Source: a virus. Taken from it: 41,324 nt of DNA. The position numbers were made by a program, and so were the translations under genes. Below are positions 1 through 41,324 of this stretch, piece by piece. Numbering within the stretch: position 1 is the first letter of the stretch; the number at the start of each line of letters is the position of its first letter. Location of the stretch: positions 1-41,324 of IMG/VR virus record IMGVR_UViG_3300044955_000119. One strand, given 5' to 3'. Below the pieces are notes generated by a model, which saw only the letters and a program-made list of their open reading frames with translations, did no database searches and was not told the origin of the DNA.

Positions 1-341
1 GGTGTAATATCAACCACATTATCTTTCTGGGATTGTTGTTGTAACATTCTTTGCAGATCAGTCGTAGATCCTACGAATAGATTATTAGTAGTCTGACTGA
101 CTGCTTTTTTTTCTTCTTTGGCGTTGATATCTTTATGTTTCTTATTCAGATCCATAAGCTTATCGTTTACATCAGCAACGTTTTTAATTAGTCCTGATAG
201 TACTTCGAACGCCCGTGGGTGTTCGCTCGAGCGTGCGACCTCGATCATATCCTCAAGCGCATCGCGACCTTTATTAATTAGATCGAATAATGTTTCTCTT
301 GAATATTCGTAGTCGTTTTTAAAATTATCTGAATCATTCAT
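1..341 (-). CDS. gp16: Small terminase subunit gp16 (partial at the left edge)
   Basis: Small subunit of the T4-type terminase, which recognises concatemeric DNA and stimulates the large ATPase/nuclease gp17 at the portal. About 113 residues are visible and the 3' end lies outside the window. The N-terminal half is helical: 'SRETLFDLINKGRDALEDM', then 'SSEHPRAFEVLSGLIK', then a D/K-rich helix and 'NNLFVGSTTDLQRML'. This matches my recollection of T4 gp16, where a 'DSPRHMEVFATLMG' helix is followed by 'VFMGSPTEL'. The ATG at 341 overlaps the gp15 stop by 8 nt (ATGAATGA), so translation is probably coupled; no strong ribosome site is visible. The position downstream of gp13-gp14-gp15 is the T4 gene order. 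The family call comes from motif memory and synteny, without a search. Confidence 0.85.
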   Translation of the reverse strand, partial: MNDSDNFKNDYEYSRETLFDLINKGRDALEDMIEVARSSEHPRAFEVLSGLIKNVADVNDKLMDLNKKHKDINAKEEKKAVSQTTNNLFVGSTTDLQRMLQQQSQKDNVVDIT

Positions 342-1188
342 AATTTGGCCATCCGGATCTATCACTGTCACCATCTTCCATACTATATATCGTAGTGGTA
401 AATCCGTAGTCACTATCCGGTGACGCGTCTAATGGGTTCGGCTCTACGATAATTCTGGATGATGGACTATAAAGCGCAAAAGCCCCATCTGAATCAATCG
501 TGTTATATACTAACTTACCATCCGAATCTCTTACCGCACTCGATGTATAAAGATCTACAATAGATTTGCGAATAATAGTTGCTTCAGCAATTGGACCATA
601 GAAGTTAGCAGTCATAGTAAAATCTAATGTGTACTGAATAATACGTCTATTATCTAGAGCCCCTTCGTATGCATCTGAGTATGTAAGACCGTTTAGAGTA
701 ATAGGAACATCTTCTTTGATATCGTTATAATCGGAAAATGGTTTAATAGTTAATGTGTACTGTGGCGCAAAATACGGTAAAATTTGTTCTACAATCTGTA
801 GCGCATCATCTTGGGTCTTTGCATACACGTTGAGTTGGAACCCAATGATATAAGGGGTATATGTGTAAATTTTATTACGAATATTTCCAGTACCCCTGTT
901 AAGATTGTTAACTTTTTGTAGCTGACGCTGGGAATCATACTGGAAAGAAATAATTTCAAATGACATACGTGGTAGTTTAATAGCTACCTTTGTATCATTT
1001 ACTAGATCAGGGTTTTCACGAATACGGTCTAAAAAGCTTGAACTTGGAGCATATGACAAAGGCACTCTCGCTTGACTAATAACCTTATTCGTAGAATCCT
1101 TACGAACTACATAAATGTTATTAAAAAGCGAGCCAAACATAGCTACGCTTTTACGAATTCTTTCATGGTAAAAATGATTGCCTAACAT
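334..1188 (-). CDS. gp15: Tail completion and sheath stabilizer protein gp15
   Basis: Forms the ring that caps the tail tube and sheath and lets the finished tail join the head. The 284 residues align by eye with T4 gp15: N-terminal 'NHFYHERIRKSVAMFGSLFN' resembles T4 'YNSSFRRYATLMGDLFSNI', 'RVPLSYAP' resembles 'RVPITYAS', and the central 'DDALQIVEQILPYFAPQYT' is almost the same as T4 'DDMFQIVEQILPYFQPHF'. The later 'DNRRIIQYTLDFTMTANFYGP' matches the region before the T4 C-terminus. At 284 residues it is somewhat longer than T4 gp15, with an acidic D/S-rich tail after about residue 215. The start overlaps the gp14 stop by one base and the end overlaps the gp16 start, consistent with one neck-gene operon. 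Confidence 0.92.
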   Translation of the reverse strand: MLGNHFYHERIRKSVAMFGSLFNNIYVVRKDSTNKVISQARVPLSYAPSSSFLDRIRENPDLVNDTKVAIKLPRMSFEIISFQYDSQRQLQKVNNLNRGTGNIRNKIYTYTPYIIGFQLNVYAKTQDDALQIVEQILPYFAPQYTLTIKPFSDYNDIKEDVPITLNGLTYSDAYEGALDNRRIIQYTLDFTMTANFYGPIAEATIIRKSIVDLYTSSAVRDSDGKLVYNTIDSDGAFALYSPSSRIIVEPNPLDASPDSDYGFTTTIYSMEDGDSDRSGWPNYE

Positions 1189-2066
1189 TACTGTGGATCT
1201 CCGAATGGATTACTTTCACTAAAGTCTAAGAATCCTAAATCTGTCTGAGTTGTGTCGAAATAGTCATTTTTCTCATTTTCAGACAATTGATTATCCTCAG
1301 ATACACTAACCACTGTCACCGTATTCGTACCATTTGTAATAGTTAAATTTGGGGTCCATTCGTGATATAGTCCATCATCTGCACCCGATTGAACTACGCC
1401 TAAGACCTTAGTAGGTTCATCCCAAGACGAAACTTCGCCGGTCATAATAACACCTGAAGAAAATGTCTGTGTAACTACATCACCAGCTATAAATCCAGAT
1501 CCTGCACTATCGACAGTTAACTGATATTCATAGGCGTATCTTTGTTCGATATCCTGGATAGCTTCAATAGTAGTATCAAAGTCTTCGTCGCTATATTCAA
1601 ATAGTTCACAACGTAATTTATAGGTTGGTAAATTACTTAACTGGTAAAACGGCTGTTCGTGTTCTACGGCCATAATCTGAAACATAGAATTGGATAATGG
1701 CAAATAGATAATGTCACCTTCAAGCGGACGAATGCCCTGGATCGTATTATCTTGTTTCGAAACCGTTTGGTTCCAGCGTCTACGTGATACAATAAAGGTA
1801 GCTTGGTCGCGAATTTCTACGCCGAACTTTGTAAATAAATCACCTTCACCATCGAAGCCTTCTGTATTTTCGATGTACATTTCAACCTTATAGGCTGCAC
1901 TGAATCTCGATGGAACGTCTTCTCCTAAAATTTTATCTTCATTTACTATTTCTCTCGGAAGATAATAAACATCTTGACCATAGATCTTAAGAGATTCTAT
2001 GATTATGTCTTCATAAAGATTTTGTTCCGATCTAACCTTCTGGCTAAAATATACATTTGTTGCCAT
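1188..2066 (-). CDS. gp14: Neck protein gp14
   Basis: Head-completion/neck protein that works with gp13 to close the portal after packaging and provide the tail docking site. The N-terminal part shows the T4 gp14 pattern: 'IIIESLKIYGQDVYYLPREIV' matches T4 '[21 protein letters not shown]', 'ILGEDVPSRFSAAYKVEMYI' matches '[20 protein letters not shown]', and 'GDIIYLPLSNSMFQIMAVEHEQPFYQL' matches '[27 protein letters not shown]'. The C-terminus ends in 'FSESNPFGDPQ', like the acidic T4 end. A middle insert (about residues 180-255), rich in T, V, G and S, looks like a small beta domain absent from T4 gp14 as I remember it. The start has AGGAT upstream and lies 3 nt after gp13. Confidence 0.92.
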   Translation of the reverse strand: MATNVYFSQKVRSEQNLYEDIIIESLKIYGQDVYYLPREIVNEDKILGEDVPSRFSAAYKVEMYIENTEGFDGEGDLFTKFGVEIRDQATFIVSRRRWNQTVSKQDNTIQGIRPLEGDIIYLPLSNSMFQIMAVEHEQPFYQLSNLPTYKLRCELFEYSDEDFDTTIEAIQDIEQRYAYEYQLTVDSAGSGFIAGDVVTQTFSSGVIMTGEVSSWDEPTKVLGVVQSGADDGLYHEWTPNLTITNGTNTVTVVSVSEDNQLSENEKNDYFDTTQTDLGFLDFSESNPFGDPQ

Positions 2067-2069
2067 GTT

Positions 2070-2825
2070 TTATCCTACGAAGAAGTCTGCAGGCATTTCA
2101 AAGTCCAGACGAATCTTCTCCCTTAAGCGCTCGATTTCATTTGTTGCATCATCATAAATTTGTCTACCGTTAAGAGTTACACCACCAGGTAATTGCATAC
2201 CTTCAAACTTGATTAAGTTTGCACCCCATTGCTGCTTGATCAATGCAGTAGTATATTCTTTTAACCAAAGATCATTCCATACTTTTGTATGAGTAGAACT
2301 ATCTACTGTCTTATATGCCTCATAAACAATATACTCGCCAGCTTTTACATCTTGGTCAGCAAAGTCCCCGTGGACATACAGACGATTCATATGACGTGAA
2401 TACGTTACTTGTGGATATCCATTTAGCTTCATATCCAGCATAGACAGATATTGATTCATTTGCTCATAGTATGCGAGATCCCCAGCAAAGTTTTGCAAAT
2501 CAGCAATGTCATTTAACATCATCTGGTATTTTATATCAAAGAAGTTAACAGAGTTATTAAACGATGAAGAAATGTAAAACACCCTTGTTACGTTTAACGT
2601 GTCTGCAGTAACTTCAATATACTCACGATCTACATCTGTCTGTGTTACTAGATGCGACACATATGTTCTATATGTCGCATCTGAGTGATATTCTTGCCAA
2701 TACTGTAGGGCTTCATCCACTCTATCTTCTAGCTGATCTGGATCGACATTTATTTCAATGACCGGATCCCCTAGCCTTCTTAAAGAATAGTCAATAAGAC
2801 CTTGTCGCGTAGATGGATTTGCCAT
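2070..2825 (-). CDS. gp13: Neck protein gp13
   Basis: Head-completion/neck protein that binds the portal-proximal side of the neck and partners gp14. It is 251 residues, shorter than T4 gp13 (about 309). Conserved parts are the N-terminal 'LIDYSLRRLGDPVIEINVDPDQLEDRVDEAL' region (T4 '[28 protein letters not shown]'), the 'ALQYWQEYHSD' helix, and the C-terminal 'LPGGVTLNGRQIYDDA' followed by 'NEIERLREKI' (T4 'LPGGVTIDGQRLIEEA'). A central loop of T4 is shortened, which explains the length. The ATG at 2825 follows AGGAATAATAC, a fair ribosome site. gp13, gp14 and gp15 follow each other within a few bases, as in T4. Confidence 0.92.
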   Translation of the reverse strand: MANPSTRQGLIDYSLRRLGDPVIEINVDPDQLEDRVDEALQYWQEYHSDATYRTYVSHLVTQTDVDREYIEVTADTLNVTRVFYISSSFNNSVNFFDIKYQMMLNDIADLQNFAGDLAYYEQMNQYLSMLDMKLNGYPQVTYSRHMNRLYVHGDFADQDVKAGEYIVYEAYKTVDSSTHTKVWNDLWLKEYTTALIKQQWGANLIKFEGMQLPGGVTLNGRQIYDDATNEIERLREKIRLDFEMPADFFVG

Positions 2826-2837
2826 GTATTATTCCTA

Positions 2838-3035
2838 TTATGATGAGGGACTACGAATTGTTTTCAGCGTAGTCCCAGCTGAGTTTTTTATCAATAGGGT
2901 AGTAGTTCCGCTAAAATCAGAAGAAGTAACAGATCCGCTTTCAAGCTTATCATTGTTAAGATTAGTGAAATTGGTGTCGACTTCTGTATTAGTTAAAGGC
3001 GAGCCTTTTACCGATCTTAATGTTATAGTTGCCAT
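2838..3035 (-). CDS. Miniature fibre-like structural protein (65 aa)
   Basis: A 65-residue protein with two recognisable ends and almost no middle. The N-terminus, 'LRSVKGSPLTNTEVDTNF', is a module I associate with the start of long fibre or appendage proteins in marine T4-like phages. The C-terminus, 'LLIKNSAGTTLKTI', resembles the end of the 308-residue fibre protein at 16048-16974 ('LVIYNSTGTPLKTL'). It looks like a fibre reduced to its attachment and tail modules. A GAGGA ribosome site precedes the ATG at 3035, supporting real expression. It lies between gp13 and the 152-residue appendage protein. Function is inferred: virion-associated, possibly a small adaptor or a deletion remnant. Confidence 0.6.
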   Translation of the reverse strand: MATITLRSVKGSPLTNTEVDTNFTNLNNDKLESGSVTSSDFSGTTTLLIKNSAGTTLKTIRSPSS

Positions 3036-3078
3036 AATAGTATCCTCGTCTAAAAATTATAATAATCGAGAACTACTA

Positions 3079-3537
3079 TTATGGAGCTGCGATTGTAACG
3101 GTCCAAGTGATGGTTACAGTATCATCATCGCCTTTGTTAACTGCTGCAAATGTTGTACGGCAAAGCATATCACCAGCGGTTGAGGCGTTAAAAATACCAG
3201 CTTCAACAAGTGCACCGGAATGGGTTGAAGCGCCTGAAGGGAATGTCGCAACATATTCAATAGCGTTTGCTGTAACAGTAGTACTGTCTAAGCTAACACG
3301 TGTACCAAGCTGTGATACCAGTGCGGTTTGACCTGCTGCTGCTGCAGTGCTGCTAGTACCAACGGCCATATGTGTCATGGCGGCTTTAGTAGGGGTGCCT
3401 TTCATACGATCGGCAATAACATTTAGACCAGCAGTTACCACTAGGTTTTTTTCATGGCGTTCATCTTTAACGTTACCGTTTTGATCACGGACAACGATTT
3501 TTAATTCGCCGGTTGTTTTTAGGGTTTCACGAATCAT
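3079..3537 (-). CDS. Putative tail-appendage structural protein (152 aa)
   Basis: No enzyme signature. The protein starts with an amphipathic stretch ('TGELKIVVRDQNGNVKDER') followed by 'NLVVTAGLNVIADRM', then 'MTHMAVGTSSTAA' and several beta-prone segments ending in 'VTITWTVTIAAP'. This layout resembles short phage fibre or decoration proteins that begin with a 'G.V.....N.VT..GL..IA' motif. AAGGAG lies just upstream of the ATG at 3537, one of the strongest ribosome sites in the window, and a perfect TATAAATA late promoter lies at 3585-3578, so high late expression is likely. This fits a virion component made in many copies. The exact role (fibre, head decoration or whisker) cannot be read from sequence. 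Confidence 0.6.
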   Translation of the reverse strand: MIRETLKTTGELKIVVRDQNGNVKDERHEKNLVVTAGLNVIADRMKGTPTKAAMTHMAVGTSSTAAAAGQTALVSQLGTRVSLDSTTVTANAIEYVATFPSGASTHSGALVEAGIFNASTAGDMLCRTTFAAVNKGDDDTVTITWTVTIAAP

Positions 3538-3577
3538 TTTGGGGTTCTCCTTAACGTGAATTAATGATTATTCTATC

Positions 3578-3585
3578 TATTTATA
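3578..3585 (-). promoter_or_regulatory. T4-type late promoter (TATAAATA)
   Basis: The minus strand reads TATAAATA here, an exact match to the T4 late promoter -10 element used by the gp55/gp33/gp45-modified RNA polymerase. It lies about 40 nt upstream of the start at 3537 and just before the stop of the giant repeat gene. It would let the appendage and neck genes 3537 to 1 be transcribed independently of the long gene upstream. Confidence 0.75.
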
Positions 3586-3588
3586 ATA

Positions 3589-6500
3589 TTAAAAAGCTGT
3601 AGATTCAAGAGCATATGTAAATTCTACATAATCCTCAGCGAAATAGCTTTGTTGATATATTACGCCAGAATCTCCAGCTTCAACCGTATCAGACGTATTT
3701 TTATCTATATCTAAATTAGTCTGATCATTTGTATTGATTTGTTCATTTTGTGCTTTACTGATATTAAAGTCACTGGTTTCACTTACATTTGCAGTATTTG
3801 TAAATGGTAAGTAATATCCATTGCCTGTAGGTGATCTGTATTCGTAAGCTGTATAACCAATAGAATATGTATCGCTGTCGAAGTAATTTTGTTTATAAAT
3901 CAGATATGGATCTGAAACATTCGCTGTATCAATAAAGTCTTTAAGGGTTTGTACTAAAAGTTCTATTGTCTCGGTAACTTCAGAAGTATCTGTAAGGCTT
4001 CTGTTATATCCTACGGACTTTGTCAGAGATTCTGTAGCATTCGCTTGATCAGATCTTGCTTTGTTAAAGTCAATTACATTATTTTCAGTTGCATTCGCTT
4101 GATCTGCTCTTACTTTGTTAAAGTTAAGATCGCTTGTTTCAGTTGCGTTTGCTTGATCAGATCTTACTTTATTAAAGTCGATTATATTATTTTCAGAGGC
4201 AGATGTTGTATCACTTAATATTTTACCGAGTTCGATTGTAGTATTTTCAGACGCAGATGCCGTATCAACTCTCACTTTATCAAATACAAATGATGATACT
4301 TCTGACGTTTCAGTTGTATCGCTAAATGATCTATTGTAGTCAGTAGCACTTGTTAATAATTCAGATGCGTTTATTATATCACCTTCAACCATTCCGAATG
4401 TAAATGTAGATCCATCGGTCACACCTAATAGGTCTTTACCCAGAACTGTATCAGTAAATGATCTATTATAGTCAGTAACACTTGTTAGTAATTCAGCAAC
4501 CTCAGCTGCATCCGAAAGAACCTTATTAGATGTTATTTGACTGTTCTCAGAGGCAGATGTTGTATCACTTAAAACTTTAGCTAATGTAAATAGAAGACTT
4601 TCACTACCATTTGCTGCATCCGAAAGAACCTTATTAGATGTTATTTGACTGTTCTCAGAGGCAGATGTTGTATCACTTAAAACTTTAGCTAATGTAAATA
4701 GAAGACTTTCACTACCATTCGCCAACTCCGTAAACGGCAAGCCGAAGATATTGACTGTAGGAGATCTATAGTTAAATACGACATATGATTGGCCATTAAC
4801 GATGTAGTCGGAGTCAAAATAGTTCTGACTAAAGAGTTCGTATGTTTGATCTGCTTCAAGATTCTCTGTGAATTCTCTATTAATAACTAGAAGAAGCTCT
4901 AGAAGATCTGTTGTATTAGCTTGATCTGTGAAACTTCTATTATAATCAATGACCCTGGTCAGTGATTCGGTAGCATTAACTTGATCACCTTCAACCATTC
5001 CAAAGGTAAAAGTAGAATTATCCGACGTTTCAGTTGTATCGGTAAATGTTCTATTGTAGTCAACGATCTTTGTTAGTAATTCGCTAGCATTAACTTGATC
5101 TGATTCAGTCATACCAAATAAGAATGCAGAATTATCTGGCGTCTCGGTAGTATCAGTAATCGATCTATTGTAGTCAACAATTCTGGTAAATGATTCAGAT
5201 GCATTTGTTATATCACCTTCAACCATTCCGAATGTAAATGCAGAATTATCCGACGTTTCAGTTGTATCGGTAAATGTTCTATTGTAGTCAACGATCTTTG
5301 TTAGTGATTCGCTAGCATTAACTTGATCACCTTCAACCATTCCGAATGTAAATGCAGAATTATCCGACGTTTCAGTTGTATCGGTAAATGTTCTATTGTA
5401 GTCAACAATTCTGGTAAATGATTCAGATGCATTTGTTATATCACCTTCAACCATTCCAAAGGTAAAAGTAGAACCATCAGTTACACCTAAAAGATCTTTT
5501 CCTAATACGGTATCAGTCAAGACCTTACTGAGAACAAAAGCAAGATTTGTATCAACAGTGTTAATTTGATCTGTCGGATTTTTACCAAAAATAATTGTAC
5601 TAGTGTCTGTAGACTGGACTGAATCAAATCTATCTTTATTAAAGGTCCAGATCGAGTTTTCCGATACGGACATAGATTCCGTAAATGGAAGACCATAGAT
5701 ATCGAACAAGTCAGATCTATAGTTAAATACCACATAAGCTTGACCATTGACAATATAATCAGAGTCAAAGTAGTTCTGACTAAATAACTCATAGACTTGT
5801 GACGCTTCAAGATTTTCTGTTAAATTTCTATTGATAACAAGAAGAAACTCGACTAAATCTGAAGTATTCACTTGATTAGTAAAGCTTCTGTTATATGCTA
5901 CTTCTTTTAATATAGATTCGCTAACATCGACTTGATCTAATTCAGTCATACCAAAGACAAATGTTGGACCATCTGTAATTAATGCTGAATCGCTTAATAC
6001 CTTGTCGACAATAGCGGATAGAGATTCAGTTACATTAGTCTGATCTTCTCTATTTTTATTAAATGACCATATACTATTTTCACCAATACTAGTGATATCT
6101 GAAAATTCTCTATTATATTCCACAATTCTCGTAAGGAGATCTGACGCATTTGCCGCATCGCCTTCGACCATTCCGAACGAGAATGTAGAACCATCAGTCA
6201 CACCCAGTAGGTCTTTTGCTAGTGTGGTATCACTGAATGCTCTATTAAATTGAGTTATTTTGGTAAATGATTCTGTAGCATTTACAACATCGGAATTAAA
6301 TTTATTAAATGTTATCCGACTATTTTCTGAGACCGTAGAAGTATCATTTAAAACTTTAGCTAATGTAAATAGAAGACTTTCACTGCCATTCACTAACTCT
6401 GTAAATGGTAGACCGAAAATATTAATAGTCGGGGATCTATAGTTAAATACCACATAAGCTTGGCCGTTAACTATATAATCGGAATCAAAGTAGTTTTGAC

Positions 6501-9500
6501 TAAATAACTCGTAAGTTTGTGAAGCTTCAAGAAACTCGGTGAATTCTCTAATAAAGCTAACAAGAGTTGAAATTGACTCTGTAACATTTGCTTGATCAGT
6601 GAAACTTCTATTATAGTCAATGATTCTGCTAAAGACTTCGCTGACATTTGTTACATCACCTTTAACCATTCCAAACGAGAATGTAGAATTATCTGGTGTC
6701 TCGGTAGTATCAGTAATCGATCTATTGTAGTCGACGATTCGAGTAAATTGTTCAGTTGCATTTATTATATCTGCAAGAGATTTATCGAATTCTATTACTT
6801 TAGTTTCAATAACCGAAGAGCTATCAGTAAAGTTTCGGTTGAAACCTACCACTCTAGTAAACGTCTCACTGGCGTTAGCTATATCACCTTCAACCATTCC
6901 AAACGAGAATGTAGAACCATCAGTCACACCCAGTAGGTCTTTTGCTAAAGCAGTATCAGTAAATACCTTATAAAATCCAGATGCTATATTAAGTAATTCT
7001 ATAATATCTACTGCATCAGAGAGGGATTTATTAAATGCTATTTCGCTATTTTCTGAAGCAGTCAAAGATTCACTTAAGAATTTACCAGACGCTAGTAGAA
7101 GATTTTCGTTAACATTCAATAACTCTGTAAATGGTAAACCGAAGATATTAACCAATGGCGATCTGTAGTTAAATACAACGTATGATTGACCATTAACGAT
7201 ATAATCAGAGTCGAAGTAATTTTGGCTGAACAGTTCATATGTTTGTGGTATATTAACAGTTTCAGCAAAATCTCTAACAAATGTAACAATTCTAGTAAAT
7301 ATATCTACTGCGTCTGCATAATCAATAAAGGCTCTTCTTGCATCCAGTATAGTAGATATTGATTCGCTTGCATTTGCTATATCGTTTTTAACCATTCCAA
7401 AGGTAAACGTTGCACCATCAGTTACATCTAAAAGGTCTCCTCCTAAAGCGGTATCACTCAGAGTTCTATAATAACTTACAATCCTATTAAATTGTTCGGT
7501 CGCATTTACTATATCTGCAAGAGATTTATCGAATTCTATTACTTTAGTTTCGGTGGATAAAGCACTATCACTAAATAAACGGTTAAAGCTAACCGTACGA
7601 CCGAATACCTCGGCAGCGTTAACTGTATCACCCTCGGCCATTCCGAAGGTAAACGTTGCACCGTCAGTCACACCCAACAGATCTTTCGCTAGTGTGGTAT
7701 CGGTTAAAGATCTATAATAACTTACAATCCTATTAAATTGCTCTGTTGCATTTATTATATCTGCAAGAGATTTATCGAATTCTATTACTTTAGTTTCAAT
7801 AACTGAGGAACTGTCGTTAATATTTCGATTAAATCCAACTACTCGAGTAAACGTCTCACTGGCGTTAGCTATATCACCCTCGGCCATTCCGAAGGTAAAC
7901 GTTGCACCGTCAGTCACACCCAACAGATCTTTCGCTAGTGTGGTATCAGCTAATACTTTTGCAATTGCGAATTGTAAATCATTATCAATTGCATCTGTTA
8001 AATCAGATATTATTTTATTAGTTACAAAAGATTGAATATCGTCCGGATTAACAACATCTTGAATAAGTTTACCAAAACTTAAATAAGACACATCGCTGGC
8101 ATCCACCGGCAATTCTGTAAAGGGTAATCCAAAAATATTAATAGTCGGAGATCTATAGTTAAATACCACATAAGCTTGACCGTTAACAATATAGTCCGAA
8201 TCAAAATAAGTTTGCTGATAAAGGAAATAATCATCAGGTATATTTGATAGATCTGTTAATACTTTATTCGAATTAAAGTTTAAATTTTCAACCGAAGTGA
8301 TGATATCACCTTCAGACATTCCGAAGGTAAACGTTGCACCGTCAGTCACACCCAGCAGGTCTTTTGCTAGTGTGGTATCACTTAGAACTTTTTCTACCGC
8401 AAGCGATAAATCCTCGCTTGCGTTTACTATATCATCAATAAATCTTCTAAGATCAATGAATATTGATATTATTTCAGATATATTTGCTATATCAGATAGA
8501 TTTTTACCAGTATTGATCACACTATTTTCATTGACATTCGAAGATTCGGAAATATTACCCATATCGAATGAAAGTGAAATTGCTTCAATAATTTGACTGA
8601 CATCGCTGTATACTTTTTGTATGTCAAATGTATTACTATCAGACGATAGCGAAGTATCTAAAATAGATTTATTAATTTGGTAATTAAGCGATTCGCTTGA
8701 AGTAATAGATTCAGTAAAATCTCTGAATATTTGTAAAACCAGTCGAATTGATTCGCTTATATTAACAAGACTGGCTTCAACCATATTAAACTGGAATGTA
8801 GATCCATCGTTAATACCAACAAGATCTAAAGCATTCGAGACGTCCGATAGTACTTTTTGCAGAGAATAAGTTAAAATCTCATCATTTAATTCTGTAGTAT
8901 CTGAAAGCCCTTTATTAGAGTTAAGGGATTGATTATCACTAACATTAGAAATATCAAATTGGGGTTTATTCAATAACCATGCTGAATTCTCTAAAGCTTG
9001 CGCAGAATCGAATTGGGGTTTATTGTATAACCATGTTAGATTTTCATTTACATTAGATACATCAAATTCGCCCTTATTAAATGACCATATCGCATTTTCT
9101 ATTATGTTGAATAGATCTGATAGACCTTTATCTGTTATAAAGGTTGGATCTGCGTCAGATACTGATGCTGAATCTAAAGAAAGAGATTTATTAAATGTTA
9201 ATACAGCATTTTCATTCGCTTGGGCTAAGTCGAACAATGTCTTTAAAAGATTAAATGTAAAATCTTCTAAAGACTGAGCTTGATCATCTAATGATTTTAA
9301 TGTATTAAAAATTAAATTGTCGTCAAAAGTTTGCGCGGAATCAGAATAATAAGCATATACCCCAAGTACAACTAAAATTTGTTCCAGTATAACTGCTCGA
9401 TCTGATTCAGCCATCCCGAATGAAAAGGTAGACCCATCAGTAATACCTAATAAATCTTTTCCTAATACGGTATCGCTTAAAACCTTATCTACAATATAAT

Positions 9501-10248
9501 TAAGTGCCACAGAAGCATTAGCAGAGTCAGATGCACCTTTGTCGAATAATAAAGTACTACTATCAGTTACAGGGCCAGTTAGATCAGCTGGTAATTTGCC
9601 ATATTGGAACGTAAAGCTTTCATCTGCGCTAAATGTATCTTGAAGCGGCTTGCTATATTGGAATGTGAAGTTTTCAGAAGCAAGAGAAAGGTCCTGTCTT
9701 ACCGAACCAATCTGGAAGAATATATCACCATCACCGGCAATTGGGAAATCTTTAATACCTTTATTCGTGTCGAAAAAGGCAATATCATCTATACCAGCTG
9801 GATCGATAAAGTCCGATAAAGTTCTGCGTAATTGATAAGAAAATAATTCAAATGCATTTATGTCATCGGTTAATGGAATTCCCGGTAATGTTCTTAAACG
9901 TCCGAGAATATGTTTAGCAGAATCAATTTCAAATTCTCGAATAAACTGCCCGCTACCGACTAAAGAAAATGTAGGAGAATACGATACATTTATAGAACCT
10001 ACAATAGGTTTATCGATTTTATTCTCAAGGTGTTTACTTACTAATGGTAAATTAGAGTCACGATAAGATTTACTGAAAACACTAAATAAACTTTTTATAG
10101 CCTTACCAGTTAATAAAAAGTTTTTAGTATTTTCAGTATTTGTTGAACTAACGACAGGTCTATTAAATTTATTTTCTGATAAACCAGATACTACAGGAGA
10201 TCCAGAATCTCTATATGATTTACCAGATACACTAAAAGGGGGTTTCAT
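3589..10248 (-). CDS. Giant repeat structural protein (2219 aa), probable fibre or whisker
   Basis: A 2219-residue protein made almost entirely of degenerate 18-20-residue units, on the order of 100 copies. The unit pattern is E-N/S-x(5-6)-F/Y-N/D-K/R-x(3)-D-x(3)-N/A, for example 'ENSAWLLNKPQFDISNVS' and 'DNSAFTFGMVEGDITNAS'. A longer block, 'KDLLGVTDG' followed by 'TFTFGM', recurs many times. A second module, with 'NYFDSDYIVNG', 'YVVFNYRS' and 'FGLPFTE', occurs five times, with a divergent sixth copy and a truncated C-terminal copy. I saw no cysteine, signal peptide, membrane segment or enzyme motif. The start overlaps the 110-residue gene by one base (TAATG). It lies upstream of gp13, where T4 has gp10-gp11-gp12-wac, so a long fibre, whisker or adhesin is the best inference. 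I do not recognise a named family. Confidence 0.7.
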   Translation of the reverse strand: MKPPFSVSGKSYRDSGSPVVSGLSENKFNRPVVSSTNTENTKNFLLTGKAIKSLFSVFSKSYRDSNLPLVSKHLENKIDKPIVGSINVSYSPTFSLVGSGQFIREFEIDSAKHILGRLRTLPGIPLTDDINAFELFSYQLRRTLSDFIDPAGIDDIAFFDTNKGIKDFPIAGDGDIFFQIGSVRQDLSLASENFTFQYSKPLQDTFSADESFTFQYGKLPADLTGPVTDSSTLLFDKGASDSANASVALNYIVDKVLSDTVLGKDLLGITDGSTFSFGMAESDRAVILEQILVVLGVYAYYSDSAQTFDDNLIFNTLKSLDDQAQSLEDFTFNLLKTLFDLAQANENAVLTFNKSLSLDSASVSDADPTFITDKGLSDLFNIIENAIWSFNKGEFDVSNVNENLTWLYNKPQFDSAQALENSAWLLNKPQFDISNVSDNQSLNSNKGLSDTTELNDEILTYSLQKVLSDVSNALDLVGINDGSTFQFNMVEASLVNISESIRLVLQIFRDFTESITSSESLNYQINKSILDTSLSSDSNTFDIQKVYSDVSQIIEAISLSFDMGNISESSNVNENSVINTGKNLSDIANISEIISIFIDLRRFIDDIVNASEDLSLAVEKVLSDTTLAKDLLGVTDGATFTFGMSEGDIITSVENLNFNSNKVLTDLSNIPDDYFLYQQTYFDSDYIVNGQAYVVFNYRSPTINIFGLPFTELPVDASDVSYLSFGKLIQDVVNPDDIQSFVTNKIISDLTDAIDNDLQFAIAKVLADTTLAKDLLGVTDGATFTFGMAEGDIANASETFTRVVGFNRNINDSSSVIETKVIEFDKSLADIINATEQFNRIVSYYRSLTDTTLAKDLLGVTDGATFTFGMAEGDTVNAAEVFGRTVSFNRLFSDSALSTETKVIEFDKSLADIVNATEQFNRIVSYYRTLSDTALGGDLLDVTDGATFTFGMVKNDIANASESISTILDARRAFIDYADAVDIFTRIVTFVRDFAETVNIPQTYELFSQNYFDSDYIVNGQSYVVFNYRSPLVNIFGLPFTELLNVNENLLLASGKFLSESLTASENSEIAFNKSLSDAVDIIELLNIASGFYKVFTDTALAKDLLGVTDGSTFSFGMVEGDIANASETFTRVVGFNRNFTDSSSVIETKVIEFDKSLADIINATEQFTRIVDYNRSITDTTETPDNSTFSFGMVKGDVTNVSEVFSRIIDYNRSFTDQANVTESISTLVSFIREFTEFLEASQTYELFSQNYFDSDYIVNGQAYVVFNYRSPTINIFGLPFTELVNGSESLLFTLAKVLNDTSTVSENSRITFNKFNSDVVNATESFTKITQFNRAFSDTTLAKDLLGVTDGSTFSFGMVEGDAANASDLLTRIVEYNREFSDITSIGENSIWSFNKNREDQTNVTESLSAIVDKVLSDSALITDGPTFVFGMTELDQVDVSESILKEVAYNRSFTNQVNTSDLVEFLLVINRNLTENLEASQVYELFSQNYFDSDYIVNGQAYVVFNYRSDLFDIYGLPFTESMSVSENSIWTFNKDRFDSVQSTDTSTIIFGKNPTDQINTVDTNLAFVLSKVLTDTVLGKDLLGVTDGSTFTFGMVEGDITNASESFTRIVDYNRTFTDTTETSDNSAFTFGMVEGDQVNASESLTKIVDYNRTFTDTTETSDNSAFTFGMVEGDITNASESFTRIVDYNRSITDTTETPDNSAFLFGMTESDQVNASELLTKIVDYNRTFTDTTETSDNSTFTFGMVEGDQVNATESLTRVIDYNRSFTDQANTTDLLELLLVINREFTENLEADQTYELFSQNYFDSDYIVNGQSYVVFNYRSPTVNIFGLPFTELANGSESLLFTLAKVLSDTTSASENSQITSNKVLSDAANGSESLLFTLAKVLSDTTSASENSQITSNKVLSDAAEVAELLTSVTDYNRSFTDTVLGKDLLGVTDGSTFTFGMVEGDIINASELLTSATDYNRSFSDTTETSEVSSFVFDKVRVDTASASENTTIELGKILSDTTSASENNIIDFNKVRSDQANATETSDLNFNKVRADQANATENNVIDFNKARSDQANATESLTKSVGYNRSLTDTSEVTETIELLVQTLKDFIDTANVSDPYLIYKQNYFDSDTYSIGYTAYEYRSPTGNGYYLPFTNTANVSETSDFNISKAQNEQINTNDQTNLDIDKNTSDTVEAGDSGVIYQQSYFAEDYVEFTYALESTAF
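4505..4720 (-). repeat. 108-bp tandem duplication inside the giant repeat gene
   Basis: Two adjacent copies, 4505-4612 and 4613-4720, are identical except for their last base (T versus C). The period of 108 bp equals 36 codons, i.e. two 18-residue protein units, so the frame is kept. Near-identity at the DNA level points to a very recent duplication. Confidence 0.95.
5212..5406 (-). repeat. Paired 81-bp identical blocks with a 114-bp period
   Basis: Positions 5212-5292 and 5326-5406 are identical, offset by 114 bp (38 codons, one 18- plus one 20-residue unit). A related, slightly diverged copy lies around 4980-5075. The blocks encode the 'NSAFTFGMVEGD' unit followed by the 'DYNRTFTDTTETS' unit. 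Confidence 0.9.
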
Positions 10249-10580
10249 TATACACGGGTAACAGCGGGTGTAACAGTCACCATACCTTCTATTACTCTGT
10301 ATCTTTCTCCACCAGAATCTTCAATATAGACGTCATAAACGTATCTTCCAGCTGTAATAGCAGCTGTTTCTTCATCAGTCATGGTTAATAGTATTCTACC
10401 GGCAGAAGGATTTTCAGTCGTAAATGTCCCAGCTACCGAAGAAGATCTATATGTTTTTCTGATCTGACTTGTAATAGTAACCCCAGTAAGATTATATGGA
10501 CCACCCGAGGTAGTTTTTAAATCTACTTGATATCTAAATGTAGATCCCTGATCAATTTCTAGTTCTTCGTACAGAGCCAT
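10248..10580 (-). CDS. Small beta-rich structural protein coupled to the giant repeat gene (110 aa)
   Basis: A 110-residue protein with an immunoglobulin-like layout: 'DQGSTFRYQVDLKTTSGGPYNLTG', then 'VTITSQIRKTY', then 'GRYVYDVYIEDSGGERYRVIEGMVTV'. This resembles the small beta-sandwich found at the N-terminus of BppU-like baseplate upper proteins and in stand-alone phage structural proteins ('D.G.....L....G...DLTG.TV...I'). GGGGTG precedes the ATG at 10580. Its stop overlaps the start of the giant repeat gene by one base, which suggests coupled translation and a shared job, such as an adaptor or assembly partner for the large protein. Family placement is by pattern only. Confidence 0.6.
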   Translation of the reverse strand: MALYEELEIDQGSTFRYQVDLKTTSGGPYNLTGVTITSQIRKTYRSSSVAGTFTTENPSAGRILLTMTDEETAAITAGRYVYDVYIEDSGGERYRVIEGMVTVTPAVTRV

Positions 10581-10606
10581 GTTTCACCCCTTTGTTATGT
10601 TAACAC

Positions 10607-10614
10607 TATTTATG
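10607..10614 (-). promoter_or_regulatory. Possible late promoter, CATAAATA variant
   Basis: The minus strand reads CATAAATA, one base off the TATAAATA late consensus, 27 nt upstream of the start at 10580. It lies in the longest intergenic gap, just downstream of a candidate terminator, which is where a promoter for the 110-residue and giant repeat genes would be expected. The first-base mismatch lowers certainty. Confidence 0.45.
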
Positions 10615-10629
10615 ATGTTTTTTTATACT

Positions 10630-10660
10630 AAAAAAGGGGATTTACAGATTTTAAAAATCC
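10630..10660 (-). terminator. Weak candidate terminator after the modification cassette
   Basis: On the minus strand GGATTT (10660-10655) can pair with AAATCC (10643-10638) around an 11-nt loop, followed after two Cs by TTTTTT (10635-10630). The stem is short and AT-rich, so efficiency is doubtful. It lies about 40 nt past the stop of the SPASM gene at 10701, and the rest of the 10581-10700 gap holds only this and the promoter candidate. Confidence 0.35.
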
Positions 10661-10700
10661 GGTATAATATAAAAGTACTTTTTATGGTAGGGGTAATATA

Positions 10701-11066
10701 TCACACCTTCTTCCGACAAAATCTTTTACATTCAGGCAAGGCAGTATCTTCAGAATCCCATGATTCAGGTAAAGTTTTAGTAAACCATTCGTTATTTAGT
10801 ATTTCTTCCAGTGGGGTATGATTAACATTATACTGTTTTTTATTTTTATAATATGCACCCCATACTGGTGCCTTTTCCTTTACGTAATGATCCCAATCCC
10901 ATCCTACTATTTTATACTTGTCAGTATTTTGCATATCCCTTTCATATGAAAGATTTGCTAGATAACAACACGGCATTACTTGACCATCTGGATTAATTAA
11001 AACCCTATTAAATTTCATCCATTGACACTCAATACCTAACTTATTTGCATTTAATTGTTTCATCAT
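10701..11066 (-). CDS. SPASM/twitch iron-sulfur domain protein (C-terminal half of a radical SAM enzyme)
   Basis: 121 residues resembling the auxiliary Fe-S cluster domain normally fused behind a radical SAM core. Cysteines sit at C14, C33, C34, C113 and C117 in the usual arrangement: 'GIECQWMKFNRVLINPDG', then 'VMPCCYL', and a final 'ECKRFC'. The gene overlaps the radical SAM gene by 26 nt in the +1 frame. AAAAGGA lies 4 nt before the tandem ATG ATG at 11066, so reinitiation is possible. A TGA lies four codons upstream in this frame, so the protein cannot begin much earlier. Either the enzyme is truly made as two chains, or a frameshift has broken a formerly single gene. The domain would accept electrons or anchor a peptide or other substrate. 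Confidence 0.75.
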   Translation of the reverse strand: MMKQLNANKLGIECQWMKFNRVLINPDGQVMPCCYLANLSYERDMQNTDKYKIVGWDWDHYVKEKAPVWGAYYKNKKQYNVNHTPLEEILNNEWFTKTLPESWDSEDTALPECKRFCRKKV

Positions 11067-11814
11067 AAATCCTTTTCATATGATGATCATCGTTTAGATC
11101 AAAAACTTTTCCGAATATATCTTTGGATAAATTAGATTCTTCTAAAATATCCTGATTCCCGAATTCATCATAAAATTCAAATCCTGAACCATTCCAAAAA
11201 CGATTTGATTTGGTATAAATGATACCCTCAGCACCATGTGATTTTACCAATTTGGCTATATCATATAAGCTTTTTTCATTGTGTTTAAATACTACTGTAA
11301 AAACTTGAGAAAGTCCTTGCGCCAAACTAAATGATTCCATATTTTCTAATATAAGATTTAGATTGGTTTTCTGTCTGTATTTAGAATGTTGTTCTTGGGT
11401 AATACCTTCTATAGCCCATATTACCTTTATTCTTTTACCGCCTAATAATCCTAAATCCCACCACCAATTCGAATCTCGAATACTACCATTTGTATTAATG
11501 CCTATTTGAATATGATCATTTGCTTTTATAATATATTCTACGATTTTAAATATATCTTTATTCATTATTGGATCACCCCAAGTACCACAAATATCCATAT
11601 ATTTAATATGTCTTAAAGTACTTTCGGGGAAGTACTTTTTAAATTCTTCAAAAGACCATTGGACCAGAGGAAGCCATTCTGCCTTATTTAACCCATTCGG
11701 ATTTGTTCTATGACATTGAGGGCATGCCGCATTACAATACGTGCTAAGATCTAACCATACCCCCAATCTCTTTTCTCGGTATCTTTCATTGTAATTTCTT
11801 ACAATATTTTCCAT
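11041..11814 (-). CDS. Radical SAM enzyme core domain
   Basis: Radical S-adenosylmethionine core, 257 residues from the chosen start. The cluster motif CxxxCxxC is 'STYCNAACPQCHR' (C27, C31, C34). It is followed by 'YMDICGTWGDPIMNKDIFKIVEYI', the GGEP-equivalent SAM-binding segment, and by 'IQIGINTNGSIRD' and 'IKVIWAIEGITQEQHSKYRQ', the later strands of the partial TIM barrel. It lacks the C-terminal SPASM cluster, which is encoded next. An ATG at 11829 is also open, but the ATG at 11814 has GGAAAG upstream and is preferred. The gene overlaps the glycosyltransferase before it. The substrate is unknown; neighbours suggest sugar or protein modification. Similar enzymes occur in marine T4-like phages (recollection). 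Confidence 0.85.
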   Translation of the reverse strand: MENIVRNYNERYREKRLGVWLDLSTYCNAACPQCHRTNPNGLNKAEWLPLVQWSFEEFKKYFPESTLRHIKYMDICGTWGDPIMNKDIFKIVEYIIKANDHIQIGINTNGSIRDSNWWWDLGLLGGKRIKVIWAIEGITQEQHSKYRQKTNLNLILENMESFSLAQGLSQVFTVVFKHNEKSLYDIAKLVKSHGAEGIIYTKSNRFWNGSGFEFYDEFGNQDILEESNLSKDIFGKVFDLNDDHHMKRIYDETIKCK

Positions 11815-12475
11815 AATCTTTCCATTCATGTGGTTTATTCGTACTACGAGTAAAGTGAACCATCTTTATATCTTGATGAAAGTCATTACCGTCGTATAGT
11901 TTATTCCCGGTAATTTCGAAATATTTATCCTCGATTTTTTGGGTGCTAATATCTGGATCACTTATCCACCGGGTGAACCAGGCATCTGGCATAAGTTTTA
12001 GATCCATGCCATACAAGCTATCTTGAACAAACATAAACTCCCCATTCACCGGACCAATAGTTAAACCAGCTTTGATATAGTAATTCGTGTAGTATGGAAT
12101 ATCACCAATAAACTTTTCATAGATGTGTCTCGTTCTGCTTGGCCAGAACTTGTAAAAGCCTCCCGCCATCTTAAACGGTGTACCGTTAAAGTTCCACCAA
12201 TACGGAATAGAAACAAACTCATTCTTTGCACATGGATAGTTAATCACTTCATGGTAATCGTGGATAAGAAGCTTATCGATATCCATTACAATTACAGGTT
12301 CGTCGATATCCATACCGAAGACCTGTAGTTTATTCCATTGTAGCGGAACCCACTTATGAAAAGGCTCACGAATCCAATGGACGTCGTGACCTTCTAACTT
12401 GCTGTTGATATAATTTTCATATTCAGGACCATACTTTGTTCCGATCCTTACACAAAATACTTTCAAAGAAACCAT
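11786..12475 (-). CDS. Glycosyltransferase-like protein, GT-A fold (229 aa)
   Basis: Predicted nucleotide-sugar transferase. The N-terminus 'LKVFCVRIGTKYGPEYENYI' and the metal-binding DxD-type motif 'VIVMDIDKLLIHD' (D65-D67) mark a GT-A fold. It is a clear paralogue of the protein at 13930-14577, whose N-terminus reads 'YNVMCVKFGTKYSAEFVN'. 'LQWNKLQVF' before the DxD corresponds to 'GVWNKLRLF' in the paralogue. The C-terminal 'IKMVHFTRSTNKPHEW' resembles the HF..S..KPW end of such enzymes. No membrane segment is seen, so it should be cytoplasmic. The start overlaps the previous gene by 13 nt. Donor and acceptor are unknown. Confidence 0.75.
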   Translation of the reverse strand: MVSLKVFCVRIGTKYGPEYENYINSKLEGHDVHWIREPFHKWVPLQWNKLQVFGMDIDEPVIVMDIDKLLIHDYHEVINYPCAKNEFVSIPYWWNFNGTPFKMAGGFYKFWPSRTRHIYEKFIGDIPYYTNYYIKAGLTIGPVNGEFMFVQDSLYGMDLKLMPDAWFTRWISDPDISTQKIEDKYFEITGNKLYDGNDFHQDIKMVHFTRSTNKPHEWKDYGKYCKKLQ

Positions 12476-13335
12476 TCCATTTTTTTGTTAATGCAGTGGT
12501 ATAGTTTTGCATCCGGATCACATGCATTTTTATTCGTTTTCTTTTCGTCAACGATATAATGCCACGACCCATTTAGATATTCAATTAGTATATCTTTCGA
12601 GTGAACAAGATAAGAAAACAAAGTTTCGTTATCATAACCGAATACACGACGAATGTTGTAGGGATACATGGAATCTTCGTCAGTCTTCAGTTCTGTCATT
12701 AGATCCAAATTCTCACGGAAGTTTTCAAAGTAACCTAGTTTTTTAATAATCTCTGACGATGCAACCATGATACCAGTATTAAATACATCATTATCCGGTT
12801 CATAGCCTTTTTCGAGTAACATAGCATGTGCATTCCAATACTTTGTAGCCGGATTACGAATACAAGTATTATAATTTTTCGGAGCTACGATCTTACCCCA
12901 GTGCGCTAGCGCGTTCGAGTGCGCGCATCCAAACTTATTATGGATATCATGCGCTTCAAAAATATCCTCAGTTGTATTTGGAATAACATCAAAATCTAAA
13001 TAGCAGACAGCATCATATTTGTCTGCCATTTGTCTCATAGTCCAGTGCTTATAGAAGTTTACGATATCATAATGCGAGACCTCAGGATAGTCAGTCTCAA
13101 ACATCTCTACAAAATCCTGATATTCCTTATCCCATTCATACAGATGATAATTAGCACCAATTGCTTCAGCGTATTGCTTATGACGCTCTACAACCTTATC
13201 GTAGTTGTTTAACAGCGCCAACTTTGTTTGTAGACTTTTATCGGTTTGAACCTGTACGCCGTTTTCAAACCAACCAGGGTTATCTAATTTATTTTCCGGT
13301 ATGTCTACAAATACGCTGTAAACTACTTTTTTCAT
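12463..13335 (-). CDS. Glycosyltransferase-like protein, GT-A fold (290 aa)
   Basis: Second sugar-transferase-like enzyme of the cassette. The layout is an N-terminal strand 'KKVVYSVFVDI', a helix region 'YDKVVERHKQYAEAIGANYHL', then 'YKHWTMRQMADKYDAVCYLD' and the DxD motif 'YLDFDVIPN' (D114-D116). A later segment contains 'NTGIMVASSEIIKKLGYF', the usual small-residue strand after the donor pocket, and a C-terminal 'AKLYHCINKK' that could supply a metal-binding histidine. It is not close in sequence to the other two transferases here. The start overlaps the methyltransferase stop (ATGA), with GGAAA just upstream. Soluble; the substrate cannot be deduced. Confidence 0.75.
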   Translation of the reverse strand: MKKVVYSVFVDIPENKLDNPGWFENGVQVQTDKSLQTKLALLNNYDKVVERHKQYAEAIGANYHLYEWDKEYQDFVEMFETDYPEVSHYDIVNFYKHWTMRQMADKYDAVCYLDFDVIPNTTEDIFEAHDIHNKFGCAHSNALAHWGKIVAPKNYNTCIRNPATKYWNAHAMLLEKGYEPDNDVFNTGIMVASSEIIKKLGYFENFRENLDLMTELKTDEDSMYPYNIRRVFGYDNETLFSYLVHSKDILIEYLNGSWHYIVDEKKTNKNACDPDAKLYHCINKKMEWFL

Positions 13336-13955
13336 TTTCCAATTACCATATGCCTATTAAAATCTCCTAAATTTAATGTACCAGTGTATGCAATATAATC
13401 TAATTTTAATTCTAAAGCAAACAATTTAGGATCAGGCCAACAGTTAATATGAGCATTTAATGCTGTATAATCATTCGTTTGAAAACAGATCCAGGTATTT
13501 TTAGGTTTATTTTTTACGATATTGATCAGATCTTCCTGCTCCATATGTTCGCAACTTGTATTAACAATAGCTGAATACGGTGAAAAATCAATTGGTTCAT
13601 GTACATCTAACGTTTTAAATGCAACATCTTGATCGTGAAATAATTCCCAACCATAACATTCACACATAGGATCCATATCACTAGAAGTAATATTCATACT
13701 AGCATTAGGCCACAACTTACGAAGTTGATATGCCATCATTCCATACCATCCTCCGACGACTAAAATATTTCCGTTCGGATGATTGTAGTTTTTATATAGT
13801 TCTTTTGCTAGCCATTCTTTACCCTCCCAGTGATTCTTATCAACTGAGTGCACTAAATCTTTAATACGAAATAAATCATCCACCCCATACATTGATTCAT
13901 CGTACACTTTTTCACAAAGCTTTAGAACTCTATTTAAGATCGTCGAGTCCAACAT
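13332..13955 (-). CDS. Class I SAM-dependent methyltransferase-like protein
   Basis: About 207 residues with a Rossmann-type core. Motif I is 'GNILVVGGWYGMMAYQL', where the usual GxGxG is GGWYG. The acidic end of strand 2 is 'ITSSDMDPMCECYG', strand 4 is 'YSAIVNTSCEHM', and the next strand is 'NTWICFQTNDY'. The reading frame is open from a TTG at 13967, but AGGAG lies four bases before the ATG at 13955, so that ATG is chosen. It overlaps the glycosyltransferase upstream by 26 nt and the next one downstream by 4 nt, so it is part of the same operon. It probably methylates a sugar or an intermediate of the cassette. The target is inferred from neighbours only; a DNA-methylase motif (DPPY or similar) was not seen. 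Confidence 0.72.
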   Translation of the reverse strand: MLDSTILNRVLKLCEKVYDESMYGVDDLFRIKDLVHSVDKNHWEGKEWLAKELYKNYNHPNGNILVVGGWYGMMAYQLRKLWPNASMNITSSDMDPMCECYGWELFHDQDVAFKTLDVHEPIDFSPYSAIVNTSCEHMEQEDLINIVKNKPKNTWICFQTNDYTALNAHINCWPDPKLFALELKLDYIAYTGTLNLGDFNRHMVIGK

Positions 13956-14577
13956 CAATCTCCTCAAATGTCAATACACATGGTTCATAATCTACTTCAG
14001 GTTGATATTTTTTCGATTGAATATATTTCTTATCAAACACAAAGTGATTTACTTCGAAGTCTTCATGTACCAGGTATCTGTCAATACCAACATATTTACG
14101 CATGAAATAATCGCGGAATCCTGATTCGTTAAAATATGTCCAATATTCATACATTTCTTCATTTGATGCATCCCATGTCATGACTGAACTATTAATTCTT
14201 ACATCATAATTTGCTAAACGATCGTATAGCTTTCCTTGCTTCCAGTGTGAATGAACAAGGGTAAGTTTTTCCCAGTCACGTTCATCATCGTGGATAAGTG
14301 GATCTTTTAATATTTTCACATCTAGGTCGAAGAAATACGTTTTGCCTTCGATAGGCATTTCAGGATCAAACAATCTAAGTTTGTTCCATACACCCTTAAG
14401 AGTGGGTCTACCCAGAGGCAAAATAATATTTACCTCTGGATCAATATTAGTGGGATCGTCTGTATAACAAAAGAATTTAAATTCTGCTTTTGTTAATCTT
14501 TTAAGATCATTATAAAGTTTATTTACAAATTCAGCACTATACTTCGTGCCGAATTTTACACACATCACATTATACAT
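13930..14577 (-). CDS. Glycosyltransferase-like protein, GT-A fold (215 aa)
   Basis: Sugar transferase of a type I associate with marine T4-like phages. The N-terminus 'YNVMCVKFGTKYSAEFVNKL' leads to 'FKFFCYTDDPTNI', then 'GVWNKLRLF' and the DxD motif 'YFFDLDVKIL' (D84-D86). A 'NSSVMTWDASN' segment follows, matching the acceptor-side strand of GT-A enzymes. It is the best-preserved of the three transferases and the paralogue of the 229-residue one at 11786-12475. The ATG at 14577 follows AAAGGAATAAT and lies one base after the stop of the 169-residue gene. It is the first gene of the modification cassette and has no promoter of its own that I can see, so late read-through expression is likely. 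Confidence 0.8.
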   Translation of the reverse strand: MYNVMCVKFGTKYSAEFVNKLYNDLKRLTKAEFKFFCYTDDPTNIDPEVNIILPLGRPTLKGVWNKLRLFDPEMPIEGKTYFFDLDVKILKDPLIHDDERDWEKLTLVHSHWKQGKLYDRLANYDVRINSSVMTWDASNEEMYEYWTYFNESGFRDYFMRKYVGIDRYLVHEDFEVNHFVFDKKYIQSKKYQPEVDYEPCVLTFEEIDVGLDDLK

Positions 14578-14578
14578 A

Positions 14579-15088
14579 TTATTCCTTTAAAGAAATATAA
14601 ATCTGTAATAGTTCACTAAGGGATTTAGCTTTTCTAATAGAAAGTTTAAGTTTTTTATCTTCGGATTTTTCAACAATCGAATCTTCTAACATTGCAATCT
14701 TAGTATTAAATACAAAGTCAAGATCTTTATCTTTCGAATCAATAACAGAAAGTAAATCTTTTGCAGTAACTTCTGAAGATTTTATATGATCCGTGTTAAA
14801 TTTATATTGTAGATTTTCTCGATCGATACCGCCCAAACGTTTTTCTATTGCTTCTTCTACTATTTTATCGAGATTCTTTTTTTCCAATTCAATCTGGTTC
14901 TGTGTATTTTGTTCAATCTGCTCTAAACCAATTTCTCCAAGAAGATCATTAAAATCCTGTTGTGTGAAATCGACACTTAAAGTATAAGGTGTTACTATAT
15001 CACCTTCTCGATATAGTATTTCGATTAACATATTGTTAGGAGGATCTATGAATTGTGCAGATACTATTTTTCCGCTGAAAATTGCCAT
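14579..15088 (-). CDS. Conserved phage protein of unknown function (169 aa)
   Basis: I do not recognise a named family, although the opening 'MAIFSGKIVSAQFIDPP' looks familiar from marine T4-like phages. Residues 1-45 are beta-prone ('MLIEILYREGDIVTPYTLSV'). From about residue 55 the protein is highly charged and helical, with E/K/Q-rich stretches such as 'EQNTQNQIELEKKNLDKIVE' that could form a coiled coil. AGGTGA precedes the ATG at 15088. The gene lies between virion structural genes and the sugar-modification cassette, only 1 nt from the first glycosyltransferase. A small virion or assembly protein is plausible but not shown by the sequence. Confidence 0.55.
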   Translation of the reverse strand: MAIFSGKIVSAQFIDPPNNMLIEILYREGDIVTPYTLSVDFTQQDFNDLLGEIGLEQIEQNTQNQIELEKKNLDKIVEEAIEKRLGGIDRENLQYKFNTDHIKSSEVTAKDLLSVIDSKDKDLDFVFNTKIAMLEDSIVEKSEDKKLKLSIRKAKSLSELLQIYISLKE

Positions 15089-15109
15089 AATAAGTCACCT
15101 TTATTAATA

Positions 15110-16045
15110 TTAAACTTGCGTAATTTTTAAATTATATGTAGAGATAGTTTGTGGTGTGCCGCTCGGAACTTCCTGTGTACGATAATCATCTGCATCTACG
15201 AATCTTGTAAGATAGGTAGAACCGTCGAGCCTCGTATCAGTCATAGCAGTACCACGATTATTACCTGTACCATTGATACTATAAGAAATTTTAGTACCGG
15301 CAATTTCTGCAGCATAATAACGTATCATATCTTCAAGAGCTGTTTGAAAAGTAGCTGAAGGAGTTTGCTGAAGATCGATGCCGCTTTTCGTATAACATAT
15401 TGGAAGTTCATGACCTGCCGCGGAGGCAGAATTAACTCTATGAAGATAGTAATTAGTAATAGTAATAGGCTGGTCCAGCGTATTAGGAATAGATCCAGCA
15501 AGATACGCAGAAGCATCTGCCCTGGTATCGGTAAATATAGGGGTTGATGAGCCGCTTACCTCAGTTGCTCCTGCCACTGAAGAAGAAGTCGAAATAAAAT
15601 AAGTACCTGCTTGAGCTGTACCAGTTGAACCCGAAGTAAGAGTATCAATCGCAGGATAAATGAAGGTATCTGCAAAATCTGTTGCAGTCATTTCTCTTAG
15701 ATCACTGCCATCGTAATACATCGGGTAAGAATATGTTGCGTCTGTCCAAGATACTTCTGAAGTATCATAAGCCTGATTTATTTTAGAGTAATTTACTGTT
15801 GTAGTTGATACGTCCGGGGTTTCAGCAGGCGTATCGTAATCGACAGTATCGGTTGTCCCTGCACCAGCAATTAATCGTGTATCAGACATGGTACCTAGAT
15901 TACCGCCAGATCCTACTACCGATAATGTAACAGAGGGACTAAGACCATATAGTCGAATAGCTTCTGTTTGTATAGCTTCAATTTCAGCAGTAGTCATTTC
16001 CCTTAAATCACTACCGTCAAGTTTTAGTGGGGTTCTAACTGCCAT
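15110..16045 (-). CDS. Putative virion structural protein with duplicated 'DGSDLREMT' module (311 aa)
   Basis: A T/S/G-rich protein with two related modules. 'LKLDGSDLREMTTAEIEAIQ' begins at about residue 7 and 'MYYDGSDLREMTATDFADTF' at about residue 109; both are followed by a helix and then by beta-prone sequence. Each module is followed by a '..MTDTRL/MSDTRL' type segment ('GGNLGTMSDTRLIAG', 'NNRGTAMTDTRLDG'). I recall proteins opening with 'P.K..G..L.EM' as virion structural proteins in marine T4-like phages. GGAAG precedes the ATG at 16045. No enzyme motif, cysteine-rich region or membrane segment stands out. Role beyond virion component is unknown. Confidence 0.6.
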   Translation of the reverse strand: MAVRTPLKLDGSDLREMTTAEIEAIQTEAIRLYGLSPSVTLSVVGSGGNLGTMSDTRLIAGAGTTDTVDYDTPAETPDVSTTTVNYSKINQAYDTSEVSWTDATYSYPMYYDGSDLREMTATDFADTFIYPAIDTLTSGSTGTAQAGTYFISTSSSVAGATEVSGSSTPIFTDTRADASAYLAGSIPNTLDQPITITNYYLHRVNSASAAGHELPICYTKSGIDLQQTPSATFQTALEDMIRYYAAEIAGTKISYSINGTGNNRGTAMTDTRLDGSTYLTRFVDADDYRTQEVPSGTPQTISTYNLKITQV

Positions 16046-16047
16046 TA

Positions 16048-16974
16048 TTAACTTCCTGCACCATATAAGGTTTTAAGAGGTGTGCCTGTGCTATTATATA
16101 TTACTAAAGAAACTTCATCTTTTAATTTAGCTCTTGATACTGCATCATTAGCTAATTTACCCTCGATAATAGCCAAGTTGTCTATTTGGGTTGTACCGAT
16201 ACTCGCGATAGAAACTGCACCTAATGTAACCGTAAAATCATTTGTATTAAAAGATGCAATACCTTTATTAGTAGTGGTTGCATCTTCACCTGAAATAACT
16301 CCAGATGCAATATCTATACCTTCACCGGCACTAAAGTGTGCTCTAACTTCTGATGCGCTTGGTCCGGTGTATGTAATAACCCCAGACGTTGAATTATATG
16401 ATAGTGAGCCATCACCACCGGCGTCAGTGACAGAGATCTTACCACGAATTGTTGCATCGGAAATACTAAATGTGCCCGCCGCCGAGCTATATGTAGTATT
16501 TGTCCCGCTAGCAAAATGGGCTCTAACTTCTGATGCGCTTGGTCCGGTGTATGTAATAACCCCAGAGGTAGAATTATATGATAATGAACCGTCACCACCA
16601 GCATCAGTTACTGAGATTTTTCCGCGAATTGTTGTATCAGAAATACTGAATGTACCTGCAGCTGAGCTATATGTAGTATTTGTCCCGCTAGCGAAATGGG
16701 CTCTAACTTCTGATGCACTCGGACCTGTATAAGTTAATACGCCATTTGTTGCATTATATGATAGTGAGCCATCACCACCGGTGTCAGTGACAGAGATTTT
16801 ACTTCTGAAATCCAGATCTGAATCAATCAGCGCGTATACTTCATTAATAGCAGAAACTAAATCTGTTGCGGTAGTATTTAAGGTTTCTGCATCTCCAGCA
16901 TCTGCAGATAGGCCATTAAATTTCGTAACAAGTGTACCAAAATTATCGGTTATATTAAGTGTAGTAATAGCCAT
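16048..16974 (-). CDS. Tail-fibre-like protein with three 60-residue repeats (308 aa)
   Basis: The N-terminal 75 residues contain 'ISDNFGTL'-like and 'TDLVSAINEVYALIDSDLDF' sequence, helical and typical of the trimerising neck before a fibre shaft. Then come 2.6 copies of a 60-residue beta module ('ISVTDAGGDGSLSYNSTSG', 'VITYTGPSASEVRAHF'), a motif widespread in phage tail fibres. The C-terminus has 'IDNLAIIEGKLANDAVSRAK', a second helical trimerisation-like segment, and the tag 'LVIYNSTGTPLKTL', shared with the 65-residue protein at 2838-3035. The start overlaps the upstream small gene by one base (TAATG). Probably a trimeric appendage; it lacks an obvious receptor-binding head. Confidence 0.7.
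   Translation of the reverse strand: MAITTLNITDNFGTLVTKFNGLSADAGDAETLNTTATDLVSAINEVYALIDSDLDFRSKISVTDTGGDGSLSYNATNGVLTYTGPSASEVRAHFASGTNTTYSSAAGTFSISDTTIRGKISVTDAGGDGSLSYNSTSGVITYTGPSASEVRAHFASGTNTTYSSAAGTFSISDATIRGKISVTDAGGDGSLSYNSTSGVITYTGPSASEVRAHFSAGEGIDIASGVISGEDATTTNKGIASFNTNDFTVTLGAVSIASIGTTQIDNLAIIEGKLANDAVSRAKLKDEVSLVIYNSTGTPLKTLYGAGS
16333..16797 (-). repeat. 180-bp tandem repeat, 2.6 copies
   Basis: Copies at 16797-16618, 16617-16438 and the partial 16437 to about 16333, read on the minus strand, each encode the same 60-residue module. Copies 1 and 2 differ mainly at third positions, and long identical stretches (for example around 16340-16385 and 16520-16565) show limited divergence. 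The copy number could change by recombination without breaking the frame. Confidence 0.9.
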
Positions 16975-17177
16975 TATAGTTTCTCTATGATCTGGGTTAG
17001 CATGGATTTGATATCATTAACATCTTGCTTCAATTGCTCAATCTCCTGCTTTTGCCTGTTACGATTCTCTTTTGCTTTTTTAGCTGTATTAACTGCAGAA
17101 GTATTTATATTAATTACCGCACCAGTTTCCGGATCTCTTCCAAATCCCGGTGCGTTATCAGATCTTATCACTTTCAT
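16974..17177 (-). CDS. Small coiled-coil phage protein (67 aa)
   Basis: A 67-residue protein. The N-terminal 20 residues, 'IRSDNAPGFGRDPETGAVIN', form a short 'PG..RD..TGA..N' motif that I recall from small conserved proteins of marine T4-like phages. The rest is a heptad-like helix rich in K, E and Q ('KKAKENRNRQKQEIEQL', then 'DVNDIKSMLTQIIEKL'), which predicts a coiled coil. The start overlaps the DUF4815 gene stop and the end overlaps the fibre gene start, both by one base (TAATG), so it is coupled to both. An oligomerising adaptor or assembly helper is a reasonable guess; no function is shown directly. Confidence 0.6.
   Translation of the reverse strand: MKVIRSDNAPGFGRDPETGAVININTSAVNTAKKAKENRNRQKQEIEQLKQDVNDIKSMLTQIIEKL
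17102..17109 (-). promoter_or_regulatory. Possible internal late promoter (TATAAATA)
   Basis: An exact TATAAATA on the minus strand inside the 67-residue gene, 128 nt before the fibre gene start at 16974. In this AT-rich DNA an 8-mer inside coding sequence may be chance, so confidence is low. Confidence 0.3.
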
Positions 17178-20100
17178 TATACCGCCAGCGCAATTGTCCG
17201 TATATCTTTAAAGGTCGGCACTTTTGCTTGGTTCTGAGAAACCATAACAATTTTAATCTGCATCTGGTTAAATGCATCAAGCGTACCAGTGTTACCACCA
17301 ATCAGATATTCGTACTCTCTAAATATTTCAGGATTCTCATCACTGATTAATCCAGACGATGGGGAAACTGCTGTCCATGAAATATCTGCAATATTATCAT
17401 CACCAGAAGCTACACGATAGTATACGTCGAATGAAGCATCGTTCGGTTTATTTGCAGTAACGAATAGCTTCATACCTACTGCATCTTGTGCTAAAGTAAT
17501 TACTTTACTAATATGTTTAGCAACTGATGAGCCACCTTTTGGATTCGTTTCCGAAACGTAATTAATAGGAACGTTAAATCCAGCTGCTGGAGTTTCAGAT
17601 GGTTTATCGATAATATTATTAACTGCAATAACTGTAGCTCTTTGCATATCAACAACCGGTGATACGTTCTGGTCAAACGTTTTCATGGATAATTTCAAGT
17701 TAAAGCTCTTATTACCACTTAGATATGCAGTTTCATTATCCGCATTTGCAATCATTCTTGGATTATCAAATACGATGTTTTTACCTAATGAGACGCCTCT
17801 GTATGTAGTAGATAGCTGATAAGCTGTTTCTGTACCAGCAATTGATTGACCACTGGTAGTTGCAATTGACGGAACAATCTGGGCAGCCGGCGGAATTAAT
17901 GTGGACAAGTTAATATTTGCAATATCCATTAGAATATTCTGATCTGCTAAGATTGCACTACCACCACCGATCTCGGCAGATGTAGAAGCAGAATCAGCTT
18001 CAAATTGATAACCAGTTGCATCTACTACCGTAATAGTTCTAGCACCGTTAATAGAAGATGCACTAATACCTGCCAGATCGATTGCACCCGAAATATTAAC
18101 TGTATCACCAACTGTAAAACCATGACTTGGCTGATATACCGTGATAGTAGCATCGGCCGAATCGACTGACATAGGATCTTCAGTTAATAGTTTTTGTGGT
18201 ACATTCGTATTAGTTAATGTAGCAACCCCTTGTGTATTACTAAATTTTGCTACGTGGATCTGCATTTTCAGATCTTCCCACTGAACAGGTGTCCAAGTAC
18301 TGTTATTTTGGGATTTGAATAGAGACCCTAGGAATGGCTGTTTAACAATTTTTCTATCTGTTGTACCAAGTTCAAAATCGCCTACTCTTGAAATATAAAC
18401 TTTATAAGTAGGAACGCTAGAAATTAGAACAAAGCAATATTCTTTACCTGGAGCAAGATAAACGGGTTCGTCAAACTCGAAAGTTGTTGCTACACTTGCA
18501 TCTGTTGATGTAGTTATATCGGTAGGGAATTTAAATACTGTAGAACCCCCAATAATCTCAGGCGATGGGAATCCGTTATTCATAGCACGAATTTGGCCCC
18601 ATACTGGAGCAGTACCTGGATCTTTTGCAGCAAAATAGATATCTACCTTAGTAGCAAATACCCCGTTTTGTTCAGAAACTCTAAACGATTGCGCTAATGG
18701 ATCATCATTACCTTCACCCATACATGCAGGACCTGGAACCGGATTAACAAAAGCTACTTCACCAGTTACAGTATTTCTCCACCAATTAGCTGGATCGGTT
18801 GATTCTGCAATCCATTCTCCGGTAGGTGCTCTTGGAGTAGGTATAACAGTATCATTCGTACCCACACCATTATCGGTATCAATAGAAGTACCTGAAACGC
18901 TTGTAGTATTAGTTACTCTTGAACTACTGGTTTCAGAAGTACTAGTTGAAGTAGCAATTTCTAAGATTCTTGTACTAAGAACATCTTTTTGTCTTGTTTC
19001 CAAAACACCTTGCGAAGTGAATTTCTGTATACCATAAGATGTACTAAATTCCACGTTATTAGGATCTGTAGCATCGATCAATGTAAAAATTCGCGTGCCA
19101 GCATTAAATCTAAGATTAGCTGTAGAAGGAATAAAGAATGAACCTTCAATATCACCATTTGCGTCGGCAATAAGTGGTGAAGATCCTTCTGGATGACCTA
19201 AAGCGGTATTATTAACGTTGCCGACAGTTTGTGGATCATCAGAGGTTCTTACGAAAGTCTCAGATCTACACCAATCAGAAACATCAACTTTATCGAAGAA
19301 AGGAAATACCTCAGTGTCTGGTCTAAATCCTCTACCTTGGAAATAGATTTTTCTAGATCTCATAAATGGTATAGTGGCTGTCTGTAGAAGCCTATCCCCG
19401 ACAACTTCTCTGATAGTCGTTTCGCCTACGACGCGGTTTAAACCCGTTTGAGTAGAAGTCCATGATGTTCTAACAGTTTCTGTCCCACCAAAGCCATAAT
19501 CGCCTGTAGTTTCTCTAACGCTTGTGCTAGACCCGCTGCTAGAACTGAGTGTAATGGTATTAGTAGTTGATCCAACACTAAGTTGATCAATAGGTGTTCC
19601 ACCCCAATTCCACTCATGATCATTCCAAAGATTTGCACCGCTTGTGTCGAGCTGGGTTTGAGTTACTACTGAATCAGGCTGATATGATTTTTCAATCCAG
19701 TTATCACTTGCCGGAGAAAGAGTAATATTACCGTTAAATCTTGTTTGCCAGAATGGTAAAACATTTTCTGTATCACTTGCCATATTCTGATTGATATATG
19801 ATCTATGAGTATATTTCAGATAAATGTTATCGCCTCTTTTGACCACATTCGAATTTAAAACATTATCAGAATCATACATCAAGTTGATTGCATCAGTATT
19901 TCCGCGCGGTCTCATATATTTTTCCACGGGATCAATTGCTGCATTATAGTCAGGATCACTTACATCAGAAAAGAAGTGATTTGTAAATGTATCAACAAAG
20001 AAGCCCGATTTGGTCCTATTATTACCATCGGAATCCAAAACTGCTAGGTTTGCTGTATCAAGCTCCAGAAGGGTAAGAGAGGTTACTTCTTCTAGAGAAT

Positions 20101-22504
20101 TCAATCTGTTTTCTAATCGACCGATATCACCCATTGTGTAATGCTTATGGTCAATCTGAATTGACTTTAAATCACTTGAGTTTAATACATAAGGATTATG
20201 TTGAATCCTATACAATTCCATACTATTGTCTGGGTGATTAGGGAAAAATGGGGTTAATGATTCTTCGCCCTTAACTACAGAAACCACAGAGTTTGTATTA
20301 ATGATCACTTTGTCGTTTCTAGCATTATAATATTCCACATCAGCGCGGATCGTATCATTCGGTTGTGGAAGTTCATTAATAATTGCACCAGATGCGAATG
20401 TGCCAGATGAATTTACTACAGGACGGAAATCCAGAACATTTCTTAATGGGATAGAAGTTCCATTAGCAAGAGTATGTGTAGGAATATCTTCATAATCTAC
20501 CTGCCCAGAATAAGAGTTAACTGCAAAGAAATCACCAGAAACGCCATGAGAGAAATAGTCGTATTTAGCAACCACGTCATATGTTGGGACAGTTTGACCG
20601 GATTTAAGAACTAAGCGTCCTAAGCCATAATAGTTATCTCTTTGACCATTGTCAAGAATAAATCTCGATCTTACACTATTACCACCTACAGTATCTTTCG
20701 TTACTGAAGTAAAATTATATACATCGGACTTTGACAAGTATGCAAAGATTGTTCCGTTGCCATCAGAATCCCAAGCCCCAGGAATAATGGTGTCTTCTTG
20801 ACCAGTGTTCAGTGTCTTAGAACGAATAGCCCCTGCAGACTTATCGACATACGTCATAACTTCAATACTAGAAGCTGCCCCTAATCCCGAAATGGTTGCA
20901 CTAGTTGTGCCTACTCCAGTAATAGTAGCTCCTGTGAATACGTCATTACCATCATCACAGATAATCCAATCATTGGTATTAGCAAATGTTTCACCTGAAG
21001 CTGAAAGGTTAAGCGATGCACTACCAGCAGTAACAGCTGCTGTAAATCTTCTCTGGGTTGTGAGTGCAATATCATCAATATTAGCCGGGCGAATTTTAGG
21101 TAATGGTAATAAAAGAGAATTTACTTTAGGATCTTTTAAAACGGCTTGACCGAGTTCAAGAACTAAGTTCATATAGTCTAAAGTACCAGTACCAAGACTT
21201 CTTACACTTCTAAAGTTTTGACCAGAGTTCATAGAAATCTGGAACAAATGAATTCTGTAATAGCCAGCAGTGTTATCTTCGTCGATAGCTCTTACTCTAG
21301 CAGTACCGATAACCGTTCCCGTACCACCAATTGTATTGTAAAGGTTAATCTGCGAAAAATCGTGGATATCTGGTAAACCCTTACTTGTAGTACCATTAAC
21401 CAGAACATAATTACCAAGAGTAAAGGCCGTTACTTCGTTATTAGTTGTCGTTGTACTTCTAGGTTTATTAACAGTCATTCTATGTTGGGTATTAAGTTCA
21501 ACCCTATAACCATCAACATATGCTACACCTGGCTGTAAAATAACGTCTAATTTACTTGTATCTGTAGCGTTATCTCTATAAGTTACTTTAAAAGGTTTTA
21601 CGATATAATCGCCAGATTCTTCAGAAGTTCTTTTAGCTAAAAGATCTCTTATGATATCATAATTTTCTTCATCAGCCGGTCTTTTAACGTCGTAGATCTG
21701 TACCCCGTTTAAAAGACCTGCTTTTACAAAATTTTCAGATGGGTCTACATCCGATTCTAATGTTAGTTGTAATGCAATTTTATATCTGTCAGCACCAGGT
21801 GACGAAGTATTCGGTAAAGGTCCAGAATTATCATAGAGACTTTCATCGTCATTCGCTGTTACAATAGACTCTACGACTTTAAATCCGAAGTTATCTCTAT
21901 TAGTGGTAAAATTCTCATATTTTTTTGCCAGAATAGTCTGAGCTTCTGTGAAAACCATTCTGCCAGATACGAAATATATGCCACTATTGTTAGAAAGAAA
22001 AACACCTTCACCCAGCGCCGGATTTGAAGTAGTATTAGTTGTCTGAATAGTTAAAGTAGTAGACCCATTCGAAATATTTTCACCAGGTCTAAAACGTACA
22101 TCTGAAGCAGAAACATTGGTATATCTTACATAAATGGTACCTGGATCTCCATTTCCACTCGGCTCAATATAAGTAACTACGCCGCTGACGCCACTGGTTG
22201 CACCGGTAAATGTTGTATTGATTAGGGTAGATGTATTACTAGGAAGCGCATTTGTGGTTTCATTTAATTTTGCAAATTGTGAGGATCTTGAGCTAAATCC
22301 GCCGCCTTGTACAATAGCACCTTCTACAAATAAGTTATCTGCAATGCGAGTTAATTCTCTTTGAGTAATCGTCTGAAGCTGAGTTAATTCTCTAGCTTGA
22401 ACCGCTCTGCCATTATTAAATAGTATCCTATGAAAACCAGCACTGTCAGAGAAATCGTCTCTGTAGGTTTCTAGGAAAGTATTTTGAATTACTTGATCTA
22501 CCAT
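17177..22504 (-). CDS. Large DUF4815-type baseplate/tail structural protein (1775 aa)
   Basis: The opening, 'DSAGFHRILFNNGRAVQARE' followed by 'LTQLQTITQRELTRIADNLF', is the hallmark of the DUF4815 proteins of marine T4-like phages, large virion proteins encoded in the baseplate region. The N-terminal ~600 residues follow that family ('QPGVAYVDGYRVE', 'RTSEESGDYIVKPF'). The middle includes repeated beta segments and long S/T-rich linkers (about 1195-1230). The C-terminal third has 'AQSFRVSEQNGVFATKVDIYF', a jelly-roll-like motif, and Big-type strands. No catalytic motif was seen. It lies between gp8 and the fibre genes, where T4 has gp9-gp10-gp11, so a peripheral baseplate or fibre-attachment role is inferred. 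GGATT precedes the start at 22504. Confidence 0.78.
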   Translation of the reverse strand: MVDQVIQNTFLETYRDDFSDSAGFHRILFNNGRAVQARELTQLQTITQRELTRIADNLFVEGAIVQGGGFSSRSSQFAKLNETTNALPSNTSTLINTTFTGATSGVSGVVTYIEPSGNGDPGTIYVRYTNVSASDVRFRPGENISNGSTTLTIQTTNTTSNPALGEGVFLSNNSGIYFVSGRMVFTEAQTILAKKYENFTTNRDNFGFKVVESIVTANDDESLYDNSGPLPNTSSPGADRYKIALQLTLESDVDPSENFVKAGLLNGVQIYDVKRPADEENYDIIRDLLAKRTSEESGDYIVKPFKVTYRDNATDTSKLDVILQPGVAYVDGYRVELNTQHRMTVNKPRSTTTTNNEVTAFTLGNYVLVNGTTSKGLPDIHDFSQINLYNTIGGTGTVIGTARVRAIDEDNTAGYYRIHLFQISMNSGQNFRSVRSLGTGTLDYMNLVLELGQAVLKDPKVNSLLLPLPKIRPANIDDIALTTQRRFTAAVTAGSASLNLSASGETFANTNDWIICDDGNDVFTGATITGVGTTSATISGLGAASSIEVMTYVDKSAGAIRSKTLNTGQEDTIIPGAWDSDGNGTIFAYLSKSDVYNFTSVTKDTVGGNSVRSRFILDNGQRDNYYGLGRLVLKSGQTVPTYDVVAKYDYFSHGVSGDFFAVNSYSGQVDYEDIPTHTLANGTSIPLRNVLDFRPVVNSSGTFASGAIINELPQPNDTIRADVEYYNARNDKVIINTNSVVSVVKGEESLTPFFPNHPDNSMELYRIQHNPYVLNSSDLKSIQIDHKHYTMGDIGRLENRLNSLEEVTSLTLLELDTANLAVLDSDGNNRTKSGFFVDTFTNHFFSDVSDPDYNAAIDPVEKYMRPRGNTDAINLMYDSDNVLNSNVVKRGDNIYLKYTHRSYINQNMASDTENVLPFWQTRFNGNITLSPASDNWIEKSYQPDSVVTQTQLDTSGANLWNDHEWNWGGTPIDQLSVGSTTNTITLSSSSGSSTSVRETTGDYGFGGTETVRTSWTSTQTGLNRVVGETTIREVVGDRLLQTATIPFMRSRKIYFQGRGFRPDTEVFPFFDKVDVSDWCRSETFVRTSDDPQTVGNVNNTALGHPEGSSPLIADANGDIEGSFFIPSTANLRFNAGTRIFTLIDATDPNNVEFSTSYGIQKFTSQGVLETRQKDVLSTRILEIATSTSTSETSSSRVTNTTSVSGTSIDTDNGVGTNDTVIPTPRAPTGEWIAESTDPANWWRNTVTGEVAFVNPVPGPACMGEGNDDPLAQSFRVSEQNGVFATKVDIYFAAKDPGTAPVWGQIRAMNNGFPSPEIIGGSTVFKFPTDITTSTDASVATTFEFDEPVYLAPGKEYCFVLISSVPTYKVYISRVGDFELGTTDRKIVKQPFLGSLFKSQNNSTWTPVQWEDLKMQIHVAKFSNTQGVATLTNTNVPQKLLTEDPMSVDSADATITVYQPSHGFTVGDTVNISGAIDLAGISASSINGARTITVVDATGYQFEADSASTSAEIGGGSAILADQNILMDIANINLSTLIPPAAQIVPSIATTSGQSIAGTETAYQLSTTYRGVSLGKNIVFDNPRMIANADNETAYLSGNKSFNLKLSMKTFDQNVSPVVDMQRATVIAVNNIIDKPSETPAAGFNVPINYVSETNPKGGSSVAKHISKVITLAQDAVGMKLFVTANKPNDASFDVYYRVASGDDNIADISWTAVSPSSGLISDENPEIFREYEYLIGGNTGTLDAFNQMQIKIVMVSQNQAKVPTFKDIRTIALAV

Positions 22505-22522
22505 TCGTTTGAATCCGTTTTC

Positions 22523-23875
22523 TTATAATTGTATGATAACTTTCAGATCTTCAGTCTGTGCTGCTGATCTTTCAATTGCGGCTCTGTTATCGATGTAAAA
22601 AATTTCACCTGTGAACTTATTTATATCACCAGGATTAGCGGTAGTTGCAATAGTAGCTGATCCTGAACCATTTGTTTCTGATACAGTTTCACCTACTTGG
22701 AATGGGATAAAGCCAGTTTCAGTTGTTTGGTGATAGTATATTGTGTCGGTATCAAATCTATCTACATATGCTCTAGCCCCAGATGTTCCACCTTCAATAA
22801 TCTTATCAGCGGTAAAATTATTACTAATAGACGAAACAGTCATATAATTTAAAGCTGAAGCTGTTGAAGTAGTCACCAGCACGTCGGCTGAATCTAATGG
22901 ATTACGGATAATACCAACTTGTCTAAAATCTTGTCCGACGATAAAGTCGTCATTTTCAGCACCGTTAGGTTTCGTGTTAAACATAATTGCGGTAGACTTA
23001 AGATCAATTCTCGGATCTGCCCCAAATCCATTCTGCGGTGATATATTTACTCTCGCTGTGGCTCCTGTACCACCCCCTCCTGTAAATACTACATCCGCAT
23101 AATGGTAATCATGACCCGGATAATATAATATACTTGCAGCAGAATCTTTCATTTCGACTTTAACTACTGCGCCAGAACTAATCGTAGCAACACCTTGAGC
23201 ACTATCCCCATCACCGACAATAGTAACCGCTGGGGCTGAAGTATAACCTGTCCCGCCGGCCGTTACCGTAATATTGGAAATTGTTCCAGGAATAGCAGCT
23301 TTTTGAATACCGTATTGTTCTCGATAAGCAGCTGGTGACCCAAGATTTACTCCTGTATCTGAATCGATTAAACTTACGGGCATATAATTAGCAGAAAGAA
23401 AGTTATTCGCCTGAACAACAGCCATAGTATATAAAAACTTCCAAATATATCCGTCAGCTGTTCTAAATGGGGTAGATGGAAAACCGGAAGGTTTAACTGT
23501 TGAAGCTACCGCGGCGCCGGCACTATTCTTTCCTTGTTCTAGACAAATATAAATTTGATTTTCATCTGTTATAACATAATAAGAATTAGTAGGATAACCG
23601 GCTTGTGAATTATTCCATGCAGAATAAATTGTACCTGATGTCCAGTTATATCTTGGTATGACATAAGAAACATCTTCAGCTTTTTTAATAGACTGTAAAC
23701 TTAATCTAAAGTTTCTTTCTTCTAGGATACTATTTGTTGCGGTCGGTGCGGCATCAAAAGAATCCCACTGTTCCGATCTACCAATACCAATATAGTAATG
23801 CTGAGCAGAGTCTGCAATATCATCTAAAAGATTTTGAATAAATCTTTTTTTGAAGCTGTCTGTAATAATTGCCAT
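22523..23875 (-). CDS. gp8: Baseplate wedge protein gp8
   Basis: Wedge component that holds gp10/gp7 together and rearranges during sheath contraction. Three blocks match T4 gp8: 'YYIGIGRSEQWDS' (T4 'IFITFGRSEPWSS'), 'VIPRYNWTSGTIY' (T4 'VIPRRDWGDTRY') and the C-terminal 'IDNRAAIERSAAQTEDLKVI' (T4 'MENRPPIIMAMDQTEEINIL'). 'TADGYIWKFLYTM' equals T4 'PGDGYVWEYLFEI'. At 450 residues it exceeds T4 gp8 (334) because of a glycine-rich beta insert at about residues 195-280 ('VTAGGTGYTSAPAVTIVGDG', 'GGGGTGATARVNI') and a second one near 345-415. AGGATA precedes the ATG at 23875. Confidence 0.88.
   Translation of the reverse strand: MAIITDSFKKRFIQNLLDDIADSAQHYYIGIGRSEQWDSFDAAPTATNSILEERNFRLSLQSIKKAEDVSYVIPRYNWTSGTIYSAWNNSQAGYPTNSYYVITDENQIYICLEQGKNSAGAAVASTVKPSGFPSTPFRTADGYIWKFLYTMAVVQANNFLSANYMPVSLIDSDTGVNLGSPAAYREQYGIQKAAIPGTISNITVTAGGTGYTSAPAVTIVGDGDSAQGVATISSGAVVKVEMKDSAASILYYPGHDYHYADVVFTGGGGTGATARVNISPQNGFGADPRIDLKSTAIMFNTKPNGAENDDFIVGQDFRQVGIIRNPLDSADVLVTTSTASALNYMTVSSISNNFTADKIIEGGTSGARAYVDRFDTDTIYYHQTTETGFIPFQVGETVSETNGSGSATIATTANPGDINKFTGEIFYIDNRAAIERSAAQTEDLKVIIQL
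22618..22625 (-). promoter_or_regulatory. Possible internal late promoter (TATAAATA)
   Basis: Exact TATAAATA on the minus strand within the 3' end of gp8, 114 nt before the DUF4815 gene start. It encodes part of 'GDINKF', so coding constraint could explain it. Confidence 0.3.
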
Positions 23876-23887
23876 ATTTCTATCCTA

Positions 23888-24889
23888 TTATGCTACTGTT
23901 ACTTCGCCTTGGTTACCGATCAAATACCAGTTTGTGCCATCCCAAACAACCTGGCATCCATCATATTGTGCTAAGGCAAATGAAGTACCTTGGGCAAAAC
24001 TTGCTGGAGTAACTGTTGCAGCACCAGCTCCTTTATTTGTAAAAATCTTATATTCGCCAACTGTTGTACCATTAGCTAGAGAAACTGCTAATGCCGAACC
24101 ACTGTTGCAAATTATATATGTTGCTGCGGTTGATGCCGCACCTGAAGACGTAATAGTCGAAGAGGTATAAGCTGCTTTTGCAATTTCAACTGAACCAGTA
24201 CCCTTACCAGCCAATTTCATTGTTATATTAGTATCGCCACCAGATGCAGTAATGGTGGGTTTATTACTGGTAGAAGCATTTGCAAGAGTAACTTCGTTGA
24301 CTGCTGATGCTGTTGCAGTAACTTTAATTAACTCTGCACCATTTACGTCATTAATTGATGTGGTAATACGAGGGGTATTTAAAACCGGGGATTCTAAAGT
24401 TTTATTCGTAAGAGTTGCCGCATGATTATTAAAAGTAAAGGCATCAGAGTCTATTAGATCCGGGAAGTTAATAATCAAATCCTGCCCGGAATCAACTTGA
24501 CCTTCATAATGGAAGTGATAGTAACCGGTGCCAGATACCCCGTGAAGTCTTAAATCCCCGTCTATTTTAGTATTATATAAATGTTTTCCAAATAAATTTT
24601 GTTCAGCCGTAGTTATAACAACTTCACCTGAGGAGTCAGGAAAATTAATGGTATTATCTTTCGTGGGATTAGTTACTGTAACAATAGTTTCAAAGGCGTC
24701 AGCGGATGTTCCCTCAAAAACAATATTATTATTTGTAAAAGTAATTCCGGTAGAAAGAACATCGCTGTCGCCGCCAAGCTTGCGATAGATCTCTACGAAA
24801 TTTTCATTGATCTTCTGTCCGGCACTACGTAGCGTATCACCAGTTCCATCGTTAGCTGTTGTTCCAGTGCTAATGTTCTGTCTTGTCAT
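23888..24889 (-). CDS. Fibre-like structural protein with 'KINENF' N-terminal module (333 aa)
   Basis: The N-terminus 'TGDTLRSAGQKINENFVEIY' is a short helix module that opens many fibre and appendage proteins of marine T4-like phages. It is followed by beta-rich sequence with the fibre-shaft phrase 'NTINFPDSSGEVVITT', then 'FNNHAATLTNKTLESPVLNT', a very common phage tail-fibre motif. The C-terminal part, with 'DGCQVVWDGTNWYLIGNQG', resembles the end of tail-fibre adaptor proteins. GGGAA lies upstream of the ATG at 24889 and an exact TATAAATA late promoter lies at 24921-24914. It is placed between the gp7-like and gp8 wedge genes, so it may attach to the wedge. The receptor, if any, is unknown. 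Confidence 0.7.
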   Translation of the reverse strand: MTRQNISTGTTANDGTGDTLRSAGQKINENFVEIYRKLGGDSDVLSTGITFTNNNIVFEGTSADAFETIVTVTNPTKDNTINFPDSSGEVVITTAEQNLFGKHLYNTKIDGDLRLHGVSGTGYYHFHYEGQVDSGQDLIINFPDLIDSDAFTFNNHAATLTNKTLESPVLNTPRITTSINDVNGAELIKVTATASAVNEVTLANASTSNKPTITASGGDTNITMKLAGKGTGSVEIAKAAYTSSTITSSGAASTAATYIICNSGSALAVSLANGTTVGEYKIFTNKGAGAATVTPASFAQGTSFALAQYDGCQVVWDGTNWYLIGNQGEVTVA

Positions 24890-24913
24890 GATTAATTCCC
24901 GTTGAGTTTAATC

Positions 24914-24921
24914 TATTTATA
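24914..24921 (-). promoter_or_regulatory. T4-type late promoter (TATAAATA)
   Basis: Exact TATAAATA on the minus strand in the 39-nt gap between the gp7-like gene and the 333-residue fibre-like gene, 25 nt before the start at 24889. The spacing suits the T4 late pattern. It probably drives the fibre-like gene, gp8 and genes beyond. Confidence 0.75.
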
Positions 24922-24928
24922 TAAAAAA

Positions 24929-25906
24929 TTAAGGCAAATCTATATACTGAAAAGTATTATTGGTAGAATCTATATAATCAAAGTTTGATTGGTCGACGGT
25001 TTCTGTCGAGTTAGAGAAGTCCACCGAAACGATAATGCCATCAGAATCTTGGTCAAATCTTGGTCCATTTTCATCTTGGAATTCAATGAACGAATTGTAT
25101 TGATCGTCAAACTGTGCCAGAGTGCCGTCAAAAGATCCTAGAGTTCTATATGGATTAAATCTTTCAGAATAAAGATCTGAATCTGCATCATCAGTAAGAA
25201 TAATAGTTAGTGGTTGGAATGTTAGTGCCGTTACTGAAGCAGTATTTTCAAATGAAATAACTCCAGCATTCGAATCTTGGAGTGAAATAGGCATTTGTCC
25301 TAAACCAAGATCTACCACATTTTCTACGAAGATATCCCCAGCAAGATAAAATCCTCCTGGATGCACAAACTTTTTGAATAGAGTTTCCCATTTCGAAAAA
25401 GAAACACCAGATTTAATCAATATTGAATGAATTTGATATCTCTTATCATCCTGAATGTATTTTAATGAGTCAGGACCTAATCGAGATTCATTAACGATGA
25501 ATATATCATTTTTTGGATATACAATATCGACTTCTTCGTCAAAAAATCCTCTAAAGAATAATTTAGCAGAATTTGCACTGCCCTTTTCTCTATAGAAGTT
25601 AGCAAATAATTTAGCTACCAATCTGGGGTTAATACTGAAATCCGACGAGGTTAATTCAAGCGCAATCTCATCAAATATACTATCCAATTGTTCGAGTAAG
25701 GTAGTATTTAAATCACGTGCCTGATATAAAGAACTAATAAAATAACTGAATCCAGAATCATCAGTTTCTAGATAGTTATAATATTCTTCTAGGAACTTTA
25801 CCAGATTTGGATAGTCTGTAGCAAAGTGTTCCGGAAGAACTTCTTTAACCTTGCTAGTAATAAAATTACTAGGAATCCTATTTAAGTAGTCTATATTATG
25901 AGACAT
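24929..25906 (-). CDS. gp7: Baseplate wedge protein, gp7 C-terminal-like (325 aa)
   Basis: This matches only the C-terminal part of T4 gp7 (1032 residues). 'LVKFLEEYYNYLETDDSGF' corresponds to T4 'FCEAYIQYLSDGYG'. 'LVAKLFANFYREKGSANSAK' and 'LFFRGFFDEEVDIVYP' correspond to 'AVARFFESRSYDFYSTKGIE' and 'YKFLFKVLYNEEVEIE'. 'SKWETLFKKFVHPGGFYLAG' corresponds to 'SRWKSDVIRFVHPVGFGFIA'. The large N-terminal part of T4 gp7 is absent. The order gp25-gp6-gp7-gp8 is that of T4 (25 apart), which supports the call. The start overlaps the gp6 stop by one base. It should sit in the wedge with gp6 and bind gp8 and peripheral proteins. The D/S-rich last 100 residues are unlike T4. Confidence 0.78.
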   Translation of the reverse strand: MSHNIDYLNRIPSNFITSKVKEVLPEHFATDYPNLVKFLEEYYNYLETDDSGFSYFISSLYQARDLNTTLLEQLDSIFDEIALELTSSDFSINPRLVAKLFANFYREKGSANSAKLFFRGFFDEEVDIVYPKNDIFIVNESRLGPDSLKYIQDDKRYQIHSILIKSGVSFSKWETLFKKFVHPGGFYLAGDIFVENVVDLGLGQMPISLQDSNAGVISFENTASVTALTFQPLTIILTDDADSDLYSERFNPYRTLGSFDGTLAQFDDQYNSFIEFQDENGPRFDQDSDGIIVSVDFSNSTETVDQSNFDYIDSTNNTFQYIDLP

Positions 25907-27741
25907 TATATAGTAACCCTAATGCGTTCGTAATCAATCTGAGCAGATGAAAATGAATTAACCGAATCTAAACTTAAAACAAAGTTTCTTAGCGGTCGAA
26001 TCGTACTCTGATTTGCAGGGATTGCTGACAATTTGATTTGAGTAAAAGAACCAGTAATTGCATCCGGAGCAAAACCAACTATATTTACTGTACCGGTACT
26101 AGGATTATATGTTCCTACATTTGTTACAAGAACTAATCCATCGGCAACTGTAGCAACTTCGAGAATATTACTATTTAATTTATTTCTAATAATACAAGCT
26201 TGACCGAGATATTCGAATGAATTAGTAGTAATCACCCTTTGATCTGTTAATGGCGCTGATAAAGTAATCGGGAATTTAACAGTATATGGATTTGATTGCG
26301 ATAGTATAGGAGTAAATCTTCTTTGAACTTTAACATTCATTCTAGAATTCAAAATAGCTTCTGATAATTCATCTATTTCAGTTAAAATAGCAGATCTTCT
26401 AAATACTTTATTAAAAAGACCTAAGTTAGTAGTGAAATAATTTGAAATAAGAGTATTGACTTGATTTTCTATAGAATTTACTGTAGTATTTGTTAGATTA
26501 GGATTAAAATTAAAGAAAGTTTCAGTCTCAATAAAACACACTTGAGCATCAGCAAAAACCGTATCAATAGACATAATAGATCTATTTAAGGATAATTCAT
26601 TTACAATATTATTTTCAACTGTATCTTGTACGGCTGATGTAGTACCACTTTTATATGCAAGAGATACGTATACTTTACCGTAATGTGGCGGATCATTATC
26701 TTCTCCACCCCATGCAGTAACATCATTCAAATAATTACCATAACCGGATTTAATTAATGCAATATAATCTTGCGCCGTCACTAATCTATTCTGTGCAGAA
26801 AATTGGATAGGAGCATTTTGTTTAATTGAAGAAATTGATTCTTTATCAGCGCCGCCTGCAGATCTTGATACAGTTGTTACGTTTACCGTATAATCTGTAG
26901 ACCCAACTGTTAATTCAGCCTGGGCCGTAAACGTTGTAGCGCCATTACCTGCAACGGAATTGGTTGAGATGTATGTTACTACAATGAATTCGCCAGGCAC
27001 CGGTTTTTTACCGATGATCGAACCGTCCCCGAAATATAGCTCGTAATATCCATTCGGGGCTTCTCTTAATCCATAAAAAGCAGAAGTAGAGTCAACTGAA
27101 ATAGCTTGACTATATGGAAGATATGTGTCAAATAAACTCGAGTTCCTATTCCGATATACTCTTACCAATACAGTAGAAGTATCCATATTTTCATCTGGAA
27201 TAATGTAAATGGGATTATCGTTAGAACTAACTAAAAAAGACTTTGTCTTAAGATTCCCTTCATATATAGGAATATCAGAACTACCATCTGATGTTTCAAA
27301 TTGATATAACCCTGTGCCATCATCAGTAGCAATATAAGAACTGGTGGTATAAAAAGTATATGCAACATCATCAACAGTTGTATTAAATTTGGTATTAGCT
27401 GGAAGAGTCGCTGTTGACGGTCTACCGCTATCGGTATTTGTAATGGAAAGATTTACAACGGCTGCCGCAGCAGATTTAGATCTTGGTGTATATCCTAAAC
27501 TTTCCGCAATAGCTAAAACGGAACCTCTTAGCTGCGCTGTGTTGAGAAATGCTTCGTTTAACGCAAAGTTAGCAATCAAGCCGTTGTAATGCGTATTATA
27601 GGCCAAAACATCAAGAATTGAATCTAATGCAGATGCATCGAAATCATAATCAGCAAAGGCATCTGTTGATAGAAAATGTGTCTTTAAGGATTCTTTGATT
27701 CTAGCAAAATCAAGTTGGGTGGATTCTATACTTGTTGCCAT
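25906..27741 (-). CDS. gp6: Baseplate wedge protein gp6 (baseplate J-like)
   Basis: Forms the inner ring of the baseplate: gp6 dimers circle the hub and relay the switch from hexagon to star. The N-terminus 'LDFARIKESLKTHFLSTDAF', then 'LDSILDVLAYNTHYNGLIAN' and 'LNTAQLRGSVLAIAESLGYT', is the typical gp6 start. The central region has 'FYGLREAPNGYYELYFGDG', followed by 'GADKESISSIKQNAPIQF' and 'RLVTAQDYIALIKSGYGNY', the Baseplate_J core shared with other contractile systems. At 611 residues it is near T4 gp6 (660). It lies directly after gp25, its partner in the wedge core, with one spacer base between stop and start. Confidence 0.93.
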   Translation of the reverse strand: MATSIESTQLDFARIKESLKTHFLSTDAFADYDFDASALDSILDVLAYNTHYNGLIANFALNEAFLNTAQLRGSVLAIAESLGYTPRSKSAAAAVVNLSITNTDSGRPSTATLPANTKFNTTVDDVAYTFYTTSSYIATDDGTGLYQFETSDGSSDIPIYEGNLKTKSFLVSSNDNPIYIIPDENMDTSTVLVRVYRNRNSSLFDTYLPYSQAISVDSTSAFYGLREAPNGYYELYFGDGSIIGKKPVPGEFIVVTYISTNSVAGNGATTFTAQAELTVGSTDYTVNVTTVSRSAGGADKESISSIKQNAPIQFSAQNRLVTAQDYIALIKSGYGNYLNDVTAWGGEDNDPPHYGKVYVSLAYKSGTTSAVQDTVENNIVNELSLNRSIMSIDTVFADAQVCFIETETFFNFNPNLTNTTVNSIENQVNTLISNYFTTNLGLFNKVFRRSAILTEIDELSEAILNSRMNVKVQRRFTPILSQSNPYTVKFPITLSAPLTDQRVITTNSFEYLGQACIIRNKLNSNILEVATVADGLVLVTNVGTYNPSTGTVNIVGFAPDAITGSFTQIKLSAIPANQSTIRPLRNFVLSLDSVNSFSSAQIDYERIRVTI

Positions 27742-27742
27742 A

Positions 27743-28186
27743 TTATCTTAGCCTTATTACTGTTGTTTCGAATACTACGGTTTCAGAGGTATTAACAACT
27801 TGGAATTCTACTCTTACCCTAGCAGTATTATTATCTGGTTGTACGTTTGGGACTATTGATATAAGTTTAGCCCTCGGTTCAAAGTTTTCGATAGCGGCGG
27901 TAATATATTCTGTTAATAAAATATTTGTTTCGTCATTCGCTAGCTCAAATAAAAGATCGTTTAAACCACCGCCAAAATAAGGATTAAATGGCTTTTCACC
28001 TGGTATTGTAAGTAAAAGATTCTTTACTGCCTGCTTAACAGCTGCAGCATCTGTCTTTTTATATACATCACCAGATGGCTTTTTAGTAAATGTAAGATCA
28101 AGATCCGAATAAGTTCTAGCCCTAGAAGTTACCAAACTTCTAGTTTGTAGATCTCCATCTTCTGCTGCAAAGTATTTTCTGACCAT
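27743..28186 (-). CDS. gp25: Baseplate wedge protein gp25 (GPW/gp25 family)
   Basis: Small wedge-core protein of the GPW/gp25 family. It makes the sheath-initiating contact and forms the core bundle with gp6 and gp53. The 147 residues carry 'YSDLDLTFTKKPSGDVYKK', then 'AAVKQAVKNLLLTIPGEKPF', 'NPYFGGGLNDLLFELAN' and the terminal 'VRVEFQVVNTSETVVFETTV'. The 'PGE.PF.P.FG..L...LFE' phrase is the family signature. Older literature calls it lysozyme-like, but no catalytic glutamate context is needed for its structural role. AGGGAAAAAG precedes the ATG, and an exact TATAAATA lies 22 nt upstream, so this gene starts a late transcript. Confidence 0.92.
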   Translation of the reverse strand: MVRKYFAAEDGDLQTRSLVTSRARTYSDLDLTFTKKPSGDVYKKTDAAAVKQAVKNLLLTIPGEKPFNPYFGGGLNDLLFELANDETNILLTEYITAAIENFEPRAKLISIVPNVQPDNNTARVRVEFQVVNTSETVVFETTVIRLR

Positions 28187-28207
28187 CTTTTTCCCTGGGG
28201 TTTAGTA

Positions 28208-28215
28208 TATTTATA
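28208..28215 (-). promoter_or_regulatory. T4-type late promoter (TATAAATA) within an inverted repeat
   Basis: Exact TATAAATA on the minus strand 22 nt upstream of gp25. It is embedded in a dyad, TAGTATA (28203-28209) and TATACTA (28212-28218), so both strands carry nearly the same sequence. It lies in the 36-nt gap between the spike and gp25 genes. Confidence 0.75.
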
Positions 28216-28222
28216 CTAATTA

Positions 28223-30880
28223 TTACCAAATTCCGGCTTCGTACGCATCTTTACCTTCTTGATTACGTACTGAAACTGGCCCATATAATCCTTGATTTTC
28301 TTTAAAAGATTCATAAGAATCTGATATAAACGCTGAACCTATTGGATCATCAGCAAGAGTAACCGGATTAATGGTTAACCATCTTTGCTTACCGTTATAG
28401 GTAAAACTATAGCCATTCGATTCCACATTTAGTTTATTTTGTTTGATATAGTCTATTACTTCAGCTTCAGTTTTAAACTTACCGCTTAGATCTTCTGGCC
28501 CACCGGTAGTTCTAGTATTTGCCTGCTTACCATCTTGGGTTTCGTCGCTAGGTTCATCTGTGGCATCATTATCTGGAAGATCTGGACTATTATCAGGAGA
28601 CCCTTTTTCAATTTTGGTAATTTTATCACCAATCTTAATAAATTCTCTACCTTGCGATCTGTTATTAAATAGGGTTTCAGTTTCCATTTTAAAGTCAGCC
28701 GTAAAGTCTTCTGCAACTTGTGGCATAATTACAATAATCTGGACGTTAACGTCTTCGCTCATTCCTCTTGGATCTAATTCATCATAATCCAAAATGATCT
28801 TATCATAACGGATATTATTCGCTAACCAAACTGCAAGATCGAAAGTCTTATCCTTATCAATAATACCATTCGGACCGATTACTTCGTACACAACTGCACG
28901 ACCTTGAGTTCTTAGATCCAGAATACCATCTGCAGTAATTACTTCTTGGGGTTCTTTCACATATACCCCTTCAATAATATCAAGATTATAACCTTTAAAG
29001 ATATCTTGGTTATCACGTACCCTTTGAACGAGGTTTGCTTGTGGTATTAAATTACGGACTAGTTGTTTCTTTTGCTCTATTCTTAGGGTAGGATCAAGCT
29101 TACCTTTATCCCCTTTACCATATAGGAATTGTGACAGCGAAATCCCACGAGCAAGTTTGGTAGATGCAAGGATTTGATCTGCATCTTTTGGATCAAATCT
29201 AGGATCAACTGAGATAGGAGCAGTTAAGTTAATATCTGCCTTTACCCTAACTTTTGGATCTGGTGCGCCTTCAATCGTATTTCTACCCGTTATAGTGGTA
29301 TTTTTCGGATCAATTGAATAAGCAATGCTAGACGGCGCTGGATTATTGTATTTTGGATTAATAACTCCGCTTGAGGCTTGATGGTTACCAAACTTCGAAT
29401 TCTCTCTGTGACCGGCATCTCTCAGTTTTGCTCTAGTCTCTGCTGTTGTTAAGATCCTACGGGTTACCCCACCGGTGTCACGAGTCTTATCATACGCACC
29501 TTTTAGATGATCGCCTTTATCGATAAAGATCTTCTGAATACCATAACCGCCTTTATACAGATATTCTGACATAACTGCTGAGGTTGCTTTATCATTAATC
29601 CCTGCATTATCATCTAGTACAGTACCCCCATTCGATGCAGCACTTTGTGACGTGAATGAACCAGAAAGATCAGCAATTTTGGCGGTACCATCAAGATCCC
29701 CTACAAAGTAGCCGTGGAATGAAGTTGCATTTATCCTATCTGCGTGGACCGATGAAGCATTTACTCTTTCACTTGCATTTACCGTTTGGGTTTTAACTGT
29801 GTCTCCCGCATGCACGGAATGCCCGGTAAACATATTATAATTGTGCATAATAACACCTTCACCCCCAATATTTCCGGTGGCGCCAAAAACCGAAATACTT
29901 TCTGCTGCAATATTAATGTCAGGGGCTGATTGAGTAATCTGGGCTTCAGATGATACTGATAATCCACCCTTCATAGCAATAGTCCCGCCGCCTTCTGTCG
30001 CAATCTTGTGATCCCCTTTGGTATAGGTGTCTCTAAATCCAAGAGCAGCTGACGTGTGATTTTCTGTCATAAAGTCTTGACGACTACCGACGATAGATGT
30101 ATATTTGTTACCAAAGTATAGATCACGCGAAGCCCCATTGATAGTCTTGGTTTCTTCTTTTGCTTGCACATTAAAAGATCCGCCAACATTTACATTAAAA
30201 TCACCGCCGACATTCAATGTAAGATCGCCACTAAAATGTAGCTGACCATCCCCAGTTACCACGAGTTTATGACCGCCGTGATTAACTTCTACTTTACCAT
30301 CGCCATGTGATGATACAACAATTGTTCCATCGGGACGCATATCGATACCGGAACCAGATGTATGCTTAATCAAAATACGAGGATTTTCTGGGGTGTCATT
30401 GTATTCAATAACATGTCCGGAAAGAGTTTCAATAACCTGATTTAATGGATAACGAGCGGAAATACCAGTAACATATTGCGCAATATCAATACCGGCGACA
30501 GTACCAGAGAAATCGAGATAATGACTAGTATATCTTTGCTTTGCACTGAAGTTAAGAGAGGTGGAGTTAGCATATGCCTGTCTTGGCATCTGACCAGAAA
30601 TATCACCGAACGTCAAAGGGTTAGTAGGATATTCTTCCTTACCCTCTTCTACTTTTTCTTTAATCTGTTGCTTACGTGCTTCCCTTAAGATCGCATCGTC
30701 ATATGGAGCTTTAATATATCCCTTTTCATATGCATAAGCTTTTTGTGCAGCAGTAAAGTTAGTAGCCTGTTGACCACCACCGCCAGTAATATCTTGTAAA
30801 GTATCAAAGTCTTTACGAGCTGTTTCTACAGCTTTTTCATCTGCGTCTGTCCATGTACCGAACTGATTCGATCCTGCCAT
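28223..30880 (-). CDS. Central spike protein, gp5 C-terminal beta-helix-like (885 aa)
   Basis: Carries the spike part of T4 gp5 as a separate polypeptide. 'GHVIEYNDTPENPRILIKHT' with 'GIDMRPDGTIVV' matches the T4 gp5 region 'GHIQEFDDTPGQERYRLVHP'. The following strands, 'VNHGGHKLVVTGDGQLHFSG' and 'DLTLNVGGDFNVNVGG', have the V-x-G-(D/N) octad pattern of the triangular beta-helix. Residues 1-110 are helical and charged. After the helix, residues ~340-420 have N/H/S-rich short repeats. Residues ~620-720 form a further domain ('DGILDLRTQGRAVVYEVIG', 'FDLAVWLANNIRYDKIIL') resembling phage M15-type peptidase modules but lacking their zinc ligands. GGAG precedes the start. Membrane-puncturing tip function is inferred. 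Confidence 0.8.
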   Translation of the reverse strand: MAGSNQFGTWTDADEKAVETARKDFDTLQDITGGGGQQATNFTAAQKAYAYEKGYIKAPYDDAILREARKQQIKEKVEEGKEEYPTNPLTFGDISGQMPRQAYANSTSLNFSAKQRYTSHYLDFSGTVAGIDIAQYVTGISARYPLNQVIETLSGHVIEYNDTPENPRILIKHTSGSGIDMRPDGTIVVSSHGDGKVEVNHGGHKLVVTGDGQLHFSGDLTLNVGGDFNVNVGGSFNVQAKEETKTINGASRDLYFGNKYTSIVGSRQDFMTENHTSAALGFRDTYTKGDHKIATEGGGTIAMKGGLSVSSEAQITQSAPDINIAAESISVFGATGNIGGEGVIMHNYNMFTGHSVHAGDTVKTQTVNASERVNASSVHADRINATSFHGYFVGDLDGTAKIADLSGSFTSQSAASNGGTVLDDNAGINDKATSAVMSEYLYKGGYGIQKIFIDKGDHLKGAYDKTRDTGGVTRRILTTAETRAKLRDAGHRENSKFGNHQASSGVINPKYNNPAPSSIAYSIDPKNTTITGRNTIEGAPDPKVRVKADINLTAPISVDPRFDPKDADQILASTKLARGISLSQFLYGKGDKGKLDPTLRIEQKKQLVRNLIPQANLVQRVRDNQDIFKGYNLDIIEGVYVKEPQEVITADGILDLRTQGRAVVYEVIGPNGIIDKDKTFDLAVWLANNIRYDKIILDYDELDPRGMSEDVNVQIIVIMPQVAEDFTADFKMETETLFNNRSQGREFIKIGDKITKIEKGSPDNSPDLPDNDATDEPSDETQDGKQANTRTTGGPEDLSGKFKTEAEVIDYIKQNKLNVESNGYSFTYNGKQRWLTINPVTLADDPIGSAFISDSYESFKENQGLYGPVSVRNQEGKDAYEAGIW

Positions 30881-30897
30881 TTTTTACTCCATAATTC

Positions 30898-33144
30898 TTA
30901 TATCGTTTCTAGCCAATCGACAGCTGGTTGACCTCTTTTAGACCAAATCCTACCAGCTTCGGGCGGACGAGTATGATACTGATAGTAATTATCAACGTGC
31001 ATTAGTGGTGGCATATATCCAGGACCCGCACCAATATCGCAATTACCAATAGCTCGACATGCTTTTGCAAACTGTATAACTCTACTATCTGGATTTGTGC
31101 TTGATGCTGAAAGAACTTGTTCTTTTTTTCTATCTGCATCAGCATATATGTATATGTCAGCAGCATAACCATCATCGTGACGAGGCGATCCAGTAGCAAC
31201 CGCGTATTTATTTCCCGGAATAAATTTTCTACCGCTACCCGTATAATTACCACCAGCTGCTTTAATTGCCGCCCTTGACATTTGTCCCGCTGATACAATT
31301 GTCAAATAAACATTTGCTTGAGTCGCCGCTTGATTTAGAATTTTCATAAGAGATGGTTGGATTAACTGTCGTCTAGGATTACTTAGATTCGATTGGAATG
31401 CTTCTGTTCCCCCGATGTAGACTACACGTGGGCCAATTGGTTTACCAAGATCCTCATCCCTTTTAGGCGCAACAGCGGTTTCAGGCGGGGCTGATGATCT
31501 ACCATTAATACTCTTAGAAATTTTATCGATATCCAGTCCGGGATCAAGCGATCCGCCTCCTCTGCCACCTTCGGTAACAAATTCACCTTTACCGTAAAAT
31601 TTAATACCTGGAAGAGCATTTACGGTTTGTTCCATTAATCTTTTAACTGCTAATCCCTGAGAGTGTGTAATAGACTCAGACGTTAAAACACCTTCTTCCC
31701 CCTTGAAGACGTTATATCCACCTACAATTGCAACACGAATAGTTTCGTCGTTACCGATCTGTCTATCTCTTTGGGTGATACCATTTGGTAGAATAATATA
31801 GTGATAGTAATTTTTCGGTTTAATAGTATCTTTGTTAACAACTTCATCTTTATATGTTTCTGTCCAACCAAACTCCATAGCTTTGGGCTGTTTTAGAGCT
31901 GTGACTACTTCAGCAAATACCTCTTCAGTATTATTAACGATTGGTTGGGATTTAGCTAATGTAGCCGCTTGGCTAATAGTACTAGTTGCGATCGCATCCA
32001 AATCTGATGATAACATGGCGGCTGCACTGCCGAACTGTGCTTGTAATGTAGCAATTTTAGTTTCAAAGCCTGTGATATCTGCGCTAATATTAATACCAAT
32101 GTTTGGGGCTTTTTGTAAGATATCAAGTGCGCCGGCAACTGTACCATTGGTAAACTCTTTTACTACGTTACCCATAATATTATCGATATCTGGAATATTT
32201 ACTGATACGCCTAATGTACCTTTCATAACATCAAGAGTTCTATTTACATCGTGTAATGCATCAAGGATAGGCGATCCAGTTACAGTATTAAGTAACTGGT
32301 TAATGTTTGTATTCAATTTAGCAGTAAGGCCGGAAAGATTATCATTAATGATATTACCAATATTAGGGATAGTAAAATTGGGTACTTTCATTTGAGAAAG
32401 AACGTTTGAAAGACCTGCAGTTGCACCAGCTAAATCCCCCTGAATACCATCCAGCTGGGTTTTCAATACAGTTTCGATCTCAGTTGATTTAATTAATTCG
32501 ATAGCAGGAACAAGATTCTTAGTTGCGACAGACATAGCATTAGTAACTTCGGCTACCGCTTGTGGTGTAGGTAAAGTTAATGCTATATTATTAAATGCTT
32601 CTTTTACTTCAGATCCTGTAATAGCATTTGCTATCGTCTTTGACGCAGATTCTAGCTCTGGCTTTAGCTTAGCAGCTACCTGTGGTAAACCATCAGCCAT
32701 TTCTGCTAATGGTTTTTGTATACCAGGTAAAGCATGCTGTAAATTATTTGTAACTGTAGTTGCAGCCTTTAAAAACTTCGGTAAGCCTTCTTCTATTTCT
32801 TTCGGAAAATCGTCCAATACAGAAGAGATACCCTTTAAGCCGTTATTTAATTCTTCCCCAGCTCTAGGTAAGTTTGATTTTAAGTTAGTACCAATGCCTA
32901 CTAAATTTTTACTAATATCGGAAAGATCGCCTGCTAAACTGCCTGCTAACGCTTCTAACTTAGGTGCTTCTTTAGCTAAAGTCCTACTAACATCATTCAG
33001 GGCAGGTTTTAATCTACCTACCATTTCAGTATTTAAAGTTTTAAACTCATTTGCAGCTTTTTCTAGACCTTGTGTAATTTCAGGACTAAAAGCTTTCCGA
33101 CTAAGACCTTCTAACTCTTTTGTTAATTGTGTTGCATCAATCAT
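30898..33144 (-). CDS. Baseplate hub protein with amidase-like and M15 peptidase domains (748 aa)
   Basis: Residues 1-400 are a long helical region with recurring L/N/A/K patterns, like a tether or tape-measure segment. Residues ~420-520 resemble the Amidase_2 fold ('KNYYHYIILPNGITQRDR', then 'TIRVAIVGGYN' and 'SQGLAVKRLMEQTVN') with H448 kept, but the second zinc-ligand region ('IKFYGKGEFV') lacks the usual GH. Residues ~570-748 match M15 D,D-peptidases: 'TGSPRHDDGYAADIYIY' gives H656 and D663, and 'PLMHVDNY' gives H716, a complete HxxxxxxD...H zinc triad. It lies between the lysozyme/OB and spike genes, so it should cut cross-bridges of peptidoglycan during entry. The start overlaps the upstream stop by 4 nt. 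Confidence 0.75.
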   Translation of the reverse strand: MIDATQLTKELEGLSRKAFSPEITQGLEKAANEFKTLNTEMVGRLKPALNDVSRTLAKEAPKLEALAGSLAGDLSDISKNLVGIGTNLKSNLPRAGEELNNGLKGISSVLDDFPKEIEEGLPKFLKAATTVTNNLQHALPGIQKPLAEMADGLPQVAAKLKPELESASKTIANAITGSEVKEAFNNIALTLPTPQAVAEVTNAMSVATKNLVPAIELIKSTEIETVLKTQLDGIQGDLAGATAGLSNVLSQMKVPNFTIPNIGNIINDNLSGLTAKLNTNINQLLNTVTGSPILDALHDVNRTLDVMKGTLGVSVNIPDIDNIMGNVVKEFTNGTVAGALDILQKAPNIGINISADITGFETKIATLQAQFGSAAAMLSSDLDAIATSTISQAATLAKSQPIVNNTEEVFAEVVTALKQPKAMEFGWTETYKDEVVNKDTIKPKNYYHYIILPNGITQRDRQIGNDETIRVAIVGGYNVFKGEEGVLTSESITHSQGLAVKRLMEQTVNALPGIKFYGKGEFVTEGGRGGGSLDPGLDIDKISKSINGRSSAPPETAVAPKRDEDLGKPIGPRVVYIGGTEAFQSNLSNPRRQLIQPSLMKILNQAATQANVYLTIVSAGQMSRAAIKAAGGNYTGSGRKFIPGNKYAVATGSPRHDDGYAADIYIYADADRKKEQVLSASSTNPDSRVIQFAKACRAIGNCDIGAGPGYMPPLMHVDNYYQYHTRPPEAGRIWSKRGQPAVDWLETI

Positions 33145-34295
33145 GATACGTTCCCACTTGATTTATTATTAACAGCAAATGAATTGTAAACCTCTTCAGC
33201 CTTTATCCATCTTTTCTTATAACCGCCTACGTTATCTCTTCCACTATTTACTCTTGTCTCATAAGGTGCAAACTTCCACAGAGTATCACCTTTCCATTTC
33301 TCAACAGAAAATTCAGCAATCTCATAAAATGCTTCTACCCGATCAGCGGCTTTTTTCGCGGTGTTACATGTAGGTGCCCATTCGTCAAATTTAAGCCAAT
33401 TTACAGTTTGTAGTTCGTGGATTACAAACTCTAGTTGGGTCTGTAAGTCGGGGGCACGATATTTTCCAGCAGCGCCAGACAATAACTTTGTTTGATATAA
33501 CTGTCTACCTAAACGATTAGCGAAATTTATTAATGCAGGCCTGCGGTCTCCTAACCACTGGGCGATACCTATAGCACCTATTCCATTTTCGATTAATGGA
33601 TTACATCCAACAGATTCTACGATAAAATTACCAGTAAATCCAGCAGCTAATTCTTTTGAATTTGATAACTTCATATCTAAACGAAACACAGCTTCGAGAT
33701 AATTATACACTTTTTCTATGTTTGTCCCGCCCTGGATTGTACCACTGGTAGATCCACCACCGTGTGGAGAAGTACCACCTAGATCTGTAGGTGAATTACC
33801 CGCGCGAGGTGTGACCGAGGTCGTCCGGGCGGCTTCTCTTCTTGGGTCTGCCGCATCTGGATTTACATCAGTTTGTGTAGAATCATCAATAGGTAATGGA
33901 TTACCATCGGGATCAGTTGTTCCAACTCCTCTACTGCTGACAACTGCACTGGTAGCCCCATCTGGTTTTTGTCCATCCACTCTAGGGATAGATCCAAGAA
34001 CAAGAGGTAGCTGAGAATGTTTCCCATCTAGAAATATACCAAATACTTGGGCATAAGGTTGAATACCAATTGGTGTACCATTTAACCCAGAAGTACCACC
34101 CTGAGTTACGGGGGCAACAACCTGTGCCCACGGTAATGCTGAAACAGGTATATCTTCAGATGATGCAGAATGAATACCATAGATACGAACTTTAACACGT
34201 CCTTGTTTAATTGGATCGTTAACAGATTCTACTACGCCAACCCACCAACGTGTTTCGTCGCCATAAAAATCGTTATATAATGTTTTTAAACTCAT
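33141..34295 (-). CDS. gp5: Hub OB-fold and tail lysozyme protein, gp5 N-terminal-like (384 aa)
   Basis: Residues ~15-105 are the OB-fold of T4 gp5: 'RWWVGVVESVNDPIKQGRVK' and 'RIYGIHSASSEDIPVSALPW' match T4 'NWFVGVVEDRMDPLKLGRVR' and the following 'TEKLPWMSV'. A P/S/T/D-rich linker spans ~110-190. Residues ~195-384 are a phage tail-lysozyme domain of the Phage_lysozyme2 type: 'AAGFTGNFIVESVGCNP' carries the likely catalytic glutamate, followed by 'GAIGIAQWLGDRRPALINFA' and 'LQTQLEFVIHELQ'. This is not the T4 lysozyme family. There is no spike after it; the beta-helix is encoded two genes further on. It should sit on the gp27-like hub and cut the glycan. The start overlaps gp27 by 4 nt. Confidence 0.85.
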   Translation of the reverse strand: MSLKTLYNDFYGDETRWWVGVVESVNDPIKQGRVKVRIYGIHSASSEDIPVSALPWAQVVAPVTQGGTSGLNGTPIGIQPYAQVFGIFLDGKHSQLPLVLGSIPRVDGQKPDGATSAVVSSRGVGTTDPDGNPLPIDDSTQTDVNPDAADPRREAARTTSVTPRAGNSPTDLGGTSPHGGGSTSGTIQGGTNIEKVYNYLEAVFRLDMKLSNSKELAAGFTGNFIVESVGCNPLIENGIGAIGIAQWLGDRRPALINFANRLGRQLYQTKLLSGAAGKYRAPDLQTQLEFVIHELQTVNWLKFDEWAPTCNTAKKAADRVEAFYEIAEFSVEKWKGDTLWKFAPYETRVNSGRDNVGGYKKRWIKAEEVYNSFAVNNKSSGNVS

Positions 34296-35587
34296 TTTAG
34301 ATTCTCTAACTTAACACAGGTCAATGTAACATCATATCTTTCTGTTCTAATATTATGTCTTGCAGCATAGATCATATGCTTACCGGACTTAACTTTATCA
34401 GTAAGTTCATGAATATCAGTAGTAGTTGTTGGAGTTTGGTTATTTAAAAACTTCAAATTAATTAGATTTCCGATAGTCCTATTTTGATCTGCTACCGAAA
34501 AGTTACGGCCTGAAACAGCGATATCAATTGAACCCGATGTTAAAATATTACGTATCGCCTTCGAGGTAATAGTTCTATTTAAATTTTCTAATTCTCTAAA
34601 TGAAACATTTTCAGGATAAGGATATGAAGCGTGAATTGCATATTGCTTACGGGATTGGATAGTATTTAAAAGCTGATCTTTATATTGATATTTATTTTTA
34701 AATTTAAAATTATCTCTATTATAGTTGGGAATAATACCAAGACTATTTTCAATTTCAAAAGTTGTACTAAAATCTGCTGATAATGACGTATCCCAATATC
34801 CTTGCTTTGAACTAATTAAACCAGCGTCGATTAAGTTACTGATTTGTAGCGGATTTTGTCTATAATCTTGAATAACGTAATATCCTGTTAATGGATCTTT
34901 TCCGCCGTTGTTTGCAGAAGATGTAGTACTTTGGGAATAGATATACTCTCTTGTATCAGGGACAGGTGCCGCAATCATAGTAGAAAGCGGTAAAAAGTGT
35001 AGTAGATTGGGTTGCATCAAAGTGGAAAAAAGATAATATGGGGTTCCGAAGCTAGACGTAGTTCTATCTTTAACCCAGTTAGCAGCTTCCAGCGGGGTCA
35101 TATTCGGAACAATGAGTTTAAGAGGATAGTTTGCGATATCCTCATCCTCTTTAGATAGTTTAGTATTAGGGAAATGGTCTGTGATAATCTTATTTACAAT
35201 TTCTCGTGGTGTACCAGAATAAGCTTTATTCACATTTAAAAATGATGATATAAATCCAGCTTCTTCAATGATATGAAAAGTGATTAATTCACTATTATCG
35301 TTATTTTTAGACGTATCTATAATACGATCGATAATAAACTTTCGCTTAATAGAAGGTCTATCATCTTCTGGGAATTTAAGGGTAAGATCGAATTGTTCTA
35401 TACCTTTGAATTGGGCTTCGTCGAGTACGCCGTATGTATCTAAAAACTGAACTGTACCGGTAATATATGGTTTATCGATATGCTCGTATAATACCATATC
35501 CGAAATAGATCTTGCGATCTGATAAGTCTTAAACCCATCAGCTGCTGTAATCGTAGCGATTTCTATGATTAAACGATCAATTGACAT
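34292..35587 (-). CDS. gp27: Baseplate hub protein gp27-like
   Basis: Predicted hub ring protein joining the spike complex to the tail tube. 431 residues, near T4 gp27 (391). It begins 'RLIIEIATITAADGFKTYQI' and has 'HIDKPYITGTVQFLDTYGVL', an early strand region of gp27/gpD-type hub folds. 'FHIIEEAGFISSFLNVNKAY', 'GTPREIVNKIITDHFPNTKL' and 'PLEAANWVKDRTTSSFGTPY' follow, the last being the typical 'P...L.WL..RA' hub helix. The C-terminus 'GKHMIYAARHNIRTERYDVT' matches the closing strands of the fold. It is directly followed by the gp5-like OB/lysozyme gene, its physical partner in T4. Confidence 0.8.
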   Translation of the reverse strand: MSIDRLIIEIATITAADGFKTYQIARSISDMVLYEHIDKPYITGTVQFLDTYGVLDEAQFKGIEQFDLTLKFPEDDRPSIKRKFIIDRIIDTSKNNDNSELITFHIIEEAGFISSFLNVNKAYSGTPREIVNKIITDHFPNTKLSKEDEDIANYPLKLIVPNMTPLEAANWVKDRTTSSFGTPYYLFSTLMQPNLLHFLPLSTMIAAPVPDTREYIYSQSTTSSANNGGKDPLTGYYVIQDYRQNPLQISNLIDAGLISSKQGYWDTSLSADFSTTFEIENSLGIIPNYNRDNFKFKNKYQYKDQLLNTIQSRKQYAIHASYPYPENVSFRELENLNRTITSKAIRNILTSGSIDIAVSGRNFSVADQNRTIGNLINLKFLNNQTPTTTTDIHELTDKVKSGKHMIYAARHNIRTERYDVTLTCVKLENLK

Positions 35588-36297
35588 TATTGACTACGCA
35601 TTGCTTCTCTAAATGCTGATACGACAGAATTAATTGCTTCAGGCTTTATAACTCGAATCTGTCTAAGTTTATCATTTTCATCTGAAATAAAATCATAATA
35701 TGTAACAGAAGTATATTGAGCCCCTGGGCCATTTGCCGGATCAATATCAACAAAATTTCCGTCTGCATCGAGATAATGTTTTACCGCATTATATTCCTCA
35801 ACCGCAGAAGTCACGATAACCTGATTACCCTGTCCATCTTCAATAAATTCATTATTAGTAAAATTCTTTGATCCCCAAATAAATAGTTGTCCGAGGTCTT
35901 CTACTCTTTTATAAATTACTCCAGTCTCTGTAGACGAGATACCTGTTATAGTATCACCAATAGCAAAAACATTATCTAAAGAATTTTTAGTTGTAATAAC
36001 AGTATTATTATAATTAGTCATCATCCATTCATCTAGTCTACTATTATCAATTGGCCAACCTTGTCTTCTTAAATTATCATTCATTAAAAAAAATGTCCAA
36101 TAAAAACTTACGTCCCCATATAATTCAAACGAAACTTGGTCAGGTCTTTTATCAAATATATCATAATATTGATAAAAATTTAGATTATCTTTAATATCAT
36201 CAATGATATCAGCATAAGCTGATATATTCTGTATTAATACAGAATCTTCTAGCGTTCCAAATCTATAAGTTGCTAATGGAAATTCTCTGAAAAACAT
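35587..36297 (-). CDS. gp53: Baseplate wedge protein gp53
   Basis: Wedge protein (gp53/LysM-like in T4) that joins neighbouring wedges around the hub. Matching blocks are 'YYDIFDKRPDQVSFELYGDV' with 'SFYWTFFLMNDNLRRQGWPI' (T4 'RPEELANAIYGNPQLYWVLL' and 'MCNDNYDPYYGW') and the C-terminal 'NDKLRQIRVIKPEAINSVVS' (T4 'NEKLRQIKIIAKSDINSFMN'). At 236 residues it is longer than T4 gp53 (196), with a beta insert at ~100-150 ('FAIGDTITGISSTETGVIY'). The stop overlaps the gp27 start and its own start overlaps the gp48 stop, each by one base. Confidence 0.88.
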   Translation of the reverse strand: MFFREFPLATYRFGTLEDSVLIQNISAYADIIDDIKDNLNFYQYYDIFDKRPDQVSFELYGDVSFYWTFFLMNDNLRRQGWPIDNSRLDEWMMTNYNNTVITTKNSLDNVFAIGDTITGISSTETGVIYKRVEDLGQLFIWGSKNFTNNEFIEDGQGNQVIVTSAVEEYNAVKHYLDADGNFVDIDPANGPGAQYTSVTYYDFISDENDKLRQIRVIKPEAINSVVSAFREAMRSQ

Positions 36298-37247
36298 TAA
36301 TAACCATCCCTGATATCTGATTTCGATAGTGTTCTTGGTTCTGCGAAACTGATTGTTAAATCGACTTCAGATGGTTTACCATCAACGTGCCATCCCATAC
36401 TTGACGGGTTATAAACTGTTTGAACATTACGAAGATATGATCTTAAGAACCTAGTAGCAACTCTTTGGCCTTTATAAGTCATAATAATATCAAATTTATT
36501 CGGGAAAATATACCCAACGGATACGTTACCTGTTTTAATGTCTTCTGGATATAATTCGGTTCTAAATATCTTAATGATCTGTTCTATCTGATTTGCTTCA
36601 GCTGCTGAGGAAGCAATCATTTTAAATGTAAATGTAAATTCTCTTAGATTAACCGACTTAAACAAAGATCTTGTGTTAGGATTTACTGCAACACCTAAGG
36701 CAGATCCAACCACGCCTCTTACCGTATCTCCTGGAGAATTATTTGCCAAACGTACAGAAGCTAATGCTGCTAACTCCGCAGACATTTTTTTTCGACCTAA
36801 AGAAATATCTAACGCCGATTTTCCTGCCTTTGAAAGCTCGTTATAAGCTGCTTCTATAAATCCGCTGCCGCTTTGTACCCCAGCTAAAGCACCGGCACCC
36901 ATAATTCCTAAGTTAATAGTTTCATAGTTAACTGTATCAGCAATGTTAATAGCCTGCGGCAAATAAAGTGTTACAGGTGCCGATGCTTTCGAATTATAAC
37001 TTGTTAAGGGTACACTATAGACTTTAGTATCTCTTTTACCATAACGAAAAGCTTCTTGTCTAGGATCACTTATTTCGGGGTTATTTGAATTCGTACGACC
37101 CTCTGAAAAGTTTTCTACGGCGCTGGTGGTAGTTGAAAGAACATCTCGTACGCTCGCAGCCGCATCGATATATTTCTCTGCGACAGGAATGAACATAATC
37201 TTTCCTGCGTACTGGTCAGTATTTTCGTCTAAGGGATATTGTGGCAT
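36297..37247 (-). CDS. gp48: Baseplate-tail tube cap protein gp48-like
   Basis: Predicted baseplate cap that receives the tail tube. The C-terminal half has 'VNLREFTFTFKMIASSAAEA', 'NQIEQIIKIFRTELYPE' and 'NKFDIIMTYKGQRVATRFL', the tube-like fold of gp48/gp54 proteins, and ends in 'EVDLTISFAEPRTLSKSDIR', comparable to T4 gp48 'FTLEITMREIITLNRASLY'. The N-terminal 170 residues are low in structure signals. The frame is open from an ATG at 37280, but a TATAAATA late promoter at 37288-37281 would start transcription near 37275, so the ATG at 37247 ('MPQYPLDEN') is chosen. gp54 is the alternative identity. Confidence 0.72.
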   Translation of the reverse strand: MPQYPLDENTDQYAGKIMFIPVAEKYIDAAASVRDVLSTTTSAVENFSEGRTNSNNPEISDPRQEAFRYGKRDTKVYSVPLTSYNSKASAPVTLYLPQAINIADTVNYETINLGIMGAGALAGVQSGSGFIEAAYNELSKAGKSALDISLGRKKMSAELAALASVRLANNSPGDTVRGVVGSALGVAVNPNTRSLFKSVNLREFTFTFKMIASSAAEANQIEQIIKIFRTELYPEDIKTGNVSVGYIFPNKFDIIMTYKGQRVATRFLRSYLRNVQTVYNPSSMGWHVDGKPSEVDLTISFAEPRTLSKSDIRDGY

Positions 37248-37255
37248 TATGACCC

Positions 37256-37263
37256 TATAAATA
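37256..37263 (+). promoter_or_regulatory. T4-type late promoter for the plus-strand genes
   Basis: Exact TATAAATA on the plus strand, 34 nt before the gp4 start at 37298. It is the only promoter candidate seen for the plus-strand block. It faces the minus-strand promoter at 37281-37288 across 17 bp that contain a GAATTC palindrome. Confidence 0.8.
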
Positions 37264-37280
37264 AAGTGAATTCTTATCAT

Positions 37281-37288
37281 TATTTATA
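37281..37288 (-). promoter_or_regulatory. T4-type late promoter for the hub operon
   Basis: Exact TATAAATA on the minus strand. It heads the gp48-gp53-gp27-gp5 operon. Expected initiation, a few bases downstream (about 37275), rules out the ATG at 37280 as the gp48 start and supports 37247. Confidence 0.8.
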
Positions 37289-37297
37289 TGGAAAACT

Positions 37298-37792
37298 ATG
37301 GCTTATTCCGGGAAATATAAAGTTAAAAATCCGAGCAAATATAAAGGCGATCATACGAATGTAGTATATAGATCATTGTGGGAAAAATATTGCTTTAAGT
37401 GGTGTGATGAAAGTTCTGAAGTAAAAGAATGGTCAAGTGAAGAAGTTGTAATACCGTATTTCTATGAGGTAGATAAGAAATATCATAGGTACTTTATGGA
37501 TCTCAAAATCACATACACGAATGGCAAGACGGTGCTAGTAGAGATCAAACCAGATAAAGAAACCAAACCACCAGCATTTAACGGTCGTAAGACAAAGCGT
37601 TACATCACAGAAGGATTGACCTACGTCAAGAACATGAACAAATGGGCAGCTGCACAAAACTACGCTGCTGATCGTGGTTGGGGATTCCAGATCTGGACCG
37701 AGGATACGCTACATAGAATGGGTATTAAACCAAAATCGACAAAACCATTAAAACCATTAGCCCCATATAAAAAACGTAAGAAATCAACATAA
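37298..37792 (+). CDS. gp4: Head completion protein gp4 (TnsA-like nuclease fold)
   Basis: Head-completion protein gp4 (also called gp50/gp65 in T4), which acts after packaging to make filled heads fit for tail joining. The 164 residues follow T4 gp4 closely: 'GKYKVKNPSKYKGDHTNVVY', 'RSLWEKYCFKWCDE', 'EWSSEEVVIPYFYEVDKKYH', 'RYFMDLKITYTNGKTVLVEI', 'KTKRYITEGLTYVKNMNKW' and 'ADRGWGFQIWTEDTL'. The D-(x)n-E-I-K arrangement around 'MDLK..VEIKP' is the core of the TnsA/PD-(D/E)xK-type nuclease fold reported for this family. First gene after the plus-strand late promoter; only a weak GGAAA ribosome site is seen. Confidence 0.92.
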   Translation: MAYSGKYKVKNPSKYKGDHTNVVYRSLWEKYCFKWCDESSEVKEWSSEEVVIPYFYEVDKKYHRYFMDLKITYTNGKTVLVEIKPDKETKPPAFNGRKTKRYITEGLTYVKNMNKWAAAQNYAADRGWGFQIWTEDTLHRMGIKPKSTKPLKPLAPYKKRKKST

Positions 37793-37800
37793 ATAGCTGT

Positions 37801-38388
37801 ATGTCAAATTTATTTTATAACTTAGAAATCGAAGCGTTCCGTAAAGGACTTACTCTTAGAACTAAGGAATCACGCGAGTGGTTCCGCAAAAGAGTAGCGA
37901 ACCTACGACCAAACCGTAGTGAGCTGATGAAGGAAGAACCAATTCAGCTGAAAAATAGATCTATCGTAGGTAGTATGGCATTTTTCTTTTACGATCCGAA
38001 GCACAAAGAAACGCTACCATATTATGATTCCTTTCCCTTGGTGATTGTGGTTGGTCCGGCAGAAGGTGGATTCTATGGTTTGAATCTCCATTACCTTCCG
38101 CCGACCCTCCGCGCTAAGTTTCTTGATGCCTTATTAGAGATTACAAACAACAGACTATATGATGATTCCACTAAGTTTGATCTTTCGTATAATATGTTAC
38201 AACGTGCCTCAAAAATGAAGTACTTTAAGCCGTGCTTTAAGCATTATCTGACCAAGCACGTTCGTTCACGCTTTGCTATGGTTGAAGCGCCCGAGTGGGA
38301 AATTGCAACATTCTTACCAACAGCAGACTTCCAGAAGGCAACACGAGCACAAGTCTATGCTGATTCCAAGAGGAAGATAAATGGCTAG
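37801..38388 (+). CDS. DNA end protector-like protein (gp2 family, tentative)
   Basis: 195 residues with a highly patterned centre: 'SIVGSMAFFFYDPKHKETLP', 'YYDSFPLVIVVGPAEGGFYG', 'LNLHYLPPTLRAKFLDALLE', then 'FKPCFKHYLTKHVRSRFAMV' and 'PEWEIATFLPTADFQKA'. This is a conserved T4-type late gene product next to gp4. I believe it corresponds to T4 gp2 (gp64), which binds packaged DNA ends and protects them from RecBCD, since T4 also has gene 2 beside gene 4, but I cannot confirm this without a search. Starts 8 nt after the gp4 stop, without a clear ribosome site; a CATAAATA at 37788 is too close to serve as its promoter. Confidence 0.6.
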   Translation: MSNLFYNLEIEAFRKGLTLRTKESREWFRKRVANLRPNRSELMKEEPIQLKNRSIVGSMAFFFYDPKHKETLPYYDSFPLVIVVGPAEGGFYGLNLHYLPPTLRAKFLDALLEITNNRLYDDSTKFDLSYNMLQRASKMKYFKPCFKHYLTKHVRSRFAMVEAPEWEIATFLPTADFQKATRAQVYADSKRKING

Positions 38389-38989
38389 TATAGAAGAATT
38401 AAAAGGTACGATTACAGCTGGTGGCGGCGCTGCCTTACCTCATCAGTATCTTGTTCAGCTTCCAGCTATTCCCGGATCATCTTTAGGTGCAAGAGAAAGA
38501 AACGCTCTCTGTAAAGCAGCTAGATTACCTGGCAGACAGATTCTAACCTACGATCGTCAAGTAGGACTAATGAACCAGAAAATAGCATATGGCTATGGTG
38601 TTGCTGAAGTAACATTGGTATTTCATATCTTAAACGATTACAAGACAAGGGACTACTTTGAACGCTGGCAGAATTTAGCTGTTGATCAGGAAAATCAACA
38701 AATACAATATTCTGACAATTATAAATTCCCAGTGCAGATATATCAACTTAAAAAAGGTCAGTCTTTCCAACTTTTCGACCAATCATTTGGATTTAATCTT
38801 GGCCCATTCGGCGTAAACTTTAACATTGATATTGAAGCAAATAGATCAGCAACAGGCGTATATGCAGTAGAATTAGAAAAAGCATTTCCAACAACGATGA
38901 ACGGAATCGACTTTGCTGATGCCTCCACGGATCAAACATTAGAAATTTCTGTTGACCTTTCCTATAGAAATTGGAAGCGAATTAAATAA
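38381..38989 (+). CDS. Tail-tube-like protein, gp54/gp19 family
   Basis: 202 residues of the gp19-type tube fold: 'PHQYLVQLPAIPGSSLGARE', 'LCKAARLPGRQILTYDRQVG', 'MNQKIAYGYGVAEVTLVFHI', 'DYKTRDYFERWQNLAVD', 'NYKFPVQIYQLKKGQSFQLF' and 'EISVDLSYRNWKRI'. This is the layout shared by the tube protein gp19 and the baseplate tube initiator gp54. Because it lies with baseplate genes (gp26, gp48) and not beside the sheath gene gp18, the gp54 role (first ring that starts tube polymerisation) is favoured. GAGGAAG precedes the ATG at 38381, which overlaps the previous gene by 8 nt. Confidence 0.65.
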   Translation: MASIEELKGTITAGGGAALPHQYLVQLPAIPGSSLGARERNALCKAARLPGRQILTYDRQVGLMNQKIAYGYGVAEVTLVFHILNDYKTRDYFERWQNLAVDQENQQIQYSDNYKFPVQIYQLKKGQSFQLFDQSFGFNLGPFGVNFNIDIEANRSATGVYAVELEKAFPTTMNGIDFADASTDQTLEISVDLSYRNWKRIK

Positions 38990-39005
38990 TATGGAGAATT
39001 AGATT

Positions 39006-39713
39006 ATGGCAATCCCCGTAATTAATGAAGTACCGAAGTACAGTTTGGTTATTCCATCGACCAAAAAGAAAGTAACATATAGACCGTTTCTGGTCAAAGA
39101 ACAAAAGATTCTTTTAATGGCTTTAGAGTCAAATGATAGAGAATCAATTGTAAGATCCATTTCAGATACGGTGGAAGCGTGTGTTATGGAACCGATCGAG
39201 ATCCATAATCTGGCTACATTTGATTTGGAATATATGTTTACCCAGATTCGTTCCAAATCAGTTGGCGAGCATAGTGATATTGTTTTAAAGTGTACTGAAT
39301 GTGATGCACAGAATGAAGTGTCAATTGATCTTGAAAAAATTCAAGTTAATGTACCAGACAAAGCACCAATCATTCAGTTAAATGATAAGTTCTCTTTAAA
39401 ATTAAGATATCCGAGGTATGATGATATATTACCGGCTGGAAGAAACGAAGAAGTTAAAATTAGTGAATTATATTCTGCCATGGCATTAGCAAGTCTAGAT
39501 TATCTTCTGACCGAAAATGAACAAATTCGTTTCGATGAAGAGCCCGAAGAAGAACGGATTAAGTTTTTAGATAATTTAAATACAGAACAATTTCAAAAGA
39601 TCCTTCAGTTTGTACAGTCGTTACCGAAGCTAACACACAAAGTAGAATTTGATTGTCATAAATGTGAACATCACAACTCTGTAGTCCTGGAGGGTCTGGA
39701 GAATTTTTTTTAA
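39006..39713 (+). CDS. gp26: Baseplate hub assembly protein gp26
   Basis: T4 baseplate-protein family (gp26), needed for hub assembly. The N-terminus 'YSLVIPSTKKKVTYRPFLVK' with 'EQKILLMALESNDRESIVRS' is the family signature. 'LEYMFTQIRSKSVGEHSDIV' precedes a zinc-ribbon half 'LKCTECDAQNEVSIDL', and the C-terminal 'VEFDCHKCEHHNSVVLEGLE' gives the second half, so CxxC...CxxC may bind zinc. It is 235 residues, close to T4 gp26 (208). It ends in a run of eight Ts with a TAA directly after two TTT codons; a -1 slip there extends the protein into the gp51-like frame (see the slippery site). GGAG lies 9 nt upstream of the ATG. Confidence 0.85.
   Translation: MAIPVINEVPKYSLVIPSTKKKVTYRPFLVKEQKILLMALESNDRESIVRSISDTVEACVMEPIEIHNLATFDLEYMFTQIRSKSVGEHSDIVLKCTECDAQNEVSIDLEKIQVNVPDKAPIIQLNDKFSLKLRYPRYDDILPAGRNEEVKISELYSAMALASLDYLLTENEQIRFDEEPEEERIKFLDNLNTEQFQKILQFVQSLPKLTHKVEFDCHKCEHHNSVVLEGLENFF
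39704..39712 (+). promoter_or_regulatory. Probable -1 frameshift slippery site at the gp26/gp51 junction
   Basis: The sequence AAT TTT TTT TAA contains T TTT TTT at 39704-39710 in the X XXY YYZ register, followed at once by the zero-frame stop. A -1 slip continues as TTA ATA AAC CTC and opens 62 further codons to the TAG at 39896-39898, giving a product of about 297 residues. The downstream frame has no good start codon with a ribosome site. Slippage of RNA polymerase on eight Ts is an alternative. Confidence 0.65.
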
Positions 39714-39736
39714 TAAACCTCTCTCATGAAAGCTTG

Positions 39737-39898
39737 GTGAATTATTATCAAACGAATTATCAGCTTATGGAAAACCACAAATATTCGTTAAATGAGCTTG
39801 AGACAATGATACCATGGGAGAGAGAAATTTACGTTGCTATGTTAATTGAAGATATGAAACAAAAAGAACAAATGAGAAAAGAAATACAAGGATTCTAG
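39737..39898 (+). CDS. gp51: gp51-like baseplate hub assembly protein, probably made as a gp26 extension
   Basis: A short frame, -1 relative to gp26, encodes 'NLSHESLVNYYQTNYQL', then 'HKYSLNELETMIPWEREIYV' and a charged helix ending 'KQKEQMRKEIQGF'. The pattern 'YSL.ELE.MIP.ER.IYV..L' is typical of small tail-chaperone extensions that follow a gp26 gene. The annotated start is the first in-frame GTG (39737), chosen only to give coordinates. The conserved sequence begins before it, at the slip site (39710), and there is no convincing ribosome site. So the natural product is more likely a gp26-gp51 fusion. T4 has gene 51 right after gene 26, which supports the name. It is followed by a tape-measure candidate, as in lambda G/GT-H. 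Confidence 0.6.
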   Translation: MNYYQTNYQLMENHKYSLNELETMIPWEREIYVAMLIEDMKQKEQMRKEIQGF

Positions 39899-39899
39899 C

Positions 39900-41324
39900 A
39901 TGGCTACTTTAGCAGAGATTAATGAAACTCTATTAGAACAGAATCTTTCTTTGAAAGAAATGGTTATAGAGCAAGAATCTACCAATGACGCAATCCAGTC
40001 ATTGGTATCAAAAATCTCTGCTCAAATGGAATTTGATGAAAGAGCTCGATTAAAAGATATCGAGAAAAAAAGAGAAGTTGTAGCGAAAGAAAAGAAAACA
40101 GATATTTCTGCTCCAAAAGGATTCGGCGAAGGGTTCAGACAGGGGCTTGGTGGTATACCGGGCGCAGGATTCTTCTCAGATCTTTTCTCGAAGGCGGGAC
40201 TAGGCGCTGGCCTTGTTCTTGGTGCTACAGGTCTAGCCGCTGCAAAAGCTTTAAAGACTGCAGTACTGGGCGGATTATTCGCTTATCTTGCACCCGAGCT
40301 AAGTGAAAAAGGCGGTGAAAAGATTATCGGTCTTATGAAATCAGTTGGTATTCCTATGGAATGGTACGATAACCTTCCACAGGAAATGAAAGATACGATT
40401 GAAACGGGGATTGGGGGTATAGCAGGGGCTATCGTTGCACAGATTGTACTTGCATTCACTGCTAAAAAAGGTCTTGGATTACTAGTAGGTCTTGGTGCTC
40501 TAATCACTAAAAAAGTGTTTAATGCAATTGCAGATGCCGGCAAAGCTGCTGGCACCCCGCCGAGCGCTGGGACTGCTGCGGGTGCTACAAGAGGCGCGGC
40601 GACTCGTAGATTAATGAGTCAAGCAGATGAAGCATTTCAACCTTTACCCCCGAAGGTTACTAGTCCTCTACGACAAGCAACTAAAAAGTTCGGTGCATCT
40701 GAGCTTATGAGGCGGGCTGAAGAAGGAATACAATCTGGTAAATTTAAGAACTTAGATGAAGCTGTAGAAGCACTAGCTAAATCTGGAAAAGCCGCTAAAT
40801 ATGGTAGACTGATACAGTTTATGGCCGGACTTGCTAAATTAGCGCCCGCTGCTGCAATTGCTGCAGACTTTATCGAACCAGCTTGGGCAATCTATACTGA
40901 CCAACCGGCTGACGTAGTGAAAAAAGAACTTGTGGGGGCTTTTGGTAGTTTAAGTGGGGGTACACTTGGGGCCATAGCTGGTGCCGGCGTAGTATCGATG
41001 GCTGCAGGTCCAGCTGCAGCAACTGGCATACCGGGATTACTTGGCGGAATGGTTGGTGGTGTAGCAGGTGCATTAAGCGGTGAGTATACAGCAGAAGCAA
41101 TTGCCAAGTTTTTGATGGGTGTCGGAGATGATCTAGAGCCTGTGAATAAACAGAAGACTAGTGCACTACAAAGAGAAGACGTAAGGGATACGAGATTCGA
41201 GACTGGATCATTACCTGCTTATGGTATGGGTTCGTTTGCAGATCTTGGCGTCGGTGAGATGAATCCATTCGGTACTGGTAACGTATTCACAAACAATCCT
41301 GAATATAAAATACCAGAACCACCG
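39900..41324 (+). CDS. Probable tail tape-measure/hub protein (partial at the right edge)
   Basis: The first 474 codons are visible; the gene continues beyond the window. Residues 1-60 form a charged helix/coiled coil ('LLEQNLSLKEMVIEQESTND', 'FDERARLKDIEKKREVVAKE'). Several glycine/alanine-rich hydrophobic segments follow, e.g. 'LGAGLVLGATGLAAAKALKT', 'GGIAGAIVAQIVLAFTAKKG' and 'GGTLGAIAGAGVVSMAAGPA'. Coiled coil plus membrane-active-looking segments is typical of tape-measure proteins, and the position directly after a chaperone pair (gp26/gp51) is where such genes lie. T4 gp29 is the expected counterpart, but I see no direct motif match. AGGA lies 8 nt before the ATG and the gp51 stop is 1 nt away. 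Confidence 0.55.
   Translation, partial: MATLAEINETLLEQNLSLKEMVIEQESTNDAIQSLVSKISAQMEFDERARLKDIEKKREVVAKEKKTDISAPKGFGEGFRQGLGGIPGAGFFSDLFSKAGLGAGLVLGATGLAAAKALKTAVLGGLFAYLAPELSEKGGEKIIGLMKSVGIPMEWYDNLPQEMKDTIETGIGGIAGAIVAQIVLAFTAKKGLGLLVGLGALITKKVFNAIADAGKAAGTPPSAGTAAGATRGAATRRLMSQADEAFQPLPPKVTSPLRQATKKFGASELMRRAEEGIQSGKFKNLDEAVEALAKSGKAAKYGRLIQFMAGLAKLAPAAAIAADFIEPAWAIYTDQPADVVKKELVGAFGSLSGGTLGAIAGAGVVSMAAGPAAATGIPGLLGGMVGGVAGALSGEYTAEAIAKFLMGVGDDLEPVNKQKTSALQREDVRDTRFETGSLPAYGMGSFADLGVGEMNPFGTGNVFTNNPEYKIPEPP

Follow-up and report, generated by a model that had tools for sequence, protein, structure and literature searches.

Genes at the locus and their genomic setting

The window, that is, the whole 41,324-nt stretch of DNA analysed here, covers part of the genome of a marine T4-like virus, and PHROG profiles identified in it core genes of the gp15, gp14 and gp13 types at 334-2825 and baseplate genes at 22523-37280. 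The P0001 gene is located between a VrlC homologue (P0002) and the gp13/gp14 genes, flanked by a gene of an anchor family and by a fibre gene. The main features, all on the minus strand, are:

334..1188, minus: gp15-type tail sheath stabilizer (PHROG profile)
1188..2066, minus: gp14-type head closure protein Hc2 (profile matches)
2070..2825, minus: gp13-type connector, first core gene past the cassette (PHROG 211)
2838..3035, minus: 65-aa KGSPLTN mini-fibre, whose N-terminal fibre motif is followed almost immediately by a C-terminal end ...LLIKNSAGTTLKTIRSPSS
3079..3537, minus: P0004 ("P4"), 152-aa partner protein (PHROG 5417; PHROG 4176, tail fiber), linked to the tip by gene neighbourhood
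3589..10248, minus: P0001, 2219-aa repeat protein with an array of about 103 units, six tip-like modules in its interior and a tip at the C-terminus
10248..10580, minus: P0003, 110-aa anchor-type protein (PHROG 1084/3304, "L-shaped tail fiber protein assembly")
17177..22504, minus: P0002, VrlC homologue, border of the host recognition cluster (comparison with HTVC008M)

P0002 shares 31% identity with the VrlC protein of HTVC008M over the main aligned segment. In pelagimyophages, the VrlC-gp14 interval is a hypervariable host recognition cluster containing tail fibres, glycosyltransferases and radical-SAM genes (PMC7029224), and the window shares its contents, with a glycosyltransferase match, radical-SAM and SPASM matches, and P0001. 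P0001 sits in this host recognition cluster, where the arm proposed below would have a role in host recognition.

Other genes of the region deserve mention. SPASM-domain and radical-SAM genes adjoin the cassette at 10701-11829, and similar cysteine-motif neighbours are found at the same place in L006, a syntenic T4-like locus, which suggests that these genes travel with the host recognition cluster. P0006 (16048-16974) is fibre-like: a 180-bp repeat is present in 2.6 copies, and the C-terminal end (LVIYNSTGTPLKTLYGAGS) is similar to the fibre ends of related viruses and to that of the 65-aa mini-fibre. Three other loci (L071, L073 and L083, ~1-6900) carry, upstream of gp13 and in the same region as the cassette of the window, five to six consecutive genes of ~340 aa with ~50-residue repeats (GYxSGG...NxIDKFPFSSDANATDVGDLTQAR). 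Additionally, a different giant repeat protein lies upstream of a P3-type gene in phage C48C1 (L088, 1-6961; hypothetical protein WJE88074.1), with YVGNYARxFVGDY repeats over at least 2,319 aa in that stretch.

Repeat units and tip-like modules of P0001

P0001 is encoded by a frame of 6,660 nt running from ATG to stop (coordinates 10248-3589), and the plus strand is crowded with stops across the same region. The sequence-only reading had described a single frame at this position, the lack of cysteine and about one hundred units of 18-20 residues. All three hold (0 Cys in 2,219 aa; ~103 units by tiling), but the coding strand is the minus one. The calculated mass is 245 kDa and the pI 4.1.

The units form seven runs with modules between them. 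P0001 contains the motif D-x5-[E/D] 96 times, whereas 500 residue shuffles gave 29.8±5.0 and at most 48. The distance from one occurrence to the next is most often 18 (39 times) or 20 residues (21 times). Autocorrelation peaks at lags 18, 20 and 38, being strongest at 18 and 38 because 18-residue units often alternate with 20-residue ones. The two unit types also differ in their endings (...K-x3 in the 18-residue type and ...Y/F-N-R-x-F-T in the 20-residue type). The repeat noticed earlier is thus real, and its formula, E-N-x(6)-F/N-K-x(3)-D-x(3)-N/A, is bettered by D-x5-E/D-x7-K-x3 for the 18-residue units and D-x5-E-x9-R-x3 for the 20-residue ones. The parts of the gene that stand out from the array, together with a pair of DNA repeats within it, are:

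9922..10248, minus: N-terminal ~109 residues, outside the unit array (the unit tiling begins at residue 110)
8113..8232, minus: internal module 1, YFDSDYIVNG...LPFTE, residues 673-712, YFDSD at 681
7123..7242, minus: internal module 2, residues 1003-1042, YFDSD at 1011
6397..6516, minus: internal module 3, residues 1245-1284, YFDSD at 1253
5677..5796, minus: internal module 4, residues 1485-1524, YFDSD at 1493
4726..4845, minus: internal module 5, residues 1802-1841, YFDSD at 1810
3796..3909, minus: internal module 6, divergent, residues 2114-2151, YFDSD at 2122
3592..3693, minus: C-terminal tip, the family's conserved end motif, residues 2186-2219, SDTVEAGDSGVIYQQSYFAEDYVEF... (tip profile and alignment)
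4505..4719, minus: two identical 108-bp copies of two units each (DNA repeat analysis)

The N-terminal part is a candidate for attachment to P0003. The six copies of the YFDSDYIVNG module reported in the sequence-only reading were all located, and they cut the protein into seven blocks, at inter-module distances of 330, 242, 240, 317 and 312 residues. The end copy (YFAEDYVEF at residue 2202) is related to these YFDSD modules. The internal copies, which have 17 columns invariant across all six, consist of YFDSDYIVNG plus an extra YVVFNYRS...LPFTE part, and the terminal one is of the YFAEDYVG type. A profile of the tip found in relatives of P0001 (see below) recognised exactly seven sites in P0001, the C-terminus and the six modules; the C-terminal site was significant (conditional E 1.4e-6) and the internal ones scored weakly (conditional E 0.009-0.96), so that the latter are read as tips because of their position, their sequence resemblance and the significant terminal copy. 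Judged from these sequence features, the six modules appear to be copies of the C-terminal tip of the family, which bears out in part the earlier suggestion that they are joints.

P0001 contains duplicated blocks: blocks 2-6 align with one another at 31-55% identity, and most blocks are about the size of a normal member of the arm family (median 303 aa). Furthermore, the gene contains DNA repeats 54-246 bp long whose identity reaches 100%, and the complete identity of the 108-bp pair indicates that duplication is, at least in part, recent, this pair being apparently a recent tandem duplication. The simplest history would be one in which whole tip-ended blocks were duplicated, in addition to single units. 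A second, internal tip was found in two relatives by profile and in 10 of 59 other loci by pattern, so this step has precedents, and seven sites are the extreme.

P0001 belongs to a widespread four-gene cassette

Searches with the whole of P0001 gave no accepted match in Pfam and no match in PDB or, by tblastn, in phages, and a single weak match in PHROG (PHROG 16756, E 2e-5; a 58-aa family of unknown function). A peptide-pattern search of viral contigs returned the same virus only. FlgF/Flg_bbr hits in Pfam and NCBIfam were rejected as chance matches in repetitive sequence (scores of 13.3 against a cut-off of 23, and 31.7 against 242). The shorter relatives described next were also without a tblastn match in phages, as was the tip profile in PDB. 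The claim that P0001 has no recognisable relatives was nonetheless wrong, as gene-context and profile searches recovered dozens.

Using the neighbouring gp14 gene as bait we obtained L006, where counterparts of the two genes that flank P0001 lie on either side of a 537-aa protein built of P0001-type units. P0004 as bait led to 80 loci, one of them from the same virus, and in many of these the gene preceding P0004 was picked up by a profile of three-unit P0001 segments. Among 1,927 ORFs (all those of at least 100 aa from the P0004-bait loci and bacterial loci), the P0001 repeat profile gave 62 matches at E<=1e-5, every one of them directly upstream of P4, and ten column-permuted versions of the profile gave none. 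Some copies of the family are also found in bacterial genome contigs. The relatives share a C-terminal signature, YFAEDYVGxxRTF, and two of the 42 scanned also match a Pfam baseplate-wedge domain. Six proteins (L119, L123, L127, L129 and L130, ~993-1000 aa; L124, 660 aa) have 18-20-residue repeats and a tip-like end at their C-terminus, and N-terminal parts that look like baseplate or virion structural proteins.

The cassette has a conserved order: an anchor of ~110 aa of the BppU_N/LtfC type, a repeat/tip protein (YFAEDYVG), P4 of ~150 aa and a KGSPLTN fibre. In loci fetched by the tip alone, which avoids the bias of the P4-fetched set, and with enough sequence, P4 was directly downstream in 51 of 54 and the ~110-aa anchor gene directly upstream in 56 of 57. 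An ORF starting with KGSPLTNxEVDxNFxNLN directly follows P4 in 95 of 101 cassette loci, including that of the window, and in three of them (L006, L018 and L094) it matches tail or tail-fibre PHROGs. The siphophages JWX and BcepGomr also encode a tip-ended protein (gp22 and gp17, respectively). Its gene follows that of the tape measure protein and precedes P4 and a tail fibre, with minor tail genes and J coming next. P4 has more than one type of partner, since in Limnohabitans, Polynucleobacter and other genome contigs (L196, L198, L200-L202, L206, L214, L216, L217, L220, L221, L223-L225, L227, L228 and L233) P4-type genes come after a different protein, mostly of ~1,170 aa, ending in GVCQT...RLF...RLY or KLY.

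P0001 has the features of a cassette arm, namely 18/20-residue D-x5-[ED]-x7/9-[KR] units and a C-terminal tip of the YFAEDYVG type, with a P3-type gene directly upstream (P3 profile, E 6e-26) and P4 directly downstream (P4 profile, E 2e-70); both profiles contain the window's own sequences, and the PHROG matches of P0003 (PHROG 3304, E 7e-21) and P0004 are independent of them. No Pfam family matched P0003 itself, and within its anchor family, A6, 14 of the 42 members match BppU_N and six match LtfC. The A6 profile reached only E 0.1 with T5 p132.

P0001 is strongly expanded relative to its relatives. Arms at 65 cassette loci measure 103-549 aa (median 303), so P0001, with 2,219 aa and seven tip-like sites, is outside the usual range of 100-550 aa and one or two tips; arm length is a habit of the family and not its definition. 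With identical gene order, L006 combines an arm of 537 aa with a fibre of 531 aa, and this virus one of 2,219 aa with one of 65 aa. A general trade-off between both lengths is not supported, as no inverse relation was found across the 65 cassettes (rho 0.17, p 0.18). The mini-fibre, whose end LLIKNSAGTTLKTIRSPSS corresponds to that of the L006 fibre (531 aa), is the shortest complete KGSPLTN fibre found, and it need not be a defect since versions of 66-79 aa are common. The minus-strand RNA over its gene (2826-3078) folds better than dinucleotide shuffles (z -3.4), a signal that may be due to chance or coding constraint.

A model for P0001 and alternative readings

Taken together with homology and gene order, these data lead us to propose that P0001 is quite probably a long arm protein, which forms the shaft in a cassette for tail-fibre attachment. 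Its location in the virion, and on the tail in particular, is suggested by the anchor family, the gene order of JWX and BcepGomr and the baseplate-wedge matches. In this model P0003, as a member of a BppU_N/LtfC-type immunoglobulin-like family, would hold the N-terminus of P0001 at the tail or baseplate, a rod-like shaft would be built from the 18/20-residue units, and the YFAEDYVG tip and P0004 would form a distal joint receiving the KGSPLTN fibre. Duplication of tip-ended blocks and tandem duplication of units would have produced the seven blocks of one chain, while only the two conserved ends of the terminal fibre would remain (65 aa).

The role of the internal modules could be a minor one. 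They may be mere scars or spacers left by the duplication of a tip-ended gene, the long arm then working like a short one with a longer reach, a reading to which we give a reasonable chance, somewhat below even. Block lengths of 240-330 residues are close to those of normal members, the blocks align end to end, the DNA repeats, up to 100% identical, point to recent duplication and other loci with two tip-like motifs exist, all of which would be expected from this history; on the other hand, the invariant columns of the six modules suggest selection or recent copying and not decay.

Alternatively, each of the seven tip-like sites might bind P0004 and a mini-fibre, P0001 being a rail that carries up to seven short fibres per arm. 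We consider this unlikely, as the internal YFDSDYIVNG differs from the terminal YFAEDYVG and carries the extra YVVFNYRS...LPFTE part, and the tip-P4 contact itself is deduced from co-occurrence. It agrees, nevertheless, with the combination in P0001 of seven tip-like sites with the shortest complete fibre, with the nearly constant neighbourhood of tip and P4 and with the good conservation of the internal modules among themselves. The evolutionary extension of this idea, that a long arm with many mini-fibres replaced a single long terminal fibre and that the number of docks is adjustable by block duplication, is slightly more doubtful still.

The shape attributed to the arm in our model could also be questioned, since P0001 might be a flexible, largely unfolded tether or spring instead of a folded rod, as its acidic, S/T/D/N-rich composition and monomer predictions of low confidence might suggest. 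AlphaFold2 monomers of the C-terminal 263 residues and of a 315-aa relative were of low confidence (pLDDT 41 and 36, pTM 0.14 and 0.18, respectively), a result that does not establish disorder and lends no support to a solenoid. Poor monomer models are also obtained for fibre proteins whose chains fold only as trimers, so results of this kind would be expected from an obligate trimer, but also from a shallow alignment or a flexible chain. Hydrophobicity periodicity did not separate strand from helix. Hydrophobic positions are, however, kept in each unit (11 and 13 in the 18-residue type; 9, 12, 13 and 19 in the 20-residue type), and the mean hydropathy, 0.481 against a charge-hydropathy boundary of 0.444, falls within the range of folded proteins. 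Both features speak mildly against disorder, and we regard the tether as improbable. For the rod of our preferred model, assuming a rise per unit of between 0.5 nm (monomeric solenoid) and ~1.3 nm (triple beta-spiral), the 103 units would add up to a length of roughly 50-135 nm, as simple arithmetic on these assumed rises.

Finally, a false giant gene assembled from repeats of several related viruses, as the metagenomic origin of the record and its 54-246 bp repeats of up to 100% identity could suggest, is very improbable given the single intact frame, a divergence between blocks of about 45-70%, which is more than a spurious copying of most of the gene would leave, and a second viral contig (L003) that matches the window base for base over 18,248 bases, the whole P0001 gene among them, which argues against a simple assembly error even if both contigs may share the source sample.

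Relation to known systems and significance

One of the closest known parallels to the arrangement proposed here is found in T5 and DT57C, where LtfC/p132, with a fold resembling BppU-N, has been shown by cryo-EM to anchor the lateral fibres, forming a dodecamer around the tail tip that holds the N-terminal strands of the fibre (PMC10038345; PMC10713586). The cassette would resemble that system in having a candidate gene of the LtfC/BppU_N group beside a presumed long-fibre gene in a tail context; unlike it, P0001 matches neither Ltf/LtfA nor other known fibre proteins (phage tblastn, PDB). Members of the anchor family also match the N-terminal domain of BppU-type (baseplate upper) proteins, to which TP901-1 BppU belongs. 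In BppU, the anchor domain and the fibre part are one chain, whereas the cassette anchor is encoded by a separate gene. The P4 family is weakly similar to the fibre I protein gp80 of Ralstonia phage GP4 and to the HFTV1 baseplate hub (PF23140, E 0.006, below the cut-off; PDB 9h4p, E 3e-6), a likeness that concerns P0004 only and not P0001.

In T4, the gp10-gp12 and whisker genes precede gp13-gp14-gp15, and the sequence-only reading had accordingly placed a fibre there. The repetitive, presumed virion fibre in a tail-fibre region stands, in view of the VrlC-gp13/gp14 location, and P0001 is like gp10-gp12, the whiskers and gp34-gp37 in its place before gp13-gp14-gp15 and as a presumed fibre. Identity with gp10-gp12 or whiskers has no support from sequence, as Pfam, PHROG, PDB and phage tblastn searches found no sequence similarity of P0001 to any of these T4 proteins.

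The nearest relatives of P0001 are uncharacterised cassette arms (L006, L148, L104, JWX gp22 and BcepGomr gp17), with which it shares the units and/or the tip and its neighbours, and from which it differs in its length and seven tip-like sites. P0001 is, therefore, not an orphan but a giant member of a widespread, so far unnamed and uncharacterised fibre cassette. What this analysis establishes most firmly is the family with its four signatures and the outlying size of P0001, and the binding of several mini-fibres along one arm is the most interesting possibility. The cassette can be recognised by four short signatures (the anchor, the D-x5-E unit, the YFAEDYVG tip and KGSPLTN), giving a context-based function to numerous "hypothetical" genes in phages of environmental origin, and it makes testable both the binding of tip to P4 and the number of blocks as what sets arm length or valency. 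P0001 probably forms an unusually long host-recognition arm, roughly seven end-to-end copies of a protein of ~300 residues, and provides a clear natural case of fibre growth through duplication of whole tip-ended modules.

Follow-up and report, generated by a model that had tools for sequence, protein, structure and literature searches.

In the host recognition cluster (HRC) of marine T4-like phages, a set of genes for glycosyltransferases, methyltransferases and radical SAM enzymes has a conserved fibre-like protein, o311, as its near-constant companion. The location of such enzymes in the HRC and the types of genes residing there were already known, while their association with o311 was found here. 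In the relatives analyzed, the enzyme cassette almost never occurs without o311, and this suggests a strategy in which the protein stays constant and a putative sugar coat on it varies. We see about even chances that the cassette encodes soluble phage enzymes that assemble and tailor a glycan on a virion protein, most probably o311.

Make-up and genomic setting of the cassette

The window, i.e. the whole stretch of 41,324 nucleotides analyzed here, stems from a marine T4-like virus of bacteria. All six open reading frames, which the initial annotation had described as overlapping or nearly so, were found at the coordinates given there on the minus strand, which is also the structural strand. 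They encode three GT-A-like glycosyltransferases, GT215 (13930-14577), GT290 (12463-13335) and GT229 (11786-12475), a class I SAM-dependent methyltransferase-like protein with a TTG start (MT211, 13332-13967), a radical SAM enzyme (rSAM, 11041-11829) and a free-standing SPASM/twitch auxiliary FeS protein that is the likely partner of rSAM (SPASM121, 10701-11066). In the order of transcription, the reading frames overlap by 38, 4, 13, 44 and 26 bp, and the cassette is bordered by gaps of 1 bp to o169 and 120 bp to o110. Independent contigs feature the identical six-gene order with protein identities of about 40-78%, and because the same genes recur in the same order the six reading frames represent more than a chance constellation.

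The cassette is situated between a VrlC homologue (17177-22504) and the neck genes (1188-2825). This is the position of the HRC, a hypervariable region of pelagimyophages and cyanomyophages that has been described as containing tail fibres, glycosyltransferases, with GT8 as the most frequent family, and radical SAM cassettes (Zaragoza-Solas et al., 2020; PMC7029224). The corresponding loci of the relatives are likewise non-syntenic and hypervariable and contain tail fibre, glycosyltransferase and radical SAM genes. In its account of the cluster, the cited study relates the glycosyltransferases to modification of the host O-chain and names no protein partner, whereas here the enzymes are accompanied by the conserved o311 (15110-16045, minus strand). 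Between o311 and the enzymes resides the gene for a small protein, o169 (14579-15088, minus strand), that may be an adaptor or chaperone judging from its position. Upstream of o311, o308 (16048-16974, minus strand) encodes a tail-fibre-like protein (PHROG tail fiber, 2e-6). The downstream border is formed by o110 (10248-10580, minus strand), resembling proteins for the assembly of L-shaped tail fibres, and is followed by the gene for a giant, repetitive protein of 2219 residues rich in S, T and N (3589-10248, minus strand). The AF2 model of o311 has a pLDDT of 96.2 and did not yield a fold match in PDB or BFVD when searched as a monomer with Foldseek; as Foldseek may miss a fibre that is extended or trimeric when only the monomer is compared, a new fold is not claimed.

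Co-occurrence of o311 and the cassette

In a VrlC-anchored sample, o311 and the cassette were both present in 28 cases, o311 alone in none, the cassette alone in two and neither in 14 (28/0/2/14). A second VrlC-anchored sample, with anchors mostly from o311-negative phages, gave 8/0/0/34, and the combination of both after leaving out identical rows resulted in 31/0/2/37 (Fisher p = 7e-18). Both exceptions contain a weak o311 homologue of the same size (E 5e-5 and 0.003). When the sample was anchored on o311 itself, the cassette was present at 61 of the 62 o311 loci, the exception being L258. Mapping on the VrlC tree gives 8-10 changes for o311 and 8 for the cassette, and the independent pairs are concordant in 3/3 cases if weak o311 homologues are counted, the tree-controlled sign test being underpowered (p = 0.25). 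A scan with VrlC as a single protein for more sister pairs provided just two further loci. L147 and L162 are near sisters, yet one of them lacks the entire o311-o169-cassette block present in the other; this block is also located away from VrlC and the neck genes in L111, L197, L198, L233/L234 and L273. Contigs L197 and L198 originate from a bacterial MAG, have the appearance of phage contigs and were therefore not counted as cellular homologues. In Pelagibacter phage Mosig (EXVC030M), the o311 homologue spans 72526-73446 of MT647606, and the arrangement is of the inverted kind. As further candidate partners of the cassette, o110 and o308 were considered and rejected, with an association that is absent or much weaker (p = 0.75 for o110).

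The cassette could also be mere cargo of a hypervariable island, functionally unlinked to o311 and kept next to it by linkage and shared ancestry. The site is indeed such an island according to the published description of the HRC (PMC7029224), adjacent genes co-transfer and are inherited together by linkage alone, and the low power of the sign test also speaks for this explanation. We nevertheless regard it as unlikely, because the enzymes shuffle and invert freely and yet never occur without o311 or its weak homologue in the VrlC-anchored samples, because o110 and o308 are equally near and far more weakly associated, and because the block persists at other sites.

The initial annotation had proposed that the cassette decorates the 2219-residue protein. 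That protein lies close by and offers 61 N-x-S/T sequons and an S+T content of about 21%. The suggested comparison with relatives did not reveal any association of the two (giant/cassette 0/1/30/13, p = 0.32), and by the refuting condition set initially, independent distribution, the giant protein fails as a target at the family level; it is o311, encoded upstream, that co-occurs instead. In addition, a giant-like protein is present in L159 that lacks any cassette, other phages contain different fibres downstream of o110, and in the window o110 and the following giant gene are preceded by a late-promoter-like site of their own. Decoration of the giant protein is thus very improbable. The broader notion of a virion protein as the substrate is still the best reading, with o311 in place of the giant fibre as the candidate.

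Conservation and shuffling

Among the proteins compared, o311 is the most conserved with a median identity of 43% versus 24-30% for its neighbours, and it also surpasses the adjoining baseplate protein. The enzymes are variable: 76 loci display 42 arrangements, and 54 of the 168 relatives carry the cassette in the orientation opposite to that of o311. Partial Mantel correlations with o311 amounted to 0.40 for GT290 and 0.31 for GT215 and were not significant for GT229, while those with MT211 were 0.47 for o169, 0.16 for o311 and 0.20 for o110. Such co-divergence may be taken as modest support for a link between o311 and the cassette.

Assignment of the enzymes

The DxD motif is invariant in all three glycosyltransferase families, each represented by 41-43 diverse members (41 for GT215), and corresponds to D84-L-D86 in GT215, D114-F-D116 in GT290 and D65-I-D67 in GT229. 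GT215 matches the PHROG glycosyltransferase family (1e-6). In Pfam searches, GT8 was matched by 19 of 43 GT290 relatives (best 8.5e-9) and 3 of 41 GT215 relatives, and the window proteins themselves did not match PF01501, such that the GT8 assignment holds at the clan level only. GT229, the only one of the three that was folded, adopts a GT-A fold in its AF2 model (pLDDT 93.6), and the matches listed in the fold search are glycosyltransferases throughout. For MT211, the window protein alone remained without a Pfam match; 5 of 50 relatives contain Methyltransf_25, and the family profile hits Rossmann domains of spermidine synthases and methyltransferases (6.6e-6), placing the family among class I SAM methyltransferases. 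PDB sequence searches with small alignments returned nothing for the glycosyltransferases or the methyltransferase, and larger alignments brought a gain for MT211, weakly for GT229 and for no other protein.

Of the radical SAM pair noted initially, one member is indeed a radical SAM enzyme. Its Pfam radical SAM match (3.8e-5) lies under Pfam's own cut-off, and the cysteines of the CxxxCxxC motif (C32, C36, C39) are invariant in ten members, in agreement with the radical SAM superfamily. The second member is a separate SPASM/twitch protein (PF13186, 4.4e-8). A combination of both domains is also found in the twitch-domain radical SAM proteins of NF033640, whereas the window carries two separate genes in the order rSAM-SPASM; against the cut-off of 170 bits, rSAM reaches 42.7 bits and SPASM121 does not match. 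In relatives, fused SPASM-rSAM proteins adjoin the split pair, and two of the three such neighbours in L005 score 184 and 310 bits with NF033640. In o311-negative phages, neighbouring proteins of 250 residues appear glycosyltransferase-like by eye and did not match any Pfam family.

T4-like phages glucosylate their DNA, and it is conceivable that the cassette builds a modified base, all the more as radical SAM, carbamoyltransferase and aminotransferase genes accompany relatives. The DNA glucosyltransferases of T4 are GT-B enzymes, in contrast to the GT8-like GT-A proteins of the cassette, and the location in a structural operon and the strict link to a fibre-like protein render DNA hypermodification extremely improbable.

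The fold neighbours of GT229 point in two directions. Among the matches listed, the best is GlyE (Z 14.0). The pneumococcal serine-rich adhesin PsrP is encoded next to a dedicated glycosyltransferase set including GlyE, and the likeness thus extends to one surface protein with neighbouring dedicated enzymes, although PsrP, unlike o311, is an adhesin of cells and is served by a secretion system of its own. The capsid glycosyltransferase of chlorovirus PBCV-1 (Z 12.6) belongs to the same list, and so do the LPS enzymes WbbM (Z 13.8) and LgtC (Z 13.5). The latter are in line with our main alternative, to which we attribute a substantial probability that stays clearly below even: in the infected cell, the enzymes may alter the LPS core or O-chain of the host envelope and mask the receptor of an o311-type fibre, which would keep progeny and related phages from adsorbing to the dying cell and thus amount to superinfection exclusion. 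Modification of the O-chain, with GT8 as the most frequent family, is the reading published for pelagimyophages as far as the account of their HRC goes (PMC7029224), and a pairing of fibre and receptor would likewise yield co-occurrence of o311 and the cassette. On the other hand, Pfam, NCBIfam and hydropathy analysis did not reveal a membrane glycosyltransferase, flippase, polymerase or lipid-carrier enzyme within the cassette. Features of Gtr-type O-antigen conversion cassettes (GtrA flippase, membrane glycosyltransferases) were equally absent from the six proteins by the same criteria, with a maximal 19-residue Kyte-Doolittle value of 0.91, and this lack of membrane-like segments argues against a Gtr-type O-antigen system. 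The conservation of o311 beyond that of the adjoining baseplate protein is also unlike that of a receptor-specific binding protein.

Putative promoters and timing of expression

A putative T4-type late promoter, TATAAATA (17102-17109, minus strand), resides inside o67, 127 bp before o308 as the first gene to follow, at a position common to relatives. A second putative late promoter, CATAAATA (10607-10614, minus strand), is located 26 bp before o110 and sets o110 and the giant gene apart from the cassette. None of the cassette genes is immediately preceded by a T4-type late promoter, the only ATAAATA there being GATAAATA inside GT229 (11922), in line with the earlier notion that the cassette lacks a promoter of its own. 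With the late-promoter-like site upstream of o308-o311-o169-cassette, late co-expression of this block appears plausible in the window phage, and this placement speaks against envelope modification. The argument from late timing put forward initially is weaker beyond the window phage, because inverted cassettes nearly always lack a visible late promoter. As about a third of the relatives contain such inverted copies, general late expression is not supported.

Possible modification of o311

Returning to o311 as the acceptor, for which the co-occurrence with the cassette and the conservation of the protein in the face of variable enzymes argue, the following sequence of events can be envisaged. 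o308, o311, o169 and the six enzymes would be transcribed late from TATAAATA. Freshly synthesized o311 would receive its first sugar on a side chain from one glycosyltransferase, and the others would elongate the glycan; the fold of GT229 and the three DxD motifs fit this step, with acceptor and donors being presumed. MT211 might then methylate the sugar or an end group. Based on their domains, rSAM and SPASM121 as its presumed auxiliary-cluster subunit could further modify sugar or peptide by radical chemistry, and the position of o169 hints at a possible role in directing the enzymes to o311. The outcome would be a constant protein with a variable coat that might adjust attachment or protect the fibre.

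Related strategies exist. In mycobacteriophages Che8 and Rita, whose genomes encode glycosyltransferases of their own, virion proteins carry covalently bound glycans (Freeman et al., 2023 and others, as cited in PMC11256854). According to that summary, capsid proteins are concerned and experimental proof is available, whereas the case proposed here combines a tail-fibre-region protein with a methyltransferase and rSAM/SPASM. In PBCV-1, A064R and A061L contribute two glycosyltransferases and a methyltransferase that act jointly on a virion-protein glycan (PMC9614988), much like the cassette; the differences are an algal host, the N-glycan of the major capsid protein as the substrate, a single fused polypeptide and no radical SAM enzyme. 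The resemblance is one of fold and layout and not of sequence membership.

More tentatively, a large group of marine phages may hold o311 comparatively constant and diversify its surface via an interchangeable glycosyltransferase/methyltransferase/rSAM-SPASM set. This possible, still doubtful generalization would include a module travelling with o311 between lineages, adhesin variation that is glycan-based instead of sequence-based, and radical chemistry on peptide or sugar of the virion.

Glycosyltransferase and radical SAM genes of marine T4-like phages have so far been regarded as modifiers of the host surface, with no target known. If o311 is modified, phages would glycosylate a tail-region protein of their own and the hypervariable island would have its reason in a coat that is varied in place of the protein. 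If the host envelope is modified instead, the pairing would tell which fibre matches which receptor change. The near-exclusive pairing with o311 provides a specific candidate acceptor, and it does so in a cultured phage: among named phages, homologues of GT290, MT211 and o311 are found only in Pelagibacter phage Mosig, which is grown on HTCC1062.

Pairing of the cassette with o311

The 41-kb window spans the structural region of a marine T4-like myovirus and encodes a sheath stabiliser, neck proteins, VrlC (o1775) and components of the baseplate wedge and hub; the virus record is probably a fragment. The six cassette genes reported in the initial annotation were borne out with exact coordinates (10701-14577, all on the minus strand). 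Neighbouring genes overlap by 4-44 bp, o169 (14579-15088) lies 1 bp upstream and o110 (10248-10580) 120 bp downstream. Independent IMG/VR contigs have the genes in the same order, GT215-MT211-GT290-GT229-rSAM-SPASM, with protein identities of about 40-78%, and often continue with further fused SPASM-rSAM genes.

To keep the choice of loci independent of the cassette, contigs were retrieved with the C-terminal part of VrlC as query, and a locus was scored if the o110/gp13 border or at least 5.5 kb of downstream sequence could be seen. In the first sample, whose query alignment came from cassette-bearing phages, o311 (15110-16045) and cassette occur together in 28 loci, o311 alone in none, the cassette alone in two and neither in 14 (Fisher, 1e-9); the second, with a query mostly from o311-negative phages, gave 8/0/0/34. 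Combined, with identical VrlC tails counted once, the figures are 31/0/2/37 (p = 7e-18), and in both exceptions o311's place is taken by a protein of equal size that matches o311 weakly. When o311 served as anchor, cassette enzymes were found in 61 of the 62 loci that had 3 kb or more of downstream sequence, the exception being L258. Other neighbours in the first sample gave p = 0.75 (o110), 0.004 (o308, 16048-16974) and 2e-5 (o169).

The partner initially proposed, the 2219-residue giant protein (3589-10248), is not associated with the cassette (0/1/30/13, p = 0.32, first VrlC sample) and is replaced by o311 on these counts, a correction that one experiment on a phage already in culture could test. 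The giant protein contains six YFDSD-type blocks about 240-330 residues apart, ten TDGxTFxFGM repeats and 61 N-x-S/T sequons (S 11%, T 10%, N 8%); it has no PHROG function, and weak relatives are present in loci L003 and L159.

In five loci without o311 (L145, L151, L158, L169 and L188), the gene for a large fibre is followed by a weak o169 homologue, genes for a 250-aa GT-like and a 222-230-aa protein, and then o110. These o311-less phages suggest that fibre, o169-like protein and enzyme may form a general pattern.

Late promoter-like sites and orientation

The T4 late promoter consensus is TATAAATA. Its total count in the window is no more than chance; it is the placement that stands out, as five of its seven copies are found 0-40 bp upstream of a gene start and in the matching orientation, compared with about 2.4% of window positions lying 0-60 bp upstream of one. 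A late promoter-like site inside o67, 127 bp before o308, is kept in position in relatives, and a variant, CATAAATA, occurs 26 bp before o110. Among different upstream regions in relatives, the motif precedes o110 in 41/56 and gp13 in 26/36, and cassette genes in 1/121 (GT215), 8/107 (MT211), 1/87 (GT290) and 1/94 (GT229). Because of this placement, the cassette probably belongs to a late unit o308-o311-o169-cassette, with o110 and the giant gene in another; these units rest on promoter-like sequence, not measured transcription. The late expression first proposed is plausible for this phage from the sites in the window but is not established as a general property: in 54 of 168 relatives, and in the isolate Mosig, cassette and o311 point in opposite directions, and among these a late motif was seen immediately upstream of a cassette gene in only three, though most blocks extend beyond the fetched stretch.

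Constant o311 and variable enzymes

Across 76 loci, pairs of o311 proteins have a median identity of 43%; the corresponding value is 30% for the VrlC tail, 27% for GT215, 26% for MT211 and 24% for o169, and 42 different ordered enzyme sets lie downstream of o311. More variation than o311 shows would be expected in a fibre whose own sequence determines the choice of host, and a conserved acceptor with variable decoration is the simplest reading. The o311 model (AF2, pLDDT 96.2) has no fold match in PDB or BFVD, so that o311 owes the label "fibre" to the fibre genes around it.

GT290 and GT215 belong, at family level, to the GT8 clan, and all three GT families (41-43 members each) have an invariant DxD motif. 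GT229 lacks a Pfam match, and its model (pLDDT 93.6) is matched by GT-A enzymes, best by GlyE (Z 14.0), followed by a GT8 protein (13.9), WbbM (13.8), LgtC (13.5) and the PBCV-1 capsid glycosyltransferase (12.6). This fold serves protein and LPS acceptors and therefore leaves the target undecided. MT211 is, by sequence, a class I methyltransferase-like protein. The "radical SAM pair" comprises one radical SAM enzyme, whose CxxxCxxC motif is invariant, but the second gene encodes a separate SPASM protein; the two probably form one enzyme, because relatives also carry both domains fused, SPASM first, in NF033640 proteins. Split genes occur in both orders alongside fused ones (L002-L008; window 10701-11829). 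The rSAM start MNGKIM falls within the GT229 overlap, and the real start may therefore be an ATG 15 bp downstream. In relatives, genes for a carbamoyltransferase, an Asp/Asn hydroxylase, an FkbM methyltransferase and an aminotransferase are also present. Reduced cassettes (L102, L103, L186, L189) encode, between MT211 and GT290, a protein of 138 aa that contains long hydrophobic stretches and, by eye, resembles DUF454. In L009 and L010, rSAM+SPASM arrays lie away from cassette GTs and structural genes; by eye, the genes next to them look carbamoyltransferase-like and nucleotidyltransferase-like.

PMC7029224 already reports the host recognition cluster site with its GT and rSAM genes, interpreted there as modifying the host O-chain. 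Host-surface modification matched to fibre type would agree with that view and with the LPS-directed matches of GT229; set beside the conserved o311, we regard it as possible, though less likely than decoration of a virion protein. For decoration of a virion protein there are precedents: in PBCV-1 a viral GT+GT+methyltransferase set acts on the capsid glycan (PMC9614988), and mycobacteriophages have been described with glycosylated virions (cited in PMC11256854). What is new is the apparently dedicated pairing of such enzymes with one conserved fibre-like protein, o311.

Shared ancestry and placement of the block

On a VrlC tree of 70 rows, o311 needs 8-10 changes and the cassette 8. The independent pairs starred on this tree agree in 3/3 cases once the weak o311 is counted, too few for significance (sign test, p = 0.25). 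The near sisters L147 and L162, joined with full support, are the clearest case: one has the entire o311-o169-cassette block and the other lacks it. In L111, L197, L198, L233/L234 and L273 the block is present with neither VrlC nor neck genes nearby. Among 50,697 phage records, homologues of o311, GT290 and MT211 were found in the cultured Pelagibacter phage Mosig only, and gp13 relatives in 2373. Mosig is among the nearest named relatives by VrlC, and ancestry therefore contributes to this result.

L197 and L198, probably phage contigs binned in a Rhodobacteraceae MAG, carry o311-o169-rSAM-GT215-MT211-GT290 blocks whose neighbours, judged by eye, are GroES-like, nuclease and curli-like genes, and the o311 of L197 is 823 aa long. 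In Mosig (L115, MT647606 60990-71305), o311 is followed on the opposite strand by an island encoding nitroreductases, three MoaA-like rSAM proteins, a DegT aminotransferase, a carbamoyltransferase, a methyltransferase and GT290.

Follow-up and report, generated by a model that had tools for sequence, protein, structure and literature searches.

A gp26-gp51 junction in a T4-like phage with the features of a programmed -1 ribosomal frameshift for a probable tail assembly chaperone pair

The T4 proteins gp26 and gp51 are listed as hub assembly chaperones in a passage of PMC3004832, which in 2010 described the essential gp51 as being of unknown function. The literature already links gp26/gp51 to the tail assembly chaperones (Vladimirov, Gautam & Davidson 2022, Virology 566:9-15, via PMC10885494 and PMC12846349). 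Passages of these citing papers state that some T4-like phages have a short gene alongside a longer, fused one, with no shift (PMC10885494, PRFect) and that poly-T shift signals occur in the short gene of T4-like phages (PMC12846349, citing Vladimirov 2022). G-T frameshifting is described, in a passage of PMC5009743, as conserved in long-tailed phages "except T4." A literature search that covered mainly titles and abstract openings returned no other account of a gp26/gp51 shift.

The locus described here lies in a stretch of viral DNA of 41,324 nucleotides (IMG/VR record IMGVR_UViG_3300044955_000119), which we refer to as the window (Table 1). As far as the title and citing papers of Vladimirov 2022 tell, its products belong to the same families as the chaperones treated there and come in the same short and long forms, and in contrast to two-gene phages such as T4, the window phage has one gene with a putative shift. 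Like lambda gpG/gpGT, which a passage of PMC5009743 describes, the locus has two overlapping ORFs in a tail operon, a -1 heptamer toward the close of the first, a second ORF without a start of its own, and a short/long pair of predicted products. It differs from lambda in its larger zero-frame protein (235 residues), with an added C-terminal part, and in its heptamer, U UUU UUU, where lambda has G GGA AAG. It also resembles the -1 shift site of E. coli dnaX, where a homopolymer-type heptamer is likewise preceded, at some 10 nt, by an internal Shine-Dalgarno-like element. The dnaX heptamer is A AAA AAG and is followed by a strong hairpin, whereas downstream structure was not found in the window.

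Table 1. Features of the gp26-gp51 junction and its neighbors (window coordinates)
Feature	Position	Strand	Remarks
Upstream tail-tube-like protein (gp54/gp19 type)	38381..38989	+	phrog_45 tail tube, E 7.3e-26
gp26-like ORF	39006..39713	+	Zero-frame product of 235 aa; putative short chaperone form, like lambda gpG
GGAGGG, internal Shine-Dalgarno-like element	39689..39694	+	9 nt 5' of heptamer; proposed shift stimulator
Slippery heptamer T TTT TTT	39704..39710	+	Codons Phe234-Phe235, within T8 39704-39711; abuts TAA stop
-1 frame ORF, gp51-like C-terminal extension	39710..39898	+	62 codons; like lambda T
Next ORF, candidate tape-measure protein	39900..41324	+	Starts ATG, runs off the window

A preliminary description of this DNA had reported eight Ts directly before the gp26 stop, in the register T TTT TTT TAA, and a -1 frame that carries on for 62 codons without a proper start. 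Both observations are borne out by the letters. The run and stop occupy 39704-39713, and the zero-frame codons at the end of gp26 are GAG AAT TTT TTT TAA, with the stop at 39711-39713. The first codon after a -1 slip is TTA (39710-39712), from which the frame reads LINLSHES... and ends with TAG at 39896-39898. The -1 frame does not open until 43 nt ahead of the gp26 stop, and the earliest codons at which it could start are TTG 39734, GTG 39737, and ATG 39767, none of them preceded by a Shine-Dalgarno-like motif by the test used. The junction has no stop-start overlap (TRATG). Read through the slip, the predicted fusion product would have 235 + 62 = 297 residues and read ...NFFLINLSHESLVNYYQ... 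across the junction. In-frame heptamers of the form X XXY YYZ occur 66 times in the 13,378 codons of the 32 ORFs in the window, 4 of them within 15 codons of a gene's end. T TTT TTT is found in frame only once in these ORFs, at the end of gp26. Three more T8 runs exist in the window, at 105 (+), 36785 (+), and 36086 (-), none of which provides a slippery heptamer in the reading frame of a listed gene.

The zero-frame product matches PF12322 (T4_baseplate, E 1.5e-56) and phrog_150 (E 2.5e-59). The -1 product matches phrog_634, "baseplate hub assembly catalyst" (E 7.1e-23), as well as the C-terminal columns of phrog_150, the same family that the zero-frame product matches. By these matches, the two products can be assigned to the T4 gp26/gp51 protein family, that is, PF12322 plus the gp51 tail.

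We consider it highly probable (roughly 0.88) that this one gene gives rise to a tail assembly chaperone pair by a programmed -1 ribosomal shift at T TTT TTT. Most ribosomes would stop at the TAA and release the 235-residue gp26, the short form. A minority would pause over the internal GGAGGG and slip back one base on the heptamer, where both Phe-tRNAs can re-pair, and reading would go on as TTA ATA AAC... to yield the 297-residue gp26-gp51 fusion, the long form. If lambda gpG/gpGT is a guide, the short form would be present in many copies and the long form in few, and together they would cover the tape-measure protein and bring in tail tube subunits. T4 would make the same two forms from two paralogous genes, 26 (short) and 51 (long). 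The slippage itself, its rate, the role of the stimulator, and the chaperone function are what we infer from the frames, the heptamer, its conservation, and the homology of the products, all of which are established by sequence.

A gp26 tblastn search matched 707 phage records at E 1e-5. The nearest relative is phage C48C1 (Kyanoviridae), with 43% identity in gp26 and 62% in the -1 part. The loci that we compared comprise IMG/VR loci, some of them from a single-protein search of viral contigs, and the records of named phages. Outside the T4-type set, gp26 was matched at 155 loci, of which 7 were dropped (5 truncated, 2 too short), leaving 148 readable junctions; two of these, L035 and L136, are on the same contig. 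At 90% identity the 148 loci form 76 clusters, which are not independent of one another. When a gp51 homologue was sought by profile in all three frames at each junction, it was found in the -1 frame in 146 of the 148 and in the +1 frame in 2. A natural in-frame fusion of gp26 and gp51 was not encountered among the 148 junctions. Likewise, in a count over 84 loci, all 82 with a gp51 match had it in the -1 frame, the others being T4 (L001) and a cut locus (L034). The -1 relation spans many genera and several families, with protein conserved on either side of the junction. Going by the taxonomy in the records, the arrangement is present in the Straboviridae nt-1, CC2, and LPCS28, the Kyanoviridae P-SSM2, Bellamy, S-WAM1, and Mosig, and the Pootjesviridae RHph_N34, as well as in the phages Marzo, ACP17, and W-14.

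One of the two +1 cases, near position 2749 of a Stenotrophomonas-type phage contig (L128), has a slip site of five Ts, whereas six are present in the near-copy L127 and in phage Marzo, with which L128 clusters. This shortage of one T points to an indel or read error in L128. The other, S-SCSM1 (L095, 1080-1983), has gp51 in the +1 frame despite T TTT TTC, which may be a real variant or a sequence error.

The slip site itself is also conserved. An in-frame T TTT TTN is kept in 69 of the 76 clusters (41 TTC, 24 TTT, 2 TTG, and 2 TTA) in 68 of them with its end 0 to 2 codons ahead of the stop and in one 8 codons ahead. The preliminary description had proposed that a programmed -1 shift joins gp26 and gp51 and had suggested looking for conservation of the T-run and the frame in relatives; the comparison thus supports it on both counts. 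The opposite pattern, relatives with a separate gp51 start and ribosome site and no conserved slippery run, was also sought and is not what the relatives of the window show. Codon usage at the site is unusually constrained. Leaving out the 7 clusters with Ile or Leu instead of the first Phe (residue 234), this Phe is encoded by TTT in 69 of 69 heptamer clusters, whereas the TTT share is 37% at the second Phe and ranges from 48 to 82% across nine other Phe columns. All 69 clusters also have a T just ahead of the first Phe codon, although the heptamer search itself required a T there. At that same position, 64 of 64 two-fold codons end in T, compared with 56 to 85% in 16 other such columns. Beyond the slip, the first -1 residue after the two Phe is Arg in 40 of the 41 TTTTTTC clusters, whereas the zero-frame residue in the same clusters varies (17 Val, 13 Gly, 8 Ala, and one each of Ser, Glu, and Asp). 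Since Arg is nearly invariant here while the zero-frame residue is free, selection appears to act on the -1 reading just past the slip. In the alignment, the slip is where homology of the -1 product sets in, as F-[RL]-[IL]-x-[LV].... Ribosomes that read across the junction in the -1 frame should leave just such a pattern, for which a separate gp51 gene would hardly account.

In the remaining 7 of 76 clusters, gp51 is in the -1 frame without an X XXY YYZ heptamer, and ATT TTC or CTT TTC stands in its place; the stop is part of a TAATG stop-start overlap in 4 of the 7 and of TAATT in 3. Counted as loci, 22 lack the heptamer, namely, an Ackermannviridae-like group (L093 and L107 to L124), Vibrio phage K393 (L090), Pseudomonas phage Cygsa01 (L135), and L128. 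L128 aside, these loci may shift at T TTC or re-initiate.

As for stimulatory elements, the GGAGGG of the window is predicted to hybridize to the anti-Shine-Dalgarno sequence at -9.8 kcal/mol, and no start codon of the -1 frame is located at initiation distance from it. Over the clusters, hybridization peaks at -11 nt from the heptamer, with a mean of -6.2 kcal/mol; at most other positions it is close to zero, apart from a second and shallower minimum of about -2.3 near -34. A null of synonymous sequences gave a mean of -5.0 (standard deviation of the null means, 0.16; lowest of 200, -5.5). Much of the signal thus follows from the conserved Leu-Glu/Gln-Gly residues, and synonymous choice adds to it. 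Downstream RNA structure was considered as a general stimulator and dropped, being absent in the window (z between -0.4 and +0.2) and variable elsewhere. It is strong in C48C1, nt-1, and W-14 (z of -3 to -4) and modest over the 69 clusters (mean z of -1.30 versus -0.06 to -0.55 at control positions).

Among other explanations, gp51 might be a separate small protein made from its own start codon or, by termination-reinitiation, from a coupled one. It is drawn as a separate gene in many GenBank records, in keeping with usual annotator practice, and a TRATG overlap in the -1 frame is present in 13 of the 69 heptamer clusters, besides the 4 of 7 clusters without a heptamer. We regard this explanation as improbable for the window, which lacks both a stop-start overlap and a start preceded by a Shine-Dalgarno motif. 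The position of the first -1 start after the slip is scattered from codon 2 to codon 34 in 68 clusters; 24 of these have no -1 start upstream or within 10 codons, and only 5 have one in that range with a Shine-Dalgarno-like motif. Moreover, the -1 protein is conserved from the slip on, ahead of any start, and a separate start would leave the fixed TTT codon unexplained. In addition to a fusion, the 13 heptamer clusters with TRATG could make some free gp51.

Slippage might also take place during transcription, the RNA polymerase producing mRNAs with one T fewer or more on the T8 run and, in this way, templates for both products. Homopolymer runs of this size can slip, and T8 is found in the window and in 19 of the 69 clusters (the window's own included), a recurrence that also makes it unlikely that the T8 is a read error. 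Runs of six or seven Ts are too short for efficient transcriptional slippage, however, and the run is T6 in 45 clusters and T7 in 5, which disfavors polymerase slippage as a general mechanism. Nor would the polymerase need a conserved phase and codon register of the heptamer, as ribosomal slippage does, and the register is conserved here. Taken together, this places transcriptional slippage among the quite improbable readings, somewhat behind a separate start. Least credible by far is that gp51 is the remnant of a gene once fused and later disrupted, whether by a frameshift mutation or by an error in sequencing. In its favor, the two parts are naturally fused in frame in T4 gp51, errors are common in homopolymers, and L128 is one T short of L127, but such a break would have to recur as the same -1 relation in nearly every junction, across genera and families, with the in-frame form missing from all 148 and the protein conserved on both sides.

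Ribosomal frameshifting is thus the reading that we prefer for the window and its relatives, and T4 has to be considered separately. Its gene 26 (208 residues, - strand) and gene 51 (249 residues, + strand) are separate and divergent, and both products match PF12322. T4 gp26 aligns to the zero-frame product of the window. Residues 76-286 of the fusion align with residues 64-249 of T4 gp51, so that the -1 part falls at the gp51 C terminus; the -1 ORF by itself aligns to residues 207-249 with 42% identity. Judging from the sequences, T4 does not shift; its genes 26 and 51 are divergent paralogues that match the short and the fused product, respectively. All eight T4-type genomes read have separate genes 26 and 51, as against the one gene with a -1 extension of the window, and in seven of them the pair is divergent. 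In the eighth, Klebsiella phage KP15 (L130, 1501-2795), genes 51, 26, and 25 are in tandem on one strand, an order that looks like a duplication before inversion. The motif NNT TTT TTN is absent from gene 26 in all 8 annotated T4-type genomes and from T4-type gp26 in all 5 readable IMG/VR loci, four of which are near-copies of T4. The preliminary description had treated gp26 and gp51 as the same device as lambda G/GT and had seen in it a tie between the T4 hub assembly genes and the tail chaperones. The proposed shift would extend to the relatives of the window; the T4 genes themselves, however, are not joined in this way, and the link is not new. The window junction would accordingly be a well-supported further example of a device already described, for proteins that, as far as the citing papers of Vladimirov 2022 tell, were already in print as chaperones. 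That a passage of PMC5009743 names T4 as the exception to tail-chaperone frameshifting can be understood because its two products are encoded by separate paralogous genes.

To place the two arrangements relative to each other, a tree was built of 48 proteins, 16 T4-type (26 and 51) and 32 single-gene, the latter taken from 32 of the 148 loci; the gp51 rows were trimmed of their last 48 residues. All 16 T4-type proteins fall on one side of a branch (100/99) and the 32 single-gene proteins on the other. The eight gp51 form one group (100/98), as do seven of the eight gp26 (97/97). The gp26 row of KP15 is long and strays, and placing all eight gp26 together gave an AU p of 0.41. A tree constrained to keep the four shift-type Straboviridae together with the T4-type rows was not rejected either (p 0.106). 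The T4-type branch would fit one duplication. Because the tree is unrooted, we infer the direction, with the shift first and the duplication later. Conceivably, and we offer this as a tentative account somewhat short of even odds, the T4 exception arose by a tandem duplication (compare 51-26-25 in KP15), after which one copy lost the slippery codons (26) and the other fused the frames (51), a later inversion producing the divergent pair. In the same account, the Ackermannviridae-like clade would also have left the heptamer and may use stop-start coupling or a single-tRNA slip at NTT TTC.

If slippage occurs, the source phage, which is marine and T4-like, would make its two tail-building helpers from one gene as lambda does and T4 does not. 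The essential T4 gp51 should then be replaceable by a gp26-gp51 fusion. In the GenBank records that we examined, gp26 and gp51 are given as two genes with arbitrary starts, or gp51 is not given at all. The predicted fused chaperone is for this reason missing from the examined cyanophage, pelagiphage, and vibriophage annotation.

A chaperone role of gp26 is likely in view of its modeled fold, its place after a tail-tube-like gene, and the shift device. An AlphaFold2 model of the zero-frame product has a mean pLDDT of 87.7. Its residues 1-86 match the HK97 gp13 tail assembly chaperone (2ob9_A) with Z 7.2 and rmsd 3.4 over 85 residues. In contrast to this likeness in fold, the identity is 8%, and the window protein has some 150 further residues, in part zinc-ribbon-like. 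The top PDB structure match is 3fgx (Z 7.6), followed by 2ob9, with the next row at 4.3. The match is moderate, and a Z below 8 can arise by common arrangement. Foldseek alone was weak (E 1.2, probability 0.75), and searching PDB sequences with the gp26 profile gave nothing convincing (best E 0.24).

The preliminary description had placed the junction just upstream of the tape-measure gene. An ORF does follow directly, and its identity as tape measure is less certain, with a weak, partial match to phrog_167, tail length tape measure protein (E 1.1e-4). Among 10 relatives, the ORF downstream of gp51 matched a tape-measure family (E <= 0.01) in 2; for L087 and L096, the ORF taken was not the very next one.

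The gp26 of the window carries two C..C motifs, C96/C99 and C217/C220, and toward its C terminus the model is similar to zinc ribbons (3vpb, Z 3.3). Two such motifs are present in 24 of the 69 clusters, one in 34, and none in 11. In the BFVD, the gp26 model matches proteins of the distant phages Bacillus SP-15, Campylobacter CP220, Ralstonia RSL1, and Achromobacter Motura with E below 1e-5. On the strength of the modeled structures, these proteins are possible unrecognized chaperones.
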